Below the pieces are notes generated by a model. It was not told the DNA's origin and did not search any database. It worked only from the letters and a program-made list of their open reading frames with translations. The translations under genes were made by a program, and so were the position numbers. 64,000 nucleotides of DNA from Acidimicrobiaceae bacterium (GTDB lineage: Bacteria; Actinomycetota; Acidimicrobiia; Acidimicrobiales; RAAP-2), in contig DAIDJP010000049.1 of assembly GCA_027451285.1 (NCBI GenBank), positions 1 to 64,000 of the forward strand, in the 5' to 3' direction. This document shows, piece after piece, positions 1-64,000 of the stretch. The number at the start of each line of letters is the position of its first letter. Within the stretch, counting starts at the first letter, position 1.

Positions 1-622
1 AGTTGATGCCGCCGTAGACGGGGGCGATGCACTGGACGATGCGCACGATCTCGTCGACGTCCTGGGTCGCCAGGCACACCGGCCACGCGTCGATGCCGGC
101 GAAGCGCTTGAAGAGGAGGGCCTTGCCCTCCATGACCGGCAGGGCGGCCTCGGGACCGATGTTGCCCAGACCCAGCACCGCCGAGCCGTCGGTCACCACG
201 GCGACGGTGTTGCGCTTGATCGTGAGGTTGCGCGCGCTCGAGGGGTCCTTGGCGATCGCACTGGAGATGCGCGCGACGCCGGGGGTGTAAGCCATCGACA
301 GGTCATCACGGGTCTTCAAGGCGACCTTGGGCTCGACCGAGATGGTCCCACCCAGGTGAAGCAGGAAGGTTCGATCGCTCACCGCCGAGACGTGCGCGCC
401 GGCCAGGGCCTCGACGGCGGCGCGCAGCTTGTCGGCGTGCTCGTCGTCGCTGGCGTTGCAGGTGATGTCGACGATCATGTGCCCGCCGATGGGCTCGACC
501 ACGTCGAGGGCGGTCACCAGTCCGCCGGCGTCGGCGACCGCCGACGACGCGGCGGCAATGTCGCTCGCGCTGTCGAGCGCGACGCGCATGGTTACCGAAT
601 ACGACGCACTGGGGGCACTCAT
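1..622 (-). CDS. NAD(P)-dependent malic enzyme with N-terminal ACT domain (partial, cut by window edge)
   Basis: About 207 N-terminal residues are visible and the gene continues beyond base 1. Malic enzyme decarboxylates malate oxidatively to pyruvate. Residues 1-90 look like an ACT-type regulatory domain. The malic N-domain follows, with the catalytic Tyr in SMAYTPGVA, then VTDGSAVLGLGNIGPEAALP and the catalytic Lys in MEGKALLFKRF, all typical of prokaryotic short malic enzymes. The ATG at 622-620 has a good Shine-Dalgarno (AAGGAG, 628-633) five bases upstream. An ACT domain on a malic enzyme is a known actinobacterial arrangement and suggests allosteric control by a small metabolite. The NAD-binding domain lies outside the window, so cofactor preference cannot be judged. 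Confidence 0.9.
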   Translation of the reverse strand, partial: MSAPSASYSVTMRVALDSASDIAAASSAVADAGGLVTALDVVEPIGGHMIVDITCNASDDEHADKLRAAVEALAGAHVSAVSDRTFLLHLGGTISVEPKVALKTRDDLSMAYTPGVARISSAIAKDPSSARNLTIKRNTVAVVTDGSAVLGLGNIGPEAALPVMEGKALLFKRFAGIDAWPVCLATQDVDEIVRIVQCIAPVYGGIN

Positions 623-809
623 CTGATCTCCTTGGGGGATGTGTCGGTCGCGACTCTGCGGCCCACGTCGATGCTACTGATGTCCCAGGCGCGCTCTGTC
701 TCCAGGATCCGGGCTGAACGTCACTCAGTTTGTGACGAATTCCCCTGATGGTTACCGGCGGGTAGACCGTAGCCTCCTTCGAGGGGCCGTTCGCAATCTA
801 AAGGACATC

Positions 810-2306
810 ATGGTCGACGCCGATCTCAGACGTGACGAGCAAAGGCTTTCTCCCTCACACGTCGCCCACGTCCTCGACGCCACCACCATCGGCTTCATCC
901 ACTTCGACGAGTCCGGCGTCATCGTCGACTGCAATGAGACCGTGGCCGTCATGGTCGGACTCACCTCGCGCACCCTGCTCGGGCGGGCCTTTGACGACGG
1001 GCCCTGGCTCGCCGTGCACCACGATGGCTCGCCATTCCCCTTCGGCGACCTGCTCGACGCGAGGGGCCGGGCCTGGGCGAGCGCGCGCACCGAGGTCATC
1101 ATGGGACTTGACACCGGAGTCGGCGCGCGACGCTGGCTCTCGGTGGCCACGTTCCCGGTCACCGAGGCCGACCGGCACGGGATCATCGCCACGTTCGCGG
1201 ACATCACCGACAAGCTCTTACGCGAGCGGCTCCTCGAGATCGTGAGCGAGGTGAACCGCTTCGCCATGGAGTCGACCGACGAGCACGACGCCCTCCAGCA
1301 CCTCTGCGACGTCCTCGTGGCCCCCGGACGCCACGCCCTCGCCTGGATCGCCACGCCCGGCGAAGGACCCGTCGGCCTCGAGGTCGTGGCGGCGGCCGGC
1401 GCCACCGCCTACCTCGACGACGGGGGGCTCGCCGACTGCGCGAACGAAGGATGGAGCCCGATCGCCACGACGCTGCGCACGGGTGACGCCCACGTCATCC
1501 ACGACGTCGAGCGCGAGAGCTACGTCAGCGGGTGGCGCGAGCGGGCGCGGCGCTTCGGATTCGAGTCGGTCGCCACGATTCCGTTCTCCCCCGGCGGGCG
1601 TCGCGCGGTCCTCGCGATCTTCGACCGGCACGTCTTCGCCTTCGACGAGCACACCTCCTCGATGCTCGAAGTGATCGCGCGCGAGGTCGAGTTCGCGATC
1701 GACCACATGCGCTCGGTGGCCCGCCTGGCCGCCTCGCTGGATGGAACCCTGGCGGCCCTGTCAAGCATCACCGAGATCCGCGACCCCTACACCGCAGGCC
1801 ACCAGAACCGCGTGGGCGTCCTCGGCGCCGCGATCGCACGAATCCTCGGCCTCGACGCGGCCATGGTCGGCCTGATCCGCCAGGCCGGCGAGGTCCACGA
1901 CGTGGGAAAGACCGTGGTCCCCATCGAGATCCTGACCCGCCCGGGCACCCTCAACGCCCTCGAGATCGAGATGGTCAAGACCCACTGCGTGCGCGGCGCG
2001 GAGATCCTGACCCAGGCCGGCCTGCCCTGGCCGCTGGCCGAGGTCGCCTACGCGCACCACGAGCGCCTGGACGGCTCGGGCTATCCGCGTGCACTGGTGG
2101 GCGCTGAGATCATCCTGCCGGCGCGCGTCATCGCGGTCGCCGACGTCGTCGAGGCCATGGTGCACCGGCGCCCGTATCGCGAGGGGCTCGGCCTCGACGC
2201 CGCCCTCGAGGCCGTGAGAAGCGGGTCCGGCCACTTGTTCGACCCCGACGTGGTCGAGGCGTGTCTCGCGGTCTTTGACGCCGGCTTTCGCTTCGACGCG
2301 CCCTAA
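810..2306 (+). CDS. PAS-GAF-HD-GYP c-di-GMP phosphodiesterase
   Basis: A 498-residue cytosolic protein predicted to hydrolyse c-di-GMP. An N-terminal PAS domain (about residues 20-130) and a GAF domain (about 140-290) precede a complete HD-GYP domain. That domain has the HD metal pair in EVHDVGK near residue 363 and the family hallmark HHERLDGSGYP near residues 416-426. I chose the ATG at 810 because AAAGGAC lies just upstream; an in-frame GTG at 732 would add 26 residues but has no evident ribosome site. The gene is convergent with the MBL-GGDEF gene and the two stop codons overlap by four bases. There are no membrane segments, so the signal is probably intracellular (ligand, redox or gas). 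Phosphodiesterase activity is inferred from conserved residues. Confidence 0.9.
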   Translation: MVDADLRRDEQRLSPSHVAHVLDATTIGFIHFDESGVIVDCNETVAVMVGLTSRTLLGRAFDDGPWLAVHHDGSPFPFGDLLDARGRAWASARTEVIMGLDTGVGARRWLSVATFPVTEADRHGIIATFADITDKLLRERLLEIVSEVNRFAMESTDEHDALQHLCDVLVAPGRHALAWIATPGEGPVGLEVVAAAGATAYLDDGGLADCANEGWSPIATTLRTGDAHVIHDVERESYVSGWRERARRFGFESVATIPFSPGGRRAVLAIFDRHVFAFDEHTSSMLEVIAREVEFAIDHMRSVARLAASLDGTLAALSSITEIRDPYTAGHQNRVGVLGAAIARILGLDAAMVGLIRQAGEVHDVGKTVVPIEILTRPGTLNALEIEMVKTHCVRGAEILTQAGLPWPLAEVAYAHHERLDGSGYPRALVGAEIILPARVIAVADVVEAMVHRRPYREGLGLDAALEAVRSGSGHLFDPDVVEACLAVFDAGFRFDAP

Positions 2307-4045
2307 AGGGCCTCGACGCGGTCGCGTCCGCGGCTCTTGGCGAGATAGAGCGCCCGGTCCGCGCGTTCGATGAGATTCAGGTGGCTCTCGCCGGCTATGC
2401 GCAGCGCCACGCCCACGCTCACCGTGATGGCGAAGCTCTCCAGGGGCACCGCGATGCGCGAGCGGATCCGCTCGGCCGCCTGGCGCGCCATGGCGAGGTC
2501 CACGTGGGCCAACAGCACCAGGAACTCCTCGCCGCCGTAGCGAAAGATCAGGTCGCTCGGGCGCACCGACTCGGTGATCGCGTGAGCCACGTGCTGGAGG
2601 ACCCGATCCCCGGTCAGGTGTCCGTAGGTGTCGTTGATCGCCTTGAAGTGGTCGATGTCAACCATCACCGCCGCCATCTGGGGAGTGCCCAGCTGCTCGT
2701 CGAAGGCCGCCATGCGCCGCGCCGAGTCGGTCAGCGAGGCCCGGTTGTGCAGGCCGGTCAACGAGTCGAGCACCGCGCGCCGGCGCCAGATCGCGAGCTC
2801 GATGTCCGTCGAGCGGCGCAGCACCTCGCGCTCGAGGCCCACCCCGATCAGCCCGATCACCTCCTGGACGACGGCGAGGACCTCGTCGTCGATGGCCACC
2901 GGCTCGTCGTAGACCATCACGACCGCGCCCTCGATCTGGGAGGCCTCGGAGGTGACCAGTGGCAGGATCAGGCGACTCCCGTGCGGACTCGTGGCGCCGC
3001 GCAGCACCATCACGACGTCGTCGGGCGGGTCGTCACGGCGCCCGACGTAGCCGTCACTCGCGTCAAAGTGCAACAGCGCGTCGCGCGTGCCCGCCCACAA
3101 CTCGAGGGCCGTCGCCCCGGTCGTTCGCTGGGCGAGGGACGCGAGCAGGGCCACCACGTCACTGAACTGCTGCTCGTGCACGAGGGCGTCGAGGACGCGG
3201 TGGATGGTCTGATTGGCGCCGAGCAGGAAGCGCACCCGCGGGTCCGCGTGGGCCAGGGTGACCAGGCCGCACTGAAGACGCTCGAGGCGCTGGGTGAGAG
3301 GGGCGATCAGATCGTGAGGCACCAACTGGCCGTGATGGGGGGCAACGAGTGTCACCGGGAGCTTGGCAACGCGGGCCAGCGCGTGGGCCAGCACCTCGCG
3401 CGAGGGGACGTAGTGCTGGTGGAAGGGACGTATGGCGTCGTAGTAGTCCATCGAGTGTGCGACCAGCGCACGCTCGGGCGTCTCACCACCGAAGAGGTTC
3501 GAGGAGAAGAGCACGCCGGTGGACTCGTCAAAGGTGACGAACGCGCCGGCGGCGACCGCGTAGGGAATGGAGTCGAAGCGCAGGGCTCGATCCTCGAGCT
3601 CGAGGCGCCAGTCGTGCTCTTCGATTCGCCAGAAGGGCAGGCGCGTGCCCGTGTGCACGAGGAGCATCTCGTCGTGTCGGTGGGTCACGAGCGCCGCCTC
3701 GGGGTGCAAGCCCGCCTCGACGAGACGGGCAAGTCCGCCCACCACGTCGGGGTCGGTGTTCGAACACACCAGCCAGCGCACGTTGGCGAGCCCCACCACC
3801 TCGTTCACCTTGGCGATCACGGCGTCGACCGCGAGCGCCGAGCCCGGATCGATCAGAACGGACTGATCCGCCTGCTCGATGAGATAGGTGTGACTCTGGA
3901 AGGTGACGTCCTCGAGCATCGTTCCGACCCAAAACGTGCGCGGCGCGATGTCGACGGGGCCGTCCAGGTTCGCGTGGGCGAGCGCCGTGATCGGATCGAC
4001 ATCGGGCGGTTCCACTCCTACTGTCCTAGTCCTTCTCTGCGACAC
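2303..4045 (-). CDS. MBL-fold (flavodiiron/ODP-like) domain - GAF-like - GGDEF diguanylate cyclase
   Basis: This 580-residue protein ends in an intact diguanylate cyclase domain: FRYGGEEFLVLL near residue 500, preceded by the RxxD product-inhibition site (RPSD). The first 250 residues resemble the metallo-beta-lactamase-like oxygen-binding domain of flavodiiron proteins. Its diiron ligands are mostly changed: the usual HxExDH stretch reads NTDPDV near residues 96-101, and the later Asp is replaced in LFSSNLFG, although APHHGQ keeps a His. A middle region (about 270-410) looks GAF-like. It follows the PAS-GGDEF-EAL gene by three bases, so the two are probably co-transcribed. The N-terminus is more likely a sensory or scaffolding relic of an oxygen-binding domain than an active diiron enzyme. 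Confidence 0.85.
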   Translation of the reverse strand: MSQRRTRTVGVEPPDVDPITALAHANLDGPVDIAPRTFWVGTMLEDVTFQSHTYLIEQADQSVLIDPGSALAVDAVIAKVNEVVGLANVRWLVCSNTDPDVVGGLARLVEAGLHPEAALVTHRHDEMLLVHTGTRLPFWRIEEHDWRLELEDRALRFDSIPYAVAAGAFVTFDESTGVLFSSNLFGGETPERALVAHSMDYYDAIRPFHQHYVPSREVLAHALARVAKLPVTLVAPHHGQLVPHDLIAPLTQRLERLQCGLVTLAHADPRVRFLLGANQTIHRVLDALVHEQQFSDVVALLASLAQRTTGATALELWAGTRDALLHFDASDGYVGRRDDPPDDVVMVLRGATSPHGSRLILPLVTSEASQIEGAVVMVYDEPVAIDDEVLAVVQEVIGLIGVGLEREVLRRSTDIELAIWRRRAVLDSLTGLHNRASLTDSARRMAAFDEQLGTPQMAAVMVDIDHFKAINDTYGHLTGDRVLQHVAHAITESVRPSDLIFRYGGEEFLVLLAHVDLAMARQAAERIRSRIAVPLESFAITVSVGVALRIAGESHLNLIERADRALYLAKSRGRDRVEAL

Positions 4046-4048
4046 GGA

Positions 4049-6145
4049 CTAGTCGCGCGTCGAGGCCACGGCCTCGCGCAGCTCGGCGATCATCGCCGCC
4101 ACGTCGCTCGCCGGCACCGCGGGCGAGAAGAGAAAGCCCTGGCTGATCTCACAGCCGAAGCGGCGAAGGCGTCCCAGCTGATCGCTCGTCTCGATCCCCT
4201 CGGCCAAGATCGGCAGGTGGAGCTTGGCCCCCAGCCCCACGATCGACTCGAGCAGCGCGTCGTTGTAGACGTTGTCGATCGCCGGACGCGAGAACGCGTG
4301 GTCGATCTTCACGTAGCGCGGGTGCAGGCGCACGAGGTACGACAGCGACGCGAAGCCGGCGCCGAAGTTGTCGAGGGCCACACCCACCCCGAGCTCGCTC
4401 AGGCGCTCGATGGTGGCGACCGAAGTGACGACGTCTGACAGCGCGTCGCGCTCGGAGACCTCAATGACTAGCCGCGAGGGATCGAGACCGGATTCTGCCA
4501 GCGCGGCCGCGACGATGTCGACGAGACCGGGATCGCGGAACTGGTGCGCCGAGACGTTCACGCTGACATAGGGCGCGACACCCGCGGCGCTCTCCTCCCA
4601 AGACTGGGCGGCGATGACCGCCTCACGCACGGCGAACGCGCCGAGATCTACGATCAACTCGCTCGACTCGGCGAGCGCCAGGAACTCGGTCGGCGGGATG
4701 TAGCCGCGTTCGGGGTGCTGCCAGCGCATCAGCGCCTCGAATCCCACCACCTCGGTCGACGTCGTGTCCACGATGGGCTGGAAGTGCATGGAGAGCTCGC
4801 CGGCGAGGAGGGCCTCGCGCAGCTCATTGAGATGAGTCATGCGCGTGAGAACGCGCTGGTGCATCGCCGAGGAGAAGAGGACGTGGCGACCCTTGCCGTG
4901 GCGTTTGGCCTCATAGAGGGCGACGTCGGCCTCCTCGACGACCTGGTCGCGGTCGGGCGACTCGTCGTCCCAGACGACGACGCCGATGGACGCGTGCTGC
5001 TCGATGAGGGCCCCGGCGATGGTAAAGGGCTCGTTGAGGGCCGCGAGAAGTCGTGCGGCCATCGCCTCGGCCTCGTCCGGGTTGTGCAGACCATCGGCCA
5101 GGTAGAGGAACTCGTCGCCGCCGAAACGGCACAGAGTGTCCGCGGAGCGCGACACGCCCTGGAGTCGCCGGGCCACCTCGATGAGGAGTTGGTCGCCGAC
5201 GAGGTGGCCGTGGGTGTCGTTGACCCCCTTGAAGTCATCCAGGTCGAGGATCATCACAGCGCCCAACCCCCCTTGGCGCGCGATGCGCGTGCGGACCTGA
5301 CTCAGGCGGTCCTCGATCAGCGCCCGATTCGCCAGGCCGGTCAGGGGATCGTGCAGAGCCTGGTGAGAAAGCTGGCTCGTCAGGGCGCGCTCTTCGGTGA
5401 TGTCGCGCTCGCTGATGACGTAGTAGAGGATGTTGCCGGCCTCGTCGCGCGCGGGCGAGCGAGAAACTTCGACCACGATGACGCGCCCGTCCTTGTGCAG
5501 GTAGCGCTTCACGTAGCGCATCTTGTCAACGCGGCCCTCGAGCATCTGACGGTGCGAGTCCTCGGTGATGCCGACGTCTTCGGGATAGGTAAAGAGCCGC
5601 GAGTCCCCGCCGATCAGCTCTTCGCGGCTGAATCCCACCATCTCGCAGAATGCGTCGTTCGCGGCCATGATGTTGTCGTCGAGGTCGGTGAAGATGATCG
5701 GCGACATCGAGTTCTCAAAGGCCAGCTGGAAGCGCTGCTCCATCTCGCGGTGCGCCACCTGGGCGTCGCGCTCACGGCTGACGTCGCGCACCGTGGCGAT
5801 CCCCCAGGTCTCATCGGCGACGACGAGTGGCGAGACCGCGATGTCCACAGCGAGGCTCTCACCCGCGGCGTTCAGCAAACGCAAATCGTAACCGCGACCA
5901 AGAGGACGAGAAAACGGATGCGCAAAGAAGCCCGCGAGGTGCCGATCGTGGCGATCGTGGCGATCGCCGTCGAGCAGAAGTGACAGGTGATGACCGATGA
6001 GTCCGGCCTCGTCACGTCCCGCGAGGCGCGCCAGGTGCTGATTGATCCCGCGGATGACTCCATCGCAGTCCACGACGATCACGCCGTCTGGGACCGACTC
6101 GGCGAAGGCTCGCCAGCCGGGATAACTCTGATCGAGCGAATCCAC
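4049..6145 (-). CDS. PAS-PAS-GGDEF-EAL bifunctional c-di-GMP protein
   Basis: A 698-residue soluble protein with two PAS domains (about 10-120 and 135-255), a GGDEF domain (RFGGDEFLYL near residue 341, with the I-site RSAD before it) and an EAL domain (GFEALMRW near residue 468). The cyclase residues are intact. In the EAL domain the usual DDFGTG metal motif reads DNFGAG, while the other ligands (NVS, EVSE, KID, AEGIE) are kept, so phosphodiesterase activity may be weakened. The start is GTG at 6145 because AAGGTGAGG lies directly upstream. It is the first gene of a two-gene unit with the MBL-GGDEF gene. PAS domains usually sense redox, light or small ligands; none can be named here. Confidence 0.9.
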   Translation of the reverse strand: MDSLDQSYPGWRAFAESVPDGVIVVDCDGVIRGINQHLARLAGRDEAGLIGHHLSLLLDGDRHDRHDRHLAGFFAHPFSRPLGRGYDLRLLNAAGESLAVDIAVSPLVVADETWGIATVRDVSRERDAQVAHREMEQRFQLAFENSMSPIIFTDLDDNIMAANDAFCEMVGFSREELIGGDSRLFTYPEDVGITEDSHRQMLEGRVDKMRYVKRYLHKDGRVIVVEVSRSPARDEAGNILYYVISERDITEERALTSQLSHQALHDPLTGLANRALIEDRLSQVRTRIARQGGLGAVMILDLDDFKGVNDTHGHLVGDQLLIEVARRLQGVSRSADTLCRFGGDEFLYLADGLHNPDEAEAMAARLLAALNEPFTIAGALIEQHASIGVVVWDDESPDRDQVVEEADVALYEAKRHGKGRHVLFSSAMHQRVLTRMTHLNELREALLAGELSMHFQPIVDTTSTEVVGFEALMRWQHPERGYIPPTEFLALAESSELIVDLGAFAVREAVIAAQSWEESAAGVAPYVSVNVSAHQFRDPGLVDIVAAALAESGLDPSRLVIEVSERDALSDVVTSVATIERLSELGVGVALDNFGAGFASLSYLVRLHPRYVKIDHAFSRPAIDNVYNDALLESIVGLGAKLHLPILAEGIETSDQLGRLRRFGCEISQGFLFSPAVPASDVAAMIAELREAVASTRD

Positions 6146-6206
6146 GTCCTCACCTTCAGTTGGACACCGTGAGTCTATTGCTCTCGCACTCGCAATATGG
6201 ACATGT

Positions 6207-6225
6207 GGTGAGTTTCGAACTCACC
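6207..6225. repeat. 8-bp inverted repeat upstream of the PAS-GGDEF-EAL gene
   Basis: GGTGAGTT and AACTCACC flank a three-base centre about 60 bases upstream of the GTG start at 6145. No T-run follows on either strand, so an operator or 5' leader hairpin is more likely than a terminator. The rest of 6146-6357 shows no gene. Confidence 0.4.
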
Positions 6226-6357
6226 GACATCACTCATCGATCATGTTCGACCGTTCCGGTGTCGCGAAGGACCTGGGTGACAGTCGTACACGTCGTTGTG
6301 GACTTCGGGTCACACAAGGCCACCACAATTGAAGGACAAGTCCCATTTCGCACAGCG

Positions 6358-7866
6358 TTACGTAATGGTGGCCAGTCCTGTCGGGGTGCCGTCAGACATT
6401 AATGCCTCGCGATGTGATCGCAGAAGAGGTTGGGCCGCCAACGCGACCCCGCTCGGAACCAGAACGAGTTGCCAGAGCCAGGTCGGCCACCAATACAGAT
6501 GGATTCCCGGAATCCGTTCCCCGATGACGAGAGATCCCGCAGCGACAATGAAAAAGGCGATCCATTCCCCGCTCACCCGCCGACGCATCAGTCGCAGTCC
6601 AACAATGAGCGCACCTACGAGAGTGAGAACCACCGGACCGTAGATAGCGATCCAGATTCCCTGCAGCTTGTGATCGGGGGCGATGAAATGAAAGAACGGG
6701 TTGAACGCAATCGACTCGGCCATCAACCACGCAATGACGGGCCCGCGGAACCGGCCCGCCACCACGTCCATGATGAGCAACATTGCGGCCAGAGGAATAA
6801 AGTAATAGCTCCAAAGATTGGCCTCGAAGACGAGGCGCAGCGCGAGACACGTCGTCACAAGTGAGACGACGCCAAGTTGGTGATGGACGTCCACGTGTCG
6901 CCGCGCAACTCCGGCCACCAAAGCAGCGGCGCCGAGAGGAACGAATCGCGAGACGGCAAACATCAATGCCGAGGGAAGATGCATCTCCCACAGAATCGTG
7001 CCACCCGTGGAGTAGTTGAATCCCGATCCCTTGGCCACCAAGAGCCACGAGCGGCCACCGCTCGCAATGATGAACGGGGCGTAGAGGAGAATGGTAACTA
7101 CGCACACCCCCAGGAAGAACCTCCAACGCGCGCGACGTGACATCAGCACGAAGAGTCCGACGCCGGCGAGTAGTGCATATTGATTGGCCCCAATGGCCGC
7201 GCCCATTCCAATACCCGCAAGCAGCCATCGACCGTTAAAGAGCGCGGCAAGCGAAGCCAAGACGCAGCACAAGGCCAGCACGTCCTGAGGATGAAAGTAT
7301 TGGAAATACGCCGAGAGCATCGGAACCGAGATCGCCAGGAGAAACAGCGTGACGGGCTCCCATATCGTTGCGCCACGGCCAACGGCTCGTAGAAACGCGA
7401 CTGTACTCGCGAGCACCGCGACCCAGACGATCAACCCGATCCTCACTGTGGCGGTTGCGACGTCAGCGCGCAACGCCCACAGAAGCATCTCGCGCAGCGC
7501 CGCGTCACAGTGCGGTCCCATAAGTCCCGAAGACGGGAACGCCACGCCGCTTCCCAGGTGCAAGAGTGCAGAGATCCCTCCCGCCAACAGGGGGTAGAGA
7601 GGGGCTATGTAGGTAACCGGCGCCCACGAACCCTGCACGCCTCTGGTTACTAGCGGTGGGTAGGCGCAGGCAAAGTGTCCATGGGCTATGGCCCACGTCG
7701 TGTAGAGCGAAAACGTTGCATCGCCCTCGTTAGGGATTCCCTGCCACCAGATGATTCCGATAAAGACGATTGACACGAGAATCCACGAGGCCAATCGCGC
7801 GAAGCGACCAATCGGTCGATCCAGCTGCGCCCACGCAGGTGGGACCATCGTTATCACTCGTCGCAT
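6358..7866 (-). CDS. Polytopic membrane protein resembling GT-C/GT87 (DUF2029-type) glycosyltransferases
   Basis: About 500 residues with roughly ten to twelve hydrophobic segments and short charged loops. The layout and the aromatic-rich periplasmic-type loops (SYYFIPLAAM, FNPFFHFIAPDHK) recall polyprenol-phosphate-sugar-dependent GT-C mannosyltransferases of actinobacteria. A typical early acidic catalytic loop may correspond to NEGDATFSLYTTW near residue 50, but I cannot align it securely. Starts at 7866 (ATG), 7875 (GTG) and 7848 (ATG) are all possible and none has a strong ribosome site. It stands alone, about 80 bases downstream of the LeuA-like gene on the same strand. An O-antigen-polymerase-like or other lipid-linked sugar enzyme is an alternative. 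Confidence 0.6.
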   Translation of the reverse strand: MRRVITMVPPAWAQLDRPIGRFARLASWILVSIVFIGIIWWQGIPNEGDATFSLYTTWAIAHGHFACAYPPLVTRGVQGSWAPVTYIAPLYPLLAGGISALLHLGSGVAFPSSGLMGPHCDAALREMLLWALRADVATATVRIGLIVWVAVLASTVAFLRAVGRGATIWEPVTLFLLAISVPMLSAYFQYFHPQDVLALCCVLASLAALFNGRWLLAGIGMGAAIGANQYALLAGVGLFVLMSRRARWRFFLGVCVVTILLYAPFIIASGGRSWLLVAKGSGFNYSTGGTILWEMHLPSALMFAVSRFVPLGAAALVAGVARRHVDVHHQLGVVSLVTTCLALRLVFEANLWSYYFIPLAAMLLIMDVVAGRFRGPVIAWLMAESIAFNPFFHFIAPDHKLQGIWIAIYGPVVLTLVGALIVGLRLMRRRVSGEWIAFFIVAAGSLVIGERIPGIHLYWWPTWLWQLVLVPSGVALAAQPLLRSHREALMSDGTPTGLATIT

Positions 7867-7945
7867 CGTTTGCACTCGCTACCACGACTCATGCGCCGAC
7901 ACGTGATAATTCACTCGTACGACAACGAGACCGCACGACCAAGGT

Positions 7946-8527
7946 CTAACCGCGTGACAATATGGCGCGGTTCAACGCGTCGAGGGTCGCGCGCGCCGCC
8001 GCGAGGACGTCGTCATCAGCCTGCGCGACGCCGAAGCGGTCGGTGCCGTCCTCGAGTGAACGCAACGTGACGATGACTGGCCAGTTGCGCAGCGCCGTCA
8101 CGTTCGTCACCGCGAGCAACGTGAAGGGAATCTCGAAGCCCAGCTCGCGCAGCGCGGCGAGAGTCGCCTCGGCACCACCGATCAGCGGTCCGCTGCCCGT
8201 CACGCCCACACCACTGCGGCCGAAATACTCCAGCTCAACCTCGCACCCGCCATTGGAGGCATCGAACTCGGCGCGCGTGAGGACAACGCGAGACCCGCCA
8301 CCGACGGGCTTCACCTCGCGATTGGCGTCCTCGACGACGATGTGTGCACTGGGAAAGTAGAGGTTGGCGATCTGGCGGGCCACATTCTCCGTCTCGCTGA
8401 TGCTCGGGCCATAGACGAGCAGCGTCACGACGCTTACGTCGTCGCCGGTGCGCTCCATTGCGACGTTCAAGACGCCCGGCAGGCTGCGCAGCTCGAGCTC
8501 GAAGTCCTCTTCGGTCGTCGACATCAT
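7946..8527 (-). CDS. Stand-alone protein with LeuA-allosteric-domain-like C-terminus, unknown function
   Basis: A 193-residue soluble protein. The N-terminal 85 residues are a mixed alpha/beta stretch of unknown type. Residues of about 90-193 resemble the regulatory (dimerisation) domain of 2-isopropylmalate synthase: a VELEYFGRSGVGVTGSGP start, an alanine-rich helix, then RFGVAQADDDVLAAA and a closing DALNRAIL. No TIM-barrel catalytic domain is present. It is the last gene of a three-gene operon, its ATG overlapping the stop of the upstream GGDEF gene by four bases (ATGA). The context suggests a ligand-sensing partner in c-di-GMP signalling, but that is inference. The family match is by eye and needs a profile search. 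Confidence 0.55.
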   Translation of the reverse strand: MMSTTEEDFELELRSLPGVLNVAMERTGDDVSVVTLLVYGPSISETENVARQIANLYFPSAHIVVEDANREVKPVGGGSRVVLTRAEFDASNGGCEVELEYFGRSGVGVTGSGPLIGGAEATLAALRELGFEIPFTLLAVTNVTALRNWPVIVTLRSLEDGTDRFGVAQADDDVLAAARATLDALNRAILSRG

Positions 8528-9333
8528 GAGAGGCGAATGCCCTTTCGTTCGTAAAGGCGGGCGTCGGCGATACGCACGAGCTCGGCCGGATCAGTCGAAT
8601 CGCGCGGCGAGGTCGCGGTGCCGATCGTGAACTCCACCAGGTCGCCGGTGGTCTTCAGGTACGTGCGCAGGCGATCGACGAAGCCCACGGCCTCGGGGCC
8701 CTCAGCGTTGGAGAGGATCACCGCGAACTCGTCGCCCCCTAGGCGTGCCGCGATGTCGCCGTGGCGCACCGCGTGGCGCAGCGCGAAGCCGAACTGGCGC
8801 AAGACGTAGTCGCCGAAAGCGTGCCCGGCGCGGTCGTTAAAGGACTTGAAGTCGTTCAGGTCGATGATCACGAGAGAGAACGCCCAGCCGTAGCGGGCGC
8901 TGCGAGCGGCCGCGGTCTGCAGGGCGCTGTCAAAGCTGCGCCGGTTGCACACGTTGGTGAGCGGATCGTGCTCAGAGCTAAAACGCGCCACGTGCAACGA
9001 CAGCGCCAGTTGACAGGCCGTTCGCAGCGCGTCGCGCTCAGCGGCCGGTACCACGTCGGGCTCGCAGTAGAGGCCGGGGACGCTGTCCAAGTCGCTGACC
9101 GGCGACGTAGAGACGCTGCGCTGTCCGAGACGGAACGACTGGGTGCCGATGTACTCGTGATGTAAGACAACTACCGCGTCGGACAGACCGTGGCGCTCCG
9201 CGACCTGTTCGAGCAGCGTATAGATAAAGCCCACACCCAGCTCGTTCGTCTCGAGCTCGGCGATCATGGCCTGGAACAGCCAGGGCTCGTAGTCCCGCTC
9301 GCTCTCGTCGCGCAGGGCGCTGACCGCACTCAC
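8524..9333 (-). CDS. GGDEF diguanylate cyclase with short N-terminal sensor region
   Basis: A 269-residue cytosolic protein. The C-terminal half is a complete GGDEF domain with ARLGGDEFAVIL near residue 197 and an I-site RHGD placed correctly before it, so it should make c-di-GMP and be product-inhibited. The first 110 residues form an uncharacterised, GAF-like or helical sensor with no membrane segment. The gene overlaps both neighbours by four bases (stop of the GGDEF-EAL gene upstream, start of the LeuA-like gene downstream), so all three are translationally coupled. Confidence 0.9.
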   Translation of the reverse strand: MSAVSALRDESERDYEPWLFQAMIAELETNELGVGFIYTLLEQVAERHGLSDAVVVLHHEYIGTQSFRLGQRSVSTSPVSDLDSVPGLYCEPDVVPAAERDALRTACQLALSLHVARFSSEHDPLTNVCNRRSFDSALQTAAARSARYGWAFSLVIIDLNDFKSFNDRAGHAFGDYVLRQFGFALRHAVRHGDIAARLGGDEFAVILSNAEGPEAVGFVDRLRTYLKTTGDLVEFTIGTATSPRDSTDPAELVRIADARLYERKGIRLS

Positions 9334-11627
9334 GAGGCGTCGGCGTACTGGCGCGTCACGTCACCCGTGCGCAGCACGGCCTCGGACGCCGATCCCGTCT
9401 CCAAGAGCCCGGCGAGATCACGCGGTGCCATGGGAACGGAGATGAGATAACCCTGACCACGGTGACAGCCCAACTCCAGCAACTTGTCGACAACCATGGA
9501 GGACTCGATCCCTTCGGCGATGATCTCCAGATTAAGGGCAGCACCGAGGCGGATGATGGATTCGACGATCGCGGCGTCGTAGGGGTCGGAGTTGATCCCG
9601 CGCACGAAACTCATGTCCAGCTTCAAGAGGTCGACCGGCAGGTGCTTGAGCTCAGTCATCGATCCGAATCCCGTGCCAAAGTCGTCGAGAGCGATCTCCA
9701 CGCCCAGCTCCTGGAATCCGCGCAAGACCTCGGCGGTCTTTATGGGGTCGTCCATGACCGTGTACTCGGTGATCTCCACGCAGAGCCGCTCACCGGGCAC
9801 GTTGTTCTTGCGCAATGTCTCGGCCACGAAGTCCACCAGGTCGTCCATCTTGAAGTCGGCCGGCGACATGTTGACCCGCACAATGAAGTCGAGCGTCGGG
9901 TAGTCACGGCGCCACTCGCTGAGCTGGCGACAGGCTTCGGCGAAGACCCAGCGGCCGATCATGGTCACCAACCCCGTATCCTCGGCGATCTTGATGAACT
10001 GACCCGCCGAGAGCAGGCCGCGGGTGGGGTGCTGCCAGCGGACCAGGGATTCGACGGCCAGCAGTTTGCCAGTTCGCAGGTCGACCTCTGGCTGGAAGTG
10101 CAGGCGCAGTCCGTCGCTCTCGACGGCCTCGCGCAAGAGAAGTTCGGTGTGCGAGCGCTCGTCGACCGAGTCCGAGAGCTCCTCGTCGAAGATCACGGCC
10201 TGATTGCGCCCGCGGGCCTTGGCCGCGTACATGGCGACGTCGGCGCGACCCAGCAGGTCGAGACCGTTCTTGGAACCTCGCGGCGCCAGGGCGATGCCGA
10301 TGGAAGCAGTGTGGTTCATCCGCTGGCCGCCGATCTCTACCGGCTCGGCGATGACGTCAAGCATTCGATAGGCGCTGGCGAGAACCTCCATCTCGCTCTT
10401 GGCCTTGTCCACTAAGAAGACGAACTCGTCACCGCCGAGGCGGGCGACGAAGTCGTTGGCGCGAACACTGGTGCGCAGGCGGTCGGCCATGGTGATGAGG
10501 AGCCGGTCACCGTTCTGGTGGCCCAAGTAGTCGTTCATGACCTTGAAGCGGTCGAGGTCGATCACCATGACCGCGGTATCACGGCGCGCTTCGAGTCGCG
10601 ACTTCAACTCGGCGACCAGCGCACGGCGGTTCGCAAGTCCCGTCAACTCGTCATGGTTGGCGTTGTAGATGATCCGCTCTTCGGCCTCGATGCGGCCCTG
10701 CATCTGAGCGAGCATCGAGGCGACCGCCTGCATCGCGTTGACCTCTTCAGGAATCCACTTGTGCAAGCCGAAGTGCAAGAAGCCAAGCACGCCCCACGTC
10801 GTGTCGCCCATCAAGAGGGGGACCGCGCCACCGGCGACGAGCGAGACGCCCGAGCCGCTCTCAACGCGCGCCAGGTAGTCCTCGGGCGTCTCATCGACCC
10901 CGGGCATGAAGGGCCGACGCAGGTCCTTCATCGCCATGAAGACCGGGTCGCTGTCGAAGGGCACCTCGCCGAGGGGATCGGGGTCGGGAATGTTCTCACG
11001 CTTGGGCCACTCGGCCTCGAGGACACTGAGTCCACGCTGGTGGTCGTTGCGCCGAATGAAAGCGACGTCGGCCTCGATGAACTCCGCCAGTTGGCGCACG
11101 GTCCACTGGAGCACCTCGCCGCGGTTCGCCGACGTCCCACTCATCAGGTGCTCCGCCACGCTCGCGACGAGCTCGTCGAGACGCCGCTGGAGGAGCAAGT
11201 TGCTCTCGCGCGTGGCGAGGGTGGCGACCTGACTCAACAGGCTGCCAAAGGCCTTTACCAACGAGCGCTCCCGACGCGACCACGTGCGTCCCTGGCGCGA
11301 GACCACGAGTGCGCCGGCGTCGACGCCACCTTTAACGCGAATCGGGTCAACCAGCACGCCCCACTCGACGCCGCGGATTTGGGTGGAATAGGAATTGGTC
11401 GCGTGGCCCGCGAGCAACTCGGCCTGGATGTGCTCGCAAATCGACTCGTAGACCTTTTGGGCTCCCTCTGAAACAAGAGGCTCCATGGTGAAGCCGGGGA
11501 TCGGCTCGCCGATTCCCGTAACGATCGCCACGATCTCGGTGCCCGCGACGACCTCGACCAGCGTCTCCACGACGAGACGGGTCTCCTCCATGGTCTTTTC
11601 TAGCGACGTGTTGTCGTCTGTACTCAT
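9330..11627 (-). CDS. GAF-GGDEF-EAL bifunctional c-di-GMP protein
   Basis: A 765-residue soluble protein. Two GAF-like regions occupy about residues 10-330. The GGDEF domain carries ARLGGDEFVFLV near residue 396 with I-site RAND. The EAL domain reads AVESLVRW near residue 523, where the catalytic Glu of EAL is kept and Ala is replaced by Ser; the remaining ligands (NMS, EITE, DDFGTG, KLD, AEGIE) are present. Both activities are therefore possible, with GAF ligands choosing between them. It leads the operon with the GGDEF and LeuA-like genes. The ATG at 11627 lacks a strong ribosome site. Confidence 0.9.
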   Translation of the reverse strand: MSTDDNTSLEKTMEETRLVVETLVEVVAGTEIVAIVTGIGEPIPGFTMEPLVSEGAQKVYESICEHIQAELLAGHATNSYSTQIRGVEWGVLVDPIRVKGGVDAGALVVSRQGRTWSRRERSLVKAFGSLLSQVATLATRESNLLLQRRLDELVASVAEHLMSGTSANRGEVLQWTVRQLAEFIEADVAFIRRNDHQRGLSVLEAEWPKRENIPDPDPLGEVPFDSDPVFMAMKDLRRPFMPGVDETPEDYLARVESGSGVSLVAGGAVPLLMGDTTWGVLGFLHFGLHKWIPEEVNAMQAVASMLAQMQGRIEAEERIIYNANHDELTGLANRRALVAELKSRLEARRDTAVMVIDLDRFKVMNDYLGHQNGDRLLITMADRLRTSVRANDFVARLGGDEFVFLVDKAKSEMEVLASAYRMLDVIAEPVEIGGQRMNHTASIGIALAPRGSKNGLDLLGRADVAMYAAKARGRNQAVIFDEELSDSVDERSHTELLLREAVESDGLRLHFQPEVDLRTGKLLAVESLVRWQHPTRGLLSAGQFIKIAEDTGLVTMIGRWVFAEACRQLSEWRRDYPTLDFIVRVNMSPADFKMDDLVDFVAETLRKNNVPGERLCVEITEYTVMDDPIKTAEVLRGFQELGVEIALDDFGTGFGSMTELKHLPVDLLKLDMSFVRGINSDPYDAAIVESIIRLGAALNLEIIAEGIESSMVVDKLLELGCHRGQGYLISVPMAPRDLAGLLETGSASEAVLRTGDVTRQYADAS

Positions 11628-11721
11628 ATCGGCCTAATTCTGAACGGTGCGGCGTCTGCCAGAACAGCGGTACAGCGGACACTGGCGACATCTCCCCAGA
11701 TCAGGCCATGTTAGGCCAGTC

Positions 11722-11745
11722 GCCCCAAATTGGGCAACTTTTTTT
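11722..11745 (+). terminator. Candidate intrinsic terminator pointing rightward in an all-minus region
   Basis: GCCC and GGGC arms around a six-base loop are followed within three bases by seven T residues (11739-11745) on the + strand. Flanking genes both read leftward, so this hairpin could only stop antisense transcription entering the ThiF-nitroreductase gene. The stem is short, so it may be coincidental. Confidence 0.3.
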
Positions 11746-14640
11746 CTAAAGGCCAACCGCCATATCGCGAATCGGCGTCACGTCATCACTACGGCTTAAC
11801 ACTTCGCGCAGGCGATATCTGATGCTGTGCACGCTGGGAGCGTCCGCGTAGAAGACCCGCAGGACCATCACGAAGGCCTCGCCACCGTTCATTTCCCAGA
11901 AATCCCGGAACTGAGCGGACAATGTATACATTTCATCCAGATACCGCTCGCCACCGAGCATGGCGAGGTCGTCCTCGTCCGTGGCGTAGAGGAAGACCGG
12001 CGACACGGGCTGGACGGCCAGTCCGTGCATCTCCGTGGTCAGCCAGAAGCGCTCGAGCGCTGCTCCGCCGCGCACGTACCACGTGGGATCGGCTCGGGGC
12101 ACGGTGATGGCGACCAAGGCGACACTCGTCTGGATCGCGGCCTTGGTGCCGAGGCCCAACGCGCTGCCCCCGCGCCACTTGGCGACCTCGCTCACCACGT
12201 CAGAGCGGCTGAGTACCTCGATCAGGGGGGCGCCTTGAGCGTTCACCTCAAGAGAGCGCACGTCGAGGCCGTGGTCAAGGGTGTGCTGGCCCGGCCAGCG
12301 CAGCTCGCCGAACATCTCGTCATGCACGCGCGGGATGAGAAAGCGCAGGCGATCCGACTCGGCCAGCAGGTCGGCACCGCGGTCCATCTGCTCGGGTTCG
12401 TGCACCGTGCGAAGGAGAGCACCTTCCTTTTCAACCTCACGCGATAGCGCGTCGATCAGTGACCTCTCGATGGTCCCCTTCCGCCCCATGCGTCGGTTGG
12501 CCGCGCGCTGGGGCACAGCCGCGTACAGCGGTGAGAGCTGTAGGTCCGTCGCGGTGCCCAGCTGCAGTGTGGCCACGTGGCGCGACTGCTCGCCCTCGGG
12601 AAAGAGGCGCACCGGGCCGAGGCGGCCCTGAGCCGCGGCGGCGACTCGCGCGTTCATGAGGGATGCACCGAGTGCCACGTAGCCACCACGGTGACGCACG
12701 TCCATCATCGACGTGCGCTCGGGCACCAAGAAGAACCGAACCTCGTCGTCGTCGGCCTCGAAGCGCCAAGGCTGGATGTTGCCGCCCGAGGGGGCGCGTC
12801 GTGCGGCGTCGACGATCACCTCGACGGGGTCATCGGTCTCGGGCAGCGGGTCGGTCGGTGGCGGCGACGCGAAGTCCGCGTCGACGTCGCTCTCGCGAAT
12901 CACGGGCGCGAGTCCTTCGAGGATCTCGTCAACGTCAAAGCGCACGCGGCCCGACGCGAGGGGACGACCCAGTCCCCAGCGTCGCACTGCGGCCGCGGTC
13001 GTCACTGCGCCGAGGGTGACCTCGCTACCCAGTTGCGGCCAAGCGGTGATCGTCTGGCCAAGTTCAAGTAGCGACGCCGCGCCCTTCGCCGACACGTCGC
13101 GCGGACCAAGCAGGCGAAGGACGTAGGGACCCTTCTCTTGAGTGGAGAGTCCCGCCACGGTCGCTGCGTCGAGGTCGCCAAGCAGTCCGTGAAAGAGCGG
13201 CATTTCGGGGTCGAGGTCGTAGCGCTCGACGTCGAGCACGCCGCGGTCGCTCGTCTCCATGATGACCGGAATACGCTTGGCGCGAGCGGCTTCGCGCACG
13301 ACGAACTTCATATCGAGCGAGTCGCACTCTTCGATGACGAGATCGAGTCCGTCGAGGAAGCGCTCGAGGTTGGTCGGGGTCACCCCCGCGGTCTCAGCGA
13401 CGACCTTCACGTAAGGGTCGAGCTCGCCAATACGCCGCGCCGCGACGACCGCCTTGTTGATGCCGATGTCGAGCACGCTGCCCGGTATCCGATTCAGGTT
13501 CGAGACCGCCACGGTGTCGAAGTCGGCCACGCGAATCTCACCGGCGATTCCCTCCATCGCCAGCACGTGGGCGATAGCGTGTCCCGCACTTGCGCCAATG
13601 ACCCCGATGCGCAGCGTGCCCAGGCGATCCTGTTCAGCGCGCGTGAGCTTATTTCGATTGCGATCGAGGCGAAGGGAGTTGAATCCGCGCGGAGCGAGGA
13701 GGCGCACGATCGTGCGTCGCCACGGAAAGTAGATCCAGCGGTGGCCCTCGTTGAGCAGTGACGCGCTAGGCGTGGGCTTGACCTGGGAGAGCTCCTCGAT
13801 CTGCTCGTCGTAGCGGTCGATGATCTGCACTGAAGGGTCCTCGCGTAGCACCCGCAGCATCTCACGGTCCGAGCGCCGATTCACGTCGAGGACCAGAGGG
13901 CGCCAGGACGCCGTGCGCACGCTGGGCCGCTCGGGGGACTCGTAGAGAGAGTCTTCGGGTCCGCGCGCGAGCTGCTCGGCCTCGCGGCGCAGGGCGATCT
14001 GATATTGCGGCGTGCACAGTTCAGGAGTGCGAGAGCGGCGCCACTCCATCGCGTGGGTGCGATAACGCTCATCGGGGAAGGGCACGGCCTCGGTGCCGAT
14101 CATCTTGGCACCGGTCACGTCGGCGGTCGGCAGCAAACGGTCAGAGATGGCGGCGATAGCGAATTCCACACCGAGCCAGGTGGTGGCGTGGGTGATGGCC
14201 CGCGAGATGGAGGCGACTAGGCGGTGCCCGGCGATGGCCTCTCCCTTAGACCAGGCGCCCTTGGCCTCGATGGCGCCGAGGCGCACTTCGCGATCGATGG
14301 TCTCGCCGATGAGGCCGATCTCCGAGGAGCCAGCCATCTCTTCCATGATCGCCGCCTGGTGGCTACCCTCCAAGGGGCCGTGGAAGCGTACGCCAGCCAC
14401 CGCGTTGCCGTCGGGGGCGAATCCCAGAAAGAACAGCGCGACGCCGATGCCCTCTTCGAGCTCGCGGCGACGCAAGGTTTCTTCGAAGCCGCGGCTGCGG
14501 TAGATGCCTTCGGCTTCGTTGAGGTAGATCCGCCACAGGTCGGGCCGCTCGAACGGGTGATGTCCCTCGAAGCGGACCCCCGACTCCTCGTCGACAAAAC
14601 TCGCACCGTATCGATACCGGCGATTCGTCGGATTAGTCAC
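11746..14640 (-). CDS. Rv1355c-like fusion: acyltransferase-like - ThiF/E1-like adenylyltransferase - nitroreductase
   Basis: A 964-residue three-part protein matching the architecture of mycobacterial Rv1355c. Residues of about 1-225 look like a GNAT or autoinducer-synthase-type acyltransferase fold. Residues of about 340-600 are a ThiF/MoeB/E1-like domain with a nucleotide-binding stretch RIGVIGASAGHAIAH, the acidic VADFDTVAVSNLNRIPG loop and an ECDSLDMKFVVRE segment; no obvious thioester cysteine is seen. Residues of about 625-930 form an FMN nitroreductase-like domain with RRAPSGGNIQPWRF. The predicted chemistry is adenylation followed by flavin-dependent oxidation or reduction of a peptide or small acid; no substrate is known to me. 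The start is GTG at 14640, with GTGGAG about a dozen bases upstream. It stands alone between c-di-GMP genes and the pilus locus. Confidence 0.8.
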   Translation of the reverse strand: MTNPTNRRYRYGASFVDEESGVRFEGHHPFERPDLWRIYLNEAEGIYRSRGFEETLRRRELEEGIGVALFFLGFAPDGNAVAGVRFHGPLEGSHQAAIMEEMAGSSEIGLIGETIDREVRLGAIEAKGAWSKGEAIAGHRLVASISRAITHATTWLGVEFAIAAISDRLLPTADVTGAKMIGTEAVPFPDERYRTHAMEWRRSRTPELCTPQYQIALRREAEQLARGPEDSLYESPERPSVRTASWRPLVLDVNRRSDREMLRVLREDPSVQIIDRYDEQIEELSQVKPTPSASLLNEGHRWIYFPWRRTIVRLLAPRGFNSLRLDRNRNKLTRAEQDRLGTLRIGVIGASAGHAIAHVLAMEGIAGEIRVADFDTVAVSNLNRIPGSVLDIGINKAVVAARRIGELDPYVKVVAETAGVTPTNLERFLDGLDLVIEECDSLDMKFVVREAARAKRIPVIMETSDRGVLDVERYDLDPEMPLFHGLLGDLDAATVAGLSTQEKGPYVLRLLGPRDVSAKGAASLLELGQTITAWPQLGSEVTLGAVTTAAAVRRWGLGRPLASGRVRFDVDEILEGLAPVIRESDVDADFASPPPTDPLPETDDPVEVIVDAARRAPSGGNIQPWRFEADDDEVRFFLVPERTSMMDVRHRGGYVALGASLMNARVAAAAQGRLGPVRLFPEGEQSRHVATLQLGTATDLQLSPLYAAVPQRAANRRMGRKGTIERSLIDALSREVEKEGALLRTVHEPEQMDRGADLLAESDRLRFLIPRVHDEMFGELRWPGQHTLDHGLDVRSLEVNAQGAPLIEVLSRSDVVSEVAKWRGGSALGLGTKAAIQTSVALVAITVPRADPTWYVRGGAALERFWLTTEMHGLAVQPVSPVFLYATDEDDLAMLGGERYLDEMYTLSAQFRDFWEMNGGEAFVMVLRVFYADAPSVHSIRYRLREVLSRSDDVTPIRDMAVGL

Positions 14641-14848
14641 CGTCGGTCAGCTCCACTTCGAATTGTCTCGCGGGTACGTCGTCGCTGACGCAACTTTTAC
14701 CCGTAGCCTGCTCAAATAGTACTGACGCATCACGCAGAATTGGTGAATGCGAGAAGCGACGAAGGTCACGTATGCGCGCTGTTGAGCGGTACTCGAACGA
14801 GCCGTGGCTCCTCACGAGCGTGGGTAACCACACGGAGTGCGTTCGCCA

Positions 14849-15625
14849 ATGAGAGTCACCGCCCTCGCGCTGGTCGGGCTACTCGGCCTCGCAGTGGGCT
14901 CGTTTCTCAACGTCGTCATCTACCGAACGCCGCGCGGGGAGTCGCTGGTGCGACCCCGCTCGCACTGCCCGCACTGTGGCATTGAGATCGAGAACCGTGA
15001 CAACGTTCCGCTGATCTCGTGGATCCTGCTACGCGGCAAGTGTCGCCACTGTGACGGAGTGATTTCCGTGCGCTACCCACTGGTCGAGCTCGCGACCGCA
15101 CTCCTCTTCCTCGCCGCCGTCTGGCGGCTGGGTTTCTCTTGGGCATTGCCGGCCTATCTCGCCTGGCTCGCGGGACTGCTTGCCCTTGCCCTTGTGGACC
15201 TGGAACTTCTCAAGCTGCCGCGATCCATGGTCTTCACGACCCTGCTAGTGACCAGCGTTCTTCTCGTCGCAGCCTCGTCCGCTACCCATGACTGGCATCG
15301 ACTGCTCGTAGGCGTCATTGCCGCCGTCACCTGGTTCGTTCTCTTTTTCACCATGAACTTTGCCAGCCCTCGGATTCTCGGTTTCGGCGATGTCCGTCTA
15401 GCGGTGCTGCTCGGCCTTGGTCTCGGCTGGCTGGGAGTGGGTCACGTGATCGTCGGATTCTTCCTCGCGAACCTACTTGGAGCGGTCATTGGCATCACGT
15501 TGATCGTCTCGGGCAGAATGAAGCACGACCAGCCCGTCCCCTACGGGGTCTTCCTGGCGGCGGGCGCGATGGTGGCACTCTTCGCCGGACCGTATCTAGT
15601 AACTCTCATCCACTTAACCAGTTAG
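14849..15625 (+). CDS. pilD: Prepilin peptidase / N-methyltransferase PilD
   Basis: A 258-residue membrane enzyme that cleaves class III leader peptides of type IV prepilins and N-methylates the new Phe/Tyr. Two CxxC pairs (CPHC and CRHC) mark the cytosolic zinc loop near residues 40-75. The two catalytic aspartates sit in LVDLELLKLP and ILGFGDVRL, and about seven hydrophobic segments follow. The ATG at 14849 is favoured over the in-frame GTG at 14837, which would lie directly on the GGAG sequence. The gene faces the rest of the pilus locus, ending four bases from the DUF429 gene, so it has its own promoter. It is the only prepilin peptidase seen here and should process all four pilins downstream. 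Confidence 0.93.
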   Translation: MRVTALALVGLLGLAVGSFLNVVIYRTPRGESLVRPRSHCPHCGIEIENRDNVPLISWILLRGKCRHCDGVISVRYPLVELATALLFLAAVWRLGFSWALPAYLAWLAGLLALALVDLELLKLPRSMVFTTLLVTSVLLVAASSATHDWHRLLVGVIAAVTWFVLFFTMNFASPRILGFGDVRLAVLLGLGLGWLGVGHVIVGFFLANLLGAVIGITLIVSGRMKHDQPVPYGVFLAAGAMVALFAGPYLVTLIHLTS

Positions 15626-15628
15626 GGG

Positions 15629-16333
15629 CTAGTAGACGAGTTCGGTGCGCAACCCTTCGCTATCCCACTCCGCATCGGCCGGTAGGCGCTTTGCTCCGTG
15701 GCTGAAGACGAGGCGCGCAGTCCAGAGCAATGCTCCGGCGTCCAACAGATACTTACGCGGAACTCCTAGTGCTTCACCGTTCAAAACGTTGCGAAAGCTC
15801 TGGATCTTCGCTTCGAGAAGTCGACGCCGCTCTTCACTACCGGTGTAGACGCTCTTTGAATAGGAAAGCGGATGATCGCCGTTGAGCCGGTAAAAACTGA
15901 GTTCGGGATTACCCGAATAGATGGTTCGCTGGCGAAACGGCGATATCTCGGCGAAGATCTCCTTGTAGCGCGGCAGCATCACCATGGTGGCGGCGTCGAG
16001 GTGCGCATTCTCCAACTCGCCGCCCACGAGGGTCTGGTAGGTGGGTGCTGTGCCGATCGATCCGTGACGTCGGCCGAGTAACTTTCGTGCGTCGCGGTCA
16101 CACGTCCTCGGCGGATCTCCCGGCCTGTCTCGATAGCCGATCGGCGCGTGGATAACGATCGTTGAATAGGCCGGCTTTTCACTCAAGACGTCAAGGATCG
16201 TCTCGAACACCTTGGGGGTCTCGCAAGCGAAAGTTGCCGCGTGCAACTTTGCACTCGCCACCAACCACTGGTTCTTCCAAGGGACGACACCAGCGACAAC
16301 TGAATAGGGCAGATCCGGCCCGCGATGAGTCAC
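15629..16333 (-). CDS. DUF429 family protein (predicted RNase H-like fold)
   Basis: A 234-residue protein of the DUF429 family, recognised from IHAPIGYRDRPGDPPRTCDR followed by ARKLLGRRHGSIGTAPT. DUF429 proteins are predicted RNase H-like nucleases of unknown role. The N-terminal beta strand that usually starts with an Asp (G-V-D-x) here reads VVAGVVPWKNQWLVAS, so the first catalytic acidic residue seems to be missing. The GTG start lies six bases after the pilT stop, suggesting it is the last gene of the pilus operon. Its connection to pili is unexplained; it may be a passenger. Confidence 0.7.
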   Translation of the reverse strand: MTHRGPDLPYSVVAGVVPWKNQWLVASAKLHAATFACETPKVFETILDVLSEKPAYSTIVIHAPIGYRDRPGDPPRTCDRDARKLLGRRHGSIGTAPTYQTLVGGELENAHLDAATMVMLPRYKEIFAEISPFRQRTIYSGNPELSFYRLNGDHPLSYSKSVYTGSEERRRLLEAKIQSFRNVLNGEALGVPRKYLLDAGALLWTARLVFSHGAKRLPADAEWDSEGLRTELVY

Positions 16334-16338
16334 GTCTC

Positions 16339-17436
16339 TCAGTTCTTCGGGACGACGTATCCCATCTGCTCCAAGGCTCGTCCCAACTCCTTGGGGTGCG
16401 CACTCACAGTGAGAGCGTCCTCATAGGTTATTACCTCGTCCTTTATGAGCCTCGCCAGATCCGATTCGAGCAACTGCATGCCCTCTTTGGTGTTTGTGAA
16501 CATCACGTTGGCCAATTGGTTGGAACGGTTCTCTCTGATTAGGTTTCGAATTGGGTTCGTTGCAATCAGGACCTCGAAGGCCGCCACCATCCCACCGCCG
16601 ATCTTGGGCACGAGGCGCTGAGCGATGATCGCCGACAGCGACGCAGCGAGTTGCACGCGGGTCTGCTCCTGGCGCCAAGCAGGAAACACATCGATGATGC
16701 GGTCGATGGCCTGAGGAGCATCATTGGTGTGGAGTGTCGCGAATACCAAGTGGCCGGTTTCGGCCATCGTCAGGGCGATCTGAATCGACTCGATGTCGCG
16801 CATCTCACCGATCAGGATGATGTCGGGGTCCTCGCGCAGGGCTGAGCGAAGCGCGCGATCGAATGAAGGGCTGTCTAGACCCACCTCGCGCTGGCTGACC
16901 GCCGACATCTTGTGGTTGTGCAGGTACTCTACAGGGTCCTCGATGGTGAGAATGTGCGCGGCCCGGGTTTCATTGATTCGGTCGATGATCGAAGCCAGCG
17001 TCGTCGACTTTCCAGACCCGGTTGGGCCAGTAACGAGTACGAACCCTCGGGGCTGCTGGGCCACCCATTCCGCCGCCCACGGTAGCTTCAACTCGTCGAA
17101 CGACGGAATCCTCGTGGGAATCATTCTCAGCGACAGGGCGGTCTGGCCACGTTGAGTGAAGACGCTCCCGCGAACGCGGCCAACATCCTTGAATGAAAAC
17201 GCGAAGTCAACGTCCTGCTGGGTCTTGAAGATCTCCTTCTGCCCGCTGGTCAGGAGGGGCATCGCCATGTCCGCGATGTCCTCACCGGAGAAGATCGGCG
17301 CACCTTCAATTGGAATCAATCTTGACGAAACACGTATGCGAGGCGACGAACCACCCGAGAGGAGAAGGTCGCTGCCTCCTTGCTCCCAGAGCACCTGCAA
17401 CCACGGATCGATCTTTCTTTCTCCCTTATCGCCCAT
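16339..17436 (-). CDS. pilT: Pilus retraction ATPase PilT
   Basis: A 365-residue hexameric ATPase that depolymerises type IV pili. It has an N-terminal PAS-like domain, Walker A GPTGSGKSTT near residue 137, Asp box, Walker B DPDIILIGEMRD and the PilT hallmark AIRNLIRE-like sequence (NPIRNLIRENRSNQL). I chose the ATG at 17436, with AAGGGGA eight to ten bases upstream; a longer frame to 17502 lacks support. It sits about 100 bases downstream of the major pilin gene. Presence of PilT indicates that these pili are retractile, enabling twitching or DNA uptake. Confidence 0.93.
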   Translation of the reverse strand: MGDKGERKIDPWLQVLWEQGGSDLLLSGGSSPRIRVSSRLIPIEGAPIFSGEDIADMAMPLLTSGQKEIFKTQQDVDFAFSFKDVGRVRGSVFTQRGQTALSLRMIPTRIPSFDELKLPWAAEWVAQQPRGFVLVTGPTGSGKSTTLASIIDRINETRAAHILTIEDPVEYLHNHKMSAVSQREVGLDSPSFDRALRSALREDPDIILIGEMRDIESIQIALTMAETGHLVFATLHTNDAPQAIDRIIDVFPAWRQEQTRVQLAASLSAIIAQRLVPKIGGGMVAAFEVLIATNPIRNLIRENRSNQLANVMFTNTKEGMQLLESDLARLIKDEVITYEDALTVSAHPKELGRALEQMGYVVPKN

Positions 17437-17540
17437 ATCAATTTCCCCTTCCGAGTTCTGTAGACAAAGCGTGGGTGCCCGACTCAATTGCCGGGCACCC
17501 ACGCATCACATCGCACCTACCGTGCAATGGTCAGACTTCA

Positions 17541-18101
17541 CTATGCCTTTCCAGTTACGGCCCAGGCACAAGCCTCAGTGGGCGACTGGCTGGCGTCGTA
17601 CCAAAGTCCCGATGCAGCGGTCGTAGCTGGTGCAGCGACCAATACATCACCATACTGAGGCGTCGCAGAACTCGTCGACGACGTACCCGCGGGAATGGCA
17701 ACACCTCCCGCATAGGCCGTGGCAAAGTCAGTGCCATATACGGCAACTTGATAACTTGTTGAGTTCGGCCAAGACTTCACAAAGGGATTTCCAGTCAATC
17801 CGGTGACGGCCGTCGTAGCCAACATGTCCGTCTTGAATGTGCCCGATGCCAAGCCTCCAGTCAATGTCGAATACTGGGGGTTCTCCGCCATGAGCGCAGA
17901 CGCGCCAACGTCTACGGTCTTAGCATCGCTTTGGCAGGCCGCCACAGCGCTCTTCTGGGTGACGCTGCCAAGAGCGAACACAACAATTGCGGCGAGGATT
18001 CCCAGCACGACGATCACGATCAGGAGCTCGATCAGGGTGAAGCCCCCGTCAATCTCTCCAGCCGCACGCTTGCGCTGAATCTCGCGGTACTTTTGAAACA
18101 T
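17541..18101 (-). CDS. pilA: Major type IV pilin (PilA-like)
   Basis: A 186-residue prepilin. After an 18-residue basic leader, the class III cleavage site reads DGG/FTLIELLIVIV with the essential Glu at +5 and a long hydrophobic helix, which forms the filament core. The globular part is Ser/Thr/Ala-rich with a Cys pair candidate (CQSD near the start, EACAW at the end) that could form the D-loop disulphide. The ATG at 18101 was selected because it gives a normal leader; upstream in-frame codons give an implausible extension. It follows a 263-base low-GC gap, so it probably has its own promoter, as is common for highly expressed pilins. Confidence 0.92.
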   Translation of the reverse strand: MFQKYREIQRKRAAGEIDGGFTLIELLIVIVVLGILAAIVVFALGSVTQKSAVAACQSDAKTVDVGASALMAENPQYSTLTGGLASGTFKTDMLATTAVTGLTGNPFVKSWPNSTSYQVAVYGTDFATAYAGGVAIPAGTSSTSSATPQYGDVLVAAPATTAASGLWYDASQSPTEACAWAVTGKA

Positions 18102-18364
18102 AGTTTTCTGCCTTTCATCTGGTGGCGAACCGACACTCGGAACCACTTCATCCCCCAACGCGGTGGAATGCCAATTCTTACCACTGGTCAACATTCCGCG
18201 CAAGAGAATTTTTCTTGATTTCAAAATTGAGACAGAAGTTAAAGAATCAGTGTTCACAACTCCAACCCGTTGTAAATTGACGCAACTTCTGACCACATCT
18301 TTCACAATTTTAGAACAACTAACTTGCTGTCCTTGATGCCTCCCCTCCCTGACATGCCCTAGAA
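18102..18364 (-). other. AT-rich leader upstream of pilA
   Basis: This 263-base gap is much richer in A+T than the rest of the window and separates pilA from the minor pilin genes. It most likely holds the pilA promoter and 5' leader. I could not identify a convincing -35/-10 pair, terminator or riboswitch by eye. Confidence 0.4.
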
Positions 18365-19246
18365 CTAGAACGACTGTTGGACCGCCTGAGCGCTTTGACC
18401 AACCGGCGTAGAGACAATGATGTTCGCCGTGCCCGACAGTCCAGTCGGCAAACAGCCAGACAGCACCGTACCAATGGAGTTCGTCGTGATTCCGCTTCCG
18501 CTCACCTTGAGGACCTGCAAGGTGGTTGACGTGACCCCGTTGTTGGTGGAGGTAATCCTGCTCACGAAATAGACCGTCGTGGATCCCGACACGTAGCCCG
18601 TCCCATCGATGGTAAAGCTGTTCGTTCCGCTACATCCCGCGGCGGTCCCTGGAACAAATTGGGTGATGGTTGGGGGGTTCGTCGCGTAAACCCAGCTGTT
18701 TATTGTCATGTACGTGCCGCACGTCGTCCACTCGTTGGGGTTGTCATAATTGCATCCGAGGCTGCCTCCCGCGGCCGGGTAGTCGTCGAAGGAGACAATC
18801 ACCTGGAGGAATGGAGTAGTTGCGCACGCGCTATTCGAAAATGTGATTGGGCACACATAGATCGTCACTCGTCGCGTGGTCGTGACACTTGACGGCGACC
18901 ATCGGGTAGAGCACCACGCATTCATTGGCTGATTGTTCAGTCCATACTGATTGAGTACCGACGGCGTACCACTGGTGTCCCAACAACTGGCCGGCGGTTG
19001 TGCCCACAGTGACGATGAAAAGAAGTGGTATCGGACTTCTTGGACGGCCAGTTCCGCCACACTGTTAGCCGTTGACACCGTGGACTGGGCGGCGGTGAAA
19101 CTGATCGTACTTCGTAGTCCGGTCGTCGCCCACGTTGCCAGTGCCAACGAAATGAGGCTCACGACGCTCATGAAGATCATTGCAAGGATCAGGGAGGCGC
19201 CCCGCTCGCGTACATGACGTTTCACGGGGCGTGTCTTGCTAACCAT
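18365..19246 (-). CDS. Minor pilus protein, PilX-like N-terminus with C-terminal IPT/TIG-like domain
   Basis: A 293-residue exported protein. A basic start is followed by ERGASLILAMIFMSVVSLI, a PilX/PulK-type membrane helix without a clean class III site. The central region contains several cysteines (CWD, CST, CPIT, CATT, CNYD, CGTY). The C-terminal 90 residues resemble an IPT/TIG immunoglobulin-like fold (PPTITQFVPGTAAGCS, then TIDGTGYVSGSTTVYF). The ATG at 19246 overlaps the upstream stop by eight bases and has GGTGG upstream. It probably helps initiate the pilus and exposes an adhesive domain at the tip. Assignment to PilX is by position and helix type. Confidence 0.75.
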   Translation of the reverse strand: MVSKTRPVKRHVRERGASLILAMIFMSVVSLISLALATWATTGLRSTISFTAAQSTVSTANSVAELAVQEVRYHFFSSSLWAQPPASCWDTSGTPSVLNQYGLNNQPMNAWCSTRWSPSSVTTTRRVTIYVCPITFSNSACATTPFLQVIVSFDDYPAAGGSLGCNYDNPNEWTTCGTYMTINSWVYATNPPTITQFVPGTAAGCSGTNSFTIDGTGYVSGSTTVYFVSRITSTNNGVTSTTLQVLKVSGSGITTNSIGTVLSGCLPTGLSGTANIIVSTPVGQSAQAVQQSF

Positions 19247-20696
19247 TGTGGAATCCACCAATGAAAGTTGCTGAAGTGGTGTCCGGGTTGGTCACGACAA
19301 TGTTCGCCGTGTCTCCTTGCACGTTGCTGGTTCCGGACACGTTAAAGTCGATCTCGGTCGAGAGTTGAGTGCTCGAGCCACCAATCACTTGGTAGGAATT
19401 CACGACACCCGCCGTGGTACCAGACGGAGTACCAATACCGATCGACACACTTGCTCCTGGCTGGAAGTTCGCACCATAGATCACGCAATTAGCAGTGCCC
19501 TGGAATCCAGGATTACAGGTGGGAGTGCTGGACGAGATTGTGGGATCCGGGAAGACCTGAAACAGTGAGCCAGTCGTGGTACTGGAGCTTGCACCAGGCA
19601 AGGTGACCGAGAAATAGTATGAACCTTCCCCGGTCACCAGGCCCGGACCCTGAATAGTCATCGTGGCGGTCGTCGACGACGTTACGACCACATTCGTGAC
19701 GAGCAGCGGAATCGTACCCACGACAGGGTTGACCGCAATCGACATGCCCGTGGCAAATTGATTGCCATAGAGCGTGAATGATTCCTTGCCGTCGACGGCA
19801 AGCACACTCGGTACGACTCCAATCACCTGAGCCGCTGGAGTCACCTGAAGCAAGGCTTCGCCAGTGCCCGAGGTTCCTTCCTTTGGGTTAGTGACGGTTA
19901 CGTCATACGTGCCGGGAGGAACGGAGTCGTTTACGGAATTGGGCACCGAGATGTTCATCGTAAGGCTCGTGCAGGGAAGTGTCGCGGACGCACACGAGGA
20001 GATCGAGTTCACCTGAATGTTTGAATTGGAAAACGTTACAGCCGCATCGGAATAGAAGCCACGACCAGTGAGCGTCATTGTTACGGTAGCGCCTTGTGTC
20101 ACCTGATTCGGTGTCAATGACGTGACCGCTACGGTGCTCGATGGGTTGAGGGCAGCATTGATGTCATTGACGACAAATTGAGTCGACTCGCTCGTACCAT
20201 TTCCGTTGACGACAGTCATCGTCACAAGTTCTGGCACCGGTGTCGTGCAGTCACTTGGTTCGGTCGAGGACCAAGTAAATGAACTTGTCCAAAACTGAAC
20301 GGGGGCGGTAATGGATGACCCAGGTGGCACACTTATCGACGCCGTGTAACCCGAGTTCGTCACACCGAAGTTGGGTGTGATAGCTTGCGCTTCCGCATTA
20401 TATTGGGCAGCCAAACTTGAGTATTTAGTTGAATCATGGCATACCGTGTAGAGGGGCGACGCCTGCTGCTGAATCATCGAGAATGCTGCTTCAGCAGCGG
20501 TGCGTAGTGCGAGATCGTTAGCTGCAAGAGACCGATGCTGGGCAGATCCTGAGATCGTTGTCGAAAAGCCCGTCAAGAGAGCTAATCCCGCCGCGCTCAA
20601 GATGAGAATGGCAACGAGGACTTCGACCAGCGTGTCACCCGAATCACTTCTACCATCCTGCCAACGGTGCCTCATTGCGACACTCATGACTTTCAC
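19239..20696 (-). CDS. PilV-like minor pilin with tandem IPT/TIG domains
   Basis: A 485-residue prepilin. The leader ends at DSG/DTLVEVLVAILIL with Glu at +5, the class III processing signature with an unusual Asp at +1. Residues of about 60-160 form a pilin-like head. From about residue 165 there are three IPT/TIG-like repeats, each starting with a variant of VTSLTPNQVTQGATVTMTL, then VIGVVPSVLAVDGKESFTL, then ISSSTPTCNPGFQGTANC. IPT/TIG domains are immunoglobulin-like folds seen in surface adhesins. It overlaps its neighbours by one and eight bases, so it is translationally coupled. Its role is probably tip adhesin or initiation complex. It is very long for a minor pilin. Confidence 0.8.
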   Translation of the reverse strand: MKVMSVAMRHRWQDGRSDSGDTLVEVLVAILILSAAGLALLTGFSTTISGSAQHRSLAANDLALRTAAEAAFSMIQQQASPLYTVCHDSTKYSSLAAQYNAEAQAITPNFGVTNSGYTASISVPPGSSITAPVQFWTSSFTWSSTEPSDCTTPVPELVTMTVVNGNGTSESTQFVVNDINAALNPSSTVAVTSLTPNQVTQGATVTMTLTGRGFYSDAAVTFSNSNIQVNSISSCASATLPCTSLTMNISVPNSVNDSVPPGTYDVTVTNPKEGTSGTGEALLQVTPAAQVIGVVPSVLAVDGKESFTLYGNQFATGMSIAVNPVVGTIPLLVTNVVVTSSTTATMTIQGPGLVTGEGSYYFSVTLPGASSSTTTGSLFQVFPDPTISSSTPTCNPGFQGTANCVIYGANFQPGASVSIGIGTPSGTTAGVVNSYQVIGGSSTQLSTEIDFNVSGTSNVQGDTANIVVTNPDTTSATFIGGFHNG

Positions 20697-22363
20697 TAAT
20701 ACCCGGTAATTGTAACGTTGAGGCCATTTGCAAAACTCGCAGTGCCTGCAACGATAAATGCAACATCAATTGTGCCGTTATTCGAATCAACCACTTGCCC
20801 ATTCGGTATATAAATTCCACCGTACGAATTCACCAGATTTGATGTTGAGTTATTACCGAGAGTCAAGATACCGTCGCCGTTGGTCGGTGTATTCGTAACG
20901 CCGTCAAGCCAAAGATCGACGCCTTTCCACTGAGTACTACCAGAAAGTGTAACGACCGTATTGTTCGAGAATGTCATGCCCCCCTGGGGGACATACAGTA
21001 AGACGTTTTGCCCAGTAATAGCAATGCCCGCATTCTGCTGATTGCTCGTTTTGGTCGAGAATGCACCACCATCTGGTGCTGCGAATACGTATGCTTGATT
21101 CGGCTGCAGGAAATTCAATGAGGATCCGTTACGCACGGTGAAATCGCTGCCAAATATCGTGACGTCGCTGGTACTTGTGCCTGGATCCGTGCCCAAGAGG
21201 TTTATGATGGAACCATTAGCAAATGTCGGCGTCGTCGCGTAGTACCCGGCAGAGCAATTATACGTTGTCTGATTATTGGCTCCCGATATCGTTTGGCACG
21301 TTCCCGTCACATTTGTTGTCACGGGCGGAACTGTTATGTATGTCGTGTTCGGACAACCGGTGCCCGAAGGAACATTCTGGAGAAAGTTGCACAGCCCTGG
21401 GTCGTACGTAACGTTCGTAGGATACGTCGAATTATTGCCCCCGATTATGCCGGTCGATCCGGTTGCCGTGGTGAGTACGCCCGCGGCGTTCACCGCACCG
21501 CCGTTGGCCACACTAACGGCACTCGCGGGACAACCGACGAGGCCCAAGTAACCCGAGCCGGGCGTACTCGTATTAAGAGTATTGATATTGAGCACGCCAT
21601 TACCAACTGACAGCACGCTACCGCTCGAACAAGATCCCAGGAGAGTGATGCCCGAAGTTGACGAATGGCCGTTACCACTTGGCGGAGCCGAACCTCCTCT
21701 CGGTATGGCAACCATGGTGTAAGCGACTGACGACATCGGTACGAAGAGCGAGAAGGTGACGCCGGCGACATTATGGGCGTTGAACACCAGTTGACAATCG
21801 ACAGGTATGGGCGTAACAGAGCACTGTGATGGCGGTGGCGTTGTTTGACAATCACCGATCGCCAGACTGTTGACGCACACCGACGGTGGATTCTGCTGCA
21901 GGAGCGCGTTGGACACATAGAAGTCCGAGGACAACACCGTGGTATTTACCGGACTAGAAAAATTGCCCAGATTGCAGTAGAGGCGTTCCAGGGAGTAGTT
22001 AGTTGAATTGTTGGTCATTGGGATGCTGACGTAGGACACCATGGTCGAGCCGCTATTCCATGTCAGACCCAGGAGTTGCACTCCGGTGTTCCCGCATTTC
22101 TGAGGGGTGATCCCAAGGTCAATCTGTTCGGAATTTTGAACATCCTTGATGAATTGTGCATTCACCTTCTGCAGATCGACAGATCCCGAGAGACGCTGAC
22201 TGACTGAAGTCTGTAGATGGAAGACGGACACGAGACCAAACGCAATCGCACCGATGATGACGGGCATAATCACCAATACAACTGCCAGCTCGACCAGGGT
22301 GTAGCCGTGATCATCGCTGTTGCGGCACTGCCTGCAACTGATCCGTCTGGACATGCTCATCAC
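20696..22363 (-). CDS. PilW-like large minor pilin with adhesin-like C-terminal region
   Basis: A 555-residue prepilin with leader ending DDHG/YTLVELAVVLVIM (Glu at +5). The first 200 residues form a PilW-like pilin head with cysteine pairs. The C-terminal 300 residues are low-complexity Ser/Thr/Asn/Gly-rich sequence with many short repeated strands (NGVLNINTLNTS, NGGAVNAAGVL, NNTVVTLSGSTQWKG), which suggests a beta-solenoid or collagen-binding-like surface domain. It starts 14 bases after pilC and overlaps the PilV-like gene by one base. The base composition is visibly lower in GC than the flanking ATPase genes. Adhesin function is inference. Confidence 0.75.
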   Translation of the reverse strand: MMSMSRRISCRQCRNSDDHGYTLVELAVVLVIMPVIIGAIAFGLVSVFHLQTSVSQRLSGSVDLQKVNAQFIKDVQNSEQIDLGITPQKCGNTGVQLLGLTWNSGSTMVSYVSIPMTNNSTNYSLERLYCNLGNFSSPVNTTVLSSDFYVSNALLQQNPPSVCVNSLAIGDCQTTPPPSQCSVTPIPVDCQLVFNAHNVAGVTFSLFVPMSSVAYTMVAIPRGGSAPPSGNGHSSTSGITLLGSCSSGSVLSVGNGVLNINTLNTSTPGSGYLGLVGCPASAVSVANGGAVNAAGVLTTATGSTGIIGGNNSTYPTNVTYDPGLCNFLQNVPSGTGCPNTTYITVPPVTTNVTGTCQTISGANNQTTYNCSAGYYATTPTFANGSIINLLGTDPGTSTSDVTIFGSDFTVRNGSSLNFLQPNQAYVFAAPDGGAFSTKTSNQQNAGIAITGQNVLLYVPQGGMTFSNNTVVTLSGSTQWKGVDLWLDGVTNTPTNGDGILTLGNNSTSNLVNSYGGIYIPNGQVVDSNNGTIDVAFIVAGTASFANGLNVTITGY

Positions 22364-22377
22364 CCCCGTTCCGGAAC

Positions 22378-23745
22378 CTAATGCACTTGAACTTGGTTGT
22401 AAATCCCGTACATCGCTGAGATCAGTGCAACTGCGACAAAGCCAACCACTCCGCCCATGAAGATGATGATGGCGGGCTCGAACAGCGTGGTCGCGCGGTC
22501 CACCTTCGTTTCGAGCTCCCGCCCGTAGTACGCGGCAGCGACTTCGAGCTGCTGATCAAGGGTTCCTGTCTCTTCACCGACGCGGAACATCTGTTGTGCC
22601 GCGCCTGGGAACAGACCGGTCCGTGCCAACGGCTCGGCGAGTCCCTGACCTTGCATCATGTCGTCACGGATTCCCTCGATGGCCTTTCGATACACCGTGT
22701 TATTGGCCGACTCCGCCGTGACCTCCATACTGCGCGGCAAGTCGACGCCCGCGTGGAGCATCGAAGCGAGGATCCGACACGTCCGTTCAAGAATCGATGT
22801 CTGGGTCAAGTCCCCAACCACTGGCAAGCGAAGTATCCATGTGTCAAGCTGCGCACGTCCTCTCTCCGTACGACGCATCGTGATGAAACCACCGACCAAG
22901 AGAATGATCACACCGAGGATCGCGTACCACCAGTGACCCACGAATCCCGAGACGCCGAGCAGCATCCGAGTCACCAGAGGCAACTTGGCATTAAGCGACT
23001 TGAAGAAGACTTCAAAGCGAGGCAAAACGAACACGGTGAGGATGACGACTGTCACGACTGACATCGCGGCGACCACCGCGGGGTAAATCAAAGCGGACGT
23101 CACCTTGGAGCGCGCCTTCACGTCGCGATCGATGTATTCCGCCAACTGGTTGAGCACGGTGTCCAGATTGCCGGTCAACTCCGCCGATTCAAGAATCCCG
23201 ACGTAATAATTGGGGAACGCCTCAGGATGGGCCTTCGCCGCAGAAGCAAATGTTTCGCCATTACGTAATTTGTCGACCATATCCAGCAGGATCGACTTCA
23301 ACAGCTTCCCCGTGGTCTCCTCGACAATGACTTCTAGAGATTCCATGATGGGAATGCCGGCGTGCATGAACACCGCCAGTTGGCGTGAGAAGTTCATGAT
23401 CTCCTGGCGCGGCACCGTCTTCTTGGTGATCTCCAGGTTGAGAATGCTCTTCTTCACTTCGACGGAGAGGGGCTGATAACCGCGCTGCAACAGTTGGATA
23501 TTCACTGCACCCGCCGAAACGGCCTTTTCAGTTCCAGAGACCCTCTTCCCCTGATCATCCAGTGCTTCCCACCTGTACTGGTAGACGGGCGTCTTCTTCT
23601 TTGCTTTGGCGCGCTTCGCAGATTCCTTGTCACGCCGCTTGTTCATCTTCTCTTGGAGCTTGGCGCGATCGGCTCTGTCCTTCTTGAGCTGCTCGAGTTC
23701 CTTCGCCGCCCGTTCCTCTTCGGAGAATTCCTTCTTCGGACTCAT
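22378..23745 (-). CDS. pilC: Type IV pilus inner-membrane platform protein PilC
   Basis: A 455-residue GspF/PilC-family protein that connects the assembly ATPase to the growing pilus. Two homologous GspF domains (about 110-230 and 320-440) and three to four transmembrane segments are visible. Typical motifs include FSRQLAVFMHAGIPIMESL and its second copy RTCRILASMLHAGVDLP, plus GEETGTLDQQL. The first 55 residues are an unusually charged Lys/Glu/Arg-rich, probably coiled-coil extension absent from most PilC proteins. The start overlaps the pilB stop by four bases. Confidence 0.93.
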   Translation of the reverse strand: MSPKKEFSEEERAAKELEQLKKDRADRAKLQEKMNKRRDKESAKRAKAKKKTPVYQYRWEALDDQGKRVSGTEKAVSAGAVNIQLLQRGYQPLSVEVKKSILNLEITKKTVPRQEIMNFSRQLAVFMHAGIPIMESLEVIVEETTGKLLKSILLDMVDKLRNGETFASAAKAHPEAFPNYYVGILESAELTGNLDTVLNQLAEYIDRDVKARSKVTSALIYPAVVAAMSVVTVVILTVFVLPRFEVFFKSLNAKLPLVTRMLLGVSGFVGHWWYAILGVIILLVGGFITMRRTERGRAQLDTWILRLPVVGDLTQTSILERTCRILASMLHAGVDLPRSMEVTAESANNTVYRKAIEGIRDDMMQGQGLAEPLARTGLFPGAAQQMFRVGEETGTLDQQLEVAAAYYGRELETKVDRATTLFEPAIIIFMGGVVGFVAVALISAMYGIYNQVQVH

Positions 23746-25694
23746 AGCGTGTAAACGCTCCGGATCACTTCAGCAATCGTCGTGACATCTTGACGCACTA
23801 GATTGATCGCCTCTTGGCGCAACGTGCGCATGCCCTGCTTGACCGCAAGGGCGCGCAACTCCTCCTGCGTCGCCCAGCCAACAACCAGTCGACGGATCTC
23901 CGGGGTCATCACCAGTAACTCATAGATGCCGATCCGGTCCTGATAGCCGGTGTGACTGCAGAAGTTGCACCCCGCTCCGTAGAAGAACGTCTCCTTGGGC
24001 TCGCCGCCGGACTCCAGGTAGAAGGCGAGCTCTTCTTCAGTCGGTGTGTACTGGGTGCGGCACGACACACAGATGCGCCGCAAGAGACGCTGGCCCACCA
24101 CGGCCAAAACTGAACTCGCAACCAGGAACGACTCGATGCCCATATCGAGCAGCCGGTGCAAAGCCGAGACCGAGTCCGTAGCGTGCATCGAGGAGATCAC
24201 GAAGTGACCCGTCAGTGCCGACTGCACCGCGACTCTCGTGGTCTCCACGTCACGCACCTCGCCGACCAGGATGACGTCGGGGTCCTGACGAAGAATGGAC
24301 TTGAGGCCAGTCGCGAACGTGAGCCCCGCCTGGTCGTTGGTCTGGATCTGGTTGATCGAGGGGAACACGTATTCGACCGGGTCCTCGATCGTCATGACGT
24401 TGAGCCGCGGGCTCGCGACCTCACTGACCGTGGCGTAGAGCGTCGTCGTCTTCCCCGATCCGGTCGGACCGGCGCAGATCACCATGCCGAAGGGCGCGCG
24501 CACCAACTTCGAATATGTCTCGTGGGTGTCCTCGGGCATTCCCAAGTCGTTGAGACGCAGGACCGATCGGGTCTTGTCGAGGATTCGCATGACGCACTTC
24601 TCGCCCATGATCGTCGCCACCGTGGAGACGCGCACGTCTACTTCCTTGCCGTCCACGATCGTGGTGAGCTGACCGTCTTGAGGGCGGCGGCGCTCGACGA
24701 TATTCATGTCCGCCATGACCTTGATACGGCTGATGAGACCCGGTCCCATGGAAACCGGCAGTTCCAGGATCTCATTGAGGGCGCCATCGATGCGAAAGCG
24801 CACCCGCACGACGTCGTCACTGGGCTCGATGTGCACGTCGGAAGCACGGTCGCGCATCGCCTGGGTGAGGATCCGACTCACGACCTGCACGACCGGAGCA
24901 TCATCCGCTACAACCTCGGCGGTACTCGCCTCGGGTGTGCGCCGGCGCGACTCCTCAACGACCTGGAATGCCTGGACCAGCTTGCCCACACCACTGATCG
25001 CGCGGTAGTTCGAGTCGATAGCCCACTGAATGTCGGAAGGCGAGGCAATGAAGAGCGAGATCTTCTTGCCGCTGCCGGTCGCGAGCGCCGCTTTGATATC
25101 GTCACTCGGTTCGGTGCAGGCGACTTGCAATTCGTCGCCCTCAAGTCGCACCGGCATCACCAAATGCTCTCGGGCGAAGGACTCGGGCACGAGTGGCAGC
25201 ACGTCGGGATCAACATCTTGGAAGTGAAGGTTGACTGCCGGGGTCGCGAAGAAGACGGACAGCGCCTCCATCAACGTCTTCTCGTCGAGTGCCCCTGTTG
25301 ACACTAAGACCTGGCCCAGCCTCTCGCCGGAAGCGTTCTGCAGCAGGAGTGCCTGTTCAAGCTGTTCGGACGTGATCCGTCCGGTCTCGATGAGCAACTC
25401 ACCCAGACGACCTCTAAAGGGTCCGGACACCACCATTGCGCCGCGCAGGGACTCTGGCAGCGGTGGCAGAACTGGCTTCAACGATTCCTGCGGAACCTTC
25501 GCATCAATGATTTCAACATCCTCGGCATCTTCGACCTCGACCTCGACCTCGGTCATCAGGGCCGTGGTGCCGCCCTCGTCGGCCCTCGGCGCGAACGAAC
25601 TCCCGCTTGTTACCGGGTCTACCGGCTGGTCGCGGTCGTCCGAGCGCTTTTCGCGATTCCCCTTCTTGTCCTTGTCCTTCTTTTTGAAAGCCAC
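23742..25694 (-). CDS. pilB: Pilus extension ATPase PilB with N-terminal c-di-GMP-binding MshEN domain
   Basis: A 650-residue assembly ATPase. After about 90 charged residues comes a tandem MshEN motif (residues 96-119 and 125-148; see separate entry), then the GspE N-domain. The ATPase core has Walker A GPTGSGKTTT near residue 408, Walker B-like DPDVILVGEVRD, and the zinc-binding tetracysteine (CVSC and CNFC). It powers pilin polymerisation at PilC. The start is GTG at 25694 with GGTGAGG upstream. It is first in the pilus operon and overlaps pilC by four bases. MshEN domains are established c-di-GMP receptors, so pilus extension is probably c-di-GMP-dependent. Confidence 0.94.
   Translation of the reverse strand: MAFKKKDKDKKGNREKRSDDRDQPVDPVTSGSSFAPRADEGGTTALMTEVEVEVEDAEDVEIIDAKVPQESLKPVLPPLPESLRGAMVVSGPFRGRLGELLIETGRITSEQLEQALLLQNASGERLGQVLVSTGALDEKTLMEALSVFFATPAVNLHFQDVDPDVLPLVPESFAREHLVMPVRLEGDELQVACTEPSDDIKAALATGSGKKISLFIASPSDIQWAIDSNYRAISGVGKLVQAFQVVEESRRRTPEASTAEVVADDAPVVQVVSRILTQAMRDRASDVHIEPSDDVVRVRFRIDGALNEILELPVSMGPGLISRIKVMADMNIVERRRPQDGQLTTIVDGKEVDVRVSTVATIMGEKCVMRILDKTRSVLRLNDLGMPEDTHETYSKLVRAPFGMVICAGPTGSGKTTTLYATVSEVASPRLNVMTIEDPVEYVFPSINQIQTNDQAGLTFATGLKSILRQDPDVILVGEVRDVETTRVAVQSALTGHFVISSMHATDSVSALHRLLDMGIESFLVASSVLAVVGQRLLRRICVSCRTQYTPTEEELAFYLESGGEPKETFFYGAGCNFCSHTGYQDRIGIYELLVMTPEIRRLVVGWATQEELRALAVKQGMRTLRQEAINLVRQDVTTIAEVIRSVYTL
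25251..25409 (-). other. Tandem MshEN c-di-GMP-binding motif within pilB
   Basis: Residues 96-119 begin RLGELLIETGRI and end ALLLQ; after a five-residue spacer (NASGE), residues 125-148 begin RLGQVLVSTGAL and continue to LMEALSVFF. This matches the two 24-residue RLGxxLxxxG...LxxAL motifs, spaced by five residues, that wrap c-di-GMP in MshE-type ATPases. Confidence 0.85.
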
Positions 25695-25970
25695 TGCCGC
25701 CTCACCTGTTCGGAGGAAAGAATTTTTCCACTTTATGTCTGCCCGCTCTGGAAATCCTCAACCAACTCACAAGATTTTCTTCGACACGTTTCCAGAGTGC
25801 GACTTGTGTCTACTTTGGCCGAGTCTCGCGGCCGCGGTCAAGGAGAGAGTTAACAAAGTTGGCACAACGAACCGCCCAGGTACGCGCACCACCGGGGTCT
25901 AACCCCTTTCATTTCTTGAACCTACACCCCGTACATCAACGGCGCAACGACCGAAAGGGTGCGATTATGC
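25695..25970 (-). other. Non-coding gap upstream of pilB
   Basis: This 276-base gap separates the oxidoreductase operon from pilB on the same strand. It holds the pilB ribosome site (GGTGAGG) and a short GGGGT/ACCCC inverted repeat at 25894-25906. I see no gene and no convincing c-di-GMP riboswitch. Confidence 0.4.
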
Positions 25971-27593
25971 CTATATCTTCTCGGGCACCATCTGGATCGC
26001 CCCGCACGGGCACTCCGCGACACAGATCGCACAGCCCTTGCAGAAGTCGTAGTTGAACTCGTAGCGGTTGTTCTCGAGCTTCACCACCGCGTTGTCGGGA
26101 CAGACTCCGAAGCAGTTGTCGCACTCGAAGCAGTTGCCACACGACATGCACCGTCGCGCCTCAAAGAGCGCGTTCTCCTCGGTGAGGCCCTGGATCACTT
26201 CATCGAAAGTCCCCTGGCGGCGCACCTTCTCCAGTTCGGGTCTTCGAGTGCGCGGCGCGTCGGCGTAGTACCAGGTGTTGAGGTTCTCGAATGCCGCGAG
26301 GTCGTGCTTGGGTGGAAGAATCGTTTTGCGACCATTCAGGTAGTCGTCGATGCCGCGCGCAGCGCGCTTACCGTGACCCACCGCGACGGTCGCGGTGCGA
26401 TCGGCCGGCGTGGCGTCGCCGCCGGCGAACACGCCGGCGAGTCCCGTCATCATCGAAGGCGCCACCTGGACGACGCCGTGGTCGATCGTCACCTCGGGGT
26501 GTCCTTCGAGGAGAGAGAGGTCGGTGTCCTGGCCCAGGGCGAGGAGCAGGGCGTCGGCATCGAGCTCTTCGAACTCGCCGGTCGGCTCGGGAAACCCGTC
26601 GGCGTTCAACGCCATCTTCTCGACCATTAGCCGATCACCCTCGAAGGACGACACCGTGGAGAGCCAGCGCATGGTGACCCCTTCGCCGAGGGCCTGCTCG
26701 AACTCTTCGGCGCTCGCGGGCATCTTCTCGCGATTTCTCCGGTAGACGATGACGGCGTCGGTTGCCCCCAATCGCTTGGCCGTGCGCGCCGCGTCAAAGG
26801 CGGTGTCGCCGCCGCCGTAGACGACGACACGCCGTCCGAGCAGCGGCGGGTCGTCGTCGGCGACCGCGTGCAAGAAGTTGACGGCGTCGATGATGCGCGA
26901 GGAGTCCCCCGCCGGCACACTGACGCGCCGGCCGATCTGGGCTCCCACCGCGAGAAAGACCGCATCAAAGTGGCCCTCGACCCGCTCGGCCTCGACGTCG
27001 TCGACGCGGTGATTCAGTTTCACTTCGACGCCTAGATCGATGATGCGCGCGATCTCGGCGTCGAGCACCGCCCTCGGCAGCCGATAGGCCGGGATGCCGT
27101 AGCGCATCATGCCGCCCAACTGCGCCGCGCCGTCAACCAACGTCACGCGATGACCGAGTCGGCGCAGGTGATACGTCGCGGAGAGTCCCGCCGGGCCCGA
27201 ACCCACCACGAGCACGTGCGTGCCCGTATCGGCGCCGGGGCCGGGCAGCGACCAGCCGTGGGCAATCGCGGTGTCGCCGAGGAAGCGCTCGACCGCGTTG
27301 ATGCCGACGGCCTCATCCACTCGGACCCGGTTGCAGGTGGTCTCACAGGGGTGAAAGCAGACCCGGCCCATGATGGCGGGCAGCGGATTGTCCTCAATCA
27401 GCGTGCGCCAGGCGCTCTCGTAGTCGCCAGACTCGGCGGCGTACAGCCAGCCCTGGATGTTCTCGCCGGCGGGACAGGCATTGTTGCACGGCGGCAGGCG
27501 ATCCACGTAGACGGGGCGCTCGACACGCCAAGACCCGGTGTGATTGGCCCGGCTCGTGCCGACGGGCAGCGTGATGGCAAAGGGCGTGTCCAT
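25971..27593 (-). CDS. FAD-dependent oxidoreductase (GltD-like) fused to 2x[4Fe-4S] ferredoxin domain, POR-associated
   Basis: A 540-residue protein. The N-terminal domain has the cysteine pattern of GltD-type proteins (CNNACPAGENIQGW, CFHPCETTC) for [4Fe-4S] clusters. It is followed by an FAD domain (VLVVGSGPAGLSATYHLR near residue 155) and an NAD(P) domain (VVVYGGGDTAFDAARTAKR). The last 70 residues carry two ferredoxin clusters (CMSCGNCFECDNCFGVCP and CKGCAICVAECP), equivalent to the PorD subunit. It starts on the last base of the upstream beta-subunit gene. It probably passes electrons between the oxidoreductase, ferredoxin and NAD(P)H, replacing the usual small PorD ferredoxin. Confidence 0.85.
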   Translation of the reverse strand: MDTPFAITLPVGTSRANHTGSWRVERPVYVDRLPPCNNACPAGENIQGWLYAAESGDYESAWRTLIEDNPLPAIMGRVCFHPCETTCNRVRVDEAVGINAVERFLGDTAIAHGWSLPGPGADTGTHVLVVGSGPAGLSATYHLRRLGHRVTLVDGAAQLGGMMRYGIPAYRLPRAVLDAEIARIIDLGVEVKLNHRVDDVEAERVEGHFDAVFLAVGAQIGRRVSVPAGDSSRIIDAVNFLHAVADDDPPLLGRRVVVYGGGDTAFDAARTAKRLGATDAVIVYRRNREKMPASAEEFEQALGEGVTMRWLSTVSSFEGDRLMVEKMALNADGFPEPTGEFEELDADALLLALGQDTDLSLLEGHPEVTIDHGVVQVAPSMMTGLAGVFAGGDATPADRTATVAVGHGKRAARGIDDYLNGRKTILPPKHDLAAFENLNTWYYADAPRTRRPELEKVRRQGTFDEVIQGLTEENALFEARRCMSCGNCFECDNCFGVCPDNAVVKLENNRYEFNYDFCKGCAICVAECPCGAIQMVPEKI

Positions 27594-28609
27594 CAGGCCT
27601 CCAGGTCCGAGTTGGCCGTCTCGTCGTTCACGAGGTGATAGCGCGCGACGTTGGCGTCGGCCATGGCCTGCAGCCTTGCGATCACGTCGGTCGCCGGCTC
27701 CGTAGCGAAGAGGTGCGCGTAGCGCTTCTGACGACGCAGGTACTCTTCGACACGCACGCGCCGGCGAATCGGCGTGACCGAGGTGACGACGCCATGCTCG
27801 GCCTCGAAGACCGGAAAGAGCCCGGACTCGGCGGCCAGGCGCGCGAGGTGGATCGTGTCCGAGCTCGCCGAGCCCCAGCCCAGCGGGCAGGGCACCAAGA
27901 TGTGCAGGTAGCGCGCCCCGTGCAGGGACATTGCCTTGTCCACCTTGGCCTCGAGGTCGTGCAGGTCGGCCACCGTCGCCGTCGCCACGTAGCTGACGTC
28001 GTGGGCCATGGCGATGCGCGGCAGGTCCTTGCCCTGGCCAAAGACGTTGCCCGGATGCGGTCCCACTACCTCGGTCGTCGCGGTGCGCGCGGCCGGCGGC
28101 GTCGCGGCGCTGCGCTGGACGCCGGTATTCATGTAGCCCTCGTTGTCGTAACAGATGAAGAGCACGTCGTCGTTGCGCTCGAACATCCCCGACAGCGCGC
28201 CGAAGCCGATGTCGACGGTGCCGCCGTCACCGGCCTGGCCGATCACGCGCACGTCGCGTCCCTTCACGCGCATCGCGGCGGCCACCCCGGTGGCGACGGC
28301 TGGCGCGTTGCCGAAGAGGCTGTGCAGCCACGCGATGCGCCAGCTCGTCTCGGGGTACGGCGTCGAGAACACCTCGAGGCACCCCGTCGCGTTCACGACG
28401 GCCAACTGGCCGTTGGTCGCGCGCATCGCGGCGTCGAGCGCGTAGCGCGCGCCGAGCGCTTCGCCACAGCCCTGACAGGCCCGGTGCCCCGAGTCGATCG
28501 AGTTGGTGCGCTTCGCGTCGCTTTGGACGGTGCGCTCCTCGTCCTCGAGCAGTCGGTTGCCCACCGCGAAAGAGCCGACTTGGTAGAAGCGGATCGGCCG
28601 GCGCGTCAC
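27593..28609 (-). CDS. porB: 2-oxoacid:ferredoxin oxidoreductase beta subunit (PorB-like)
   Basis: A 338-residue thiamine-diphosphate-binding subunit. The cofactor motif GDGGTVDIGFGALSG is followed after about 20 residues by YDNEGYMNTG, as in pyruvate and 2-oxoisovalerate ferredoxin oxidoreductases. CQGCGEALGARYAL near residue 45 is the cluster-proximal cysteine pair of this subunit; a further Cys sits in NATGCLEVF. The N-terminal 30 residues form an unusual extension. The substrate (pyruvate versus branched-chain 2-oxoacids) cannot be settled from motifs. It overlaps the alpha gene by four bases. Confidence 0.9.
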   Translation of the reverse strand: MTRRPIRFYQVGSFAVGNRLLEDEERTVQSDAKRTNSIDSGHRACQGCGEALGARYALDAAMRATNGQLAVVNATGCLEVFSTPYPETSWRIAWLHSLFGNAPAVATGVAAAMRVKGRDVRVIGQAGDGGTVDIGFGALSGMFERNDDVLFICYDNEGYMNTGVQRSAATPPAARTATTEVVGPHPGNVFGQGKDLPRIAMAHDVSYVATATVADLHDLEAKVDKAMSLHGARYLHILVPCPLGWGSASSDTIHLARLAAESGLFPVFEAEHGVVTSVTPIRRRVRVEEYLRRQKRYAHLFATEPATDVIARLQAMADANVARYHLVNDETANSDLEA

Positions 28610-29790
28610 GTCACGTCCGCCAGTCGCGCGCGCTCGGCGGCGACGGCCGCCTCGTCGAGGTCGAGGAAGGTCACCGCAGGGAGGTCCCCGCTCGCCGCGC
28701 GCGCGAGCATCGCTTCGAGGCTCGCGCGCGTGATTGGCCGTCCGCCGAGGCCGGCGATCACGCTGGAGAGTGGCGAGCGGGGAACGCTGAGGGCCACGTC
28801 ACTCGCGAGCACGCCGCGTCCGCCCGGGTTGACCGCCTTCTCGAGAACGACGAGACGTGTGGCGCTACGAAGGGCGTCGGCGACCGCGGCCTCGGGGAAG
28901 GGACGAAACGTCGTGATCCCGAGGGCGCCGATCTTCTCTCTCGCCTCGCGTCGCAGGTCGATGGCGTCCTTCAGCGTGCCCAGCACCGAGCCCATGGCAA
29001 TCACCACGGTCTCGGCGTCCTCCATCCGGTATCCGCGCACCAGTCCCCCCGCGTCGCGGTTGAAGCTCTCAGAGAACTCCGTGGCGATTCTGGGAATCAG
29101 CGCAAGCGCGTCGAGCTGGCGCAAGTGCGCGAGGTACTTCACCTCCTCGAAGGCCTCGGGCCCGACCATCGCGCCGATAGAGACGGGTTGATCCGGATCG
29201 AGCACCTGGCGCGGCACGTAGGGGGGGAGAAAGGCGTCCACGTTCTCCTGGTCGGGCAGGTCAACGCCCTCGACGGCGTGGGTGAGGATGAAGCCGTCCA
29301 TGCAGACCATCACCGGCACCGAGAGCGTCTCGGCCAACTTGAAGGCCTGGACGTGCAGGTCGACAGCGTCTTGGTTGGACTCGGCGAAGAGCAAGATCCA
29401 ACCGGTGTCGCGCGCGGCCATCGCGTCGGAGTGGTCGTTCCAGATGTTGATCGGCGCACCAATCGCCCGATTGGCGAGCGTCATCACGATGGGAAGTCCC
29501 AACCCGGCCGCGCTGTAGACGGCCTCGAGCATGAAGAGCAGGCCCTGGCTGGCGGTCGCGGTGTAGGCGCGTGCCCCCGCGGCCGAGGCGCCAATGGAGA
29601 CCGACATGGCCGCGAACTCGCTCTCGACGTTGATGAACTCGCATGGCGCGAGCTCTCCGGACTTCACCTTCACGCCGATGGCCTCGATGATGTGGGTCTG
29701 GGGCGAGATGGGATAGGCGCAGACCACCTCGGGCCGACAGCGCGCCACCGCCTCGGCGATGGCCTTGGACCCCTCAATCTGGGCGAGCAC
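28606..29790 (-). CDS. porA: 2-oxoacid:ferredoxin oxidoreductase alpha subunit (PorA-like)
   Basis: A 394-residue subunit of the four-subunit POR/VOR type. Early motif AYPISPQTHIIEAIG and later EFAAMSVSIGASAAGARAYT are family hallmarks of the pyrimidine-binding alpha subunit; the C-terminal part is a transketolase-C-like domain. I chose the GTG at 29790 because a near-perfect GAGGAGG lies five bases upstream inside the end of the gamma gene; earlier in-frame starts give a nonsense-looking arginine-rich extension. It overlaps the gamma gene by 17 bases, consistent with coupling. Confidence 0.9.
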   Translation of the reverse strand: MLAQIEGSKAIAEAVARCRPEVVCAYPISPQTHIIEAIGVKVKSGELAPCEFINVESEFAAMSVSIGASAAGARAYTATASQGLLFMLEAVYSAAGLGLPIVMTLANRAIGAPINIWNDHSDAMAARDTGWILLFAESNQDAVDLHVQAFKLAETLSVPVMVCMDGFILTHAVEGVDLPDQENVDAFLPPYVPRQVLDPDQPVSIGAMVGPEAFEEVKYLAHLRQLDALALIPRIATEFSESFNRDAGGLVRGYRMEDAETVVIAMGSVLGTLKDAIDLRREAREKIGALGITTFRPFPEAAVADALRSATRLVVLEKAVNPGGRGVLASDVALSVPRSPLSSVIAGLGGRPITRASLEAMLARAASGDLPAVTFLDLDEAAVAAERARLADVT

Positions 29791-30349
29791 TGACACCTCC
29801 TCGCACGACGTCGAAGGCGGCGTGTGCCGCCGCCGAGTTCTTCTCGCCCACCGCGCCACTGAAGCGCTCGCGGATCGCCGCGTCGATCGCCGACAGTGAG
29901 ACCTCGCCGGTCAATGCGGCGAATCCCCCGAGCAGCGCCGCGTTGGGCAGGGGGCGGCCCAGGTGCTCGAGGGCGAGCTCGGTCGCCGGACACGTCGCGA
30001 GCGCGCCGGCAAAGTGCGCGAGGAAGTCCTCGAGGCCGAGGTCGGCCGCGGGGCGCGAGGTGTTGATGAGGACGAAGCCCGTCGCCGAAAGCCCGGAGAA
30101 GACGTCGACCTGATGGATCAGCGTGACGTCCTGGATCAGAATTGCGTCGGGAACCATGACCGGCTCGCGCGTGCGGATCTCGCGATCGTCAAGACGACAG
30201 TAGGAGACGACGGGTGCGCCGGTGCGCTCAGAGCCGAAACTGGGGAAGGCCTGGGCGTGGCGGCCCTCGGCGAAGGCCGCCACCGAGAGGATCTCGGCGG
30301 CCGTGACGACCCCCTGTCCCCCTCGACCGTGGATGCGAATCTGGAACAT
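29774..30349 (-). CDS. porG: 2-oxoacid:ferredoxin oxidoreductase gamma subunit (PorG-like)
   Basis: A 191-residue subunit with the signature IRIHGRGGQGVVTAAEIL at its N-terminus and FPSFGSERTGAPV shortly after, both diagnostic of the gamma subunit or domain of POR/VOR/KOR enzymes. An excellent ribosome site (GAGGAG) precedes the ATG at 30349. It is the first gene of the gamma-alpha-beta-FAD operon. The complex decarboxylates a 2-oxoacid to acyl-CoA with reduction of ferredoxin, or the reverse, and is usually oxygen-sensitive. Confidence 0.9.
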   Translation of the reverse strand: MFQIRIHGRGGQGVVTAAEILSVAAFAEGRHAQAFPSFGSERTGAPVVSYCRLDDREIRTREPVMVPDAILIQDVTLIHQVDVFSGLSATGFVLINTSRPAADLGLEDFLAHFAGALATCPATELALEHLGRPLPNAALLGGFAALTGEVSLSAIDAAIRERFSGAVGEKNSAAAHAAFDVVRGGVSARPD

Positions 30350-30428
30350 GTCTCCTCGAGCGACGACGCGCCTCGAGTTCCAGATTATTGAGGTGTTTCA
30401 GCCCCGTCGGGGGCCGAAAGTCCTTTGA

Positions 30429-30800
30429 TTACTTGGCGGCAGCCTCGCGCTCGGCGATGCGCTTGTGGATGTCGTCCATGTCGAGCTCTCGCACCTTGGT
30501 GATCAACTCCTCCAGGGACTTCGCCGGCAGGGCGCCAGCCTCCATGTAGACGATCACGTTCTCGCGCAGCACCATCAGGGTCGGGATCGACATGATGGAA
30601 AAGGCCGCCGCAAGCTCCTGCTGGGCCTCGGTGTCGACCTTGGCGAAGAGCATGTCGGAGTACGTCTCTGACGCCTTCTCGAACGTCGGCGCGAAGGCGC
30701 GGCACGGACCGCACCAGGCAGCCCAGAAGTCCACCAATACGATGTCCTTGGAGGACACCAGCTCGTCGAAATTTTCCTTGGTTGCCGTGACGGTGGCCAT
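30429..30800 (-). CDS. trxA: Thioredoxin
   Basis: A 123-residue cytosolic thioredoxin with active site FWAAWCGPCRAFAP near residue 30 and the cis-proline loop MSIPTLMV. It reduces protein disulphides using thioredoxin reductase. The C-terminal tail of about 15 charged residues (DDIHKRIAEREAAAK) is longer than in classic TrxA. GAAGGAG precedes the ATG at 30800. Its promoter carries a conspicuous palindrome overlapping the -10 element (listed separately), pointing to regulated expression. A divergence from the downstream oxidoreductase operon of about 80 bases contains only a weak GC hairpin. Confidence 0.92.
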   Translation of the reverse strand: MATVTATKENFDELVSSKDIVLVDFWAAWCGPCRAFAPTFEKASETYSDMLFAKVDTEAQQELAAAFSIMSIPTLMVLRENVIVYMEAGALPAKSLEELITKVRELDMDDIHKRIAEREAAAK

Positions 30801-30818
30801 GCGGCTCCTTCGTTCTCT

Positions 30819-30834
30819 ATACCCTAGGGGGTAT
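30819..30834. promoter_or_regulatory. CsoR/CstR-type palindrome over the trxA promoter
   Basis: ATACCC and GGGTAT form perfect six-base arms around a four-base centre TAGG. The sequence resembles operators of the CsoR family (copper or persulfide sensors), which are built from TACCC/GGGTA half-sites. It lies about 20 bases upstream of the trxA start and abuts the -10 element, the position expected for a repressor. Confidence 0.6.
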
Positions 30835-30838
30835 TATA
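30833..30838 (-). promoter_or_regulatory. -10 element of trxA
   Basis: A perfect TATAAT on the minus strand, about 33 bases upstream of the trxA ATG, leaving room for a short leader with the GAAGGAG ribosome site. No strong -35 is evident, which fits an activator- or repressor-tuned promoter. Confidence 0.6.
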
Positions 30839-31255
30839 CAGGTCTCCACGTACGACACTACCGGACGTGCGAACTCGTCGGTCCTGATAAGAGTCGCCCT
30901 CTCGAGCCAGCGAGCGCCGTTCGATGTCCGCCCGGACGTCGCGGTTCGAGGTCCCCCGAGAACACGTCGGCGGCCCAACACGGGTGATGCGCCGGGCCCA
31001 CTGCGTTGGCGTACGCGCAACCAGAAGGAGCGGACTCCCACGTCGCCGCCCGTATCGGTATGTTCACTTCTCGATGCGTCCCTACGACGTTCTGAAATTG
31101 GGGCCGTCACCGTCAACGATCTGCGCTACCAATCATCGATAAGTAAACCAAGACGAACCCTCTTCCATCACTACATCTCGACACACATATATGTCCTGCT
31201 CGCGGGGATCGTAAGGCAGCCAGATCGATCGCGTACTTCGACACGTCTCAAGGTT
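30839..31255. other. Intergenic stretch without a recognised gene
   Basis: The gap between the trxA promoter and the next plus-strand gene (to 31349) is about 500 bases. I see no plausible coding sequence, tRNA or riboswitch. A tRNA T-arm-like GGTTCGAGGTCC at about 30954 does not pair as a tRNA. The right part becomes AT-rich and holds a candidate promoter for the PAS-EAL gene. Confidence 0.4.
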
Positions 31256-31284
31256 TTGACAGCAAATTCTCACGACACTAAATC
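31256..31284 (+). promoter_or_regulatory. Candidate promoter for the PAS-EAL gene
   Basis: TTGACA at 31256-31261, a 17-base spacer and TAAATC at 31279-31284 fit a housekeeping promoter about 65 bases upstream of the GTG at 31350. The -10 match is only partial. Confidence 0.35.
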
Positions 31285-31349
31285 GAATCGCCACCGTAAG
31301 GTGGTTGACAGGGCCGAACACGCTAACTGGCAGATGGAGGGGAGGTGAC

Positions 31350-33107
31350 GTGCCCGCTCGCGAGCCACAACAGGAGAATTCTGAGGAGTCGTCTCTGTCG
31401 AACAATCAGAACAGCACCTTTCGTACGCAACTTTTAACGAGCCCCCTTCCGACCTGGGTCTATAGCTTGGCAACGCTCGCCTTCTTAGAAGTAAATGACG
31501 CGGCAATCGCTCACTACGGCTATTCGCGAGACCAGTTCCTAGCAATGACGATCGAGGACATCCGCCCGCCCGAAGATCGAGAACGCCTGCTCAAGAGCAT
31601 CGCCAGTCCGCGCGAGACCCTGCAGTATTCAGGGCTCTGGCGCCACCGACGCGCCGACGAACGCTTGATTGACGTGGAAGTGACGTCGCACCTACTCACG
31701 TGGAACGACCAGCCCGCTGCGCTGGTCGTGGCTCATGACGTCACCGAGATTCACCATCTACACGCCGAGCTCACCAAGCGCGCCCACTTCGACGACGTGA
31801 CCGGACTCGCCAGCTCCACCTTGTTTCACGATCGAGTGACCCAGGCCGTCGAACACCATCGCGGTGACGGCGCGATGACCGCGGTCCTCGTTCTGGCCCT
31901 TGATGGTCTCGAAGCGGTCGAGTCGACGATGGGAAGCCACGTGACCGACGCCATGGCAATTGCCACCGCCGATCGGCTCCGCGGCGTCTGCTCGACAAGC
32001 CACATCGCGGCTCGACTCGGAAAGAGCCGATTTGCCATCTTGTGTGATGATCGTCCCGAACACGAGATTCTTTCGCTGGCGCGAAACGTCGTCAGTGCCA
32101 CCACGCCCTTAGTGCCTATACCTGGTCACGGAGATCTCAAGAGTGTCGTCTCCGTCGGATTGGCCTTTGCTGATGACGAAACCCTTGACGCGGCGAGTCT
32201 CATCGCCGATGCGACGTCAGCCATGCGCCACGCAGCGGAACGCTACGGCGATCACTTCGTGATCTTCAACAAGGAATTGCGTCGCGACAGCCGTGCCGCA
32301 TTTGAGACTCAGCAAGCGCTCGCCCACGCATCGCGACACGACGAACTTCGACTTCACTACCAGCCCGTCGTGGACTTCGCGGCTGGCACCTCGAGTTGTG
32401 AAGCGCTGCTGCGATGGGACCGTCCCGGTGCTGGCCTCATCGGACCCGACCACTTCATCCCCCTCGCCGAACGCAGCGAGCTCATCGTCGAGATCGGAGC
32501 CTGGGTGATCGAGCAGGCTATCCGCGACGTCGCCGCGTGGCCGACGCCTCTTCGTCCCACACGAGTTGGCATCAACCTGTCGCCTCGCCAGCTCTACGAC
32601 GAGAACCTCGTCGAACGCTTCGTGCTGTCGTGCGCGGCATCGGGTGTATCCCTGTCGTCTGTGTGCGTCGAGCTGACCGAGTCGGCATTCGTCGCCACCG
32701 ATGACTATGGCGCGTATCGAACCCTCGCGAAATTGCGCGACCTCGGTGTCGAGGTCGCAATCGACGACTTCGGCACCGGCTACTCGTCACTCTCATATCT
32801 CAAACATCTGCCATTTGACGTCGTCAAGATAGACCGCACGTTCGTCGCGGGACTCGGTGTTGATCCGACGGACGCATTGCTCGTCGACGCCGTTATCCGG
32901 GTGGTACATGGTCTGGGCTCCAAGGTGGTCGCCGAAGGCGTCGAAACGGAGATTCAGCTGGCCACGCTGCGCGAGCTCGGCTGTGACGCCGCTCAGGGGT
33001 ATCTCTTGGCACAGCCGGTTCCCAGTGCCGACTTACCCTCCGCGATGGAGGCCGCGCGTCAGATTGTCGAAACCCAACGCAGCTCCGCACAAGCGACACT
33101 GCCGTAA
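31350..33107 (+). CDS. PAS - degenerate GGDEF - EAL c-di-GMP phosphodiesterase
   Basis: A 585-residue soluble protein. PAS domain about 30-150; GGDEF-like domain about 160-310, in which the signature is replaced by LGKSRF near residue 224 and the I-site is lost, so it cannot be a cyclase; EAL domain about 325-575 with SCEALLRW near residue 350 and all further ligands (NLS, ELTE, DDFGTG, KID, AEGVE). It should therefore be a phosphodiesterase, with the dead GGDEF possibly sensing GTP as in other such proteins. The start is GTG at 31350, five bases after GGAGG. It is monocistronic and convergent with cysE. Confidence 0.9.
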   Translation: MPAREPQQENSEESSLSNNQNSTFRTQLLTSPLPTWVYSLATLAFLEVNDAAIAHYGYSRDQFLAMTIEDIRPPEDRERLLKSIASPRETLQYSGLWRHRRADERLIDVEVTSHLLTWNDQPAALVVAHDVTEIHHLHAELTKRAHFDDVTGLASSTLFHDRVTQAVEHHRGDGAMTAVLVLALDGLEAVESTMGSHVTDAMAIATADRLRGVCSTSHIAARLGKSRFAILCDDRPEHEILSLARNVVSATTPLVPIPGHGDLKSVVSVGLAFADDETLDAASLIADATSAMRHAAERYGDHFVIFNKELRRDSRAAFETQQALAHASRHDELRLHYQPVVDFAAGTSSCEALLRWDRPGAGLIGPDHFIPLAERSELIVEIGAWVIEQAIRDVAAWPTPLRPTRVGINLSPRQLYDENLVERFVLSCAASGVSLSSVCVELTESAFVATDDYGAYRTLAKLRDLGVEVAIDDFGTGYSSLSYLKHLPFDVVKIDRTFVAGLGVDPTDALLVDAVIRVVHGLGSKVVAEGVETEIQLATLRELGCDAAQGYLLAQPVPSADLPSAMEAARQIVETQRSSAQATLP

Positions 33108-33181
33108 CGCGATCTTGTGCCCGCTCTGATTTCGCCCGTGATGGCGCTGACAACAGAGGGCGCCCGCGACGTCGTCACGAC

Positions 33182-33841
33182 CTAGATAGAAAAATCCTCG
33201 TTCTCGCGCGAGTGGACGTGGTCGTGGCCGACGTGGCCCTCGAGGTGCTTGACCCGCTCGTGGAGGGACTCGAGGTGCAGGCCCATCATCTCCTGGTCCA
33301 GCGTGACGTTGCCCGGCAGGCGACCGCGGTTGCGCGTCGTGATGCGACCGGGAACGCCCACGACGACCGAGCCCTCGGGCACGGACTTGAGAACGACGGC
33401 GTTGGCCCCGATGCGACTGTTCGCGCCAATCGTGATGGGTCCGAGGACCTTCGCGCCGGCACCGATGACGACCCCCGAGAGGATCGTCGGGTGTCGCTTG
33501 CCGCGCGAGAGGCTGGTGCCACCCAGGGTGACGCCCTGGTAAATGGTGACGTTCTCGCCCACCTCGGCCGTCTCACCGATGACGACCCCCGTCGCGTGGT
33601 CGATGAAGACACCCGGCGCAAGCGTGGCCGCCGGGTGAATGTCGACGCCGGTGAGGGCGCGCGCGACCGATGAGAGAAGACGGGCCGCGAACTTGGCGTT
33701 GCGCAACCAGAGCGCGTGCGCGATTCGATAGGCCCAAATGGCGTGCACGCCCGGATAGGTGAGGGCGACCTCGATTCGCGAGCGCGCGGCCGGGTCCCGC
33801 GAGAGCGCCGCGTCGCAGTCACTCTTGAGAAGCGCAAGCAT
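33182..33841 (-). CDS. cysE: Serine O-acetyltransferase CysE
   Basis: A 219-residue enzyme that makes O-acetylserine from serine and acetyl-CoA. It shows the left-handed beta-helix hexapeptide repeats ([34 protein letters not shown]) and the family motif [11 protein letters not shown]. The ATG at 33841 overlaps the stop of cysK by one base (TAATG), so it is coupled with cysK. The C-terminal tail is Glu/His-rich ([15 protein letters not shown]) and ends in Ile, like CysE tails that insert into the CysK active site to form the cysteine synthase complex. Confidence 0.93.
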
Positions 33842-34773
33842 TAGTCGGTCAACCCCGCGAAGAGAGGCGTCGAGAGGTAGCGCTCGCCGAAGGAGGGGAC
33901 GATCACGACGATGCGCTTGCCCGCGTTCTCCGGGCGCTCGGCGACGGAGATCGCCGCCCACAGGGCCGCGCCCGAGGAGATCCCCACGAGGAGACCCTCC
34001 TCGCGGGCCGCGCGTCGGGCGGTCGCGAAAGCGTCGTCGTTGTCCACGGTGACGACCTCGTCGATCACGTTGACGTCCAGATTCGCGGGCACGAAGCCCG
34101 CCCCGATCCCCTGGATCGGGTGCGGGCCCTTGGCACCGCCCGAGAGCACGGGAGAGGCCGACGGCTCGACGGCGATGACCGTGACCGAGGGCTTGCGCTC
34201 CTTGAGCAGCTCACCGACTCCGGTGATGGTGCCGCCGGTTCCGACACCGGCCACGAAGATGTCGACAGTGCCGTCGGTGTCGTCCCAGATCTCCACGCCG
34301 GTCGTCTCACGGTGTATCGCCGGGTTCGCGGGGTTCTCGAACTGCTGGGGGATGAAGTAGCGCGGGTCGCTCGCGGCGAGCTCGTAGGCCTTATTGATTG
34401 CCCCGGTCATGCCGTCGGGCCCCGGGGTGAGGATCAGCTCGGCACCGTAGGCGCGTAGCAGCGCGCGCCGCTCGGCCGACATGGTCTCGGGCATCGTGAA
34501 GGCGCACTTGTAGCCACGCGCGGCCGCCACCATGGCGAGCGCGATGCCGGTATTGCCGCTCGTGGGCTCGAGCAGGATGGTGTCGGCGTTGATGAGACCC
34601 GCCTTCTCGGCCGCGTCCACCATGGCCACGCCGATGCGGTCCTTCACGGAATGGGCCGGATTGAAGTACTCGAGCTTGGCCAGGATGTCCGCGCCCGATT
34701 GCGCTCCCAAGCGCTGGAGGCGTACCAGGGGGGTGTGTCCGACCAGTTGGGTGATGTCGTCAGCAATCTTCAT
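33841..34773 (-). CDS. cysK: Cysteine synthase (O-acetylserine sulfhydrylase) CysK
   Basis: A 310-residue PLP enzyme converting O-acetylserine and sulfide to cysteine. The PLP lysine is in [11 protein letters not shown] near residue 40, the substrate loop is [12 protein letters not shown], and the phosphate loop is [10 protein letters not shown]. The ATG at 34773 was chosen for its AAAGG site and the normal N-terminus [19 protein letters not shown]. First gene of the cysK-cysE operon. An IscR/Rrf2-type palindrome and a TACACT -10 lie directly upstream, suggesting control by sulfur, cysteine or Fe-S status. Confidence 0.95.
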
Positions 34774-34795
34774 CTCGCACCTTTCGTCTCTCGGC

Positions 34796-34801
34796 AGTGT
34801 A
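34796..34801 (-). promoter_or_regulatory. -10 element of cysK
   Basis: TACACT on the minus strand, 23 bases upstream of the cysK ATG. The palindrome at 34806-34830 covers the spacer and -35 region. Confidence 0.45.
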
Positions 34802-34805
34802 CTGG

Positions 34806-34830
34806 AATCCCGACTGATTAAGTCAGGATT
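34806..34830. promoter_or_regulatory. IscR/Rrf2-type operator upstream of cysK
   Basis: The 25-base site has arms AATCC-Y-GACT and AGTC-R-GGATT around a five-base AT-rich centre; nine of ten arm positions pair. The core YYGACT-N5-AGTCRR matches the type 1 site described for the Rrf2-family regulator IscR almost completely. It covers the -35 region of cysK, so it would repress. No Rrf2 gene is in the window. Confidence 0.6.
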
Positions 34831-35728
34831 ACGGCACACGTACCGGAATCGCTCCGCGAGCGAAACCCAGGCGCGCGAGGTGGAAGTTGTCCTCGATGGC
34901 CGCGAGCAGCGAGTAGTGGTTCAGCGGCGCGCGCAGCACGACGTGGCTCGCCCCCGGGGTGACGACGAGGGTCAGGACGCGTCCGCCACCGCCGAAGGGG
35001 CGCACCGCGCGTCCCACCACGCCGGTGTTGTCACCGTTCGCCTCGTCCCAGGTGACGTAGAGGACGCCACCCTGCTTCCACGCGGCGCTGCGCGTGACGC
35101 TCGCGACGAATCCCGCCAGCCAGGGTCCGGCAACGGACGGCCCGCAGTCGTGACCGTCGTGACACAGGTCAGGGGTCACCCACACGTAGCGCGGCACGCG
35201 CGATGCCGCACCGGCGAGCAACCCCGCGAGGCCGGCGTAGGGGTGCAGGTGAGCGCAGATCGTTCGCGACGAGCGTACGTTCAGGTAGTAGCGCCAGGGG
35301 TTGTGCTTGCTCGCGTAGTCGTTGCCGCCGTAGGGGTCGAGGAAGCACGCCCCGGGCACGCCCTCGAGGTAGGCACCGTAGGAGATATGGGCCGCGGCGA
35401 GCTGGGAAAAGAGGTTGGGTGCCGACACGTAACACGTCGTGCAATCCGACGTGGTGGCGAAGGTGGACCCGCCCGACAGGGCCAAGTAGTTCGGCAAGCT
35501 CGGGTGCGAGGCCCCGTAGTAGTTCGACGCGTAGGCGTAGCGCTTCGCCAGCGCGGCGAACTGCGGGGTCGCCATGGCCTGAGAGAAGGAGAAGTTCTCC
35601 ATGACGACCTCGAACACGTGCTCGTAGTGGAAGGTCGACGCGGCGCGAGCCGAGCTGGCGTCGCCGGCGAGCGGCACTAGGGCGCACAGGGAACCGGCGA
35701 CAAGTAGACGAGAGAGGCGACCTTTCAT
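34829..35728 (-). CDS. Secreted phosphoesterase (alkaline-phosphatase-superfamily, PF04185-like)
   Basis: A 299-residue exported protein with an N-terminal signal peptide cleaving near [20 protein letters not shown] is the metal-binding start of the phosphoesterase family, followed by [14 protein letters not shown] with the nucleophile region, [10 protein letters not shown] and the C-terminal [16 protein letters not shown]. These are typical of PF04185 acid phosphatases/phospholipase C-like enzymes, which release phosphate from lipids or other esters outside the cell. At least five cysteines suggest disulphides. Its stop codon touches the cysK operator. Substrate unknown. Confidence 0.8.
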
Positions 35729-35778
35729 GACGTCAGTCTTGGCCCTGGCGCGCCACTGCGCAAGGCGGGGCCGGAACG

Positions 35779-35784
35779 TATGCT
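35779..35784 (+). promoter_or_regulatory. -10 element giving a leaderless nfeD mRNA
   Basis: TATGCT ends six bases before the ATG at 35791, so transcription should begin at or next to the start codon. No ribosome site is present. Confidence 0.5.
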
Positions 35785-35790
35785 GCCTTC

Positions 35791-36228
35791 ATGGCGGAAA
35801 TCTTCTGGATCGCCATCATCGTGGTCTGCGTCGCGGTGGAGATCCACACCAACTCCTTCGTCGCGCTCTTCATTGGTCTCTCCGCGCTCGTGGCCTTCGT
35901 GCTCGCGCTCTTCGGCCTCTCCTACGTCATCGAGGCCCTCGTATGGCTCGCACTCTCGGTGGGGACTCTCATCGTCGTGCGACCACTGGCGATCGCCAAT
36001 CTTCGCCGCGCCACGCAGCCGCGTCTGAACGGACCGGCGCGCGTGCCCATGACCAACCAGCGCGGAGTGGTCGAACTGACCGTCGGTGACGAGCACCACC
36101 CGGGTCGCGTGCGCATTCAAGGAGAGTCCTGGAGAGCGGTGACGGACTGGCCGATCGAGCTGCCCAACGGCACCGCCGTCGTCGTGCGCCAGGCCTACGG
36201 AACGACCCTCTGGGTCGAGCCTGCCTAA
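35791..36228 (+). CDS. NfeD-like membrane protein
   Basis: A 145-residue protein with about three transmembrane helices in residues 1-70 (EIFWIAIIVVCVAVEIHTN at the start) and a C-terminal OB-fold region (RGVVELTVG, RVRIQGESWRA, VVVRQAYGTTLWVEP), the layout of short NfeD proteins. NfeD partners with SPFH/stomatin proteins in membrane organisation; an SPFH protein is encoded at 40354-41280, not adjacent. It is divergent from the phosphoesterase gene and probably leaderless. Confidence 0.82.
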   Translation: MAEIFWIAIIVVCVAVEIHTNSFVALFIGLSALVAFVLALFGLSYVIEALVWLALSVGTLIVVRPLAIANLRRATQPRLNGPARVPMTNQRGVVELTVGDEHHPGRVRIQGESWRAVTDWPIELPNGTAVVVRQAYGTTLWVEPA

Positions 36229-36392
36229 TCCGTCGTCCGCAAACCCACGCTGGGTGACCCACTGTGCGAACACGCCGCACCCGAGTGTCGCACGGTGACT
36301 ACCGGACATCTCCCAACGAGCATCAGGGTAGAGACGGATTCCATGCACGAAGGAACTGGGATAGGCGTAGCCACATCGAGAAGGTGCCCTGA

Positions 36393-36408
36393 GTGCCGGC
36401 GCCGGCAC
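36393..36408. repeat. 16-bp perfect palindrome
   Basis: GTGCCGGC followed by its exact reverse complement GCCGGCAC. It may be an operator or a transcript hairpin; no T-run follows. Confidence 0.5.
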
Positions 36409-36508
36409 CGCGGTTGCGAGCCACACCAGTGACTCACCAGTTCGCCCGACAGACCCGACTGATTCGATCGCCGTAACGAGCTCTCGAGCGAAACCGGCAC
36501 CGCGGGCG

Positions 36509-36520
36509 GCCGGTACCGGC
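36509..36520. repeat. 12-bp perfect palindrome GCCGGTACCGGC
   Basis: It lies about 65 bases upstream of the membrane GGDEF-EAL start, where a regulator could bind. It shares a GCCGG half with the 16-base palindrome. Confidence 0.4.
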
Positions 36521-36586
36521 GCTGAAGAAGAAATTCAACACACCGTATGGTCCTTGTGAACTTACACACAAGACCTGATCTCCACG

Positions 36587-39013
36587 GTGGGAGTGAAACC
36601 TCTCACTAGTGTGTTCCCATCGAACGCCAGAGACGGCCTTTCACGCCGACGGGGCCCCAGCATTTTCAAGAGAACCTTCGGTGAGACGTTGACCTCCAAC
36701 AGCACAGACGTCCTCGCCGCCCGTGAGGAGGTGGGGACACACTGGGACTGGAGCGCTGCCGGTGCACTGCTTCTTGGACTGGCTCTCGCCGGCGTGGACC
36801 GCTTCCCCGTCGACGCCGCGACGGCCGACAAGGGGGTATTCGCCGCGGCGGTGGTGCTCGCGGGAATCCCCGTGTACCAGAGGATCCGCCGCTTCCCAGC
36901 TCGGCGCATCACGTGGGGCATGCTTCTGGCGGCCGAGTTACTCACGGCGATCGCCGGCGCCCTGTATGGCGCGCTACCGGGTGGGACCAATCCCTTCGCC
37001 CCGCCGACGGAGAACCTCGTCATCGCGGCCCTCATCAGCGTGCTCGCTGTGGGCTTCGCCACCTCACTTTCGTACGCTTCCTTGCGCGTTCTTGACTTGA
37101 GCATGTTGATTGACGCAGTGGCGGGCGGCCTGGCAATTTCATCGTTGCTCGCGTGGCTTTACATGCGCCGAATACTGGTCCCCTTCACTGGGCTCGCCGC
37201 CGGGCTACGGGAGCCGACGCGCTTCGCGATTGGCGTCACCGGTGTGATCATCGTCGTGGCGTTGGTGACGGCTACAACCATGCTCGACGTGACCGGCGAC
37301 CGACTGATGCTGTATGCGGTCTCGGCAGCCGTGTTGGTCTCCGTTGGCGAAGTGCTCGCCCACCACGCGCTGCGACTTCATTCAACACGGTGGGGCTATG
37401 TCATCGATATCTGCTGGATCGGCGCGTACGTCGTAGTGGGCCGCGCGGCGCAACTGGACGATGGTTCGACCTCACGAACCGGTGAGCGACGCGAACGAGC
37501 CTTCGCCGGTCACCAGTCACGCAAGATCGCCGTGTTCGGAGTGATCGCAATTGCCGTGATGTCGCTAGCGGCAGCATTCGCGGACCCACCCGTCGTGGAT
37601 GGTCTCGCCCTGTCAGCTCTCACCATGCTTCTTCTTCGCCTGCTGATTTCCCTCAAGTCAGAACGCGTCCACTCGATGTTGTATGAGGAACTCGCGGTCA
37701 CCGATCCATTGACGGGACTCGCCAATCGGCGCGGCTTCGCCGCGGCCACCATGACGTCAACGTCCGCTTCAGGGGTGACTGATGGCGGGGTCGTGCTCAT
37801 CGATCTCGACAACTTCAAGGATGTGAACGACTCCCTCGGGCACCGGGCGGGAGACCAGGTGTTGCGCCAGCTGGCACTTCGTTTGAAGAGCGCTCTGGAT
37901 CCCAGCACGGTCCTCGCGCGCCTTGGCGGCGATGAATTCGCACTATCTCGGTCAAGCGGGACGGCGGACGACCTCGAAGAACTCGCCGAGAACGTCGCAC
38001 TTCTCGTGCGCGAGCCGGTCCAGGTGGAAGGACTTTCCCTGCATCTCAGCGCCAGCGTCGGTGTCGCGGCGAGAAGCGCCGATCATGAGAGTCAAGAGGA
38101 GCTGATCCGCAAGGCTGACGTGGCGATGTATCTCGCCAAGGAGAATCATTCAGGAGTCAAGGTCTATGACTTCGAGCACGACCGCAATGACCCCAGCCGA
38201 CTCGTTCTCTACGGAAAAGTCGGCGAGGCGGTTCGCGATGGCTCGATCGACGTTCATCTTCAACCTCTGATCGACATCCAGACGGGGCGCATCGCGGGCT
38301 GCGAGGCGTTGGCGCGATGGAGCCCGGACGGCTTCGATCCGATTCCTCCCGATCGCTTCGTCCCCATGATCGAGATGCAAGGGCTCATCGTCCCCTTCAC
38401 CGCACACGTGCTACGTCGCTCCCTCGAGTACGTGACGCAGTTGCCGACGTTAGGCACGTCACATCGCCTGAGCGTCAACGTCACCGAGCGCGACTTCGTC
38501 AACGCCGACCTTTCCCAAGTCGTCGACGCGGCGCTGAGCGACTTTGACTTCCCCGCGGAATCACTGACAATTGAGATCACCGAGTCCGTACTCGCCAACG
38601 ATGACGCGAGAATCGATCAGAGCATCCAGGATCTTCGCTCCATGGGAATCCACATTGCGATCGACGATTTTGGAACCGGGTATTCGTCACTATCCAAACT
38701 TGTCGACTTCCCAATCGACGAGCTGAAGATCGACAGATCGTTTGTCAGTCGAGTGCTCACGAACCGAAACGCCGTGGCAGTTGTTCGCGCCGCGGTTGAC
38801 CTCGCACTGGAGATGGGCCTCGTCACGGTCGCCGAAGGCGTTGAGGATCAAGAGACCTGTGACGCCATTGAGAGCCTGGGGGTGAACCTCGTTCAGGGCT
38901 ACCACCTGGCCCCACCGATGCCCGCCTCGGAGTGCGAGCACTTTTTTTCACGCTTTGAGTGGCGCCCGATGGCGAGAGATCAGCAACGCAGCCAAAGGAA
39001 TATGGCGCCTTGA
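36587..39013 (+). CDS. Membrane-anchored GGDEF-EAL c-di-GMP protein
   Basis: An 808-residue protein with about eight to nine transmembrane segments in residues 55-350, forming a MASE-like integral membrane sensor. GGDEF domain with ARLGGDEFALSR near residue 446; the I-site RxxD is absent (DPST), so a cyclase would not be product-inhibited. EAL domain with GCEALARW near residue 572 and complete ligands (NVT, EITE, DDFGTG, KID, AEGVE). The first 50 residues may be non-coding if translation begins further downstream; the GTG at 36587 has no clear ribosome site. Monocistronic on the plus strand. Confidence 0.85.
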   Translation: MGVKPLTSVFPSNARDGLSRRRGPSIFKRTFGETLTSNSTDVLAAREEVGTHWDWSAAGALLLGLALAGVDRFPVDAATADKGVFAAAVVLAGIPVYQRIRRFPARRITWGMLLAAELLTAIAGALYGALPGGTNPFAPPTENLVIAALISVLAVGFATSLSYASLRVLDLSMLIDAVAGGLAISSLLAWLYMRRILVPFTGLAAGLREPTRFAIGVTGVIIVVALVTATTMLDVTGDRLMLYAVSAAVLVSVGEVLAHHALRLHSTRWGYVIDICWIGAYVVVGRAAQLDDGSTSRTGERRERAFAGHQSRKIAVFGVIAIAVMSLAAAFADPPVVDGLALSALTMLLLRLLISLKSERVHSMLYEELAVTDPLTGLANRRGFAAATMTSTSASGVTDGGVVLIDLDNFKDVNDSLGHRAGDQVLRQLALRLKSALDPSTVLARLGGDEFALSRSSGTADDLEELAENVALLVREPVQVEGLSLHLSASVGVAARSADHESQEELIRKADVAMYLAKENHSGVKVYDFEHDRNDPSRLVLYGKVGEAVRDGSIDVHLQPLIDIQTGRIAGCEALARWSPDGFDPIPPDRFVPMIEMQGLIVPFTAHVLRRSLEYVTQLPTLGTSHRLSVNVTERDFVNADLSQVVDAALSDFDFPAESLTIEITESVLANDDARIDQSIQDLRSMGIHIAIDDFGTGYSSLSKLVDFPIDELKIDRSFVSRVLTNRNAVAVVRAAVDLALEMGLVTVAEGVEDQETCDAIESLGVNLVQGYHLAPPMPASECEHFFSRFEWRPMARDQQRSQRNMAP

Positions 39014-39103
39014 TTGCTTCGAGGAGACGTCGCCGTCAGCACTGGTGAAGTGACGAGTAAGCGAGACCTTCACTATTGGAGGCGTCAAACGGGCAGAATC
39101 TGA

Positions 39104-39109
39104 TACGTT
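39104..39109 (+). promoter_or_regulatory. -10 element giving a near-leaderless DUF4389 mRNA
   Basis: TACGTT ends seven bases before the ATG at 39117; there is no ribosome site. Confidence 0.4.
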
Positions 39110-39116
39110 GCCTCGC

Positions 39117-40319
39117 ATGCGCATGTCCGGGAAATCCGAGACAAAACTTCACGTCGACGCGCCGAGTGCTCAGCGACGGCTCACCGTCTTCTTTCGCATC
39201 ATCCTGATACTGCCGCAGTCGTTCGTCGGCATGATCTTGATCTACGCGACGGGCATGCTCACGATTCCTGGCTGGTTCATCGCGGTGTTCACCGGACGCA
39301 ATCCGTTCCACCGGCTCACCTCGGCGATGCTCGCCTGGTACTACCGAATCGGTGGCTACGGACTCCTCCTCACCGACACCTATCCACCGTTTCGCCTCGT
39401 CACCCCGCTCTATCCGATTGACACCGAGTTCGAGGAGGAGCCTCTCGGGCGCCTCTCGGTTCTCTTCCGTGTGATCCTCGTGATTCCGGCCTATCTCGTA
39501 CTCTCCGTCGTGGGTTGTGGGATGAGCCTCTTCGCCCTAGCCGCCTGGCTGATCACCCTGGTACGCGGCACCATGCCCAACGCCCTGCACGGCGCGTTGA
39601 GCGCGCAACTGCGCTACTCGCTACGGGTCACCTCGTACCTCTACCTCCTCCAAGACGCCTACCCTCGCGGCCTCTTCGGCGATGCCGACGTCGCGCCAAG
39701 CGGCGACGCCGCCGACGCCAGCGAGTCGACAACGGCGAACCCAACGCCAACTGCGGCGGCACCCGAGATCGCGGGAGTAGATGCCGCCGTAGCCTCAAAC
39801 GAAGCCACCGACGCCGAGGTCGCGGTCGCCCCGTGGAGTCAGGACTGGACGCTGCGCCTCACCAGGAGCGCGCGGCGGATCCTGGTGATCAGTCTCGTCC
39901 TCGGGGTCGTGCTCTTTCCCGCCTCGATTGTCATCGGCTACGAGATCGGACACCACGCGGCTCACAGCGCCGAGCAGAATTGGTCGACGTACTATGGCCC
40001 GCGCGTCGCCACACTCAACGGCGACACCAAGCGCGCCGTCGACGCCCTCTCCGCCACGCCACCGAGCTGGCCCGCCATCAGCGCGGCGTGCCACGCCGTG
40101 AACAGCGACCTCCAGTCACTCGCGAGCGTCCCGCAGTATCCCAGCCACGGCCCGGACCAACTCCTCCTCAACGGCTTTGCGATCATCTATCGCGGCGAAC
40201 TGAGTTGCGCGAGCGCCACCGCCGCTCAGCAGGCGTCGGGCCTCGCGAGTGCGGCCGCACAGATGCAAGCGGGAGTCATCTCCCTGGTCGGCTTCCTCAG
40301 CGCCATCCCCACGCCCTAG
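39117..40319 (+). CDS. Membrane protein with two DUF4389 domains
   Basis: A 400-residue membrane protein. Two consecutive DUF4389-like units are seen at about residues 15-90 and 105-180, each with RLxVxFRxILxxP (RLTVFFRIILILPQ and RLSVLFRVILVIPA), two hydrophobic helices and a YxLRxxxY-type end. A Thr/Ala/Pro-rich linker leads to one more transmembrane helix (about residue 260) and an extracytosolic tail of about 130 residues with a Cys pair (SAACHAV, ELSCASA). Function is unknown. The ATG at 39117 is supported by a -10 at leaderless distance. Confidence 0.7.
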   Translation: MRMSGKSETKLHVDAPSAQRRLTVFFRIILILPQSFVGMILIYATGMLTIPGWFIAVFTGRNPFHRLTSAMLAWYYRIGGYGLLLTDTYPPFRLVTPLYPIDTEFEEEPLGRLSVLFRVILVIPAYLVLSVVGCGMSLFALAAWLITLVRGTMPNALHGALSAQLRYSLRVTSYLYLLQDAYPRGLFGDADVAPSGDAADASESTTANPTPTAAAPEIAGVDAAVASNEATDAEVAVAPWSQDWTLRLTRSARRILVISLVLGVVLFPASIVIGYEIGHHAAHSAEQNWSTYYGPRVATLNGDTKRAVDALSATPPSWPAISAACHAVNSDLQSLASVPQYPSHGPDQLLLNGFAIIYRGELSCASATAAQQASGLASAAAQMQAGVISLVGFLSAIPTP

Positions 40320-40353
40320 TTCCGCCAGCGAAGACGCGTCACGGCGTCGAGAA

Positions 40354-41280
40354 TCAGGTAGAGGGGGCGCGCGGCGCGGCGTCGATCACGCTGCGCAGCG
40401 CCTGGGCCGCGCCGAGCAGCGCGGCGCTCTCGGCCGGCACGACGATGGTGGTGTTCTCGCTCTCGGCGAACTTGGCCAGCGTGTCGAGCTGGAGGATCGC
40501 TACCAGGGTCGGGTCGGGGTTCGCCGCCTTGATCGCCGCGTAGACGCTTTGAATCGCTTGGGCGCGGCCCTCGGCTTCGAGGATGAGAGCCTGGCGCTGG
40601 CCCTCGGCGCGCAGGATCGCGGACTGCTGGGCGCCCTCGGCCTCTTTGATCGCCGCCTGGCGCTGGCCGTCGGCGACGTTCACCGCGGACTGCTGGGCGC
40701 CCTCGGACTCGAGGATGTGGGCCCGCTTCTCCTGGTCGGCCTGCTTCTGAAGAGCCATCGCCTGAAGTATCTGGTCGGGCGGGGAGATCTCGAGGACCTC
40801 GACGCGGTTGATGCGCACGCCCCACTTGTCGGTCGCCTCCTCCATCTGGGTCTGGAGCATCGTGCCGATGCGCTCGCGCTGGCTGAAGGCCTCGTCCAGG
40901 GTGATCGAGCCGAAGACCGCGCGCACGCTGGTGCGTGCGAGGTTGTCCACGCTCACCAGATAGTCCGAGTTGGTAAAGAGCGCGAGACGCACGTCGACGA
41001 CCTGGCTGAAGATCGTGGCGTTGACGATCACGGCCACGTTGTCGCGCGTGATGACCTGCTGGCGGTCCCCGGTGCGCGGGGTCTCGCGCACGTCGACAAT
41101 GCGCATCGCCTCGATGAAGGGGATGATGAAGGCGAGCCCGGGATCGCGCACGGCGCGAAATTCGCCCAGGCGGGTGACAACCCCGACGTAGCCCTGCTGG
41201 ACGATGCGCACCGAGCGCACCAGGGCCGCGATCACCAACAGAACCAGCACCGCGGCCACGATGGCCAGGGTCAGACCCAT
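40354..41280 (-). CDS. SPFH/Band 7 (stomatin, QmcA-like) protein
   Basis: A 308-residue membrane-anchored protein. One N-terminal transmembrane helix (residues 3-24) is followed by the SPFH domain (RIVQQGYVGVVTRLGEF, then SVDNLARTSVRAVFGSITLDE). Residues 175-245 are an alanine/glutamine/glutamate-rich coiled coil built from imperfect repeats containing EGAQQSA and GQRQA. SPFH proteins form large membrane rings that organise microdomains and often work with NfeD. AAGGAG precedes the ATG at 41280. It faces the DUF4389 gene end to end. Confidence 0.92.
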   Translation of the reverse strand: MGLTLAIVAAVLVLLVIAALVRSVRIVQQGYVGVVTRLGEFRAVRDPGLAFIIPFIEAMRIVDVRETPRTGDRQQVITRDNVAVIVNATIFSQVVDVRLALFTNSDYLVSVDNLARTSVRAVFGSITLDEAFSQRERIGTMLQTQMEEATDKWGVRINRVEVLEISPPDQILQAMALQKQADQEKRAHILESEGAQQSAVNVADGQRQAAIKEAEGAQQSAILRAEGQRQALILEAEGRAQAIQSVYAAIKAANPDPTLVAILQLDTLAKFAESENTTIVVPAESAALLGAAQALRSVIDAAPRAPST

Positions 41281-41373
41281 AACGACTCCTTCGAACGAGT
41301 GCTAAGCGCAGCGTAGCCATCCACTCTTGCGCGGGTGCGTGCGTCGCAATATGTTTCAAAATGGGAGGTAAGT

Positions 41374-42696
41374 GTGACTGTCGCCGACATCGTCTCTTCC
41401 GCTTTAGGCGGGCACCTCGAGTTCCGCGTCGAGGCCTACGACGGCTCGGTGGCCGAGCCGACCACGGTCTCGCCGGCCAACTCGCTCACCCTAAAGATCC
41501 TCACGCGCGACGCGCTGACGCGCGTGGCGACCCATCCCGGCGAGCTCGGCCTGGCGCGCGCCTACGTGGCGGGCGACATCGATCTCGACGGCGACCTCGA
41601 CGCCCTCTTCTACCTCTCGACGCCACCTCTCACGAAACTCCTCTCCAAGGACAACATCGCCGCCATCCTGCGTCTCCTGGGTCCCGAAGGGCTCAAGCCC
41701 CTGGCGCCTCCTCCCATCGAGGCCACCCCGCGCGGACTCCTTCACAGCCGCCGCCGCGACGCCCAGTCGGTGAGCCACCACTACGACGTGTCGAACCGCT
41801 TCTACGAGATGGTGCTGGGCCCGTCGATGACCTACTCGTGCGCGGTCTTTCGCTCTCCCGAGGACACCCTCGAAGTCGCCCAGCGGCGCAAGGTCGACCT
41901 CGTTGCGAAGAAGCTCAACCTCTCGAGCGAGACGCGTCTGCTCGACGTGGGCTGTGGCTGGGGGACGATGGCCCTGCACGCGGCCACCACCTACGGCACC
42001 TCCGTGGTGGGGGTGACCCTCTCACGCGAACAGCAGCGCTACGCCACCGAGGCCGCCCGCGCGGCCGGGGTCGAGCACCTCGTCGAGTTCCGCCTCCAGG
42101 ACTATCGCGACGTGCGCGACGGACCCTTCGACGCGATCAGCTCGATCGGCATGGCCGAGCACGTCGGGCGCCGCGGACTCGACGCTTACGCCCAGAACCT
42201 CTTCGACCTGCTGCGCCCCGGCGGACGCTTCCTCAACCACGCGATCAGCCGGCCCCCGTCCTTTGATCCCGATCCGCGGCCCTCGCGTGCGAGCCTGGCC
42301 GCGCGCGGGGTGCAAGTCGCCCTGGGAATGAGGGGACCCTCGAAGATCGGCAGCTCCTTCATCGAGCGCTACGTCTTCCCCGACGGCGAACTTCACGAGG
42401 TCGGCACCCTGGTCACGCTCTTTCAGTCCCATGGCTTCGAGGTGCGCCACTTGGAGAGCCTGCGCGAGCACTACGCACTCACCCTGCGACGCTGGGTCGC
42501 CAACTTAGAGAAGCGCTACGACGAGGCGGTCGAGGAGGTCGGTGAGGCCCGCGCGCGGGTCTGGCGGCTCTACATGGCCGGATCGGCCGTGGGATTTGAG
42601 CGCCGCCACCTCGAGGTCCACCAGATCCTCTGCGCGAAGCCCCTGCGCGGCGCGAGCGGCCTCGCGCTGCGCAACGATTTCGAGCCCGATTTCTAG
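41374..42696 (+). CDS. Cyclopropane-fatty-acid-synthase-family methyltransferase (Cfa/UfaA1-like)
   Basis: A 440-residue SAM-dependent enzyme that modifies unsaturated acyl chains of phospholipids. The N-terminal domain is followed by SVSHHYDVSNRFYEMVLGP, the SAM motif LLDVGCGWGTMALHAA and the acyl-binding ISSIGMAEHVG stretch. It could form a cyclopropane ring or, as with actinobacterial UfaA1/BfaB, the methyl branch of 10-methylstearate; the partner FAD reductase BfaA is not adjacent. The GTG at 41374 was chosen because GGGAGG ends six bases upstream. Confidence 0.88.
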   Translation: MTVADIVSSALGGHLEFRVEAYDGSVAEPTTVSPANSLTLKILTRDALTRVATHPGELGLARAYVAGDIDLDGDLDALFYLSTPPLTKLLSKDNIAAILRLLGPEGLKPLAPPPIEATPRGLLHSRRRDAQSVSHHYDVSNRFYEMVLGPSMTYSCAVFRSPEDTLEVAQRRKVDLVAKKLNLSSETRLLDVGCGWGTMALHAATTYGTSVVGVTLSREQQRYATEAARAAGVEHLVEFRLQDYRDVRDGPFDAISSIGMAEHVGRRGLDAYAQNLFDLLRPGGRFLNHAISRPPSFDPDPRPSRASLAARGVQVALGMRGPSKIGSSFIERYVFPDGELHEVGTLVTLFQSHGFEVRHLESLREHYALTLRRWVANLEKRYDEAVEEVGEARARVWRLYMAGSAVGFERRHLEVHQILCAKPLRGASGLALRNDFEPDF

Positions 42697-42778
42697 GTCT
42701 TGCTGAGGATGATTCAGGCTTCGTCGGCCGGGAACGATATCTTCACCTGATTCTTTCGCCACTCTTACCTTGGCTCAG

Positions 42779-42784
42779 TACGGT
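42779..42784 (+). promoter_or_regulatory. -10 element giving a leaderless mRNA for the ferric-reductase-like gene
   Basis: TACGGT ends six bases before the GTG at 42791, supporting both that start and leaderless transcription. Confidence 0.5.
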
Positions 42785-42790
42785 TCGCCC

Positions 42791-44164
42791 GTGGCCTCAT
42801 CACTCGACAACCCCGTGGCCGCGGCGACCCTCGCGCGCCGCGGCGCGAACGCACCCTCCCCCGTGGTGGCGCGAGCGCTGCTCATCCTCGCCGGCGTGGG
42901 CCTCGCCGGCGTGCTCTACCTCTTTAGCCTGACCGAGTCGCCGGCCGCCCTGCGATCTCCCGGTGGTCTCTTCACGGGACTCGGGCGCTTCTTCGCCTTC
43001 ACCGGCACCTACACCATGGCGATCATGGTTCTGCTCGCCGCCCGCCTGCCGGGACTCGAGCGCGCGGTCGGCCACGACCGACTGGTGCGCTGGCACCGCA
43101 CGATCGGCGGCTGGCCGATCGCGGCCATCGCGCTACACATCGTCTTCATCACCCTGGGATACGCCCAGACGACCTCGACCGGACCCCTGCACGAGTTCGT
43201 GACGCTGCTCTTTCACTACCCCGACGTGATGGCCTCGGCGGTGGGATTCAGCCTGCTGGTCCTCGCCGGGCTCTCCTCGCACCACGTCGCGCGCTCGAAG
43301 ATGAACTACGAGACGTGGTGGATCGTGCACCTCTACATGTACCTCGGCCTGGGCCTGGCCTTCGCGCACCAGTTCCGCATCGGGGTCGTCTTTCTCACCC
43401 ACCTGGGGACGCGCCCGGTGTGGATCGGCGCCGGCGTGCTCGTCGCGGCGGTCGCGATCTCCTCACGGGTGGGCCGACCGGTGATGTTCAACCTGCGCCA
43501 CCAGCTGCGCGTGGCGGCGATCGCCGAAGAGACCCCCGGCGTCTACTCGATGACGATCCAGGGCAAGCACGTCGAGGACCTCGAGGTCGCCGGCGGCCAG
43601 TTCTTCCTCTGGCGCTTCCTCGCGCGCGACCTGTGGTGGCACGCGCACCCCTTCTCGCTCTCGGCGATGCCGCGCCCGCCCTTCCTGCGCGTGACGGTCA
43701 AGGCCGTCGGCGACGCCAGCGCCAGAATCGCCCGCCTACCCGTCGGCACCCGGGTCCTCGTCGAGGGGCCCTTCGGCGCCTTCACCCGCCACAAGGCGCG
43801 CCGTCGGCGCGTGACCCTGATCGGCGCGGGCGTTGGGGTGACCCCGCTGCTCGCCCTGCTCGAGGACCTCGATCCGGGCGTCGAGGTATCGGTCATCGTG
43901 CGCGCCTCGCGCACCGAGGACCTGATCCATCGCGACGAGATCGCGGCCCAGGTGGCCGCGCGCGCTGGCAAGTACCACGAGCTGATCGGCCCGCGCCAGA
44001 AGGTGCGTCTCGACTCGCGCAGCCTGCGCAGCCTCATCCCTTCCATCGGCCAGAACGACGTCTTCATCTGCGGGCCGGTCGACTTCACCAACATCGTCGC
44101 GACCGCTCTCACCAAGGCCGGGGTGCCGGCCGGCCACGTGCACCGCGAGGAGTTCAGCTTCTGA
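42791..44164 (+). CDS. Ferric-reductase-like transmembrane flavoprotein (heme b / FAD / NAD(P)H)
   Basis: A 457-residue membrane oxidoreductase. Six or so transmembrane helices in residues 25-225 contain paired histidines for heme (RWHRTIGG, IALHIVF, SSHHVARS, WIVHLYMYL, FAHQF). The cytosolic half is an FNR-type module with FAD motif HAHPFSLSAMP, NAD(P) motif GAGVGVTPLLALLE and ICGPVDF. It should move electrons from NAD(P)H across the membrane. The next two genes encode an exported FMN-binding protein and the flavin transferase that loads it, so the acceptor is probably that flavoprotein rather than iron directly. Its stop overlaps the next start (TGATG). Confidence 0.88.
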   Translation: MASSLDNPVAAATLARRGANAPSPVVARALLILAGVGLAGVLYLFSLTESPAALRSPGGLFTGLGRFFAFTGTYTMAIMVLLAARLPGLERAVGHDRLVRWHRTIGGWPIAAIALHIVFITLGYAQTTSTGPLHEFVTLLFHYPDVMASAVGFSLLVLAGLSSHHVARSKMNYETWWIVHLYMYLGLGLAFAHQFRIGVVFLTHLGTRPVWIGAGVLVAAVAISSRVGRPVMFNLRHQLRVAAIAEETPGVYSMTIQGKHVEDLEVAGGQFFLWRFLARDLWWHAHPFSLSAMPRPPFLRVTVKAVGDASARIARLPVGTRVLVEGPFGAFTRHKARRRRVTLIGAGVGVTPLLALLEDLDPGVEVSVIVRASRTEDLIHRDEIAAQVAARAGKYHELIGPRQKVRLDSRSLRSLIPSIGQNDVFICGPVDFTNIVATALTKAGVPAGHVHREEFSF

Positions 44165-44709
44165 TGATCAAGCGCACCCCCTTCGTGCTCGCCGGCACCA
44201 TCGCGGGTCTGGCCGGGCTGCTGAGCTTCCGCTCGACGCCCGCGTCGATGACCCTGGGCACGGTGGCGGCCGCGAGCGCGGCCTCGAACACGGCCTCGAA
44301 CACGGCCTCAACACCCGCGAGCGCTCCGGCGTCCTCGGGATCCACCCCCGCGGGATCAGGTCCGTCGGCCAACACCGGGGCCGCCTCACCCACCACGACG
44401 GTCGCCCAGACGACCCCGGTGACCGGCGTGCACAGCGCGACCGGCCCGCTCGTCAACTACTACTTCGGCATTCTCTCGGTCAAGGTCACCGCCTCGGGCA
44501 CCAAGGTGGAGAAGGTCACCATCAAGACGATCAACGACGGCGGCAACCCCCTCAGCCAGTCCATCGACCAGATGTCGATCCCCCAGCTCGAGAGCCAGGC
44601 CATGGCGGTGCAGAACGCCAACATCCAGGGCGTCTCGGGGGCGTCGTACACGAGTGCGGGCTTCAAGATGTCCCTCCAGGGAGCCCTCACCAAGTTGGGC
44701 ATCAAGTGA
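44164..44709 (+). CDS. Exported FMN-binding-domain protein (covalent FMN acceptor)
   Basis: A 181-residue protein with an N-terminal signal or anchor helix, a Ser/Thr/Ala/Pro-rich linker of about 65 residues (including a tandem SNTA repeat) and a C-terminal FMN_bind domain of the NqrC/RnfG type. The flavinylation site is in IQGVSGASYTSAGF, the equivalent of the SGAT-like motif where FMN is attached through a phosphoester to Ser/Thr. The linker would let the domain reach through the cell wall. It overlaps the reductase gene by one base and apbE by four. Frame and start were assigned because only this frame carries the domain. Confidence 0.88.
   Translation: MIKRTPFVLAGTIAGLAGLLSFRSTPASMTLGTVAAASAASNTASNTASTPASAPASSGSTPAGSGPSANTGAASPTTTVAQTTPVTGVHSATGPLVNYYFGILSVKVTASGTKVEKVTIKTINDGGNPLSQSIDQMSIPQLESQAMAVQNANIQGVSGASYTSAGFKMSLQGALTKLGIK
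44281..44316 (+). repeat. Three 12-bp tandem repeats in the linker of the FMN_bind gene
   Basis: Two exact copies of GCCTCGAACACG and a third degenerate copy encode the Ala-Ser-Asn-Thr linker repeat. Such runs can expand or contract by slippage and would vary linker length. Confidence 0.6.
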
Positions 44710-45473
44710 GCCTGACCGTCTCCGTCGACGTGATGGGAACCGTCGTCACGCTGAGCCTCTTTCACGACGGCGACCTCGACATGGACCGCGCCCGTCCCTA
44801 CTTCGACGAGGCCGAGCACGTCTTGCGCGAGGTCGACCGGGTCTTTTCCACCTACCGACCCGAGAGCCCGGTCTCGCGGCTGCGCCGCGGCGAGATGGCG
44901 CTCGGCGAGGCGCCGCCCGAGGTCGCCGAGGTGCTGGACCTGTGTCGCGAGGCGCGCGAGAAGTCCGGCGGCTGGTTCGACCCCTGGGCGATGCCCGGTG
45001 GCGTCGACCCGACGGGTCTGGTGAAGGGCTGGGCCGCGGGCCGGGCCCTCAACGTGCTCGCAGCCGCCGGCACCGACGGCGCGCTGGTCAACGCCGCCGG
45101 CGACCTCGCGAGCTACGGCGTGGTCGCCCCCAGCCAGGCGTTTCGCGTCGGCATCGCCGATCCCTTCTCACCCGACACCCTGGCGGCCGTCGTCGAACTC
45201 GACGGCGCGCTCGCCACGTCGGGCACCTACGAGCGCGGCAGCCACCTGCTCAACCCGCACACCCAGGTGCGCGAGAGCGCCGTGGCGAGCGCCAGCGTCA
45301 CGGGACCCGACCCGGGCCTCGCCGACGCCTTCGCGACGGCGCTGTGCGTTGGGGGCGAAGCCGTGCTCGAACGCCTCGAACGTCTCGCGCGCTACGAGGC
45401 CTACGTGATCAACTTCGACGGGTCGCGCCAGATGACGCCGGGCTTTGCGCTGGTCGAGGTGACGGCGTCGTAG
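44706..45473 (+). CDS. apbE: FAD:protein FMN transferase ApbE
   Basis: A 255-residue enzyme that transfers FMN from FAD to Ser/Thr of FMN_bind domains. Family motifs visible are MGTVVTLSLF at the start, DRVFSTYRPESPVSRLRRG, VDPTGLVKGWAAGRAL, LVNAAGDLASYG, and the Mg-binding ATSGTYERG. No lipobox or signal peptide is evident, so it may be cytosolic or Tat/Sec independent, which is unusual because the acceptor is exported. It starts with GTG overlapping the stop of the FMN_bind gene (GTGA), so the three-gene set is translationally coupled. Confidence 0.9.
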   Translation: MSLTVSVDVMGTVVTLSLFHDGDLDMDRARPYFDEAEHVLREVDRVFSTYRPESPVSRLRRGEMALGEAPPEVAEVLDLCREAREKSGGWFDPWAMPGGVDPTGLVKGWAAGRALNVLAAAGTDGALVNAAGDLASYGVVAPSQAFRVGIADPFSPDTLAAVVELDGALATSGTYERGSHLLNPHTQVRESAVASASVTGPDPGLADAFATALCVGGEAVLERLERLARYEAYVINFDGSRQMTPGFALVEVTAS

Positions 45474-45497
45474 CTCCGTCGTCAACTCGGGTCGTGA

Positions 45498-45520
45498 ATG
45501 TGTAGTTCTGCACTACACAT
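45498..45520. promoter_or_regulatory. 9-bp perfect inverted repeat over the NRAMP-gene promoter
   Basis: Arms ATGTGTAGT and ACTACACAT are separated by five bases. The right arm ends on the first base of the -10 hexamer, 12 bases upstream of the start codon, an ideal repressor position. It does not match an MntR/DtxR box I know. Confidence 0.65.
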
Positions 45521-45525
45521 ATGCT
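45520..45525 (+). promoter_or_regulatory. -10 element giving a leaderless NRAMP-gene mRNA
   Basis: TATGCT ends six bases before the ATG at 45532. No ribosome site exists between them. Confidence 0.55.
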
Positions 45526-45531
45526 GGACCT

Positions 45532-46866
45532 ATGTGGCCGCCCCGCGCACGACCCGTCAGCGCGGCGATCACGCGAAGTTCGCACGTCACGACCGAGGTC
45601 GTCTCTCGCGCGGAGCCCCCTGCGATTCGGCGACGGGGCCGCTGGGCGGTGCTGGGACTACTCGGCGCCCTCGGTCCCGGACTGATGGTCATGCTCGCCG
45701 ACACCGACGCGGGCAGTGTCATCACCGCCGCGCAGTCCGGTGCGACCTTTCGCTACGTGCTGATCCTGCCGGAACTCTTGTTGATTCCAGTGCTCTACCT
45801 CGTCCAGGAGATGACCGTTCGCCTCGGCCTGGCCACGAAGAGAGGTCACCTGGCGCTGATTCGCGATGTGTTCGGCGAGGGCTGGGCCACGGTGGCAGCC
45901 GTGACGATGCTCGTCGCCTGCGTGGGTGCCCTCGTCACCGAGTTCGCCGGCGTCGCCGGGGTGGGCGCCCTGGTGGGCCTCGCCCGCTGGCAGACGGTCT
46001 CGATCAGCGCGCTCGCTCTCATCGCCCTCGTCCTGCTCGGTCGCTACCGGCGCGTCGAGCACGTCGGGATCGCCATCGGGGCGCTCGAGCTGCTCTTCAT
46101 TCCCGCCGCGCTCGCCGCCCACCCGCACCTTGGCCAGATCGCCCACGACCTCGCGCGTCCCTGGTCCGGGGGCGGCGGCTTCGCGACGCTCCTCGCGGCC
46201 AACGTGGGAGCCGTCATCATGCCCTGGATGGTCGTCTATCAGCAGACGGCGGTGACCGAGAGGGGCCGGCGCGGACTCGACCCGGCCCGGGCGCTGCGCG
46301 CGGCACGCGTTGACACCGCCGTCGGTGCGGTCCTCACCCAGGTCATCATGGTCGCCGTCGTCGTCGCCTCCGCCGCGACCCTGGGGGGGCGCGCCGCGAA
46401 CCCGCTGCGATCGGTGGGCGAGATCGCCGCGGCCCTGACCCCGTTCCTCGGACGCTCGCGCGCGGTGCTCTTCTTCGGCCTGGGGATGATCGGCGCCTCG
46501 ATCGTCGCGGCGCTGGTGGTCAGTCTCGCTGGAGCCTGGGCGTTGTCCGAGGCGCGTGGGTGGCGCCACAGCCTCAACGACTCGCCGACGCGGGCGCCGG
46601 GCTTCTACGCGCTGGCGGTAGGAGGGATACTCGCCGGCGCGGCGCTCGTGCTCGCGGCGCCCAACCTCGTGAACCTGTCAGTCGACGTCGAGATACTCAA
46701 CGCGTGCCTGCTGCCGATCGTGCTCGGGTTGCTCCTCGCACTCGAACGCCGCGCTCTACCGACTGCGCTGAGAATGCGCGGCGCCCGACGAGTCGTCACC
46801 TACGCACTGGTGGGCGTCATCATCGCCCTCGGCCTGGGAACCGTCGCCTCGGTCGTGCACCTGTGA
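45532..46866 (+). CDS. NRAMP-family metal transporter with altered metal-binding motifs
   Basis: A 444-residue transporter with about eleven transmembrane helices. The TM1 region aligns without gaps to NRAMP transporters (GPGLMVMLADTDAGSVITA), but the metal-binding DPGN reads DAGS. The TM6 AxxMPH motif reads AVIMPWM, keeping the Met but replacing His by Trp. The Asp ligand is retained. These changes recall NRAMP-related Mg or trivalent-ion transporters rather than classic Mn/Fe MntH. A 40-residue basic N-terminal extension is kept because the -10 element supports this start. It is convergent with the E1 beta gene. Confidence 0.82.
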   Translation: MWPPRARPVSAAITRSSHVTTEVVSRAEPPAIRRRGRWAVLGLLGALGPGLMVMLADTDAGSVITAAQSGATFRYVLILPELLLIPVLYLVQEMTVRLGLATKRGHLALIRDVFGEGWATVAAVTMLVACVGALVTEFAGVAGVGALVGLARWQTVSISALALIALVLLGRYRRVEHVGIAIGALELLFIPAALAAHPHLGQIAHDLARPWSGGGGFATLLAANVGAVIMPWMVVYQQTAVTERGRRGLDPARALRAARVDTAVGAVLTQVIMVAVVVASAATLGGRAANPLRSVGEIAAALTPFLGRSRAVLFFGLGMIGASIVAALVVSLAGAWALSEARGWRHSLNDSPTRAPGFYALAVGGILAGAALVLAAPNLVNLSVDVEILNACLLPIVLGLLLALERRALPTALRMRGARRVVTYALVGVIIALGLGTVASVVHL

Positions 46867-46877
46867 CCACGTAACGA

Positions 46878-47855
46878 TTACGAGTTCATCGCCTTCTCGA
46901 TGGTCGAGACGATGCGCTCGACCGACGGTAGCGCCATGTCCTCGAGTGCGTCGGCGGCCGGCAGGGGGATGTGCGGGGTCGTGATGCGCACGGTCGGCCC
47001 GTCGAGGTCGTAGAAGATCTCCTCGGTGACGATCGAGGACAGCTCGCCGCCCCAACCGCACAGACGCGGGTTCTCCTCCACCGTGAAGAGGCGACCGGTG
47101 GCCGCCACCTCGCGCAGGATCGTCTGGGTGTCGAGGGGCACCAGGCTGCGCACGTCGACGACGGTGCAGTCGATGCCGTTGGCCCCCAGCTCCTCGGCGG
47201 CCGCGAGGGCGCGCGGCACCATCAGGCCCAGTGCCACGATCGTCGCGTCGCCGCCCTGGCGCAACACCTTGGCGCTGCCCAGCGTGTCGACGACGTCGGT
47301 GTCGGGCACGTCCATCTTCGAGGCGTAGAGGGCCTTGGACTCGAGGAAGACGACGGGGTCGTCGTCGCGAATCGAGGCCGCCATGAGACCGATCACGTCG
47401 AGGGCGTTGCTGGGCACCACGACCTTGAGGCCGGGGATCATCATCGCCCAGTTCGAGACGTCCTGGGAGTGCTGGGCGCCGAAGCGCAGCCCGCCGCCGT
47501 TGCCCGAGCGAATGACGAGGGGGAAGGTCATCTGCCCGTTGGTCATGTAGCGGCTCTTGGCGATCTCGTTGACGACGATGTCCCAGCACACGGCGAAGAA
47601 GTCCGCGAACATGATCTCGGCGACCGGTCGCAGGCCCGTCATCGCCGCGCCCATGGCCGCACCCAAAATCGCCTGCTCGCTGATGGGCGTGTCGCGCACG
47701 CGCAGGGGCCCGAACTCCTCTAAGAGACCGACGGTCCCCTTGAACACGCCGCCCGCCGCGGCGACGTCCTCACCGAGGAAGACCACGGACTCGTCGCGGC
47801 GCATCTCCTGGGCGATGCCCCGGGCGATCGCTTCTCGAAAGGTCAGTTGCGCCAT
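46878..47855 (-). CDS. 2-oxoacid dehydrogenase E1 component, beta subunit
   Basis: A 325-residue subunit of a pyruvate/acetoin/branched-chain-type dehydrogenase. Typical motifs are VVFLGEDVAAAGGVFKGT, SEQAILGAAMGAAMTG, EIMFADFFAVCWDIVVNE and GLKVVVPSNALD. It pairs with the alpha subunit to bind TPP and decarboxylate a 2-oxoacid. The ATG at 47855 has GGAGG upstream inside the alpha gene, which it overlaps by 13 bases. Last gene of the nine-gene livK operon; E2 lies in the divergent operon and no E3 is in the window. Confidence 0.93.
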   Translation of the reverse strand: MAQLTFREAIARGIAQEMRRDESVVFLGEDVAAAGGVFKGTVGLLEEFGPLRVRDTPISEQAILGAAMGAAMTGLRPVAEIMFADFFAVCWDIVVNEIAKSRYMTNGQMTFPLVIRSGNGGGLRFGAQHSQDVSNWAMMIPGLKVVVPSNALDVIGLMAASIRDDDPVVFLESKALYASKMDVPDTDVVDTLGSAKVLRQGGDATIVALGLMVPRALAAAEELGANGIDCTVVDVRSLVPLDTQTILREVAATGRLFTVEENPRLCGWGGELSSIVTEEIFYDLDGPTVRITTPHIPLPAADALEDMALPSVERIVSTIEKAMNS

Positions 47856-48835
47856 GAGGATCCTCCATCCGCCCAGACGTCCTTCATCAACAGGTCTTCT
47901 CCCGGCGTCGCGCCGGCCTTGGCCTCTTCGGTGGCCTGGTCCACGGCGGCGAGCGCCGCGGCTTCTATGGCCTCGATCTCGGCCACGTCGACGCCGAGCT
48001 CGACCAGGCGCGCGCGATAGAGGTGGATCGGGTCCTTGGCGAGCCACTCCTTCACCTCGTCGTCCGGGCGGTACTTGCCGGGGTCGGCGCGGCTGTGCCC
48101 GCCGTGGCGATAGGTCTTGGCCTCGATGAGCGAGGGGCCCTCGCCGGCGCGCGCGCGTTGAATCGCCGCGTTCGCGACCTCGAAGACCGCGTCGGCGTCG
48201 TTGCCGTCGACGATGATCGATTCCAGCCCGTAGGCGCTGGCGCGATCGGCCGCGGGGTTGAGAACGGCGGTCACTTCGCTCGTGCGCGTGTACTCCATCC
48301 AGAGGTTGTTCTCGCAGACGAAGACGACCGGCAGGTCCCAGATGACCGCGAAGTTGAGCGCCTCGTGGAAGGCGCCGATGTTGGTGGTGCCGTCGCCGAA
48401 GAAGGCGACCGCCACCTGGTCGGTGCCGCGGTACTTGGCGCTCCAGGCGGCGCCGCAGGCGATGGGCAGGTGGGCCCCGATGATCGCGTAGCTGCCCATC
48501 ATGCCGTGCTCGACGCTCGTTAAGTGCATCGATCCGCCCTTGCCGGCCATCAGGCCGTTGGTGCGCCCGAGCAGCTCGGCGAGCACCGGGGTCATCGGCA
48601 CGCCGCGCGCCAGGGTGTGGTTGTGCCCGCGGTAGGTGGCAAAGGTCCAGTCGCCGGGCTTCATGGCCGCGGCCACGCCGGCCGCGATGGCCTCCTGGCC
48701 GAGGCCGAGGTGGCTGGTGCCCTTTACCAGGTTCTCAAGGAACAGGTCGTAGGCGCGCTGCTCGAAGAGGCGCAGCTCGTACTGCGTGCGATAGAGGGCG
48801 ATCTTGGCGCTGACATCGAGGGCGGTGGTCGTCAT
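47843..48835 (-). CDS. 2-oxoacid dehydrogenase E1 component, alpha subunit
   Basis: A 330-residue TPP-dependent subunit, the size of acetoin/pyruvate dehydrogenase E1 alpha. TPP motif FFGDGTTNIGAFHEAL with ENNLW downstream, HLGLGQEAIAAGVAAAM near the start, GMMGSYAIIGAHLPIA, and the phosphorylation-loop-like YRHGGHSRADPGKYR. Substrate (pyruvate, acetoin or a branched 2-oxoacid) cannot be fixed. It is coupled with E1 beta and follows the M24-fold hydrolase gene by eight bases, suggesting the 2-oxoacid derives from that pathway. Confidence 0.92.
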   Translation of the reverse strand: MTTTALDVSAKIALYRTQYELRLFEQRAYDLFLENLVKGTSHLGLGQEAIAAGVAAAMKPGDWTFATYRGHNHTLARGVPMTPVLAELLGRTNGLMAGKGGSMHLTSVEHGMMGSYAIIGAHLPIACGAAWSAKYRGTDQVAVAFFGDGTTNIGAFHEALNFAVIWDLPVVFVCENNLWMEYTRTSEVTAVLNPAADRASAYGLESIIVDGNDADAVFEVANAAIQRARAGEGPSLIEAKTYRHGGHSRADPGKYRPDDEVKEWLAKDPIHLYRARLVELGVDVAEIEAIEAAALAAVDQATEEAKAGATPGEDLLMKDVWADGGSSWRN

Positions 48836-48843
48836 TCTCTCTC

Positions 48844-50094
48844 CTAGTACTTGTTCGCGATCATCAGCTCTTGGGCGGGGAACTTGGTCAGGATCGCCGG
48901 GCCGTTCTCGGTGACGACGATCTCCTCCTCGATGCGCGCGGCCGAGACGCCGTCGCTGGCCGGGCAGTAGGTCTCCAGGGCGAAGACCATGCCGACCTTC
49001 AGCTCGATGGGGTCCTTCAAGGAGTTGAGCCGGCTGATCACCGGGCGCTCGTGCAGGCCGAGCCCTAGGCCGTGGCCGAACTGCAGGCCGAAGGCCGCCA
49101 TCTCGTCGGCGAAGCCGAACTCGGTCGCCGCGGGCCAGGCGCGCGCGATCTCGTCGGTGCCGACCCCCGGGGCCACGAGGTCGATCGCCTTGTCCATCCA
49201 CTCGCGCGCCTGGGTGTAGGCGTCGTGCTGGACCGGCGTCGCGCTGCCCACCGACATCGTGCGGTAGTAGCAGGTGCGATACCCGTTGTAGGAGTGGATG
49301 ATGTCAAAGAAGGCCTGATCGCCGGGGCGGATGATGCGGTCGGTGAAGTTGTGCGGGTGCGGGTTGCAGCGCTCGCCCGAGACCGAGTTGATCGCCTCGA
49401 CCTGGTCCGAGCCCATCTCGTAGAGCCGCTTGTTGGCGAGCGCCACGATCTCGTTCTCGCGCACCCCGGGCTTTAACGCCTCGAAGATGTCTTGGTAGAC
49501 GCCGTCGACCATGGCCGCCGCCTGGCTGAGGAGCATCAGCTCGTCCTGGTTCTTGATCACGCGCGCGTCGAGCATCGTCTGCTGGGCGTCGCGCACCTCG
49601 ACGCCGGCCTTTTGCATCTCGAAGAGGAAGGGCAGCTCGATGATGTCGATGCCGATCGGCTGGCCGTAGACGCCGGCGTCCTTCAAGAGTCCCACGATCT
49701 CGGCGACGGCCGACTCGAAGAGCCCGGCGCGCGGCGCGATCGCCCCGCGCAGCCCGAGCATCCCGGCACGGCAGTTGTAGGGCTCGAGCCAGGGCGCGAA
49801 GAGCTTGTGGTGTCGCGCGGCCGAGCCGAAGTCCCAGACGATCGGCTCGCCGCCGCGCGTGAGCAGGCAGTAGCGCGTCATCTTGTCGCCCAGGGCGCCG
49901 CCGACCCAGGTGCCCGAGACGTAGCGGATGTTGTAGAAGTCAAAGAGCAGCAGGGCCCCGAACTCGCTGGCCTCGAGGGCCGCGCGCGCTCGCGCGAGCC
50001 GGTAGTCACGCAGGCGCTCGAAGTTCACCCGCGTCTCGAAGTCCACGCCCATGTGTCCGGGCGTGTTCATCACCGGTCCGAAGCCCTCGCGCAT
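48844..50094 (-). CDS. M24 (pita-bread fold) peptidase/creatinase-family hydrolase with altered metal site
   Basis: A 416-residue protein of the M24 superfamily (prolidase, aminopeptidase P, creatinase, ectoine hydrolase). Four of the five usual metal ligands are found: Asp in AFFDIIHSYNGYR, His in QFGHGLGLGLHERP, Glu in FALETYCP and Glu in RIEEEIVV. The second Asp, expected 11 residues after the first, is Cys (GYRTCYYRT). Creatinase also lost metal ligands, so this protein may cleave C-N bonds of a small metabolite rather than peptides. It lies between the dehydrogenase and E1 genes of the Liv operon, consistent with the first catabolic hydrolysis. The exact substrate is unknown. Confidence 0.75.
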   Translation of the reverse strand: MREGFGPVMNTPGHMGVDFETRVNFERLRDYRLARARAALEASEFGALLLFDFYNIRYVSGTWVGGALGDKMTRYCLLTRGGEPIVWDFGSAARHHKLFAPWLEPYNCRAGMLGLRGAIAPRAGLFESAVAEIVGLLKDAGVYGQPIGIDIIELPFLFEMQKAGVEVRDAQQTMLDARVIKNQDELMLLSQAAAMVDGVYQDIFEALKPGVRENEIVALANKRLYEMGSDQVEAINSVSGERCNPHPHNFTDRIIRPGDQAFFDIIHSYNGYRTCYYRTMSVGSATPVQHDAYTQAREWMDKAIDLVAPGVGTDEIARAWPAATEFGFADEMAAFGLQFGHGLGLGLHERPVISRLNSLKDPIELKVGMVFALETYCPASDGVSAARIEEEIVVTENGPAILTKFPAQELMIANKY

Positions 50095-50095
50095 C

Positions 50096-51022
50096 TCAGC
50101 CTCCTAGGCCGTCGTCGACGACGACGTTCTCCGATTCGAGGGTAACGCCCGACGCGCGCGCCGCCTCGAGGAGCAGCACCGCGAAGTCCTGGTTCTCATA
50201 TCCCGCGCCGATCGTGGCCTTGACCAGCTCGGTGACGAGTGCCGAGACCGGCATCGAGACGCCGTGCTCGTAGGCCGCGTGCATGCCGAGGTCGAAGTCC
50301 TTGCGCAGCAGCGTCGACGTGAAGGTCGGCGTGAAGTCGAGGTTCACGAAGGCCGGCGACTTGTAGCGGGTGAACATCGAGCCCATCACCGAGTCGTTCA
50401 GGAACGCGAGCCACGCGTTGCGCTCGATGCCGCCCTTCTCGGCGAGCACCGTGATCTCGGCCATCGCCTGGGTGACGATGCCGAGCATCATGTTGTGACA
50501 GATCTTGACCAGGCGCGCGCCCTCGCCCTCGCCCACGTAGGTCGCCCCGGTGCCCAGCTCGGCGAAGTAGGGGGCGCACTCCTCGTAGGCCGCGCGCGGT
50601 CCCGAGACGGCCATCGTCAGTCGTCCCGAGGCGACGACCTTGGGGTTGCCGCTCACGGGAGCCGCGAGGAAGGACACGCCGCGCGCTGCGCAGGCTGCGC
50701 GCACCCCGGCCGAGGTCTCGGTCGAGACCGTCGAGCAGTCCACGATGATGCGCGGCACGTTCTCGCCACTCAGCACCCCGTTAGGGCCGGTCACGACCTC
50801 TTCTAAGTCCGCGTTGGCCGAGACCATCACGAAGACGATGTCGCTCGTGGCGAGGTCCGCCGGCCGATCGACGACCGTCGCGCCCAGGGCGCCGAGCACC
50901 TCGGCCTTGGCGCGGGTGCGATTGGTGACCGAGAGGTCCACCCCGGCGGCCACCAGGCGTCGCGCCATGGCGGTGCCCATGCGGCCAGCGCCGATCCATC
51001 CCACGTGCGCAGTGCCGGTCAT
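50096..51022 (-). CDS. NAD(P)-dependent beta-hydroxyacid dehydrogenase (3-hydroxyisobutyrate dehydrogenase-like)
   Basis: A 308-residue enzyme. Rossmann motif VGWIGAGRMGTAMARRL at the N-terminus, substrate loop APVSGNPKVVASGRL (usual GGxxGA), and the catalytic Lys in GARLVKICHNMMLG with the usual Asn four residues later. The family oxidises 3-hydroxyisobutyrate, tartronate semialdehyde, L-threonate and similar acids. DCSTVSTET replaces the usual DxSTxxP. It is the third type of enzyme in the operon, overlapping livF by four bases and ending one base before the M24 gene start, so it likely acts on a hydroxy acid generated in this pathway. Confidence 0.85.
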   Translation of the reverse strand: MTGTAHVGWIGAGRMGTAMARRLVAAGVDLSVTNRTRAKAEVLGALGATVVDRPADLATSDIVFVMVSANADLEEVVTGPNGVLSGENVPRIIVDCSTVSTETSAGVRAACAARGVSFLAAPVSGNPKVVASGRLTMAVSGPRAAYEECAPYFAELGTGATYVGEGEGARLVKICHNMMLGIVTQAMAEITVLAEKGGIERNAWLAFLNDSVMGSMFTRYKSPAFVNLDFTPTFTSTLLRKDFDLGMHAAYEHGVSMPVSALVTELVKATIGAGYENQDFAVLLLEAARASGVTLESENVVVDDGLGG

Positions 51023-51783
51023 GCCTGTCCCTTCTCGCTCGCCGCGTGGCTCGCCTCTTCGAGCGATCCACCGAGGTAGAGCGCGCCGATCTCCGGATTG
51101 TTCAAGACCTCGCTGCCGGTGCCCGAGAGGCGCACGCGTCCGTTCTCCAATACCACGCCGTGGTGGCTCAGCTTGAGAGCCTGGCGGGCGTTCTGCTCGA
51201 CGAGCAGGACGGTGCGCCCGGCGTCGTTCATCATCTTGATGGTCGCGAACATCACGCGCAGCGTCTTGGGGTCGAGCCCCATCGAGGGCTCGTCCAGCAC
51301 GACCAGGTCGGGCTCGAGCATCAGGCAGCGCGCGAACTCGACGAGTCGCTGCTGGCCGCCCGAGAGGGCGCCGGCCTTGTCCTTGGCGCGCTCGGCCACG
51401 ATGGGAAACATCGAGCGGATGCGCTCGAGACGTGCGGCGATGACCTTCCTGTCGCGCTCTAAGAACGCGCCGAGCTCGACGTTCTGCTCGACGGTCATCT
51501 CGCGAAAGAGACTGTGGTTCTGGGGGACCTGGACGATGCCCATCTTCAAGATCTCGCGCGGGCTCTTGCCCACGAGGTTCTGGCCCTTGAACCAGATCTC
51601 GCCGAGGCGCGGCTTCACCAGTCCGCTCACGGTCTTTAACAGCGTCGACTTGCCCGAGCCGTTGGGCCCGACGATGCAGGTCACGCCGCCCTGGGCGACG
51701 CTGAAGTCGACGCCCTTCAACACGTCGCCGCCGCCGTATCCGGCGACCACGCCCTTGAAGTCCACGAAGGGGGTCTCAGGCAC
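51019..51783 (-). CDS. livF: Branched-chain amino acid-type ABC transporter ATPase LivF
   Basis: A 254-residue ABC ATPase: Walker A VGPNGSGKSTLLK, signature LSGGQQRLVEFARCLM, Walker B LVVLDEPSMGLDP, switch LVEQNARQAL. Size and sequence place it in the LivF class. The GTG at 51783 gives an eight-base overlap with livG. With LivG, LivM, LivH and the binding protein it forms a complete importer. Confidence 0.92.
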   Translation of the reverse strand: MPETPFVDFKGVVAGYGGGDVLKGVDFSVAQGGVTCIVGPNGSGKSTLLKTVSGLVKPRLGEIWFKGQNLVGKSPREILKMGIVQVPQNHSLFREMTVEQNVELGAFLERDRKVIAARLERIRSMFPIVAERAKDKAGALSGGQQRLVEFARCLMLEPDLVVLDEPSMGLDPKTLRVMFATIKMMNDAGRTVLLVEQNARQALKLSHHGVVLENGRVRLSGTGSEVLNNPEIGALYLGGSLEEASHAASEKGQA

Positions 51784-52561
51784 TGGCCACCGCCTCACGC
51801 AGGTCGTCCTCGCCGTCGTCGCCGCCGCCGAGGTAGGCGTCGAGCACGAGGGGGTTCGCGCGGACCTCGGCTGGCGTGCCCGTCACCAGGTTCGAGCCCT
51901 GGTGCATCACGGTGACCGAGTCGCACAGGCTCATCACGAACTCCATGTTGTGCTCGACGATGAGGAAGGTCTTGCCGGCCTTGTTGAGGGTGCGGATCTT
52001 CTCGGCGATGCCGTTGATCAGGGTCAGGTTGACCCCGCCGGCGGGCTCGTCGAGCAGGATCACGTCCGGGTCGGCCACCAGCACGTAGGCGAGCTCGAGG
52101 AGCTTGCGCTGGCCGTAGGAGAGGGCACCCGCCTGCAGGTCGGCGAGCTTGGCGATGCCCACGAAGTCGAGCAGCTCCATCGCGTTGTCGACCTCGGTCT
52201 TGGAGGACTTCGAGCGCAGCAGCCCGCGCAGCCAGCTCTCGTCGTGCTGGGTGGCGATGAGCATGTTCTCGAGCACGCTGATGCGCGAGAAGATCCGCGT
52301 CAGCTGGAACGTGCGGCCCACCCCGAGGGAGAACACCGCGTCGGGGCGCGCGTTGGTGATGTTCTGGCCGTTGAAGGTGACGGTGCCGGCGTCGGGCTTC
52401 ACGTAGCCGGTGATCACGTTAAAGAGGGTGGTCTTGCCCGAGCCGTTGGGTCCGATCAGGCCCGTGATCGAGCCCTTCTCGACGTCGAGGTTGCACAACG
52501 AGAGCGCCTGGAGGCCGCCAAAGGCCCGCGACACGCCCGAGGCGCTGAGAAGAGTCGTCAT
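51776..52561 (-). CDS. livG: Branched-chain amino acid-type ABC transporter ATPase LivG
   Basis: A 261-residue ABC ATPase: Walker A IGPNGSGKTTLFN, signature LSYGQRKLLELAYVLV (LSYGQ is typical of LivG), Walker B VILLDEPAGGVN, switch VEHNMEFVM. The ATG at 52561 overlaps the livM stop by four bases. Confidence 0.93.
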   Translation of the reverse strand: MTTLLSASGVSRAFGGLQALSLCNLDVEKGSITGLIGPNGSGKTTLFNVITGYVKPDAGTVTFNGQNITNARPDAVFSLGVGRTFQLTRIFSRISVLENMLIATQHDESWLRGLLRSKSSKTEVDNAMELLDFVGIAKLADLQAGALSYGQRKLLELAYVLVADPDVILLDEPAGGVNLTLINGIAEKIRTLNKAGKTFLIVEHNMEFVMSLCDSVTVMHQGSNLVTGTPAEVRANPLVLDAYLGGGDDGEDDLREAVASA

Positions 52562-53574
52562 CGCGCGCCTCCCAGGGCCACGTCGGGACTGGCGATGTCG
52601 TTCGCCGCGACGGCGGCGCGCTCGCGCTCGACGCGCTTGGTGACGCGGTCGCGCAAGTAGACGACGATCCCCTGGGGCATGAAGATGATCACGATGAGAA
52701 AGAGCGCGCCGAAGAGAATCAGGTAGAGCGACCCGTTGGAGAAGGTCACCGTGAGGTACTGCTGGCTGGCCTCGAGGATCAATGCGCCCAGGAGCGGCCC
52801 GGTCAGCGTGCCGAGCCCGCCCAGGAACGTCATCAGCGCGATGCTGACGTCGAACATCGGGTCGAAGACGAACTGCGGGTAGATCTGGCCGACGAACAGC
52901 GCGTAGAGCGCCCCGGCCATGCCCACGGTGAAGGCCGACATCGTGAACCCGGTGATCTTGACCGCACTCACCTTCACGCCCAGGCCGAGCGCGCGGTCCT
53001 CGTCGTCGCGAATCGCGAGCAGCTGCAGGCCGAAACGCGAGCGGCGAACCGCCATCGAGAGCAGCGTCGCGAAGACCACGAGGATCAGACCCACGTAGTA
53101 GAAGGGCGTGTTGTAGTTCTGGAATCCCCACGTGATGAAGGGCAGGTTCAGCCCCGACGTGCCGCCGGTGAAGCCGAAGTTGATCGCCGCCAGCTGGAAG
53201 ATGAAGAACACCGCGATCGTGATCACGACGAACGTGTGGCGCCGCACGCGCAGCGCGATCCAGCCGATCGGTGCGGCGAAGGCCATGGCCACCAGCCCGC
53301 CGACCGGCACCAGCCAGAACTGGCTCGATCCCGCGGCCATGTGCAGGTGAATCGAGAGCAGGGCCATCGTGTAGGCGCCCGAGCCGTAGAAGACGGCCGA
53401 GCCCAGGGCGATGTAGCCCGAATATCCCGAGAACATGTTCCACGACGTCGCGCACGCCATGTAGATGACGGTGAACACGCCGATCGTGGTGTAGAGCGGG
53501 TTGGTCACCACGAGCGGGAACAGGGCGAAGACGGCCGCGGCCAGCACCCACCAGAGGTTCTTCTTGGAGAGCAT
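52558..53574 (-). CDS. livM: Branched-chain amino acid-type ABC transporter permease LivM
   Basis: A 338-residue permease with about nine to ten transmembrane segments, including the family stretch WNMFSGYSGYIALGSAVFYG and IRDDEDRALGLGVKV. The ATG at 53574 begins MLSKKNLWWVL and overlaps the livH stop by one base (TGATG). The cytosolic C-terminal tail is charged. Confidence 0.92.
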   Translation of the reverse strand: MLSKKNLWWVLAAAVFALFPLVVTNPLYTTIGVFTVIYMACATSWNMFSGYSGYIALGSAVFYGSGAYTMALLSIHLHMAAGSSQFWLVPVGGLVAMAFAAPIGWIALRVRRHTFVVITIAVFFIFQLAAINFGFTGGTSGLNLPFITWGFQNYNTPFYYVGLILVVFATLLSMAVRRSRFGLQLLAIRDDEDRALGLGVKVSAVKITGFTMSAFTVGMAGALYALFVGQIYPQFVFDPMFDVSIALMTFLGGLGTLTGPLLGALILEASQQYLTVTFSNGSLYLILFGALFLIVIIFMPQGIVVYLRDRVTKRVERERAAVAANDIASPDVALGGAR

Positions 53575-54458
53575 CAGGCGACCCTCGCAGACAGCTTGCC
53601 GAAGAGGCCCTGCGGGCGCACGAGCAGGACGATGACGAGCACGACGAAGTAGGACATCGAACTCCACACGGGCGACCAGAGGACGCCCACCATGTCGCCG
53701 ATGAAGACCATGCCCACGCCGGCGAGCATCGCGCCGCCGAGGCTGCCCATCCCGCCGAGCACGATGATCGTGAGCAGGCGTGAGATGAGGTCGTAGCTCG
53801 AGGAGGCGTTGAAGGAGTTCGTCGCCCCGTAGACCATCCCGCCGGCCGCGGTGATGGCCACGCCGATGCCGAAGGTGATGGTCGACACGCGCCGCACGTC
53901 GATGCCGACCAGAGCCGCGGAGGTCTGGTCGGCAAGCGACGCGCGAACGCTCACCCCGAATCGGGTGCGATACAGCATGATGTACAAGGAACTCAGTAGC
54001 ACTGCGGCCAGGATGAATCCGGCGACGTAGATGTAGCCGAAGTGGACCTGTCCGATGGCGAAGGACTTCGCCACGTACCATCCGTGGAGCTGGACGTCAT
54101 TGACCGAGAAGACCATGTTGAGCGCCCCCTCGATCAGCAGCGACACCGCGTAGGTGACCAGGATCGACATCGCCGTCTTCTCGGGGCCCTTCAGGCGCCC
54201 GATGAAGGCCCGCTCGATCACGACCCCGACGATGAACATCAGCGGGATCGTGATCAGCAGGCCGACGAAGAGGTCGATGCCCCAGTGCACCTGCAGCGCG
54301 TAGCTCAGGTAGGCGCCGAGGATCACGAGGATCCCCTGGGCCAGGTTGATGATGTCCATGACGCCGAAGATCAGGGTGAGACCCGTGGCCATCAGGGCGT
54401 AGACCGCCCCGGTGAGGATGCCATCCTTCGCGGCGCTGAGCAGTGCGACCGAGTTCAA
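53574..54458 (-). CDS. livH: Branched-chain amino acid-type ABC transporter permease LivH
   Basis: A 294-residue permease with about eight transmembrane segments; GAVYALMATGLTLIFGVMDI and NLAQGILVILGAYLSY are LivH hallmarks. It starts three bases after the binding-protein stop. Confidence 0.92.
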   Translation of the reverse strand: MNSVALLSAAKDGILTGAVYALMATGLTLIFGVMDIINLAQGILVILGAYLSYALQVHWGIDLFVGLLITIPLMFIVGVVIERAFIGRLKGPEKTAMSILVTYAVSLLIEGALNMVFSVNDVQLHGWYVAKSFAIGQVHFGYIYVAGFILAAVLLSSLYIMLYRTRFGVSVRASLADQTSAALVGIDVRRVSTITFGIGVAITAAGGMVYGATNSFNASSSYDLISRLLTIIVLGGMGSLGGAMLAGVGMVFIGDMVGVLWSPVWSSMSYFVVLVIVLLVRPQGLFGKLSARVA

Positions 54459-54461
54459 GGT

Positions 54462-55709
54462 TTACTTACCCCAGGCCGGCTTCGGGAACAGGACCTTGAC
54501 CGAGTTCGGGTCACCCACCGGGTTGACCTGGACGAACTTGTTGCCCTGCCACTGGAAGGTGAAGGCCGTCGGCGTGGTGTTCATGCCCAGGGCGTTGAAG
54601 TGCACCGGACCCTGCACCGACTGCAGCGTGACGCCCGAGTGCAGGTACTTGATGATCTTCTGGTTGTCGAAGCCACCCGTGGCCTTGACCGCCTGAGCGA
54701 CCACCTCACCGACCGAGTACGCCTCGGCCACGTCGCTCGAGACGCCCGCGGCCGTTCCGCCGTAGAGCTTCACGTACTCGGCGACCATCTTCTTGCTCAG
54801 CGGGTTCGCCGAGCCGCCGTACCACGCGTTGGGCACCATCATGCCGTTGGCGTTCTTCGCGCCCACGGCCTTGAGGAAGGTCGAACCCTGGTCGGGTCCG
54901 CCCGTCGCGATGAAGACCTTGGGGCTAAAGCCTGACTGCTCGAAGGCCTGCATGAACGACGACACCGTCGGCACGTCGACCGAGCCGAGGACGACGACCT
55001 GCGGCTTGGCGGCCGCGACCGCGTCGGCGATCGGCGTGTAGTCGGTCACCTCAGCCGGGAAGACGTGGTTGTACACGCTCTTGATGTGGGCCTTGGTGAG
55101 AGTGCCCTCGATCGTCGTGACCTGGGGCTCCGTGAAGGGGTCGTTCGAGGTCACGTAGGCGACCGTCTTGGGACGCTGGCTGGCCGGCAGCGACGTGATC
55201 CACTTCGCGAAGGGCACCAGGTCGTTGGCGACGGGCAGCGAGACGTCGAAGATGTTCTTCAGCCCCTGTTGGAAGACCGACGGCGCGCCGCCGGCACCCT
55301 CGACGAGCGCGTAGCCGTAACGAGCGGCCGCCTTGGCGGCCGGCATCGACAGCAGCGACGAGAACGGCCCGAAGGTCAAGTTCACGTGGTCGGCCGAGAT
55401 GAGCTTCTGGTAGTTGGTCACCACCTGGGTCGGGCTCGAGGCGTCCGAGACGATGTCGAGGACGACCTTGTGGCCGAGCAGGCCGCCGGTCTTGTTGACG
55501 TCGGCCGCCCACAGCTTGTAGCCCTGCTGAAAGGCGAGGCCGTCGGCCGAGAAGTCACCCGAAAGCGACAGCGAGATGCCGATCTTGACGGGCTGACCCT
55601 TGCCGGGCGACCCGCTGGACGCGCCGCTGACCGAGGCCACCGACACCAGCGTGGCCGCCGCGACCGACGACACTCCGAGCGTGCGAAATAACTTCGCCCT
55701 TTTATTCAT
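54462..55709 (-). CDS. livK: Liv-type periplasmic substrate-binding protein
   Basis: A 415-residue exported solute receptor of the type I leucine-binding fold. Signal peptide (residues 1-30, cleaving near SGASSG) without a lipobox, so anchoring is unclear. VKIGISLSLSGDFSADG and later LTFGPFSSLLSMPAAKAAARYG are typical. The adjacent catabolic genes suggest a small amide, amine or acid rather than leucine. A GGGGGG ribosome site precedes the ATG at 55709. It is the first gene of the nine-gene operon, whose promoter lies in 55710-55934. Confidence 0.9.
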   Translation of the reverse strand: MNKRAKLFRTLGVSSVAAATLVSVASVSGASSGSPGKGQPVKIGISLSLSGDFSADGLAFQQGYKLWAADVNKTGGLLGHKVVLDIVSDASSPTQVVTNYQKLISADHVNLTFGPFSSLLSMPAAKAAARYGYALVEGAGGAPSVFQQGLKNIFDVSLPVANDLVPFAKWITSLPASQRPKTVAYVTSNDPFTEPQVTTIEGTLTKAHIKSVYNHVFPAEVTDYTPIADAVAAAKPQVVVLGSVDVPTVSSFMQAFEQSGFSPKVFIATGGPDQGSTFLKAVGAKNANGMMVPNAWYGGSANPLSKKMVAEYVKLYGGTAAGVSSDVAEAYSVGEVVAQAVKATGGFDNQKIIKYLHSGVTLQSVQGPVHFNALGMNTTPTAFTFQWQGNKFVQVNPVGDPNSVKVLFPKPAWGK

Positions 55710-55777
55710 GAATTCCCCCCTGCGTTGGTTCGTCCCCGGGCATCCCCCTACGGCTTTCCCCAGGACCGATCACTCGG

Positions 55778-55791
55778 TGAGTGATTGCGCA
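55778..55791. promoter_or_regulatory. Operator-like palindrome, copy A (livK side)
   Basis: Matches TGAGYRATTRCTCA at 13 of 14 positions. It lies about 70 bases upstream of livK. A neighbouring ATCACTC/GAGTGAT inverted repeat overlaps its left half. The same motif recurs as copy B on the hydrolase side. Confidence 0.55.
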
Positions 55792-55905
55792 ACCATAACG
55801 ACGCGAATGGGGGTCGTCAATCGCAGGAGGGTGAAATTAGTTCGCTCAGCGTGAAAAGAATTAACGATGTGCGCCCTGGCCCTCGGGTGAAATCCTCCGA
55901 TACGC

Positions 55906-55919
55906 TGAGCAATTACTCA
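55906..55919. promoter_or_regulatory. Operator-like palindrome, copy B (hydrolase side)
   Basis: A full match to TGAGYRATTRCTCA, about 16 bases upstream of the alpha/beta-hydrolase ATG and abutting a TACGCT -10-like hexamer (55901-55906). Binding here would block the rightward operon. The TetR gene at the end of that operon is the obvious candidate binder. Confidence 0.6.
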
Positions 55920-55934
55920 AGGCCAAGGGGGGCT

Positions 55935-56996
55935 ATGTCCGACGCGCTGCTCGAAGCGGCGGTCGCCAACTGGGCGCCGCGTTTCACCGCCAATGGTGTG
56001 GACCCCTGTGACTACGCCCGCATCACGAACCCTCTCACCCGCTGGGACGACTGGTGCCGAGCCTGGTCCAACGGGGCCGACGAACACCTCGCCCTCGGCG
56101 AGGAGGCCCTCGCGCAGGGACGTTTCCTCTCCGCCGGCGAGGCGCTCTCACGCGCGTCCCTCTACTACCACTTCGGACAGTTCCTCTTCGACCACCGACC
56201 CGAGGAGCGCCTCGCCGCTCACGAAAAGTCGGTGTCCGCTCTCAACGCCGCCCTCGCCCACCTCGCGCCGGCGGGCCGTCGCCTCGAGGTCCCCTTCGAG
56301 TCGACGACGCTGGCGGGGATCCTGCGCAGCCCGCACCCCAAGGTCGCCTCGCCCACGGTGATTCTGGTCGCCGGGCTCGACTCGACCAAGGAGGAGTTCC
56401 GCGAAGTGGAGCGGTCCTTCCTGGACCGGGGACTCGCCACCTTCGCGCTCGACGGCCCGGGCCAGGGCGAGGCCGGCGACCTCGCGATCCGCCCGGACTG
56501 GGAGAACGTCGCCGCCGCCGTGCTGGCCACCCTCGCCGAGCAACCCGAGGTGGACATCGCGCGCGTGGGCGTCTGGGGGGTCAGCCTCGGTGGCTACTAC
56601 GCGGCGCGCATCGCCAGCGCCGGTCTGAAGGTCGCCGCCACCGCATGCCTGACCGGTCCCTACGACTTCTCGACCTCGTGGGCCGAGCTCAACCCGCTCA
56701 CCCGCGCCGCGTTCGTCGCGCGCAGCCACAGCGCAACCGAGGACGAGGCCCGCGACGTCGCCGCCTCGCTGTCGCTCTCCGGTCGCGCCGAGAACATCAC
56801 CGCGCCCCTGCTGGTCATCGCCGCCAAGCGCGACCGCTTGATCTCCTGGCACGACGCGCAGCGCCTCGCGAGCGAGGCGCGCGGCGAGACCACGCTGGTG
56901 GTGCTCGAAGAGGGCAACCACGGTGGCGCCAACGTCTCCTACCGCCACCGCCCGCTGACCGCGGACTGGATGGCCCAGCAACTGCGAGCGCTCTAG
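55935..56996 (+). CDS. Alpha/beta hydrolase (DHPON-hydrolase/FrsA-like family)
   Basis: A 353-residue hydrolase. The N-terminal 110 residues form a helical cap (GEEALAQGRFLSAGEALSRA), typical of the 2,6-dihydroxypseudooxynicotine-hydrolase type, followed by the alpha/beta core with the nucleophile elbow GVSLGGYYAA, acid region KRDRLISWHDA and the His near EEGNHGG. Members cleave C-C or ester bonds of small acids. The ATG at 55935 has AAGGGGGG upstream. It opens the hydrolase-E2-TetR operon divergent from livK, suggesting it acts on the same imported substrate or a product. Confidence 0.82.
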   Translation: MSDALLEAAVANWAPRFTANGVDPCDYARITNPLTRWDDWCRAWSNGADEHLALGEEALAQGRFLSAGEALSRASLYYHFGQFLFDHRPEERLAAHEKSVSALNAALAHLAPAGRRLEVPFESTTLAGILRSPHPKVASPTVILVAGLDSTKEEFREVERSFLDRGLATFALDGPGQGEAGDLAIRPDWENVAAAVLATLAEQPEVDIARVGVWGVSLGGYYAARIASAGLKVAATACLTGPYDFSTSWAELNPLTRAAFVARSHSATEDEARDVAASLSLSGRAENITAPLLVIAAKRDRLISWHDAQRLASEARGETTLVVLEEGNHGGANVSYRHRPLTADWMAQQLRAL

Positions 56997-57020
56997 TGCG
57001 CACACGAAAGAGGACGAAGC

Positions 57021-58382
57021 GTGCCTAAGGTCACCATGCCCCAGCTCGGCGAGACCGTCGCCGACGGCACCGTCACCAAGTGGTTTAAGAAGGTCGGTGA
57101 CCTCGTCGCCAAGGGCGACACGCTCTTCGAGGTCTCCACCGACAAGGTCGACACCGAGATCCCCTCGCAGTTCGACGGCGTGCTCTCGTCGATCCTCGTC
57201 AATGAGGGCGAGACCGTCGACGTCGGCACGGTACTCGCCGTCATCGGCGACGACGACGCGAGCGTCCCCGCAACCTCGTCGGCGCCGGCCAGCGCACCCG
57301 CACCGACGCGACCGGCCAGCCCCCAGCACGAGCGCGCCACGAGCGACGCCCCCCTCTCACCGGTCGTGCGTCGCCTACTCGCCGAGCACGGGCTCGACGC
57401 GCGCGACGTCGCCGCCACAGGCCCGCAGGGACGGCTCACCCGCAAGGACGTGCTCGCCCACGTCGCGGCCAGCGCGGCCAGCGCGGCCACGCCCCCCGCT
57501 CCCGAGGGTGCGCTGGAGGCCCTCTCGCCGGTCGTGCGCAAGCTCCTGCGCGAGAACAACCTGCGCGCGAGCGACGTCGTCGGCACCGGCCCCCAGGGGC
57601 GGATCACCCGCAAGGACGTCGAGGCCGCGATCGCGGCCGGGGGCGCGGCTGGCGACGAGGTGATCCCCTTCACCAAGATCCGCCGACTCACCGCCGAGCA
57701 CATGGTCCGCTCCAAGGCCACCAGTGCGCACACCTTGATGGCCCGCGAGGTCGACTACGAGCGCGTGGACGCGCAGCGCCGGCGCGTCGGGGCCGCCTTC
57801 AAGGAGGCTGAGGGCTTCTCGCTGACCTACCTGCCCTTCAACGCGCTCGCGGTGATCGAGGCGCTGCGCGAGTTCCCGCACCTCAACGCCTCGGTGGGCG
57901 ACGACGAGCTCGTGGTGCACCACGACGTCAACCTGGGGATCGCGGTCGACGTGGAGGGCACCGGGCTCGTGGTGCCGGTCGTGCGCGACGCGCCCGCCCT
58001 GAGCCTGATCGAGATGGCGAGGTCGGTGCGCGACCTGGCGACGAGAGCCCGCACCAAGAAGCTGACCGTGGACGACACGGCCAAGGGCACGTTCACGATC
58101 ACCAACCCCGGGCCCTACGGCACGTTGCTGACCGGCGCGATCATCAACCAACCCCAGGTCGCGATCCTCTCAACCGACGGGGTGACGCGCAAGCCGGTCG
58201 TCGTGACCGACGCGAGCGGTGGCGAGTCGATCGCCATCCACTCGGTGGGACTGGTGGCACTCACCTTCGATCACCGGGTGATCGACGGGGCCTACGCCGC
58301 GCGCTTCCTCGCGCGACTGGCCGAGATACTCGCAAACCGCGACTGGGCCAGCGAACTGAGCGCCGTTTCCAAAGCGCTGTAA
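57021..58382 (+). CDS. 2-oxoacid dehydrogenase E2 (dihydrolipoamide acyltransferase) with two peripheral-subunit-binding domains
   Basis: A 453-residue E2. One lipoyl domain (residues 1-77, lipoylated Lys42 in STDKVDTE), then two consecutive E1/E3-binding domains (113-148 and 169-204), both starting SPVVR and containing TGPQGR-TRKDV, and the catalytic domain with DHRVIDGAYAARFL. Nearly all E2 proteins have one binding domain. The GTG at 57021 follows AGAGGAC. It should combine with the E1 alpha/beta pair of the divergent operon. E3 is not in the window. The two binding domains are separated by an Ala/Pro linker with short tandem repeats. Confidence 0.92.
   Translation: MPKVTMPQLGETVADGTVTKWFKKVGDLVAKGDTLFEVSTDKVDTEIPSQFDGVLSSILVNEGETVDVGTVLAVIGDDDASVPATSSAPASAPAPTRPASPQHERATSDAPLSPVVRRLLAEHGLDARDVAATGPQGRLTRKDVLAHVAASAASAATPPAPEGALEALSPVVRKLLRENNLRASDVVGTGPQGRITRKDVEAAIAAGGAAGDEVIPFTKIRRLTAEHMVRSKATSAHTLMAREVDYERVDAQRRRVGAAFKEAEGFSLTYLPFNALAVIEALREFPHLNASVGDDELVVHHDVNLGIAVDVEGTGLVVPVVRDAPALSLIEMARSVRDLATRARTKKLTVDDTAKGTFTITNPGPYGTLLTGAIINQPQVAILSTDGVTRKPVVVTDASGGESIAIHSVGLVALTFDHRVIDGAYAARFLARLAEILANRDWASELSAVSKAL
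57357..57632 (+). repeat. Internal duplication encoding two E2 peripheral-subunit-binding domains
   Basis: The 36-residue units at residues 113-148 and 169-204 share SPVVR, then R/LLxExxLxAxDV and TGPQGR-(L/I)TRKDV. The first motif ends in LAHV and the second in EAAI. They look like a recent tandem duplication. Confidence 0.8.
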
Positions 58383-58385
58383 TCT
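58380..58385 (+). promoter_or_regulatory. -10 element inside the E2 stop region, leaderless TetR mRNA
   Basis: TAATCT overlaps the E2 stop codon and ends six bases before the GTG at 58392. Confidence 0.45.
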
Positions 58386-58391
58386 CGCGGT

Positions 58392-58979
58392 GTGACGCGC
58401 GACAAGATCCTCGAGGCGGCCGCCCACGAGATCGAACGCCACGGCCTGACCCAGTTTCGGGTCAAGCGCGTCGCCATGGAGGCCGGCATATCGGTCGCCC
58501 TGCTCTATAGCTACTTCGAGGACCGCGAGGGCCTCATCGCGGCCACCATCGTGCACCGCTACCGCCAGGTGCTGGTCGGCAATGCCGAGACCTTCACCAC
58601 TCCGCTGCGCGAGGTCGAGACCACCGACGACCTGCGTGCCGCGCTCTCACAGATGATCTACGACGCCCAGACCCCCGAGCGCACCGAGGGCCGACTGCTG
58701 CGCATCGAGTCGATGTCCTTCGCCCAGCACAACCAGGCGGCCTCGGCCGGGATCCTCGCGGCCAAGGAGGAGGCCGGCGAGCTGATCGTGCACTGGGTCA
58801 CCCCGCTCGAGTCCAAGGGCCTGCTCGCCGAGGGCGTGACCGCGATCGCCTTCGCGCGCGTGTGGTACGCGCTGTTCTTCGGCCAGATCGCCCTCCAGGG
58901 CGAGCAGAACCTGGCGATCACCAACGAGGACTGGCTGCGCGCGCTGCACGTGATCGCCTACTCGATGGTCGCCGCCTGA
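58392..58979 (+). CDS. TetR-family transcriptional regulator
   Basis: A 195-residue regulator. The N-terminal helix-turn-helix (ILEAAAHEIERHGLTQFRVK, then AGISVALLYSYFEDREGL) is typical of TetR/AcrR. The C-terminal two thirds form an all-helical ligand-binding domain with no recognised type. It is last in the hydrolase-E2 operon and may also be transcribed leaderlessly from its own -10. It likely controls the TGAGYRATTRCTCA palindromes upstream of both operons, derepressed by a pathway metabolite. Its 3' end overlaps the convergent membrane-protein gene by 22 bases. Confidence 0.88.
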   Translation: MTRDKILEAAAHEIERHGLTQFRVKRVAMEAGISVALLYSYFEDREGLIAATIVHRYRQVLVGNAETFTTPLREVETTDDLRAALSQMIYDAQTPERTEGRLLRIESMSFAQHNQAASAGILAAKEEAGELIVHWVTPLESKGLLAEGVTAIAFARVWYALFFGQIALQGEQNLAITNEDWLRALHVIAYSMVAA

Positions 58980-59557
58980 ACCGTCCGCGGCGCGGGTAAG
59001 AGCACCACCATCCAGGTGAGCAACGCCACGGCGAATCCCACCTGATAGATCACCTCTCCGGCCAGCATGTAGGGAAAGTGCCAGTCGGGCAGGGAGAAGG
59101 CCGCGAGCAGGCCCCCGGCGAGCTGGACCGAGAAGGCGCTCCAGGACACCAGGCGTGACGCGCGCCGCACGAGGGCGATCGTGATCGCCCCCTGGACGAG
59201 GGCCATCGCGACGCCGGCCGTCATGTGGGTCCAGTTGAGGAACGTCCCCTGGTTAAAGGGCGTCGCGATCACGACGAAGAGTCCCAGGGCGACCGCGCGC
59301 ACGCCAAAGACGGTGAGAGCCGGCGCGCCGAGGCTGGCGTAGTGACCGGCGGCGCGCCACAGTCCCCCGGCGGCCACCACGAAGGCGAGAGCTAAGAGGA
59401 CAATCGTGCGGTGATAGACGCCGTAGAAGGAGATGCCGTCGTTGCGGGCGAGCTCGGAGTGGTCGATGCCCACGCACCAGGCCAGGAGCGTAAAAAAGAT
59501 CGCCTGGGTACCGGCCAGGCTCAGGAGATAACCGTGAGCGCGCGTGGATATCTCCAC
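58958..59557 (-). CDS. Small polytopic membrane protein, unknown function
   Basis: A 199-residue protein with about six hydrophobic helices and no recognised domain. Features include HRTIVLLALAFVVAAGG and NWTHMTAGVAMALVQG. A -10-like TAGTTT at leaderless distance supports GTG at 59557. It is encoded between ppa and the tetR gene, ending convergently with tetR. Confidence 0.6.
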   Translation of the reverse strand: MEISTRAHGYLLSLAGTQAIFFTLLAWCVGIDHSELARNDGISFYGVYHRTIVLLALAFVVAAGGLWRAAGHYASLGAPALTVFGVRAVALGLFVVIATPFNQGTFLNWTHMTAGVAMALVQGAITIALVRRASRLVSWSAFSVQLAGGLLAAFSLPDWHFPYMLAGEVIYQVGFAVALLTWMVVLLPAPRTVQAATIE

Positions 59558-59564
59558 GCTTGAA

Positions 59565-59570
59565 AAACTA
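59565..59570 (-). promoter_or_regulatory. -10 element inside the ppa stop region, near-leaderless mRNA
   Basis: TAGTTT on the minus strand ends seven bases before the GTG at 59557 and overlaps the ppa stop codon. Confidence 0.35.
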
Positions 59571-60050
59571 GTGCGTGAAGCGCTCGCGCGAGGTCGCCAG
59601 CTCGGCGAGCGCGGCGTCGCGCCCGACCCAGTTCTCGACCTTCATCCACTTGCCCTCGTCGAGGTCCTTGTAGACGGTGAAGAAGTGCGCGATGCGGTCC
59701 AGCTCGGCCTTGGGCACGTCGGCGATGTCGGTGGCGTCCTTCCAGGCCGGGTCGTAGGCGGGCACCGCGAGGAGTTTCGCGTCCTCGCCCTTCTCGTCGG
59801 TCATCAGGCACATGCCCAGGATCTTGGCCTTGATCAGACAACCCGGGAACGTGGGGTACGCGGTCAGGACCAGCGCGTCGAGCGGGTCGCCGTCACCGCC
59901 CAGGGTGTCGGGGATGAAGCCGTACTCGGCCGGATAGCCCATCGAGACCACGAGGTGGCGATCGAGGAAGATCATGTGGTTCTCGTGGTCGTACTCGTAC
60001 TTGTTCTGGCTGCCCCGCGGGATCTCCACGATGATGTTGACGGTGTCCAT
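59568..60050 (-). CDS. ppa: Inorganic pyrophosphatase (family I)
   Basis: A 160-residue soluble enzyme splitting pyrophosphate to phosphate. Metal-binding motif GGDGDPLDALVL near residue 53 and KYEYDHENHMIFLDR near residue 20 are characteristic. The ATG at 60050 has GAGAGG upstream. It is divergent from the 3-hydroxyacyl-CoA dehydrogenase gene. Confidence 0.95.
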   Translation of the reverse strand: MDTVNIIVEIPRGSQNKYEYDHENHMIFLDRHLVVSMGYPAEYGFIPDTLGGDGDPLDALVLTAYPTFPGCLIKAKILGMCLMTDEKGEDAKLLAVPAYDPAWKDATDIADVPKAELDRIAHFFTVYKDLDEGKWMKVENWVGRDAALAELATSRERFTH

Positions 60051-60185
60051 GATCGAGCCTCTCCGGCGGCCGCGCCGCCACGAGGACATGGTAGTGAACG
60101 CCGGGCGCCGCCTCGCGGGGGATCGCCCCGGGCGACCTACACTGCAAGGGCGCGGGCCCGTCGGCCCACGAACAAGGAGGTCCCC

Positions 60186-61037
60186 GTGGATCGTATTGGT
60201 GTAGTCGGCTGCGGCCTGATGGGCTCGGGCATCGCCGAGATCGCGGCGCGCGCCGGCTCGGACGTGATCGTCCTCGAGCGCAACGCCGAGGCCCTCGCGG
60301 CCGGCGTCGCGCGCATCGAGAAGTCGCTGAATCGGGCCGTCGCCGCCGGCAAGATGCCCGAGGAGGAGGCCAACCGGGCGCGCTCGAACTTGAGTTTCAC
60401 CGAGGACTTCACCCGCTTCGCCGACCGCCAGCTGGTGGTCGAGGCCGTCGCCGAGGACGAGGCCACCAAGGTCCAGGTCTTCAAGCGCCTCGACGCGGTG
60501 GTGAGCGACCCGACGGCGATCCTGGCCACCAACACCTCCTCCATCCCGATCATCAAGCTGGCCATGGCGACGCGCCGCCCCGAGCAGGTCATCGGCATGC
60601 ACTTCTTCAACCCGGTGCCGGTGCTGCGACTCGTCGAGGTGATCTCCTCGCTGCTCACGGCGCCCGAGACGACCGCGCGGGTGAAGGACTTCGCCACGAC
60701 CGCGCTGAACAAGAAGGTCATCGACTCCAAGGACCGCGCCGGCTTCGTCGTGAACGCCCTGCTGATCCCCTACCTGCTCTCGGCGATCCGCATGCTCGAG
60801 TCGGGATTCGCCACCGCCGACGACATCGACACCGGCATGGTGGTGGGCTGCGCGCACCCGATGGGCCCACTGGCTCTCACCGACCTGATCGGCCTCGACA
60901 CCACGCTGGCCGTCGCCGAGTCGCTCTACGAGGAATTCAAGGAGAGCCACCTGGCGACGCCGCCCCTGCTCTCGCGCATGGTCCAGGCGGGGCTCCTCGG
61001 TCGCAAGTCGGGCCAGGGGTTCTACTCGTACAAGTAG
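60186..61037 (+). CDS. 3-hydroxybutyryl-CoA dehydrogenase
   Basis: A 283-residue NAD(P)-dependent enzyme oxidising 3-hydroxyacyl-CoA or acting in reverse. Rossmann motif GVVGCGLMGSGIAEIA, NTSSIPI region, catalytic GMHFFNPVPVLRLVE and the C-terminal GLLGRKSGQGFYSYK are all diagnostic of the FadB2/Hbd family. The GTG at 60186 follows AGGAGG by five bases. It is followed by purU after five bases. Confidence 0.94.
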   Translation: MDRIGVVGCGLMGSGIAEIAARAGSDVIVLERNAEALAAGVARIEKSLNRAVAAGKMPEEEANRARSNLSFTEDFTRFADRQLVVEAVAEDEATKVQVFKRLDAVVSDPTAILATNTSSIPIIKLAMATRRPEQVIGMHFFNPVPVLRLVEVISSLLTAPETTARVKDFATTALNKKVIDSKDRAGFVVNALLIPYLLSAIRMLESGFATADDIDTGMVVGCAHPMGPLALTDLIGLDTTLAVAESLYEEFKESHLATPPLLSRMVQAGLLGRKSGQGFYSYK

Positions 61038-61042
61038 GTCCG

Positions 61043-61888
61043 GTGAACGTCTTCGTGTTGACGCTGCGCTGCGCGGACCAACCGGGCATCGTCCACGCCG
61101 CCTCGGGCGCCATCGTCGCCGTGGGCGGCAACATCTTGGAGAACGACCAATTCACCGATCCGGTGACCGGCCAGTTCTGCATGCGCACGCGCTTCGAGAC
61201 CGCGCTCGGCGCCGCGGACGTGCACGAGCGCCTCGCGCGCGACCTCGCGCGCTTTGCCCCGGCAATCGGGCTGCGCACCGAGGACGAGCCGCGTCGCGCG
61301 CTCGTGATGGTCTCGACCTTCGACCACTGCCTCGCCGACCTGCTCTACCGGCGCGACCACGGCGACCTGCCCCTAGACATCGTGGCGGTCGTCTCGAACC
61401 ACCCCGACTTAGAGCCCCTCGCCGCGCGCCACGGCGTCGACTTCCACGTGATCCCCGTCACCGCGGCGACCAAGGAGCAGGCCGAAGACGCGCTGCGCGC
61501 CCTCCTCGCGGCCTACGAGGTCGACATCGTCGTGCTCGCGCGCTACATGCAGATCCTCTCGCCCACGCTTTGCGCCGAGCTGAGCGGGCGCGTGATCAAC
61601 ATCCACCACTCGTTCCTGCCGGGATTTCGCGGCGCGCGCCCCTACCACCAGGCCTACGAGCGCGGGGTGAAGCTGATCGGCGCGACGGCCCACTTCGTCA
61701 CCTCCGACCTCGACGAGGGACCCATCATCGACCAGGACGTGGTGCGCGTGACCCACGCGCACCGGCCCGAGGACATGGTGAACCTCGGTCGCGACATCGA
61801 GCGCACGGTGCTCGCGCGTGCGGTACGCCTCGTCGCCGAGGACCGCGTGACGATCGTCGGCGAGCGAACCGTCATCTTCTCCCAGTGA
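61043..61888 (+). CDS. purU: Formyltetrahydrofolate deformylase PurU
   Basis: A 281-residue enzyme releasing formate from 10-formyl-THF. N-terminal ACT domain (about 1-80, with CADQPGIVHAASGAIV), then the formyltransferase fold with the catalytic Asn/His in INIHHSFLPGFRGARPYHQA and the Asp in VTSDLDEGPIID. The GTG at 61043 is preceded by AGGTCCG. It follows the dehydrogenase closely and is probably co-transcribed. It balances glycine and formate supply for purines. Confidence 0.94.
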   Translation: MNVFVLTLRCADQPGIVHAASGAIVAVGGNILENDQFTDPVTGQFCMRTRFETALGAADVHERLARDLARFAPAIGLRTEDEPRRALVMVSTFDHCLADLLYRRDHGDLPLDIVAVVSNHPDLEPLAARHGVDFHVIPVTAATKEQAEDALRALLAAYEVDIVVLARYMQILSPTLCAELSGRVINIHHSFLPGFRGARPYHQAYERGVKLIGATAHFVTSDLDEGPIIDQDVVRVTHAHRPEDMVNLGRDIERTVLARAVRLVAEDRVTIVGERTVIFSQ

Positions 61889-61927
61889 CACCCGTTGACC
61901 CGAGACTTCGAGCCGGTCAACTCTGCG

Positions 61928-62956
61928 TTACCTCTCGGGGTGCCCGTAGGTGGGCGCGGCCATCGCAATCATCGCGAGGACCGCGGGATTCGCGTTCACC
62001 GCGACGAGCCTCGTCTGTGGGTGCGCGCTCTGCCACACCCTGAAGAGTTCGTCGACGAAGCCCTGACCCACCTGATCCACGCCCGTGAAGTCAAGTTCGA
62101 CGATGCCGTAGGTCTCCAGGTGTGCGGCCACGCGCTTGGCCTCGGAGCGCGAAACGAAGGTGCCGTCACTGAAGAGGGAGACACGAAGAGTCGACCGGTT
62201 GAGACCGAAGGTGGCGGGGTCGGAGAATCCCCTGAACACCTCGAGCGGCACGACGGACGTCGTCGCGTCCACCTCGACGCGTACGAGCGTTCCGTCGCGC
62301 TCGTGTTCGAGCCAGCCGAGTCCTTCGTCTCGACGGCGATTGTCGACGTTCCAGACGAGCTGACCGCTCGAGAGGATGAATTGACTCGACATCCGCGAGG
62401 TGAAGTAGATGCCCAAGCCACTGTGGCGGTCCGGCGCTGACGTCTGCTTGCCCTTGGCGATCTCTCCGATCGCGTCAATGTCCGTGCCCAGGCCGCGCGA
62501 CTCACGCATCCGGCGAAAGGCTCCCACGCCGTCGTCTTGCACCTCAAAGGCGATGCGGTCGGCGTCAGCGAACCACCGGACGATCACCTCGGTGCCGCCC
62601 GAGTGATCGATGGCGTTGTTCACCATCTCGGTGACGGCGAAGTCGAGAATCGGTTTCACCTTCGGATTGTCAAAGATGTCCAGGTCCATCTGTCGAAGAG
62701 CGGAGTACTCCTCCATCCAGACCTGGTCCTCTCGGAGTCCCGCGAGCGCGTACCTCGTTGAGCGGCGGCTCCGGCGGCGATAACGGGCGCCGCGGCCCGC
62801 CCCTTCGCGGACGAGTTCTCCCCCCGCGACCAACGCCCGAAGGTGATGGTGCGCGGCCTGGCGCGTCACACCGGCGGCTGCGGCGACCTCACCGGATGTG
62901 ACGACGTCGCTGGCGGCGAACAGTCGCGCGATCACGTCGGGTACGGAACTCGCCAT
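61928..62956 (-). CDS. Winged-HTH - histidine-kinase-like ATPase - DUF4325 (STAS-like) regulator
   Basis: A 342-residue fusion. Residues 1-65 form a winged helix (TSGEVAAAAGVTRQAAHHHL); residues of about 90-235 form a GHKL ATPase with N-box EMVNNAIDHSGG, G1 DDGVGA and HSGLGIYFTSRM; residues of about 245-335 resemble DUF4325, a STAS-like domain (VELDFTGVDQVGQGFVDELF). This combines DNA binding with anti-sigma-factor-type and antagonist-type modules in one chain. AAGGAG precedes the ATG at 62956. The upstream region has repeated TTACGAT half-sites, suggesting self-regulation. Confidence 0.85.
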   Translation of the reverse strand: MASSVPDVIARLFAASDVVTSGEVAAAAGVTRQAAHHHLRALVAGGELVREGAGRGARYRRRSRRSTRYALAGLREDQVWMEEYSALRQMDLDIFDNPKVKPILDFAVTEMVNNAIDHSGGTEVIVRWFADADRIAFEVQDDGVGAFRRMRESRGLGTDIDAIGEIAKGKQTSAPDRHSGLGIYFTSRMSSQFILSSGQLVWNVDNRRRDEGLGWLEHERDGTLVRVEVDATTSVVPLEVFRGFSDPATFGLNRSTLRVSLFSDGTFVSRSEAKRVAAHLETYGIVELDFTGVDQVGQGFVDELFRVWQSAHPQTRLVAVNANPAVLAMIAMAAPTYGHPER

Positions 62957-62973
62957 CTAACTCCTTTACATTC

Positions 62974-63067
62974 TTACGATTAGGGCCACCCTTACCACCA
63001 TGTTAGTCCAGAATCTTTACGATTTGACGATTAAGGGCACGAAACACCGATAAACGTAATATCGTAA
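62974..63067. promoter_or_regulatory. Cluster of TTACGAT half-sites upstream of the HTH-ATPase-DUF4325 gene
   Basis: TTACGAT occurs at 62974-62980 and 63017-63023 and inverted at 63061-63067. The latter two form a nine-base perfect inverted repeat CTTTACGAT/ATCGTAAAG (63015-63023 and 63061-63069). Three related GATT-A/GGGC strings accompany them. The cluster lies in an AT-rich promoter region and may bind the winged helix encoded downstream. Confidence 0.55.
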
Positions 63068-63192
63068 AGTCACGAATCGGGCCACGGTAGCGCGCGTCGC
63101 ACTCCCTGCAACGGTCGTTGCCGCGGCGCCCGGCGGCTGGCCGGCCCGCGTCGTTTAACCCGCCGCACGTATGGGCGACGTCGCCCGGCGTT

Positions 63193-64000
63193 TCAGGTGA
63201 CAGCCTGGCGAACGGCGAATCGTGGGGCGAGGTGGTCCTCACTTTCGATCACGCCGACCAGGTGCTCGACCGCGTCGTAGACGTCCACGTAGCGCAGGTA
63301 CAGCGGCGCAAAGCCAAAGCGGGCGATGTCCGGATCGCGGAAGTCGCCGACGACCCCGCGCTCGATCATCGCCTGGACGACGCCGTAGCTCTGGGGGTGG
63401 CGCAGGGAGACCTGGCTGCCGCGACGGGCGTGCTCGCGCGGCGTGGCCAGCGTGAACACGCCGGGCAGTCGCGCCTCGACCAGGTCGATGAACAGGTCGG
63501 TCAAGACCAGGCTCTTCGCGCGCACGGCATCGATGGTGACCCGGTTCCACACGTCGAGGGCCCCGTCGAGCACGGCGAGCGCCACGATCGAGGGAGAGGA
63601 CGTCACAAAGGCCTGCATGCCCGCGGCCGGCGCGTAGTCGAGCTCGAAGTCGAAGGGCCGCGCGTGCCCGAGCCAGCCGGGGATCGGGTTCTCGAGGACG
63701 CCCTGGAACGAGGAGCGCACGTAGATGAAGCCGGGCGAGCCGGGGCCACCGTTTAAGTACTTGTAGGTGCAGCCGGCCGCGAAGTCCACGTTGGCACCCG
63801 TGACGTCGAGGGGCACCGCGCCGGCCGAGTGCGCGAAGTCCCAGAGCATCAGCGCCCCGACGTCGTGCACCTGGGCCGTGATGCCGGCGAGGTCGAGCAT
63901 CTCGCCGGTGCGAAAGTCGACGTGGGTGAGCATCACGAGGGCCACGTCGCTGTCGAGGTTCGCGGCCAGGTCCTCGCGCGCGATGGTGCGCACCACCACG
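63193..64000 (-). CDS. kynU: Kynureninase (partial, cut by window edge)
   Basis: About 268 C-terminal residues are visible. Kynureninase cleaves kynurenine to anthranilate and alanine in tryptophan degradation. The PLP Asp in WDFAHSAGAVPLDV and the Schiff-base Lys in AGCTYKYLNGGPGSPGF are diagnostic; later VSLRHPQSYGVVQAM and RFGFAPLYLRY match the C-terminal domain. The 5' end lies outside the window. It reads leftward after the 236-base gap upstream of the HTH-ATPase gene. Confidence 0.93.
   Translation of the reverse strand, partial: VVVRTIAREDLAANLDSDVALVMLTHVDFRTGEMLDLAGITAQVHDVGALMLWDFAHSAGAVPLDVTGANVDFAAGCTYKYLNGGPGSPGFIYVRSSFQGVLENPIPGWLGHARPFDFELDYAPAAGMQAFVTSSPSIVALAVLDGALDVWNRVTIDAVRAKSLVLTDLFIDLVEARLPGVFTLATPREHARRGSQVSLRHPQSYGVVQAMIERGVVGDFRDPDIARFGFAPLYLRYVDVYDAVEHLVGVIESEDHLAPRFAVRQAVT

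Follow-up and report, generated by a model that had tools for sequence, protein, structure and literature searches.

The question raised by this locus is whether the extension motor of a type IV pilus (T4P) in an Acidimicrobiaceae bacterium is a receptor for c-di-GMP and how far its putative binding site departs from those already described. The motor gene lies in the window, by which we mean the whole analysed stretch of 64,000 nucleotides (contig DAIDJP010000049.1, assembly GCA_027451285.1), and encodes a PilB-type extension ATPase of 650 aa (23742..25694, minus strand). A first-pass annotation had credited its N-terminus with a textbook tandem MshEN motif for c-di-GMP and had placed seven c-di-GMP enzymes within 20 kb of it.

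The profile search identified the T2SSE ATPase domain (PF00437, 407 bits against a cut-off of 24.9) at residues 263-645 (23760..24908, minus strand), where two CxxC pairs can be read from the translation, and PilF/PilB sequences from the PDB matched the protein at E 1e-133 to 2e-128. The cut-off of TIGR02538, the type IV-A PilB equivalog, was missed (532 bits, cut-off 675.65), as was that of TIGR02533 for GspE (532.5 bits, cut-off 630.25). The name PilB therefore rests on the ATPase domain and on the locus. The gene for the PilC platform protein, with two T2SSF domains by domain profiles (22378..23745, minus strand), directly follows pilB and is succeeded inside about 9 kb by pilin-like genes with N-methylation motifs (the domain profiles place one at 17541..18305, minus strand), by pilT for the retraction ATPase (16339..17502, minus strand; TIGR01420 435 bits, cut-off 319) and by pilD for the prepilin peptidase (14837..15625, plus strand; A24 N domain and peptidase A24). 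The proteins looked for around a T4P extension ATPase, namely PilC, PilT, PilD and prepilin-like proteins, are thus all encoded. PilC also lies next to PilB in 19/19 of the nearest named loci (L032-L050), 8 of which are titled Acidimicrobiaceae and the rest Actinomycetes/Actinobacteria with a few Saccharibacteria and Acidobacteria. In a comparison with plasmid records, all 556 stayed below 60% identity. The pilus locus also encodes, at 19239-22363, two large proteins that are 485 and 555 aa long; they give weak prepilin N-methylation matches under the Pfam cut-off and are possibly modular pilins.

The tandem motif occupies positions 25251-25409 (159 bases, minus strand), corresponding to PilB residues 96-148, and consists of two RLG-starting units of 24 residues with a spacer of exactly five, just as the first-pass annotation had described it. 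About 93 residues lie N-terminal to the MshEN domain. Motif I, RLGELLIETGRITSEQLEQALLLQ (residues 96-119; 25338..25409, minus strand), keeps the Leu, Gly and Gln contacts and has R106 at the hydrophobic position 11. It is followed by the spacer NASGE (residues 120-124; 25323..25337, minus strand) and by motif II, RLGQVLVSTGALDEKTLMEALSVF (residues 125-148; 25251..25322, minus strand), in which the Gly and Leu contacts are kept and the last residue is Phe148, not Gln. The LxxxL of both motifs (L112, L116, L141 and L145) and the turn glycines G105 and G134 are present. NCBIfam NF053729 ('cyclic di-GMP-binding domain-containing protein, MshE-related') matched residues 96-146 with 59.5 bits (cut-off 38, E 2e-16) over profile positions 1-51 of 53, so that the match ends short of the last columns. 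The first-pass annotation had suggested searching residues 90-150 with PF05157; this profile instead covers the C-subdomain at residues 150-231 (25002..25247, minus strand; 59.7 bits, cut-off 23.1), and its match to PilB is the only one in the genome. The MshE crystal sequence (5htl) matched PilB at E 8.3e-18. The tandem motif of PilB is not due to chance. A random expectation of 2.4e-12 per position, calculated for the relaxed form of the motif, was dropped because the PilB sequence fails that form at two positions.

The structure predicted for residues 88-242 from a 37-sequence alignment (mean pLDDT 89.2) is nearest to c-di-GMP-bound MshE 5htl, with Z 18.9 and 2.0 A over 137 residues and a Foldseek E of 1.9e-12. 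Two non-binders, GSPII-A of PilF (Z 13.1) and XpsE (Z 15.0), have the same fold, so the fold speaks for kinship and not for binding. The assignment of a putative MshEN-type c-di-GMP receptor domain to PilB is nevertheless well supported by the curated profile, the predicted fold and the selective conservation of most ligand contacts. This part of the first-pass claim stands, with the qualification that the second half-site is altered.

The alteration becomes evident in comparison with the MshE consensus, RLGxx(L/V/I)(L/V/I)xxG(L/V/I)(L/V/I)xxxxLxxxLxxQ repeated twice (PMC5013675). PilB matches 19 of the 22 constrained positions, the exceptions being R106, A135 and F148. At position 11, where L/V/I is expected, motif I has R106 and motif II A135; at position 24, Q119 is present in motif I and F148 takes the place of Gln in motif II. 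The relaxed search motif of the same authors likewise fails at R106 and F148 (PMC5013675). Aligned to 5htl, the Phe148 codon (25251..25253, minus strand) is the counterpart of MshE Gln61, which bonds the ligand ribose and phosphate, and the Glu195 codon (25110..25112, minus strand) that of Asp108, which touches the second guanine yet is dispensable for binding (PMC5013675). Eight changed positions are listed for the non-binding XpsE, including Q61V and I19R (PMC5013675), and F148 and R106 of PilB fall on two of the eight. The predicted MshEN site of PilB is not a textbook one: in the first-pass description this was the word that had to be given up, as R106, A135 and F148 deviate and the motif-II Gln is lost throughout the sampled lineage.

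How much such changes matter can be judged from three known systems. MshE of Vibrio cholerae (5htl, PMC5013675) shares with PilB the 24-5-24 tandem, both RLG, the Leu contacts and the motif-I Gln, as well as the C-subdomain, the fold and the fusion to a T4P extension ATPase; it differs in having Gln61, Asp108 and Ile19 where PilB has Phe148, Glu195 and Arg106. In V. cholerae, c-di-GMP promotes extension via MshE (PMC7096442). GSPII-B of Thermus thermophilus PilF (8pdk, 9glg; PMC11731258) has the fold and motif of the PilB domain and tolerates natural departures from the consensus, among them K or L at the first letter of RLG. Unlike PilB, wild-type GSPII-B has both Gln and carries Lys and Leu at the two Arg positions (PMC11731258), and PilF contains three GSPII domains, whereas one was found in this PilB. 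Changing the motif-II Gln of GSPII-B to Glu raised the KD from 6 to 460 nM, a 77-fold weakening that still left binding, and full-length PilF with this variant was undetected in cells (PMC11731258). A structure of the motif-II Gln variant with ligand exists (9glg). GSPII-A of PilF (9g1w, PMC12002112), a natural non-binder, resembles PilB in its fold and in missing the motif-II Gln; it has neither Gln and a degraded motif II, whereas PilB has the motif-I Gln and both RLG. A truncated N-subdomain of GSPII-A bound measurably only when it had both Gln together with one Arg, and restoring the consensus did not make the full domain bind (PMC12002112), so that a good motif alone is no guarantee of binding.

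The best single-domain sequence match of the PilB domain, at 81 bits, is to the PilB of 3jc8, which likewise has MshEN on a PilB ATPase; unlike our protein, its motif II ends in Gln in the aligned sequence. We take 3jc8 to be PilB from Myxococcus xanthus. The PilB of that species binds c-di-GMP according to a review (PMC11656802), and c-di-GMP binding has been described for pilus motors of V. cholerae, M. xanthus, C. perfringens and Thermus (PMC11656802, PMC11731258).

With these systems at hand, an ordinary high-affinity MshEN receptor in which F148 is neutral appears very unlikely. Its best arguments are that the curated profile NF053729 is passed and that, in MshE, changes of Arg9, Asp12 or Gln32 shifted the affinity fivefold at most and the Asp108 contact could be spared (PMC5013675). 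Against it weigh the 77-fold cost of changing the motif-II Gln in GSPII-B (PMC11731258) and the distribution of this Gln among relatives of PilB. The position does not vary freely: the Gln is kept in 10 of 10 neighbouring non-degenerate rows of the alignment (motif-I Gln 9/10, Asp 10/10) and lost throughout the clade of the query.

The loss is a property of the lineage. In the genus sample, which held 16 PilB-positive genomes, 14 of them covering the motif region, the motif-II Gln is missing in 14/14 (F in 10, Y in 2, L and V in 1 each), the motif-I Gln is retained in 14/14 and Glu takes the place of Asp108 in 14/14. In genomes G015 and G004 (L016, L020), PilB is broken across two reading frames, the cause being a frameshift or else a mistake in the assembly. 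Among named MAG loci, a set that may share genomes with the genus set, the query falls in a clade of 21 rows (SH-aLRT 96) of a quick PilB tree with long branches. Position 24 of motif II is F in 17 and L in 3 of the 20 rows with data; in the 19 rows also covering motif I, the Asp108 place is E in 14, R in 2 and M, K or Q in one each. The first-pass annotation had named loss of the RLG residues in close homologues as something that would refute its claim. Such a loss was not observed: this clade has G98 and G127 in 19/19, L126 in 18/19 and L97 in 16/19, with a variable first letter (R96 17/19, R125 12/19), and Q119, L141 and L145 are each kept in 19/19.

For comparison between clades, 55 of 81 rows were used in four groups: A (19, the query clade), B (10), C (13) and D (13). 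A, B and C form a 45-row subtree together with L047, L072 (partial) and L054; the last, in which both Gln places are degenerate (Lys in motif I, Tyr at position 24 of motif II), was excluded from the groups. D was chosen from the other 36 rows for having both Gln, and its Gln count is so by construction. A degenerate clade of 13 rows (L052, L053, L055, L056, L059-L061, L063, L065, L067, L069, L071 and L077) has Ala for the motif-I Gln in 13/13 and no motif-II Gln; L126 is Phe in 13/13 and G127 is changed in 12/13 (to Ala in 10/13), with the Asp still present in 13/13. With both Gln gone, along with most contacts of motif II, the members of this clade are likely natural non-binders. As the Asp contact is dispensable in MshE and the Asp persists in this clade, the Asp-to-Glu change in the query clade may be unrelated to the ligand.

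The degenerate clade invites the view that the query domain has decayed as well. On this view the decay set in with the loss of the motif-II Gln, the domain has ceased to bind c-di-GMP at physiological concentrations, and the remaining residues are kept for four-helix packing or for contact with the pilus machinery. That a related clade could lose both Gln and the motif-II contacts and keep PilB is in line with this, as are the positions of F148 and R106, altered in the non-binding XpsE (PMC5013675), and the failure of GSPII-A, with neither Gln, to bind (PMC12002112). The relaxation seen in the 13 rows (L126F throughout, G127A in ten) is however not shared by the query clade, where G127, L141, L145 and Q119 are invariant. 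Mean entropy points the same way: for the nine Leu/Gly/Gln contacts against the remaining, unlisted positions in the 53-residue stretch it was 0.16 vs 1.63 bits in the query clade and 0.42 vs 1.58 bits in the two-Gln neighbours, compared with 0.63 vs 0.90 bits in the degenerate clade, whose lower overall diversity depresses the second figure. Conservation of the contacts after the Gln was lost favours continued binding over decay, though bundle packing could explain part of it, and we regard decay as unlikely.

We consider it probable, from the alignments and by analogy with MshE and PilF, that PilB carries an MshEN receptor whose second half-site has changed and which still binds c-di-GMP, with lower or altered affinity, and shifts the motor toward extension. 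Since the one-Gln variant of GSPII-B binds, GSPII-A without Gln does not and the changes made in MshE were mild, a one-Gln site most likely binds, more weakly than one with two Gln. In such a mechanism PilB acts as the extension ATPase of a T4P locus that also encodes PilT. The first half-site has its contact residues and the second has changed in the course of descent, Gln being replaced by Phe148 and Asp by Glu195; one c-di-GMP would be held by two Leu triangles, two Gly backbone contacts and Gln119, at an affinity lower than, or otherwise different from, that of an MshE-type site. Binding would then shift PilB toward pilus extension as for MshE, and we infer that c-di-GMP promotes extension here too and governs it in this lineage.

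The predicted MshEN domain of PilB is in these terms a known kind of receptor on a pilus motor, in a lineage-wide one-Gln variant; a limited literature search found no published description of a one-Gln MshEN variant. As far as the aligned sequences tell, one PilB line displays three states, with both Gln, one Gln or none, and this natural series bears on how much of the site c-di-GMP control of extension needs. A second one-Gln group of PilB relatives (L103, L105, L107, L108, L109 and L111; titled Gammaproteobacteria in 5/6 and Proteobacteria in 1/6) keeps the motif-I Gln and has Ala ending motif II.

A more far-reaching idea, which we put forward tentatively and think possible at best, is that of a lineage-specific asymmetric receptor in which both polar contacts to the second guanine are replaced (Gln by Phe/Tyr/Leu/Val, Asp by Glu), retuning the affinity or the ligand choice of the motor. 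PilB may on this proposal be the main recognisable c-di-GMP effector: PilZ gave zero matches in 25/25 genus genomes, our own included, and 4 of 41 genomes overall had one.

Within the genus, GGDEF and EAL enzymes are encoded in 16/16 PilB-positive genomes, and GGDEF was found in 4/9 of the PilB-negative ones (Fisher 0.0024). The corresponding counts for an orthologue of the enzyme at 9330-11627 are 15/16 and 2/9 (Fisher 0.0005). Matches to PilB and T2SSF are missing from 9 of the 25 genus genomes, and 5 of these 9 also have no GGDEF and EAL match. A kinship-aware version of the co-occurrence analysis used an RpoB tree that held 18 of the 25 genus genomes. Counting supported branches alone it yielded 2 independent pairs, and with all branches 5, which is not enough for a test. 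RpoB of G013 and G016 is merely 65-68% identical to our own despite the same genus label. In the genome studied here, 6 of about 11 GGDEF genes lie inside 40 kb (P ~1e-5 if independent, 0.003 with adjacent pairs merged); as a test this clustering was set aside because it had been picked after being seen.

The enzymes around the locus are seven, five to the left and two to the right of the pilus genes, as the first-pass annotation had counted them. By domain profiles, the left side comprises a PAS-GAF-HD-GYP phosphodiesterase (732..2306, plus strand), an ODP (diiron)-GGDEF cyclase (2303..4045, minus strand) and a PAS-GGDEF-EAL protein (4049..6145, minus strand) whose EAL domain reads DN. EAL domains usually read DD at this place. 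A GGDEF diguanylate cyclase with intact GGDEF (8524..9333, minus strand) and its partner, a GAF-GGDEF-EAL enzyme that recurs as a neighbour of the pilus locus (9330..11627, minus strand), complete this side. On the right are a PAS-GGDEF(degenerate)-EAL protein (31305..33107, plus strand), which the closest named relative, L049, lacks at this place between its trx and serAT genes, and a GGDEF-EAL protein whose N-terminal region is long (36587..39013, plus strand; domain profiles). Distances to the motif are 22.9, 21.2, 19.1, 15.9 and 13.6 kb for the left-hand enzymes and 5.9 and 11.2 kb for the right-hand ones. The 20 kb originally given thus holds for 5/7 enzymes when counted from the motif and for 6/7 when counted from the boundary of the PilB gene, where HD-GYP is the exception at 21.4 kb. 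All seven comply only if the count starts at whichever end of the pilus locus (14837-25694) is closer.

The sole enzyme pair seen to recur on the pilus side across relatives is that at 8524-9333/9330-11627. The adjacency pilD-ThiF-(GAF-GGDEF-EAL) occurs in 9 of 13 determinable PilB-positive genus genomes, our own included, with the GGDEF gene next in 8 of these 9; in the remaining one, G007, the contig breaks off there. The ThiF/enzyme block stands without pilD beside it in G001, G003, G004 and G018, where 2.5 to 5.3 kb of contig is visible on that side and BLAST at 1e-8 may overlook a diverged PilD; G011, G014 and G024 were left out of the count. The larger enzyme also persists in two of the nine PilB-negative genomes, whole in G010 and as a 304-residue piece at a contig end in G020. 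For the three leftmost enzymes, recurrence was judged on the genus contigs only, the examined flanks of most named loci reaching no further than 10 kb. With the proteins of the window as BLAST queries (1e-12), a GGDEF/EAL match upstream of pilB appeared in L043 only of the 19 loci L032-L050, whose upstream flanks span 0-10 kb; a different GGDEF/EAL-type gene lies just upstream of pilB in L043, G017 (L151) and G012 (L156). Since a single enzyme pair was seen to recur next to the pilus, the argument that the first-pass annotation drew from the neighbourhood is weak. The other enzymes were not seen to recur there, and the larger enzyme of the pair is retained in two genomes that lack T4P. The link that the neighbourhood draws between c-di-GMP and the pilus is no more than suggestive.

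Two minor observations concern the left flank. At 7946-14640, an Rv1355c-like ThiF/nitroreductase protein, the GAF-GGDEF-EAL and GGDEF proteins and a 193-aa protein with a weak LeuA_dimer match under the cut-off recur as a unit in the genus. At 2303-4045, an ODP-family beta-lactamase-like domain is fused to a GGDEF domain reading GGEEF, which makes this protein a possible oxygen-sensing cyclase.
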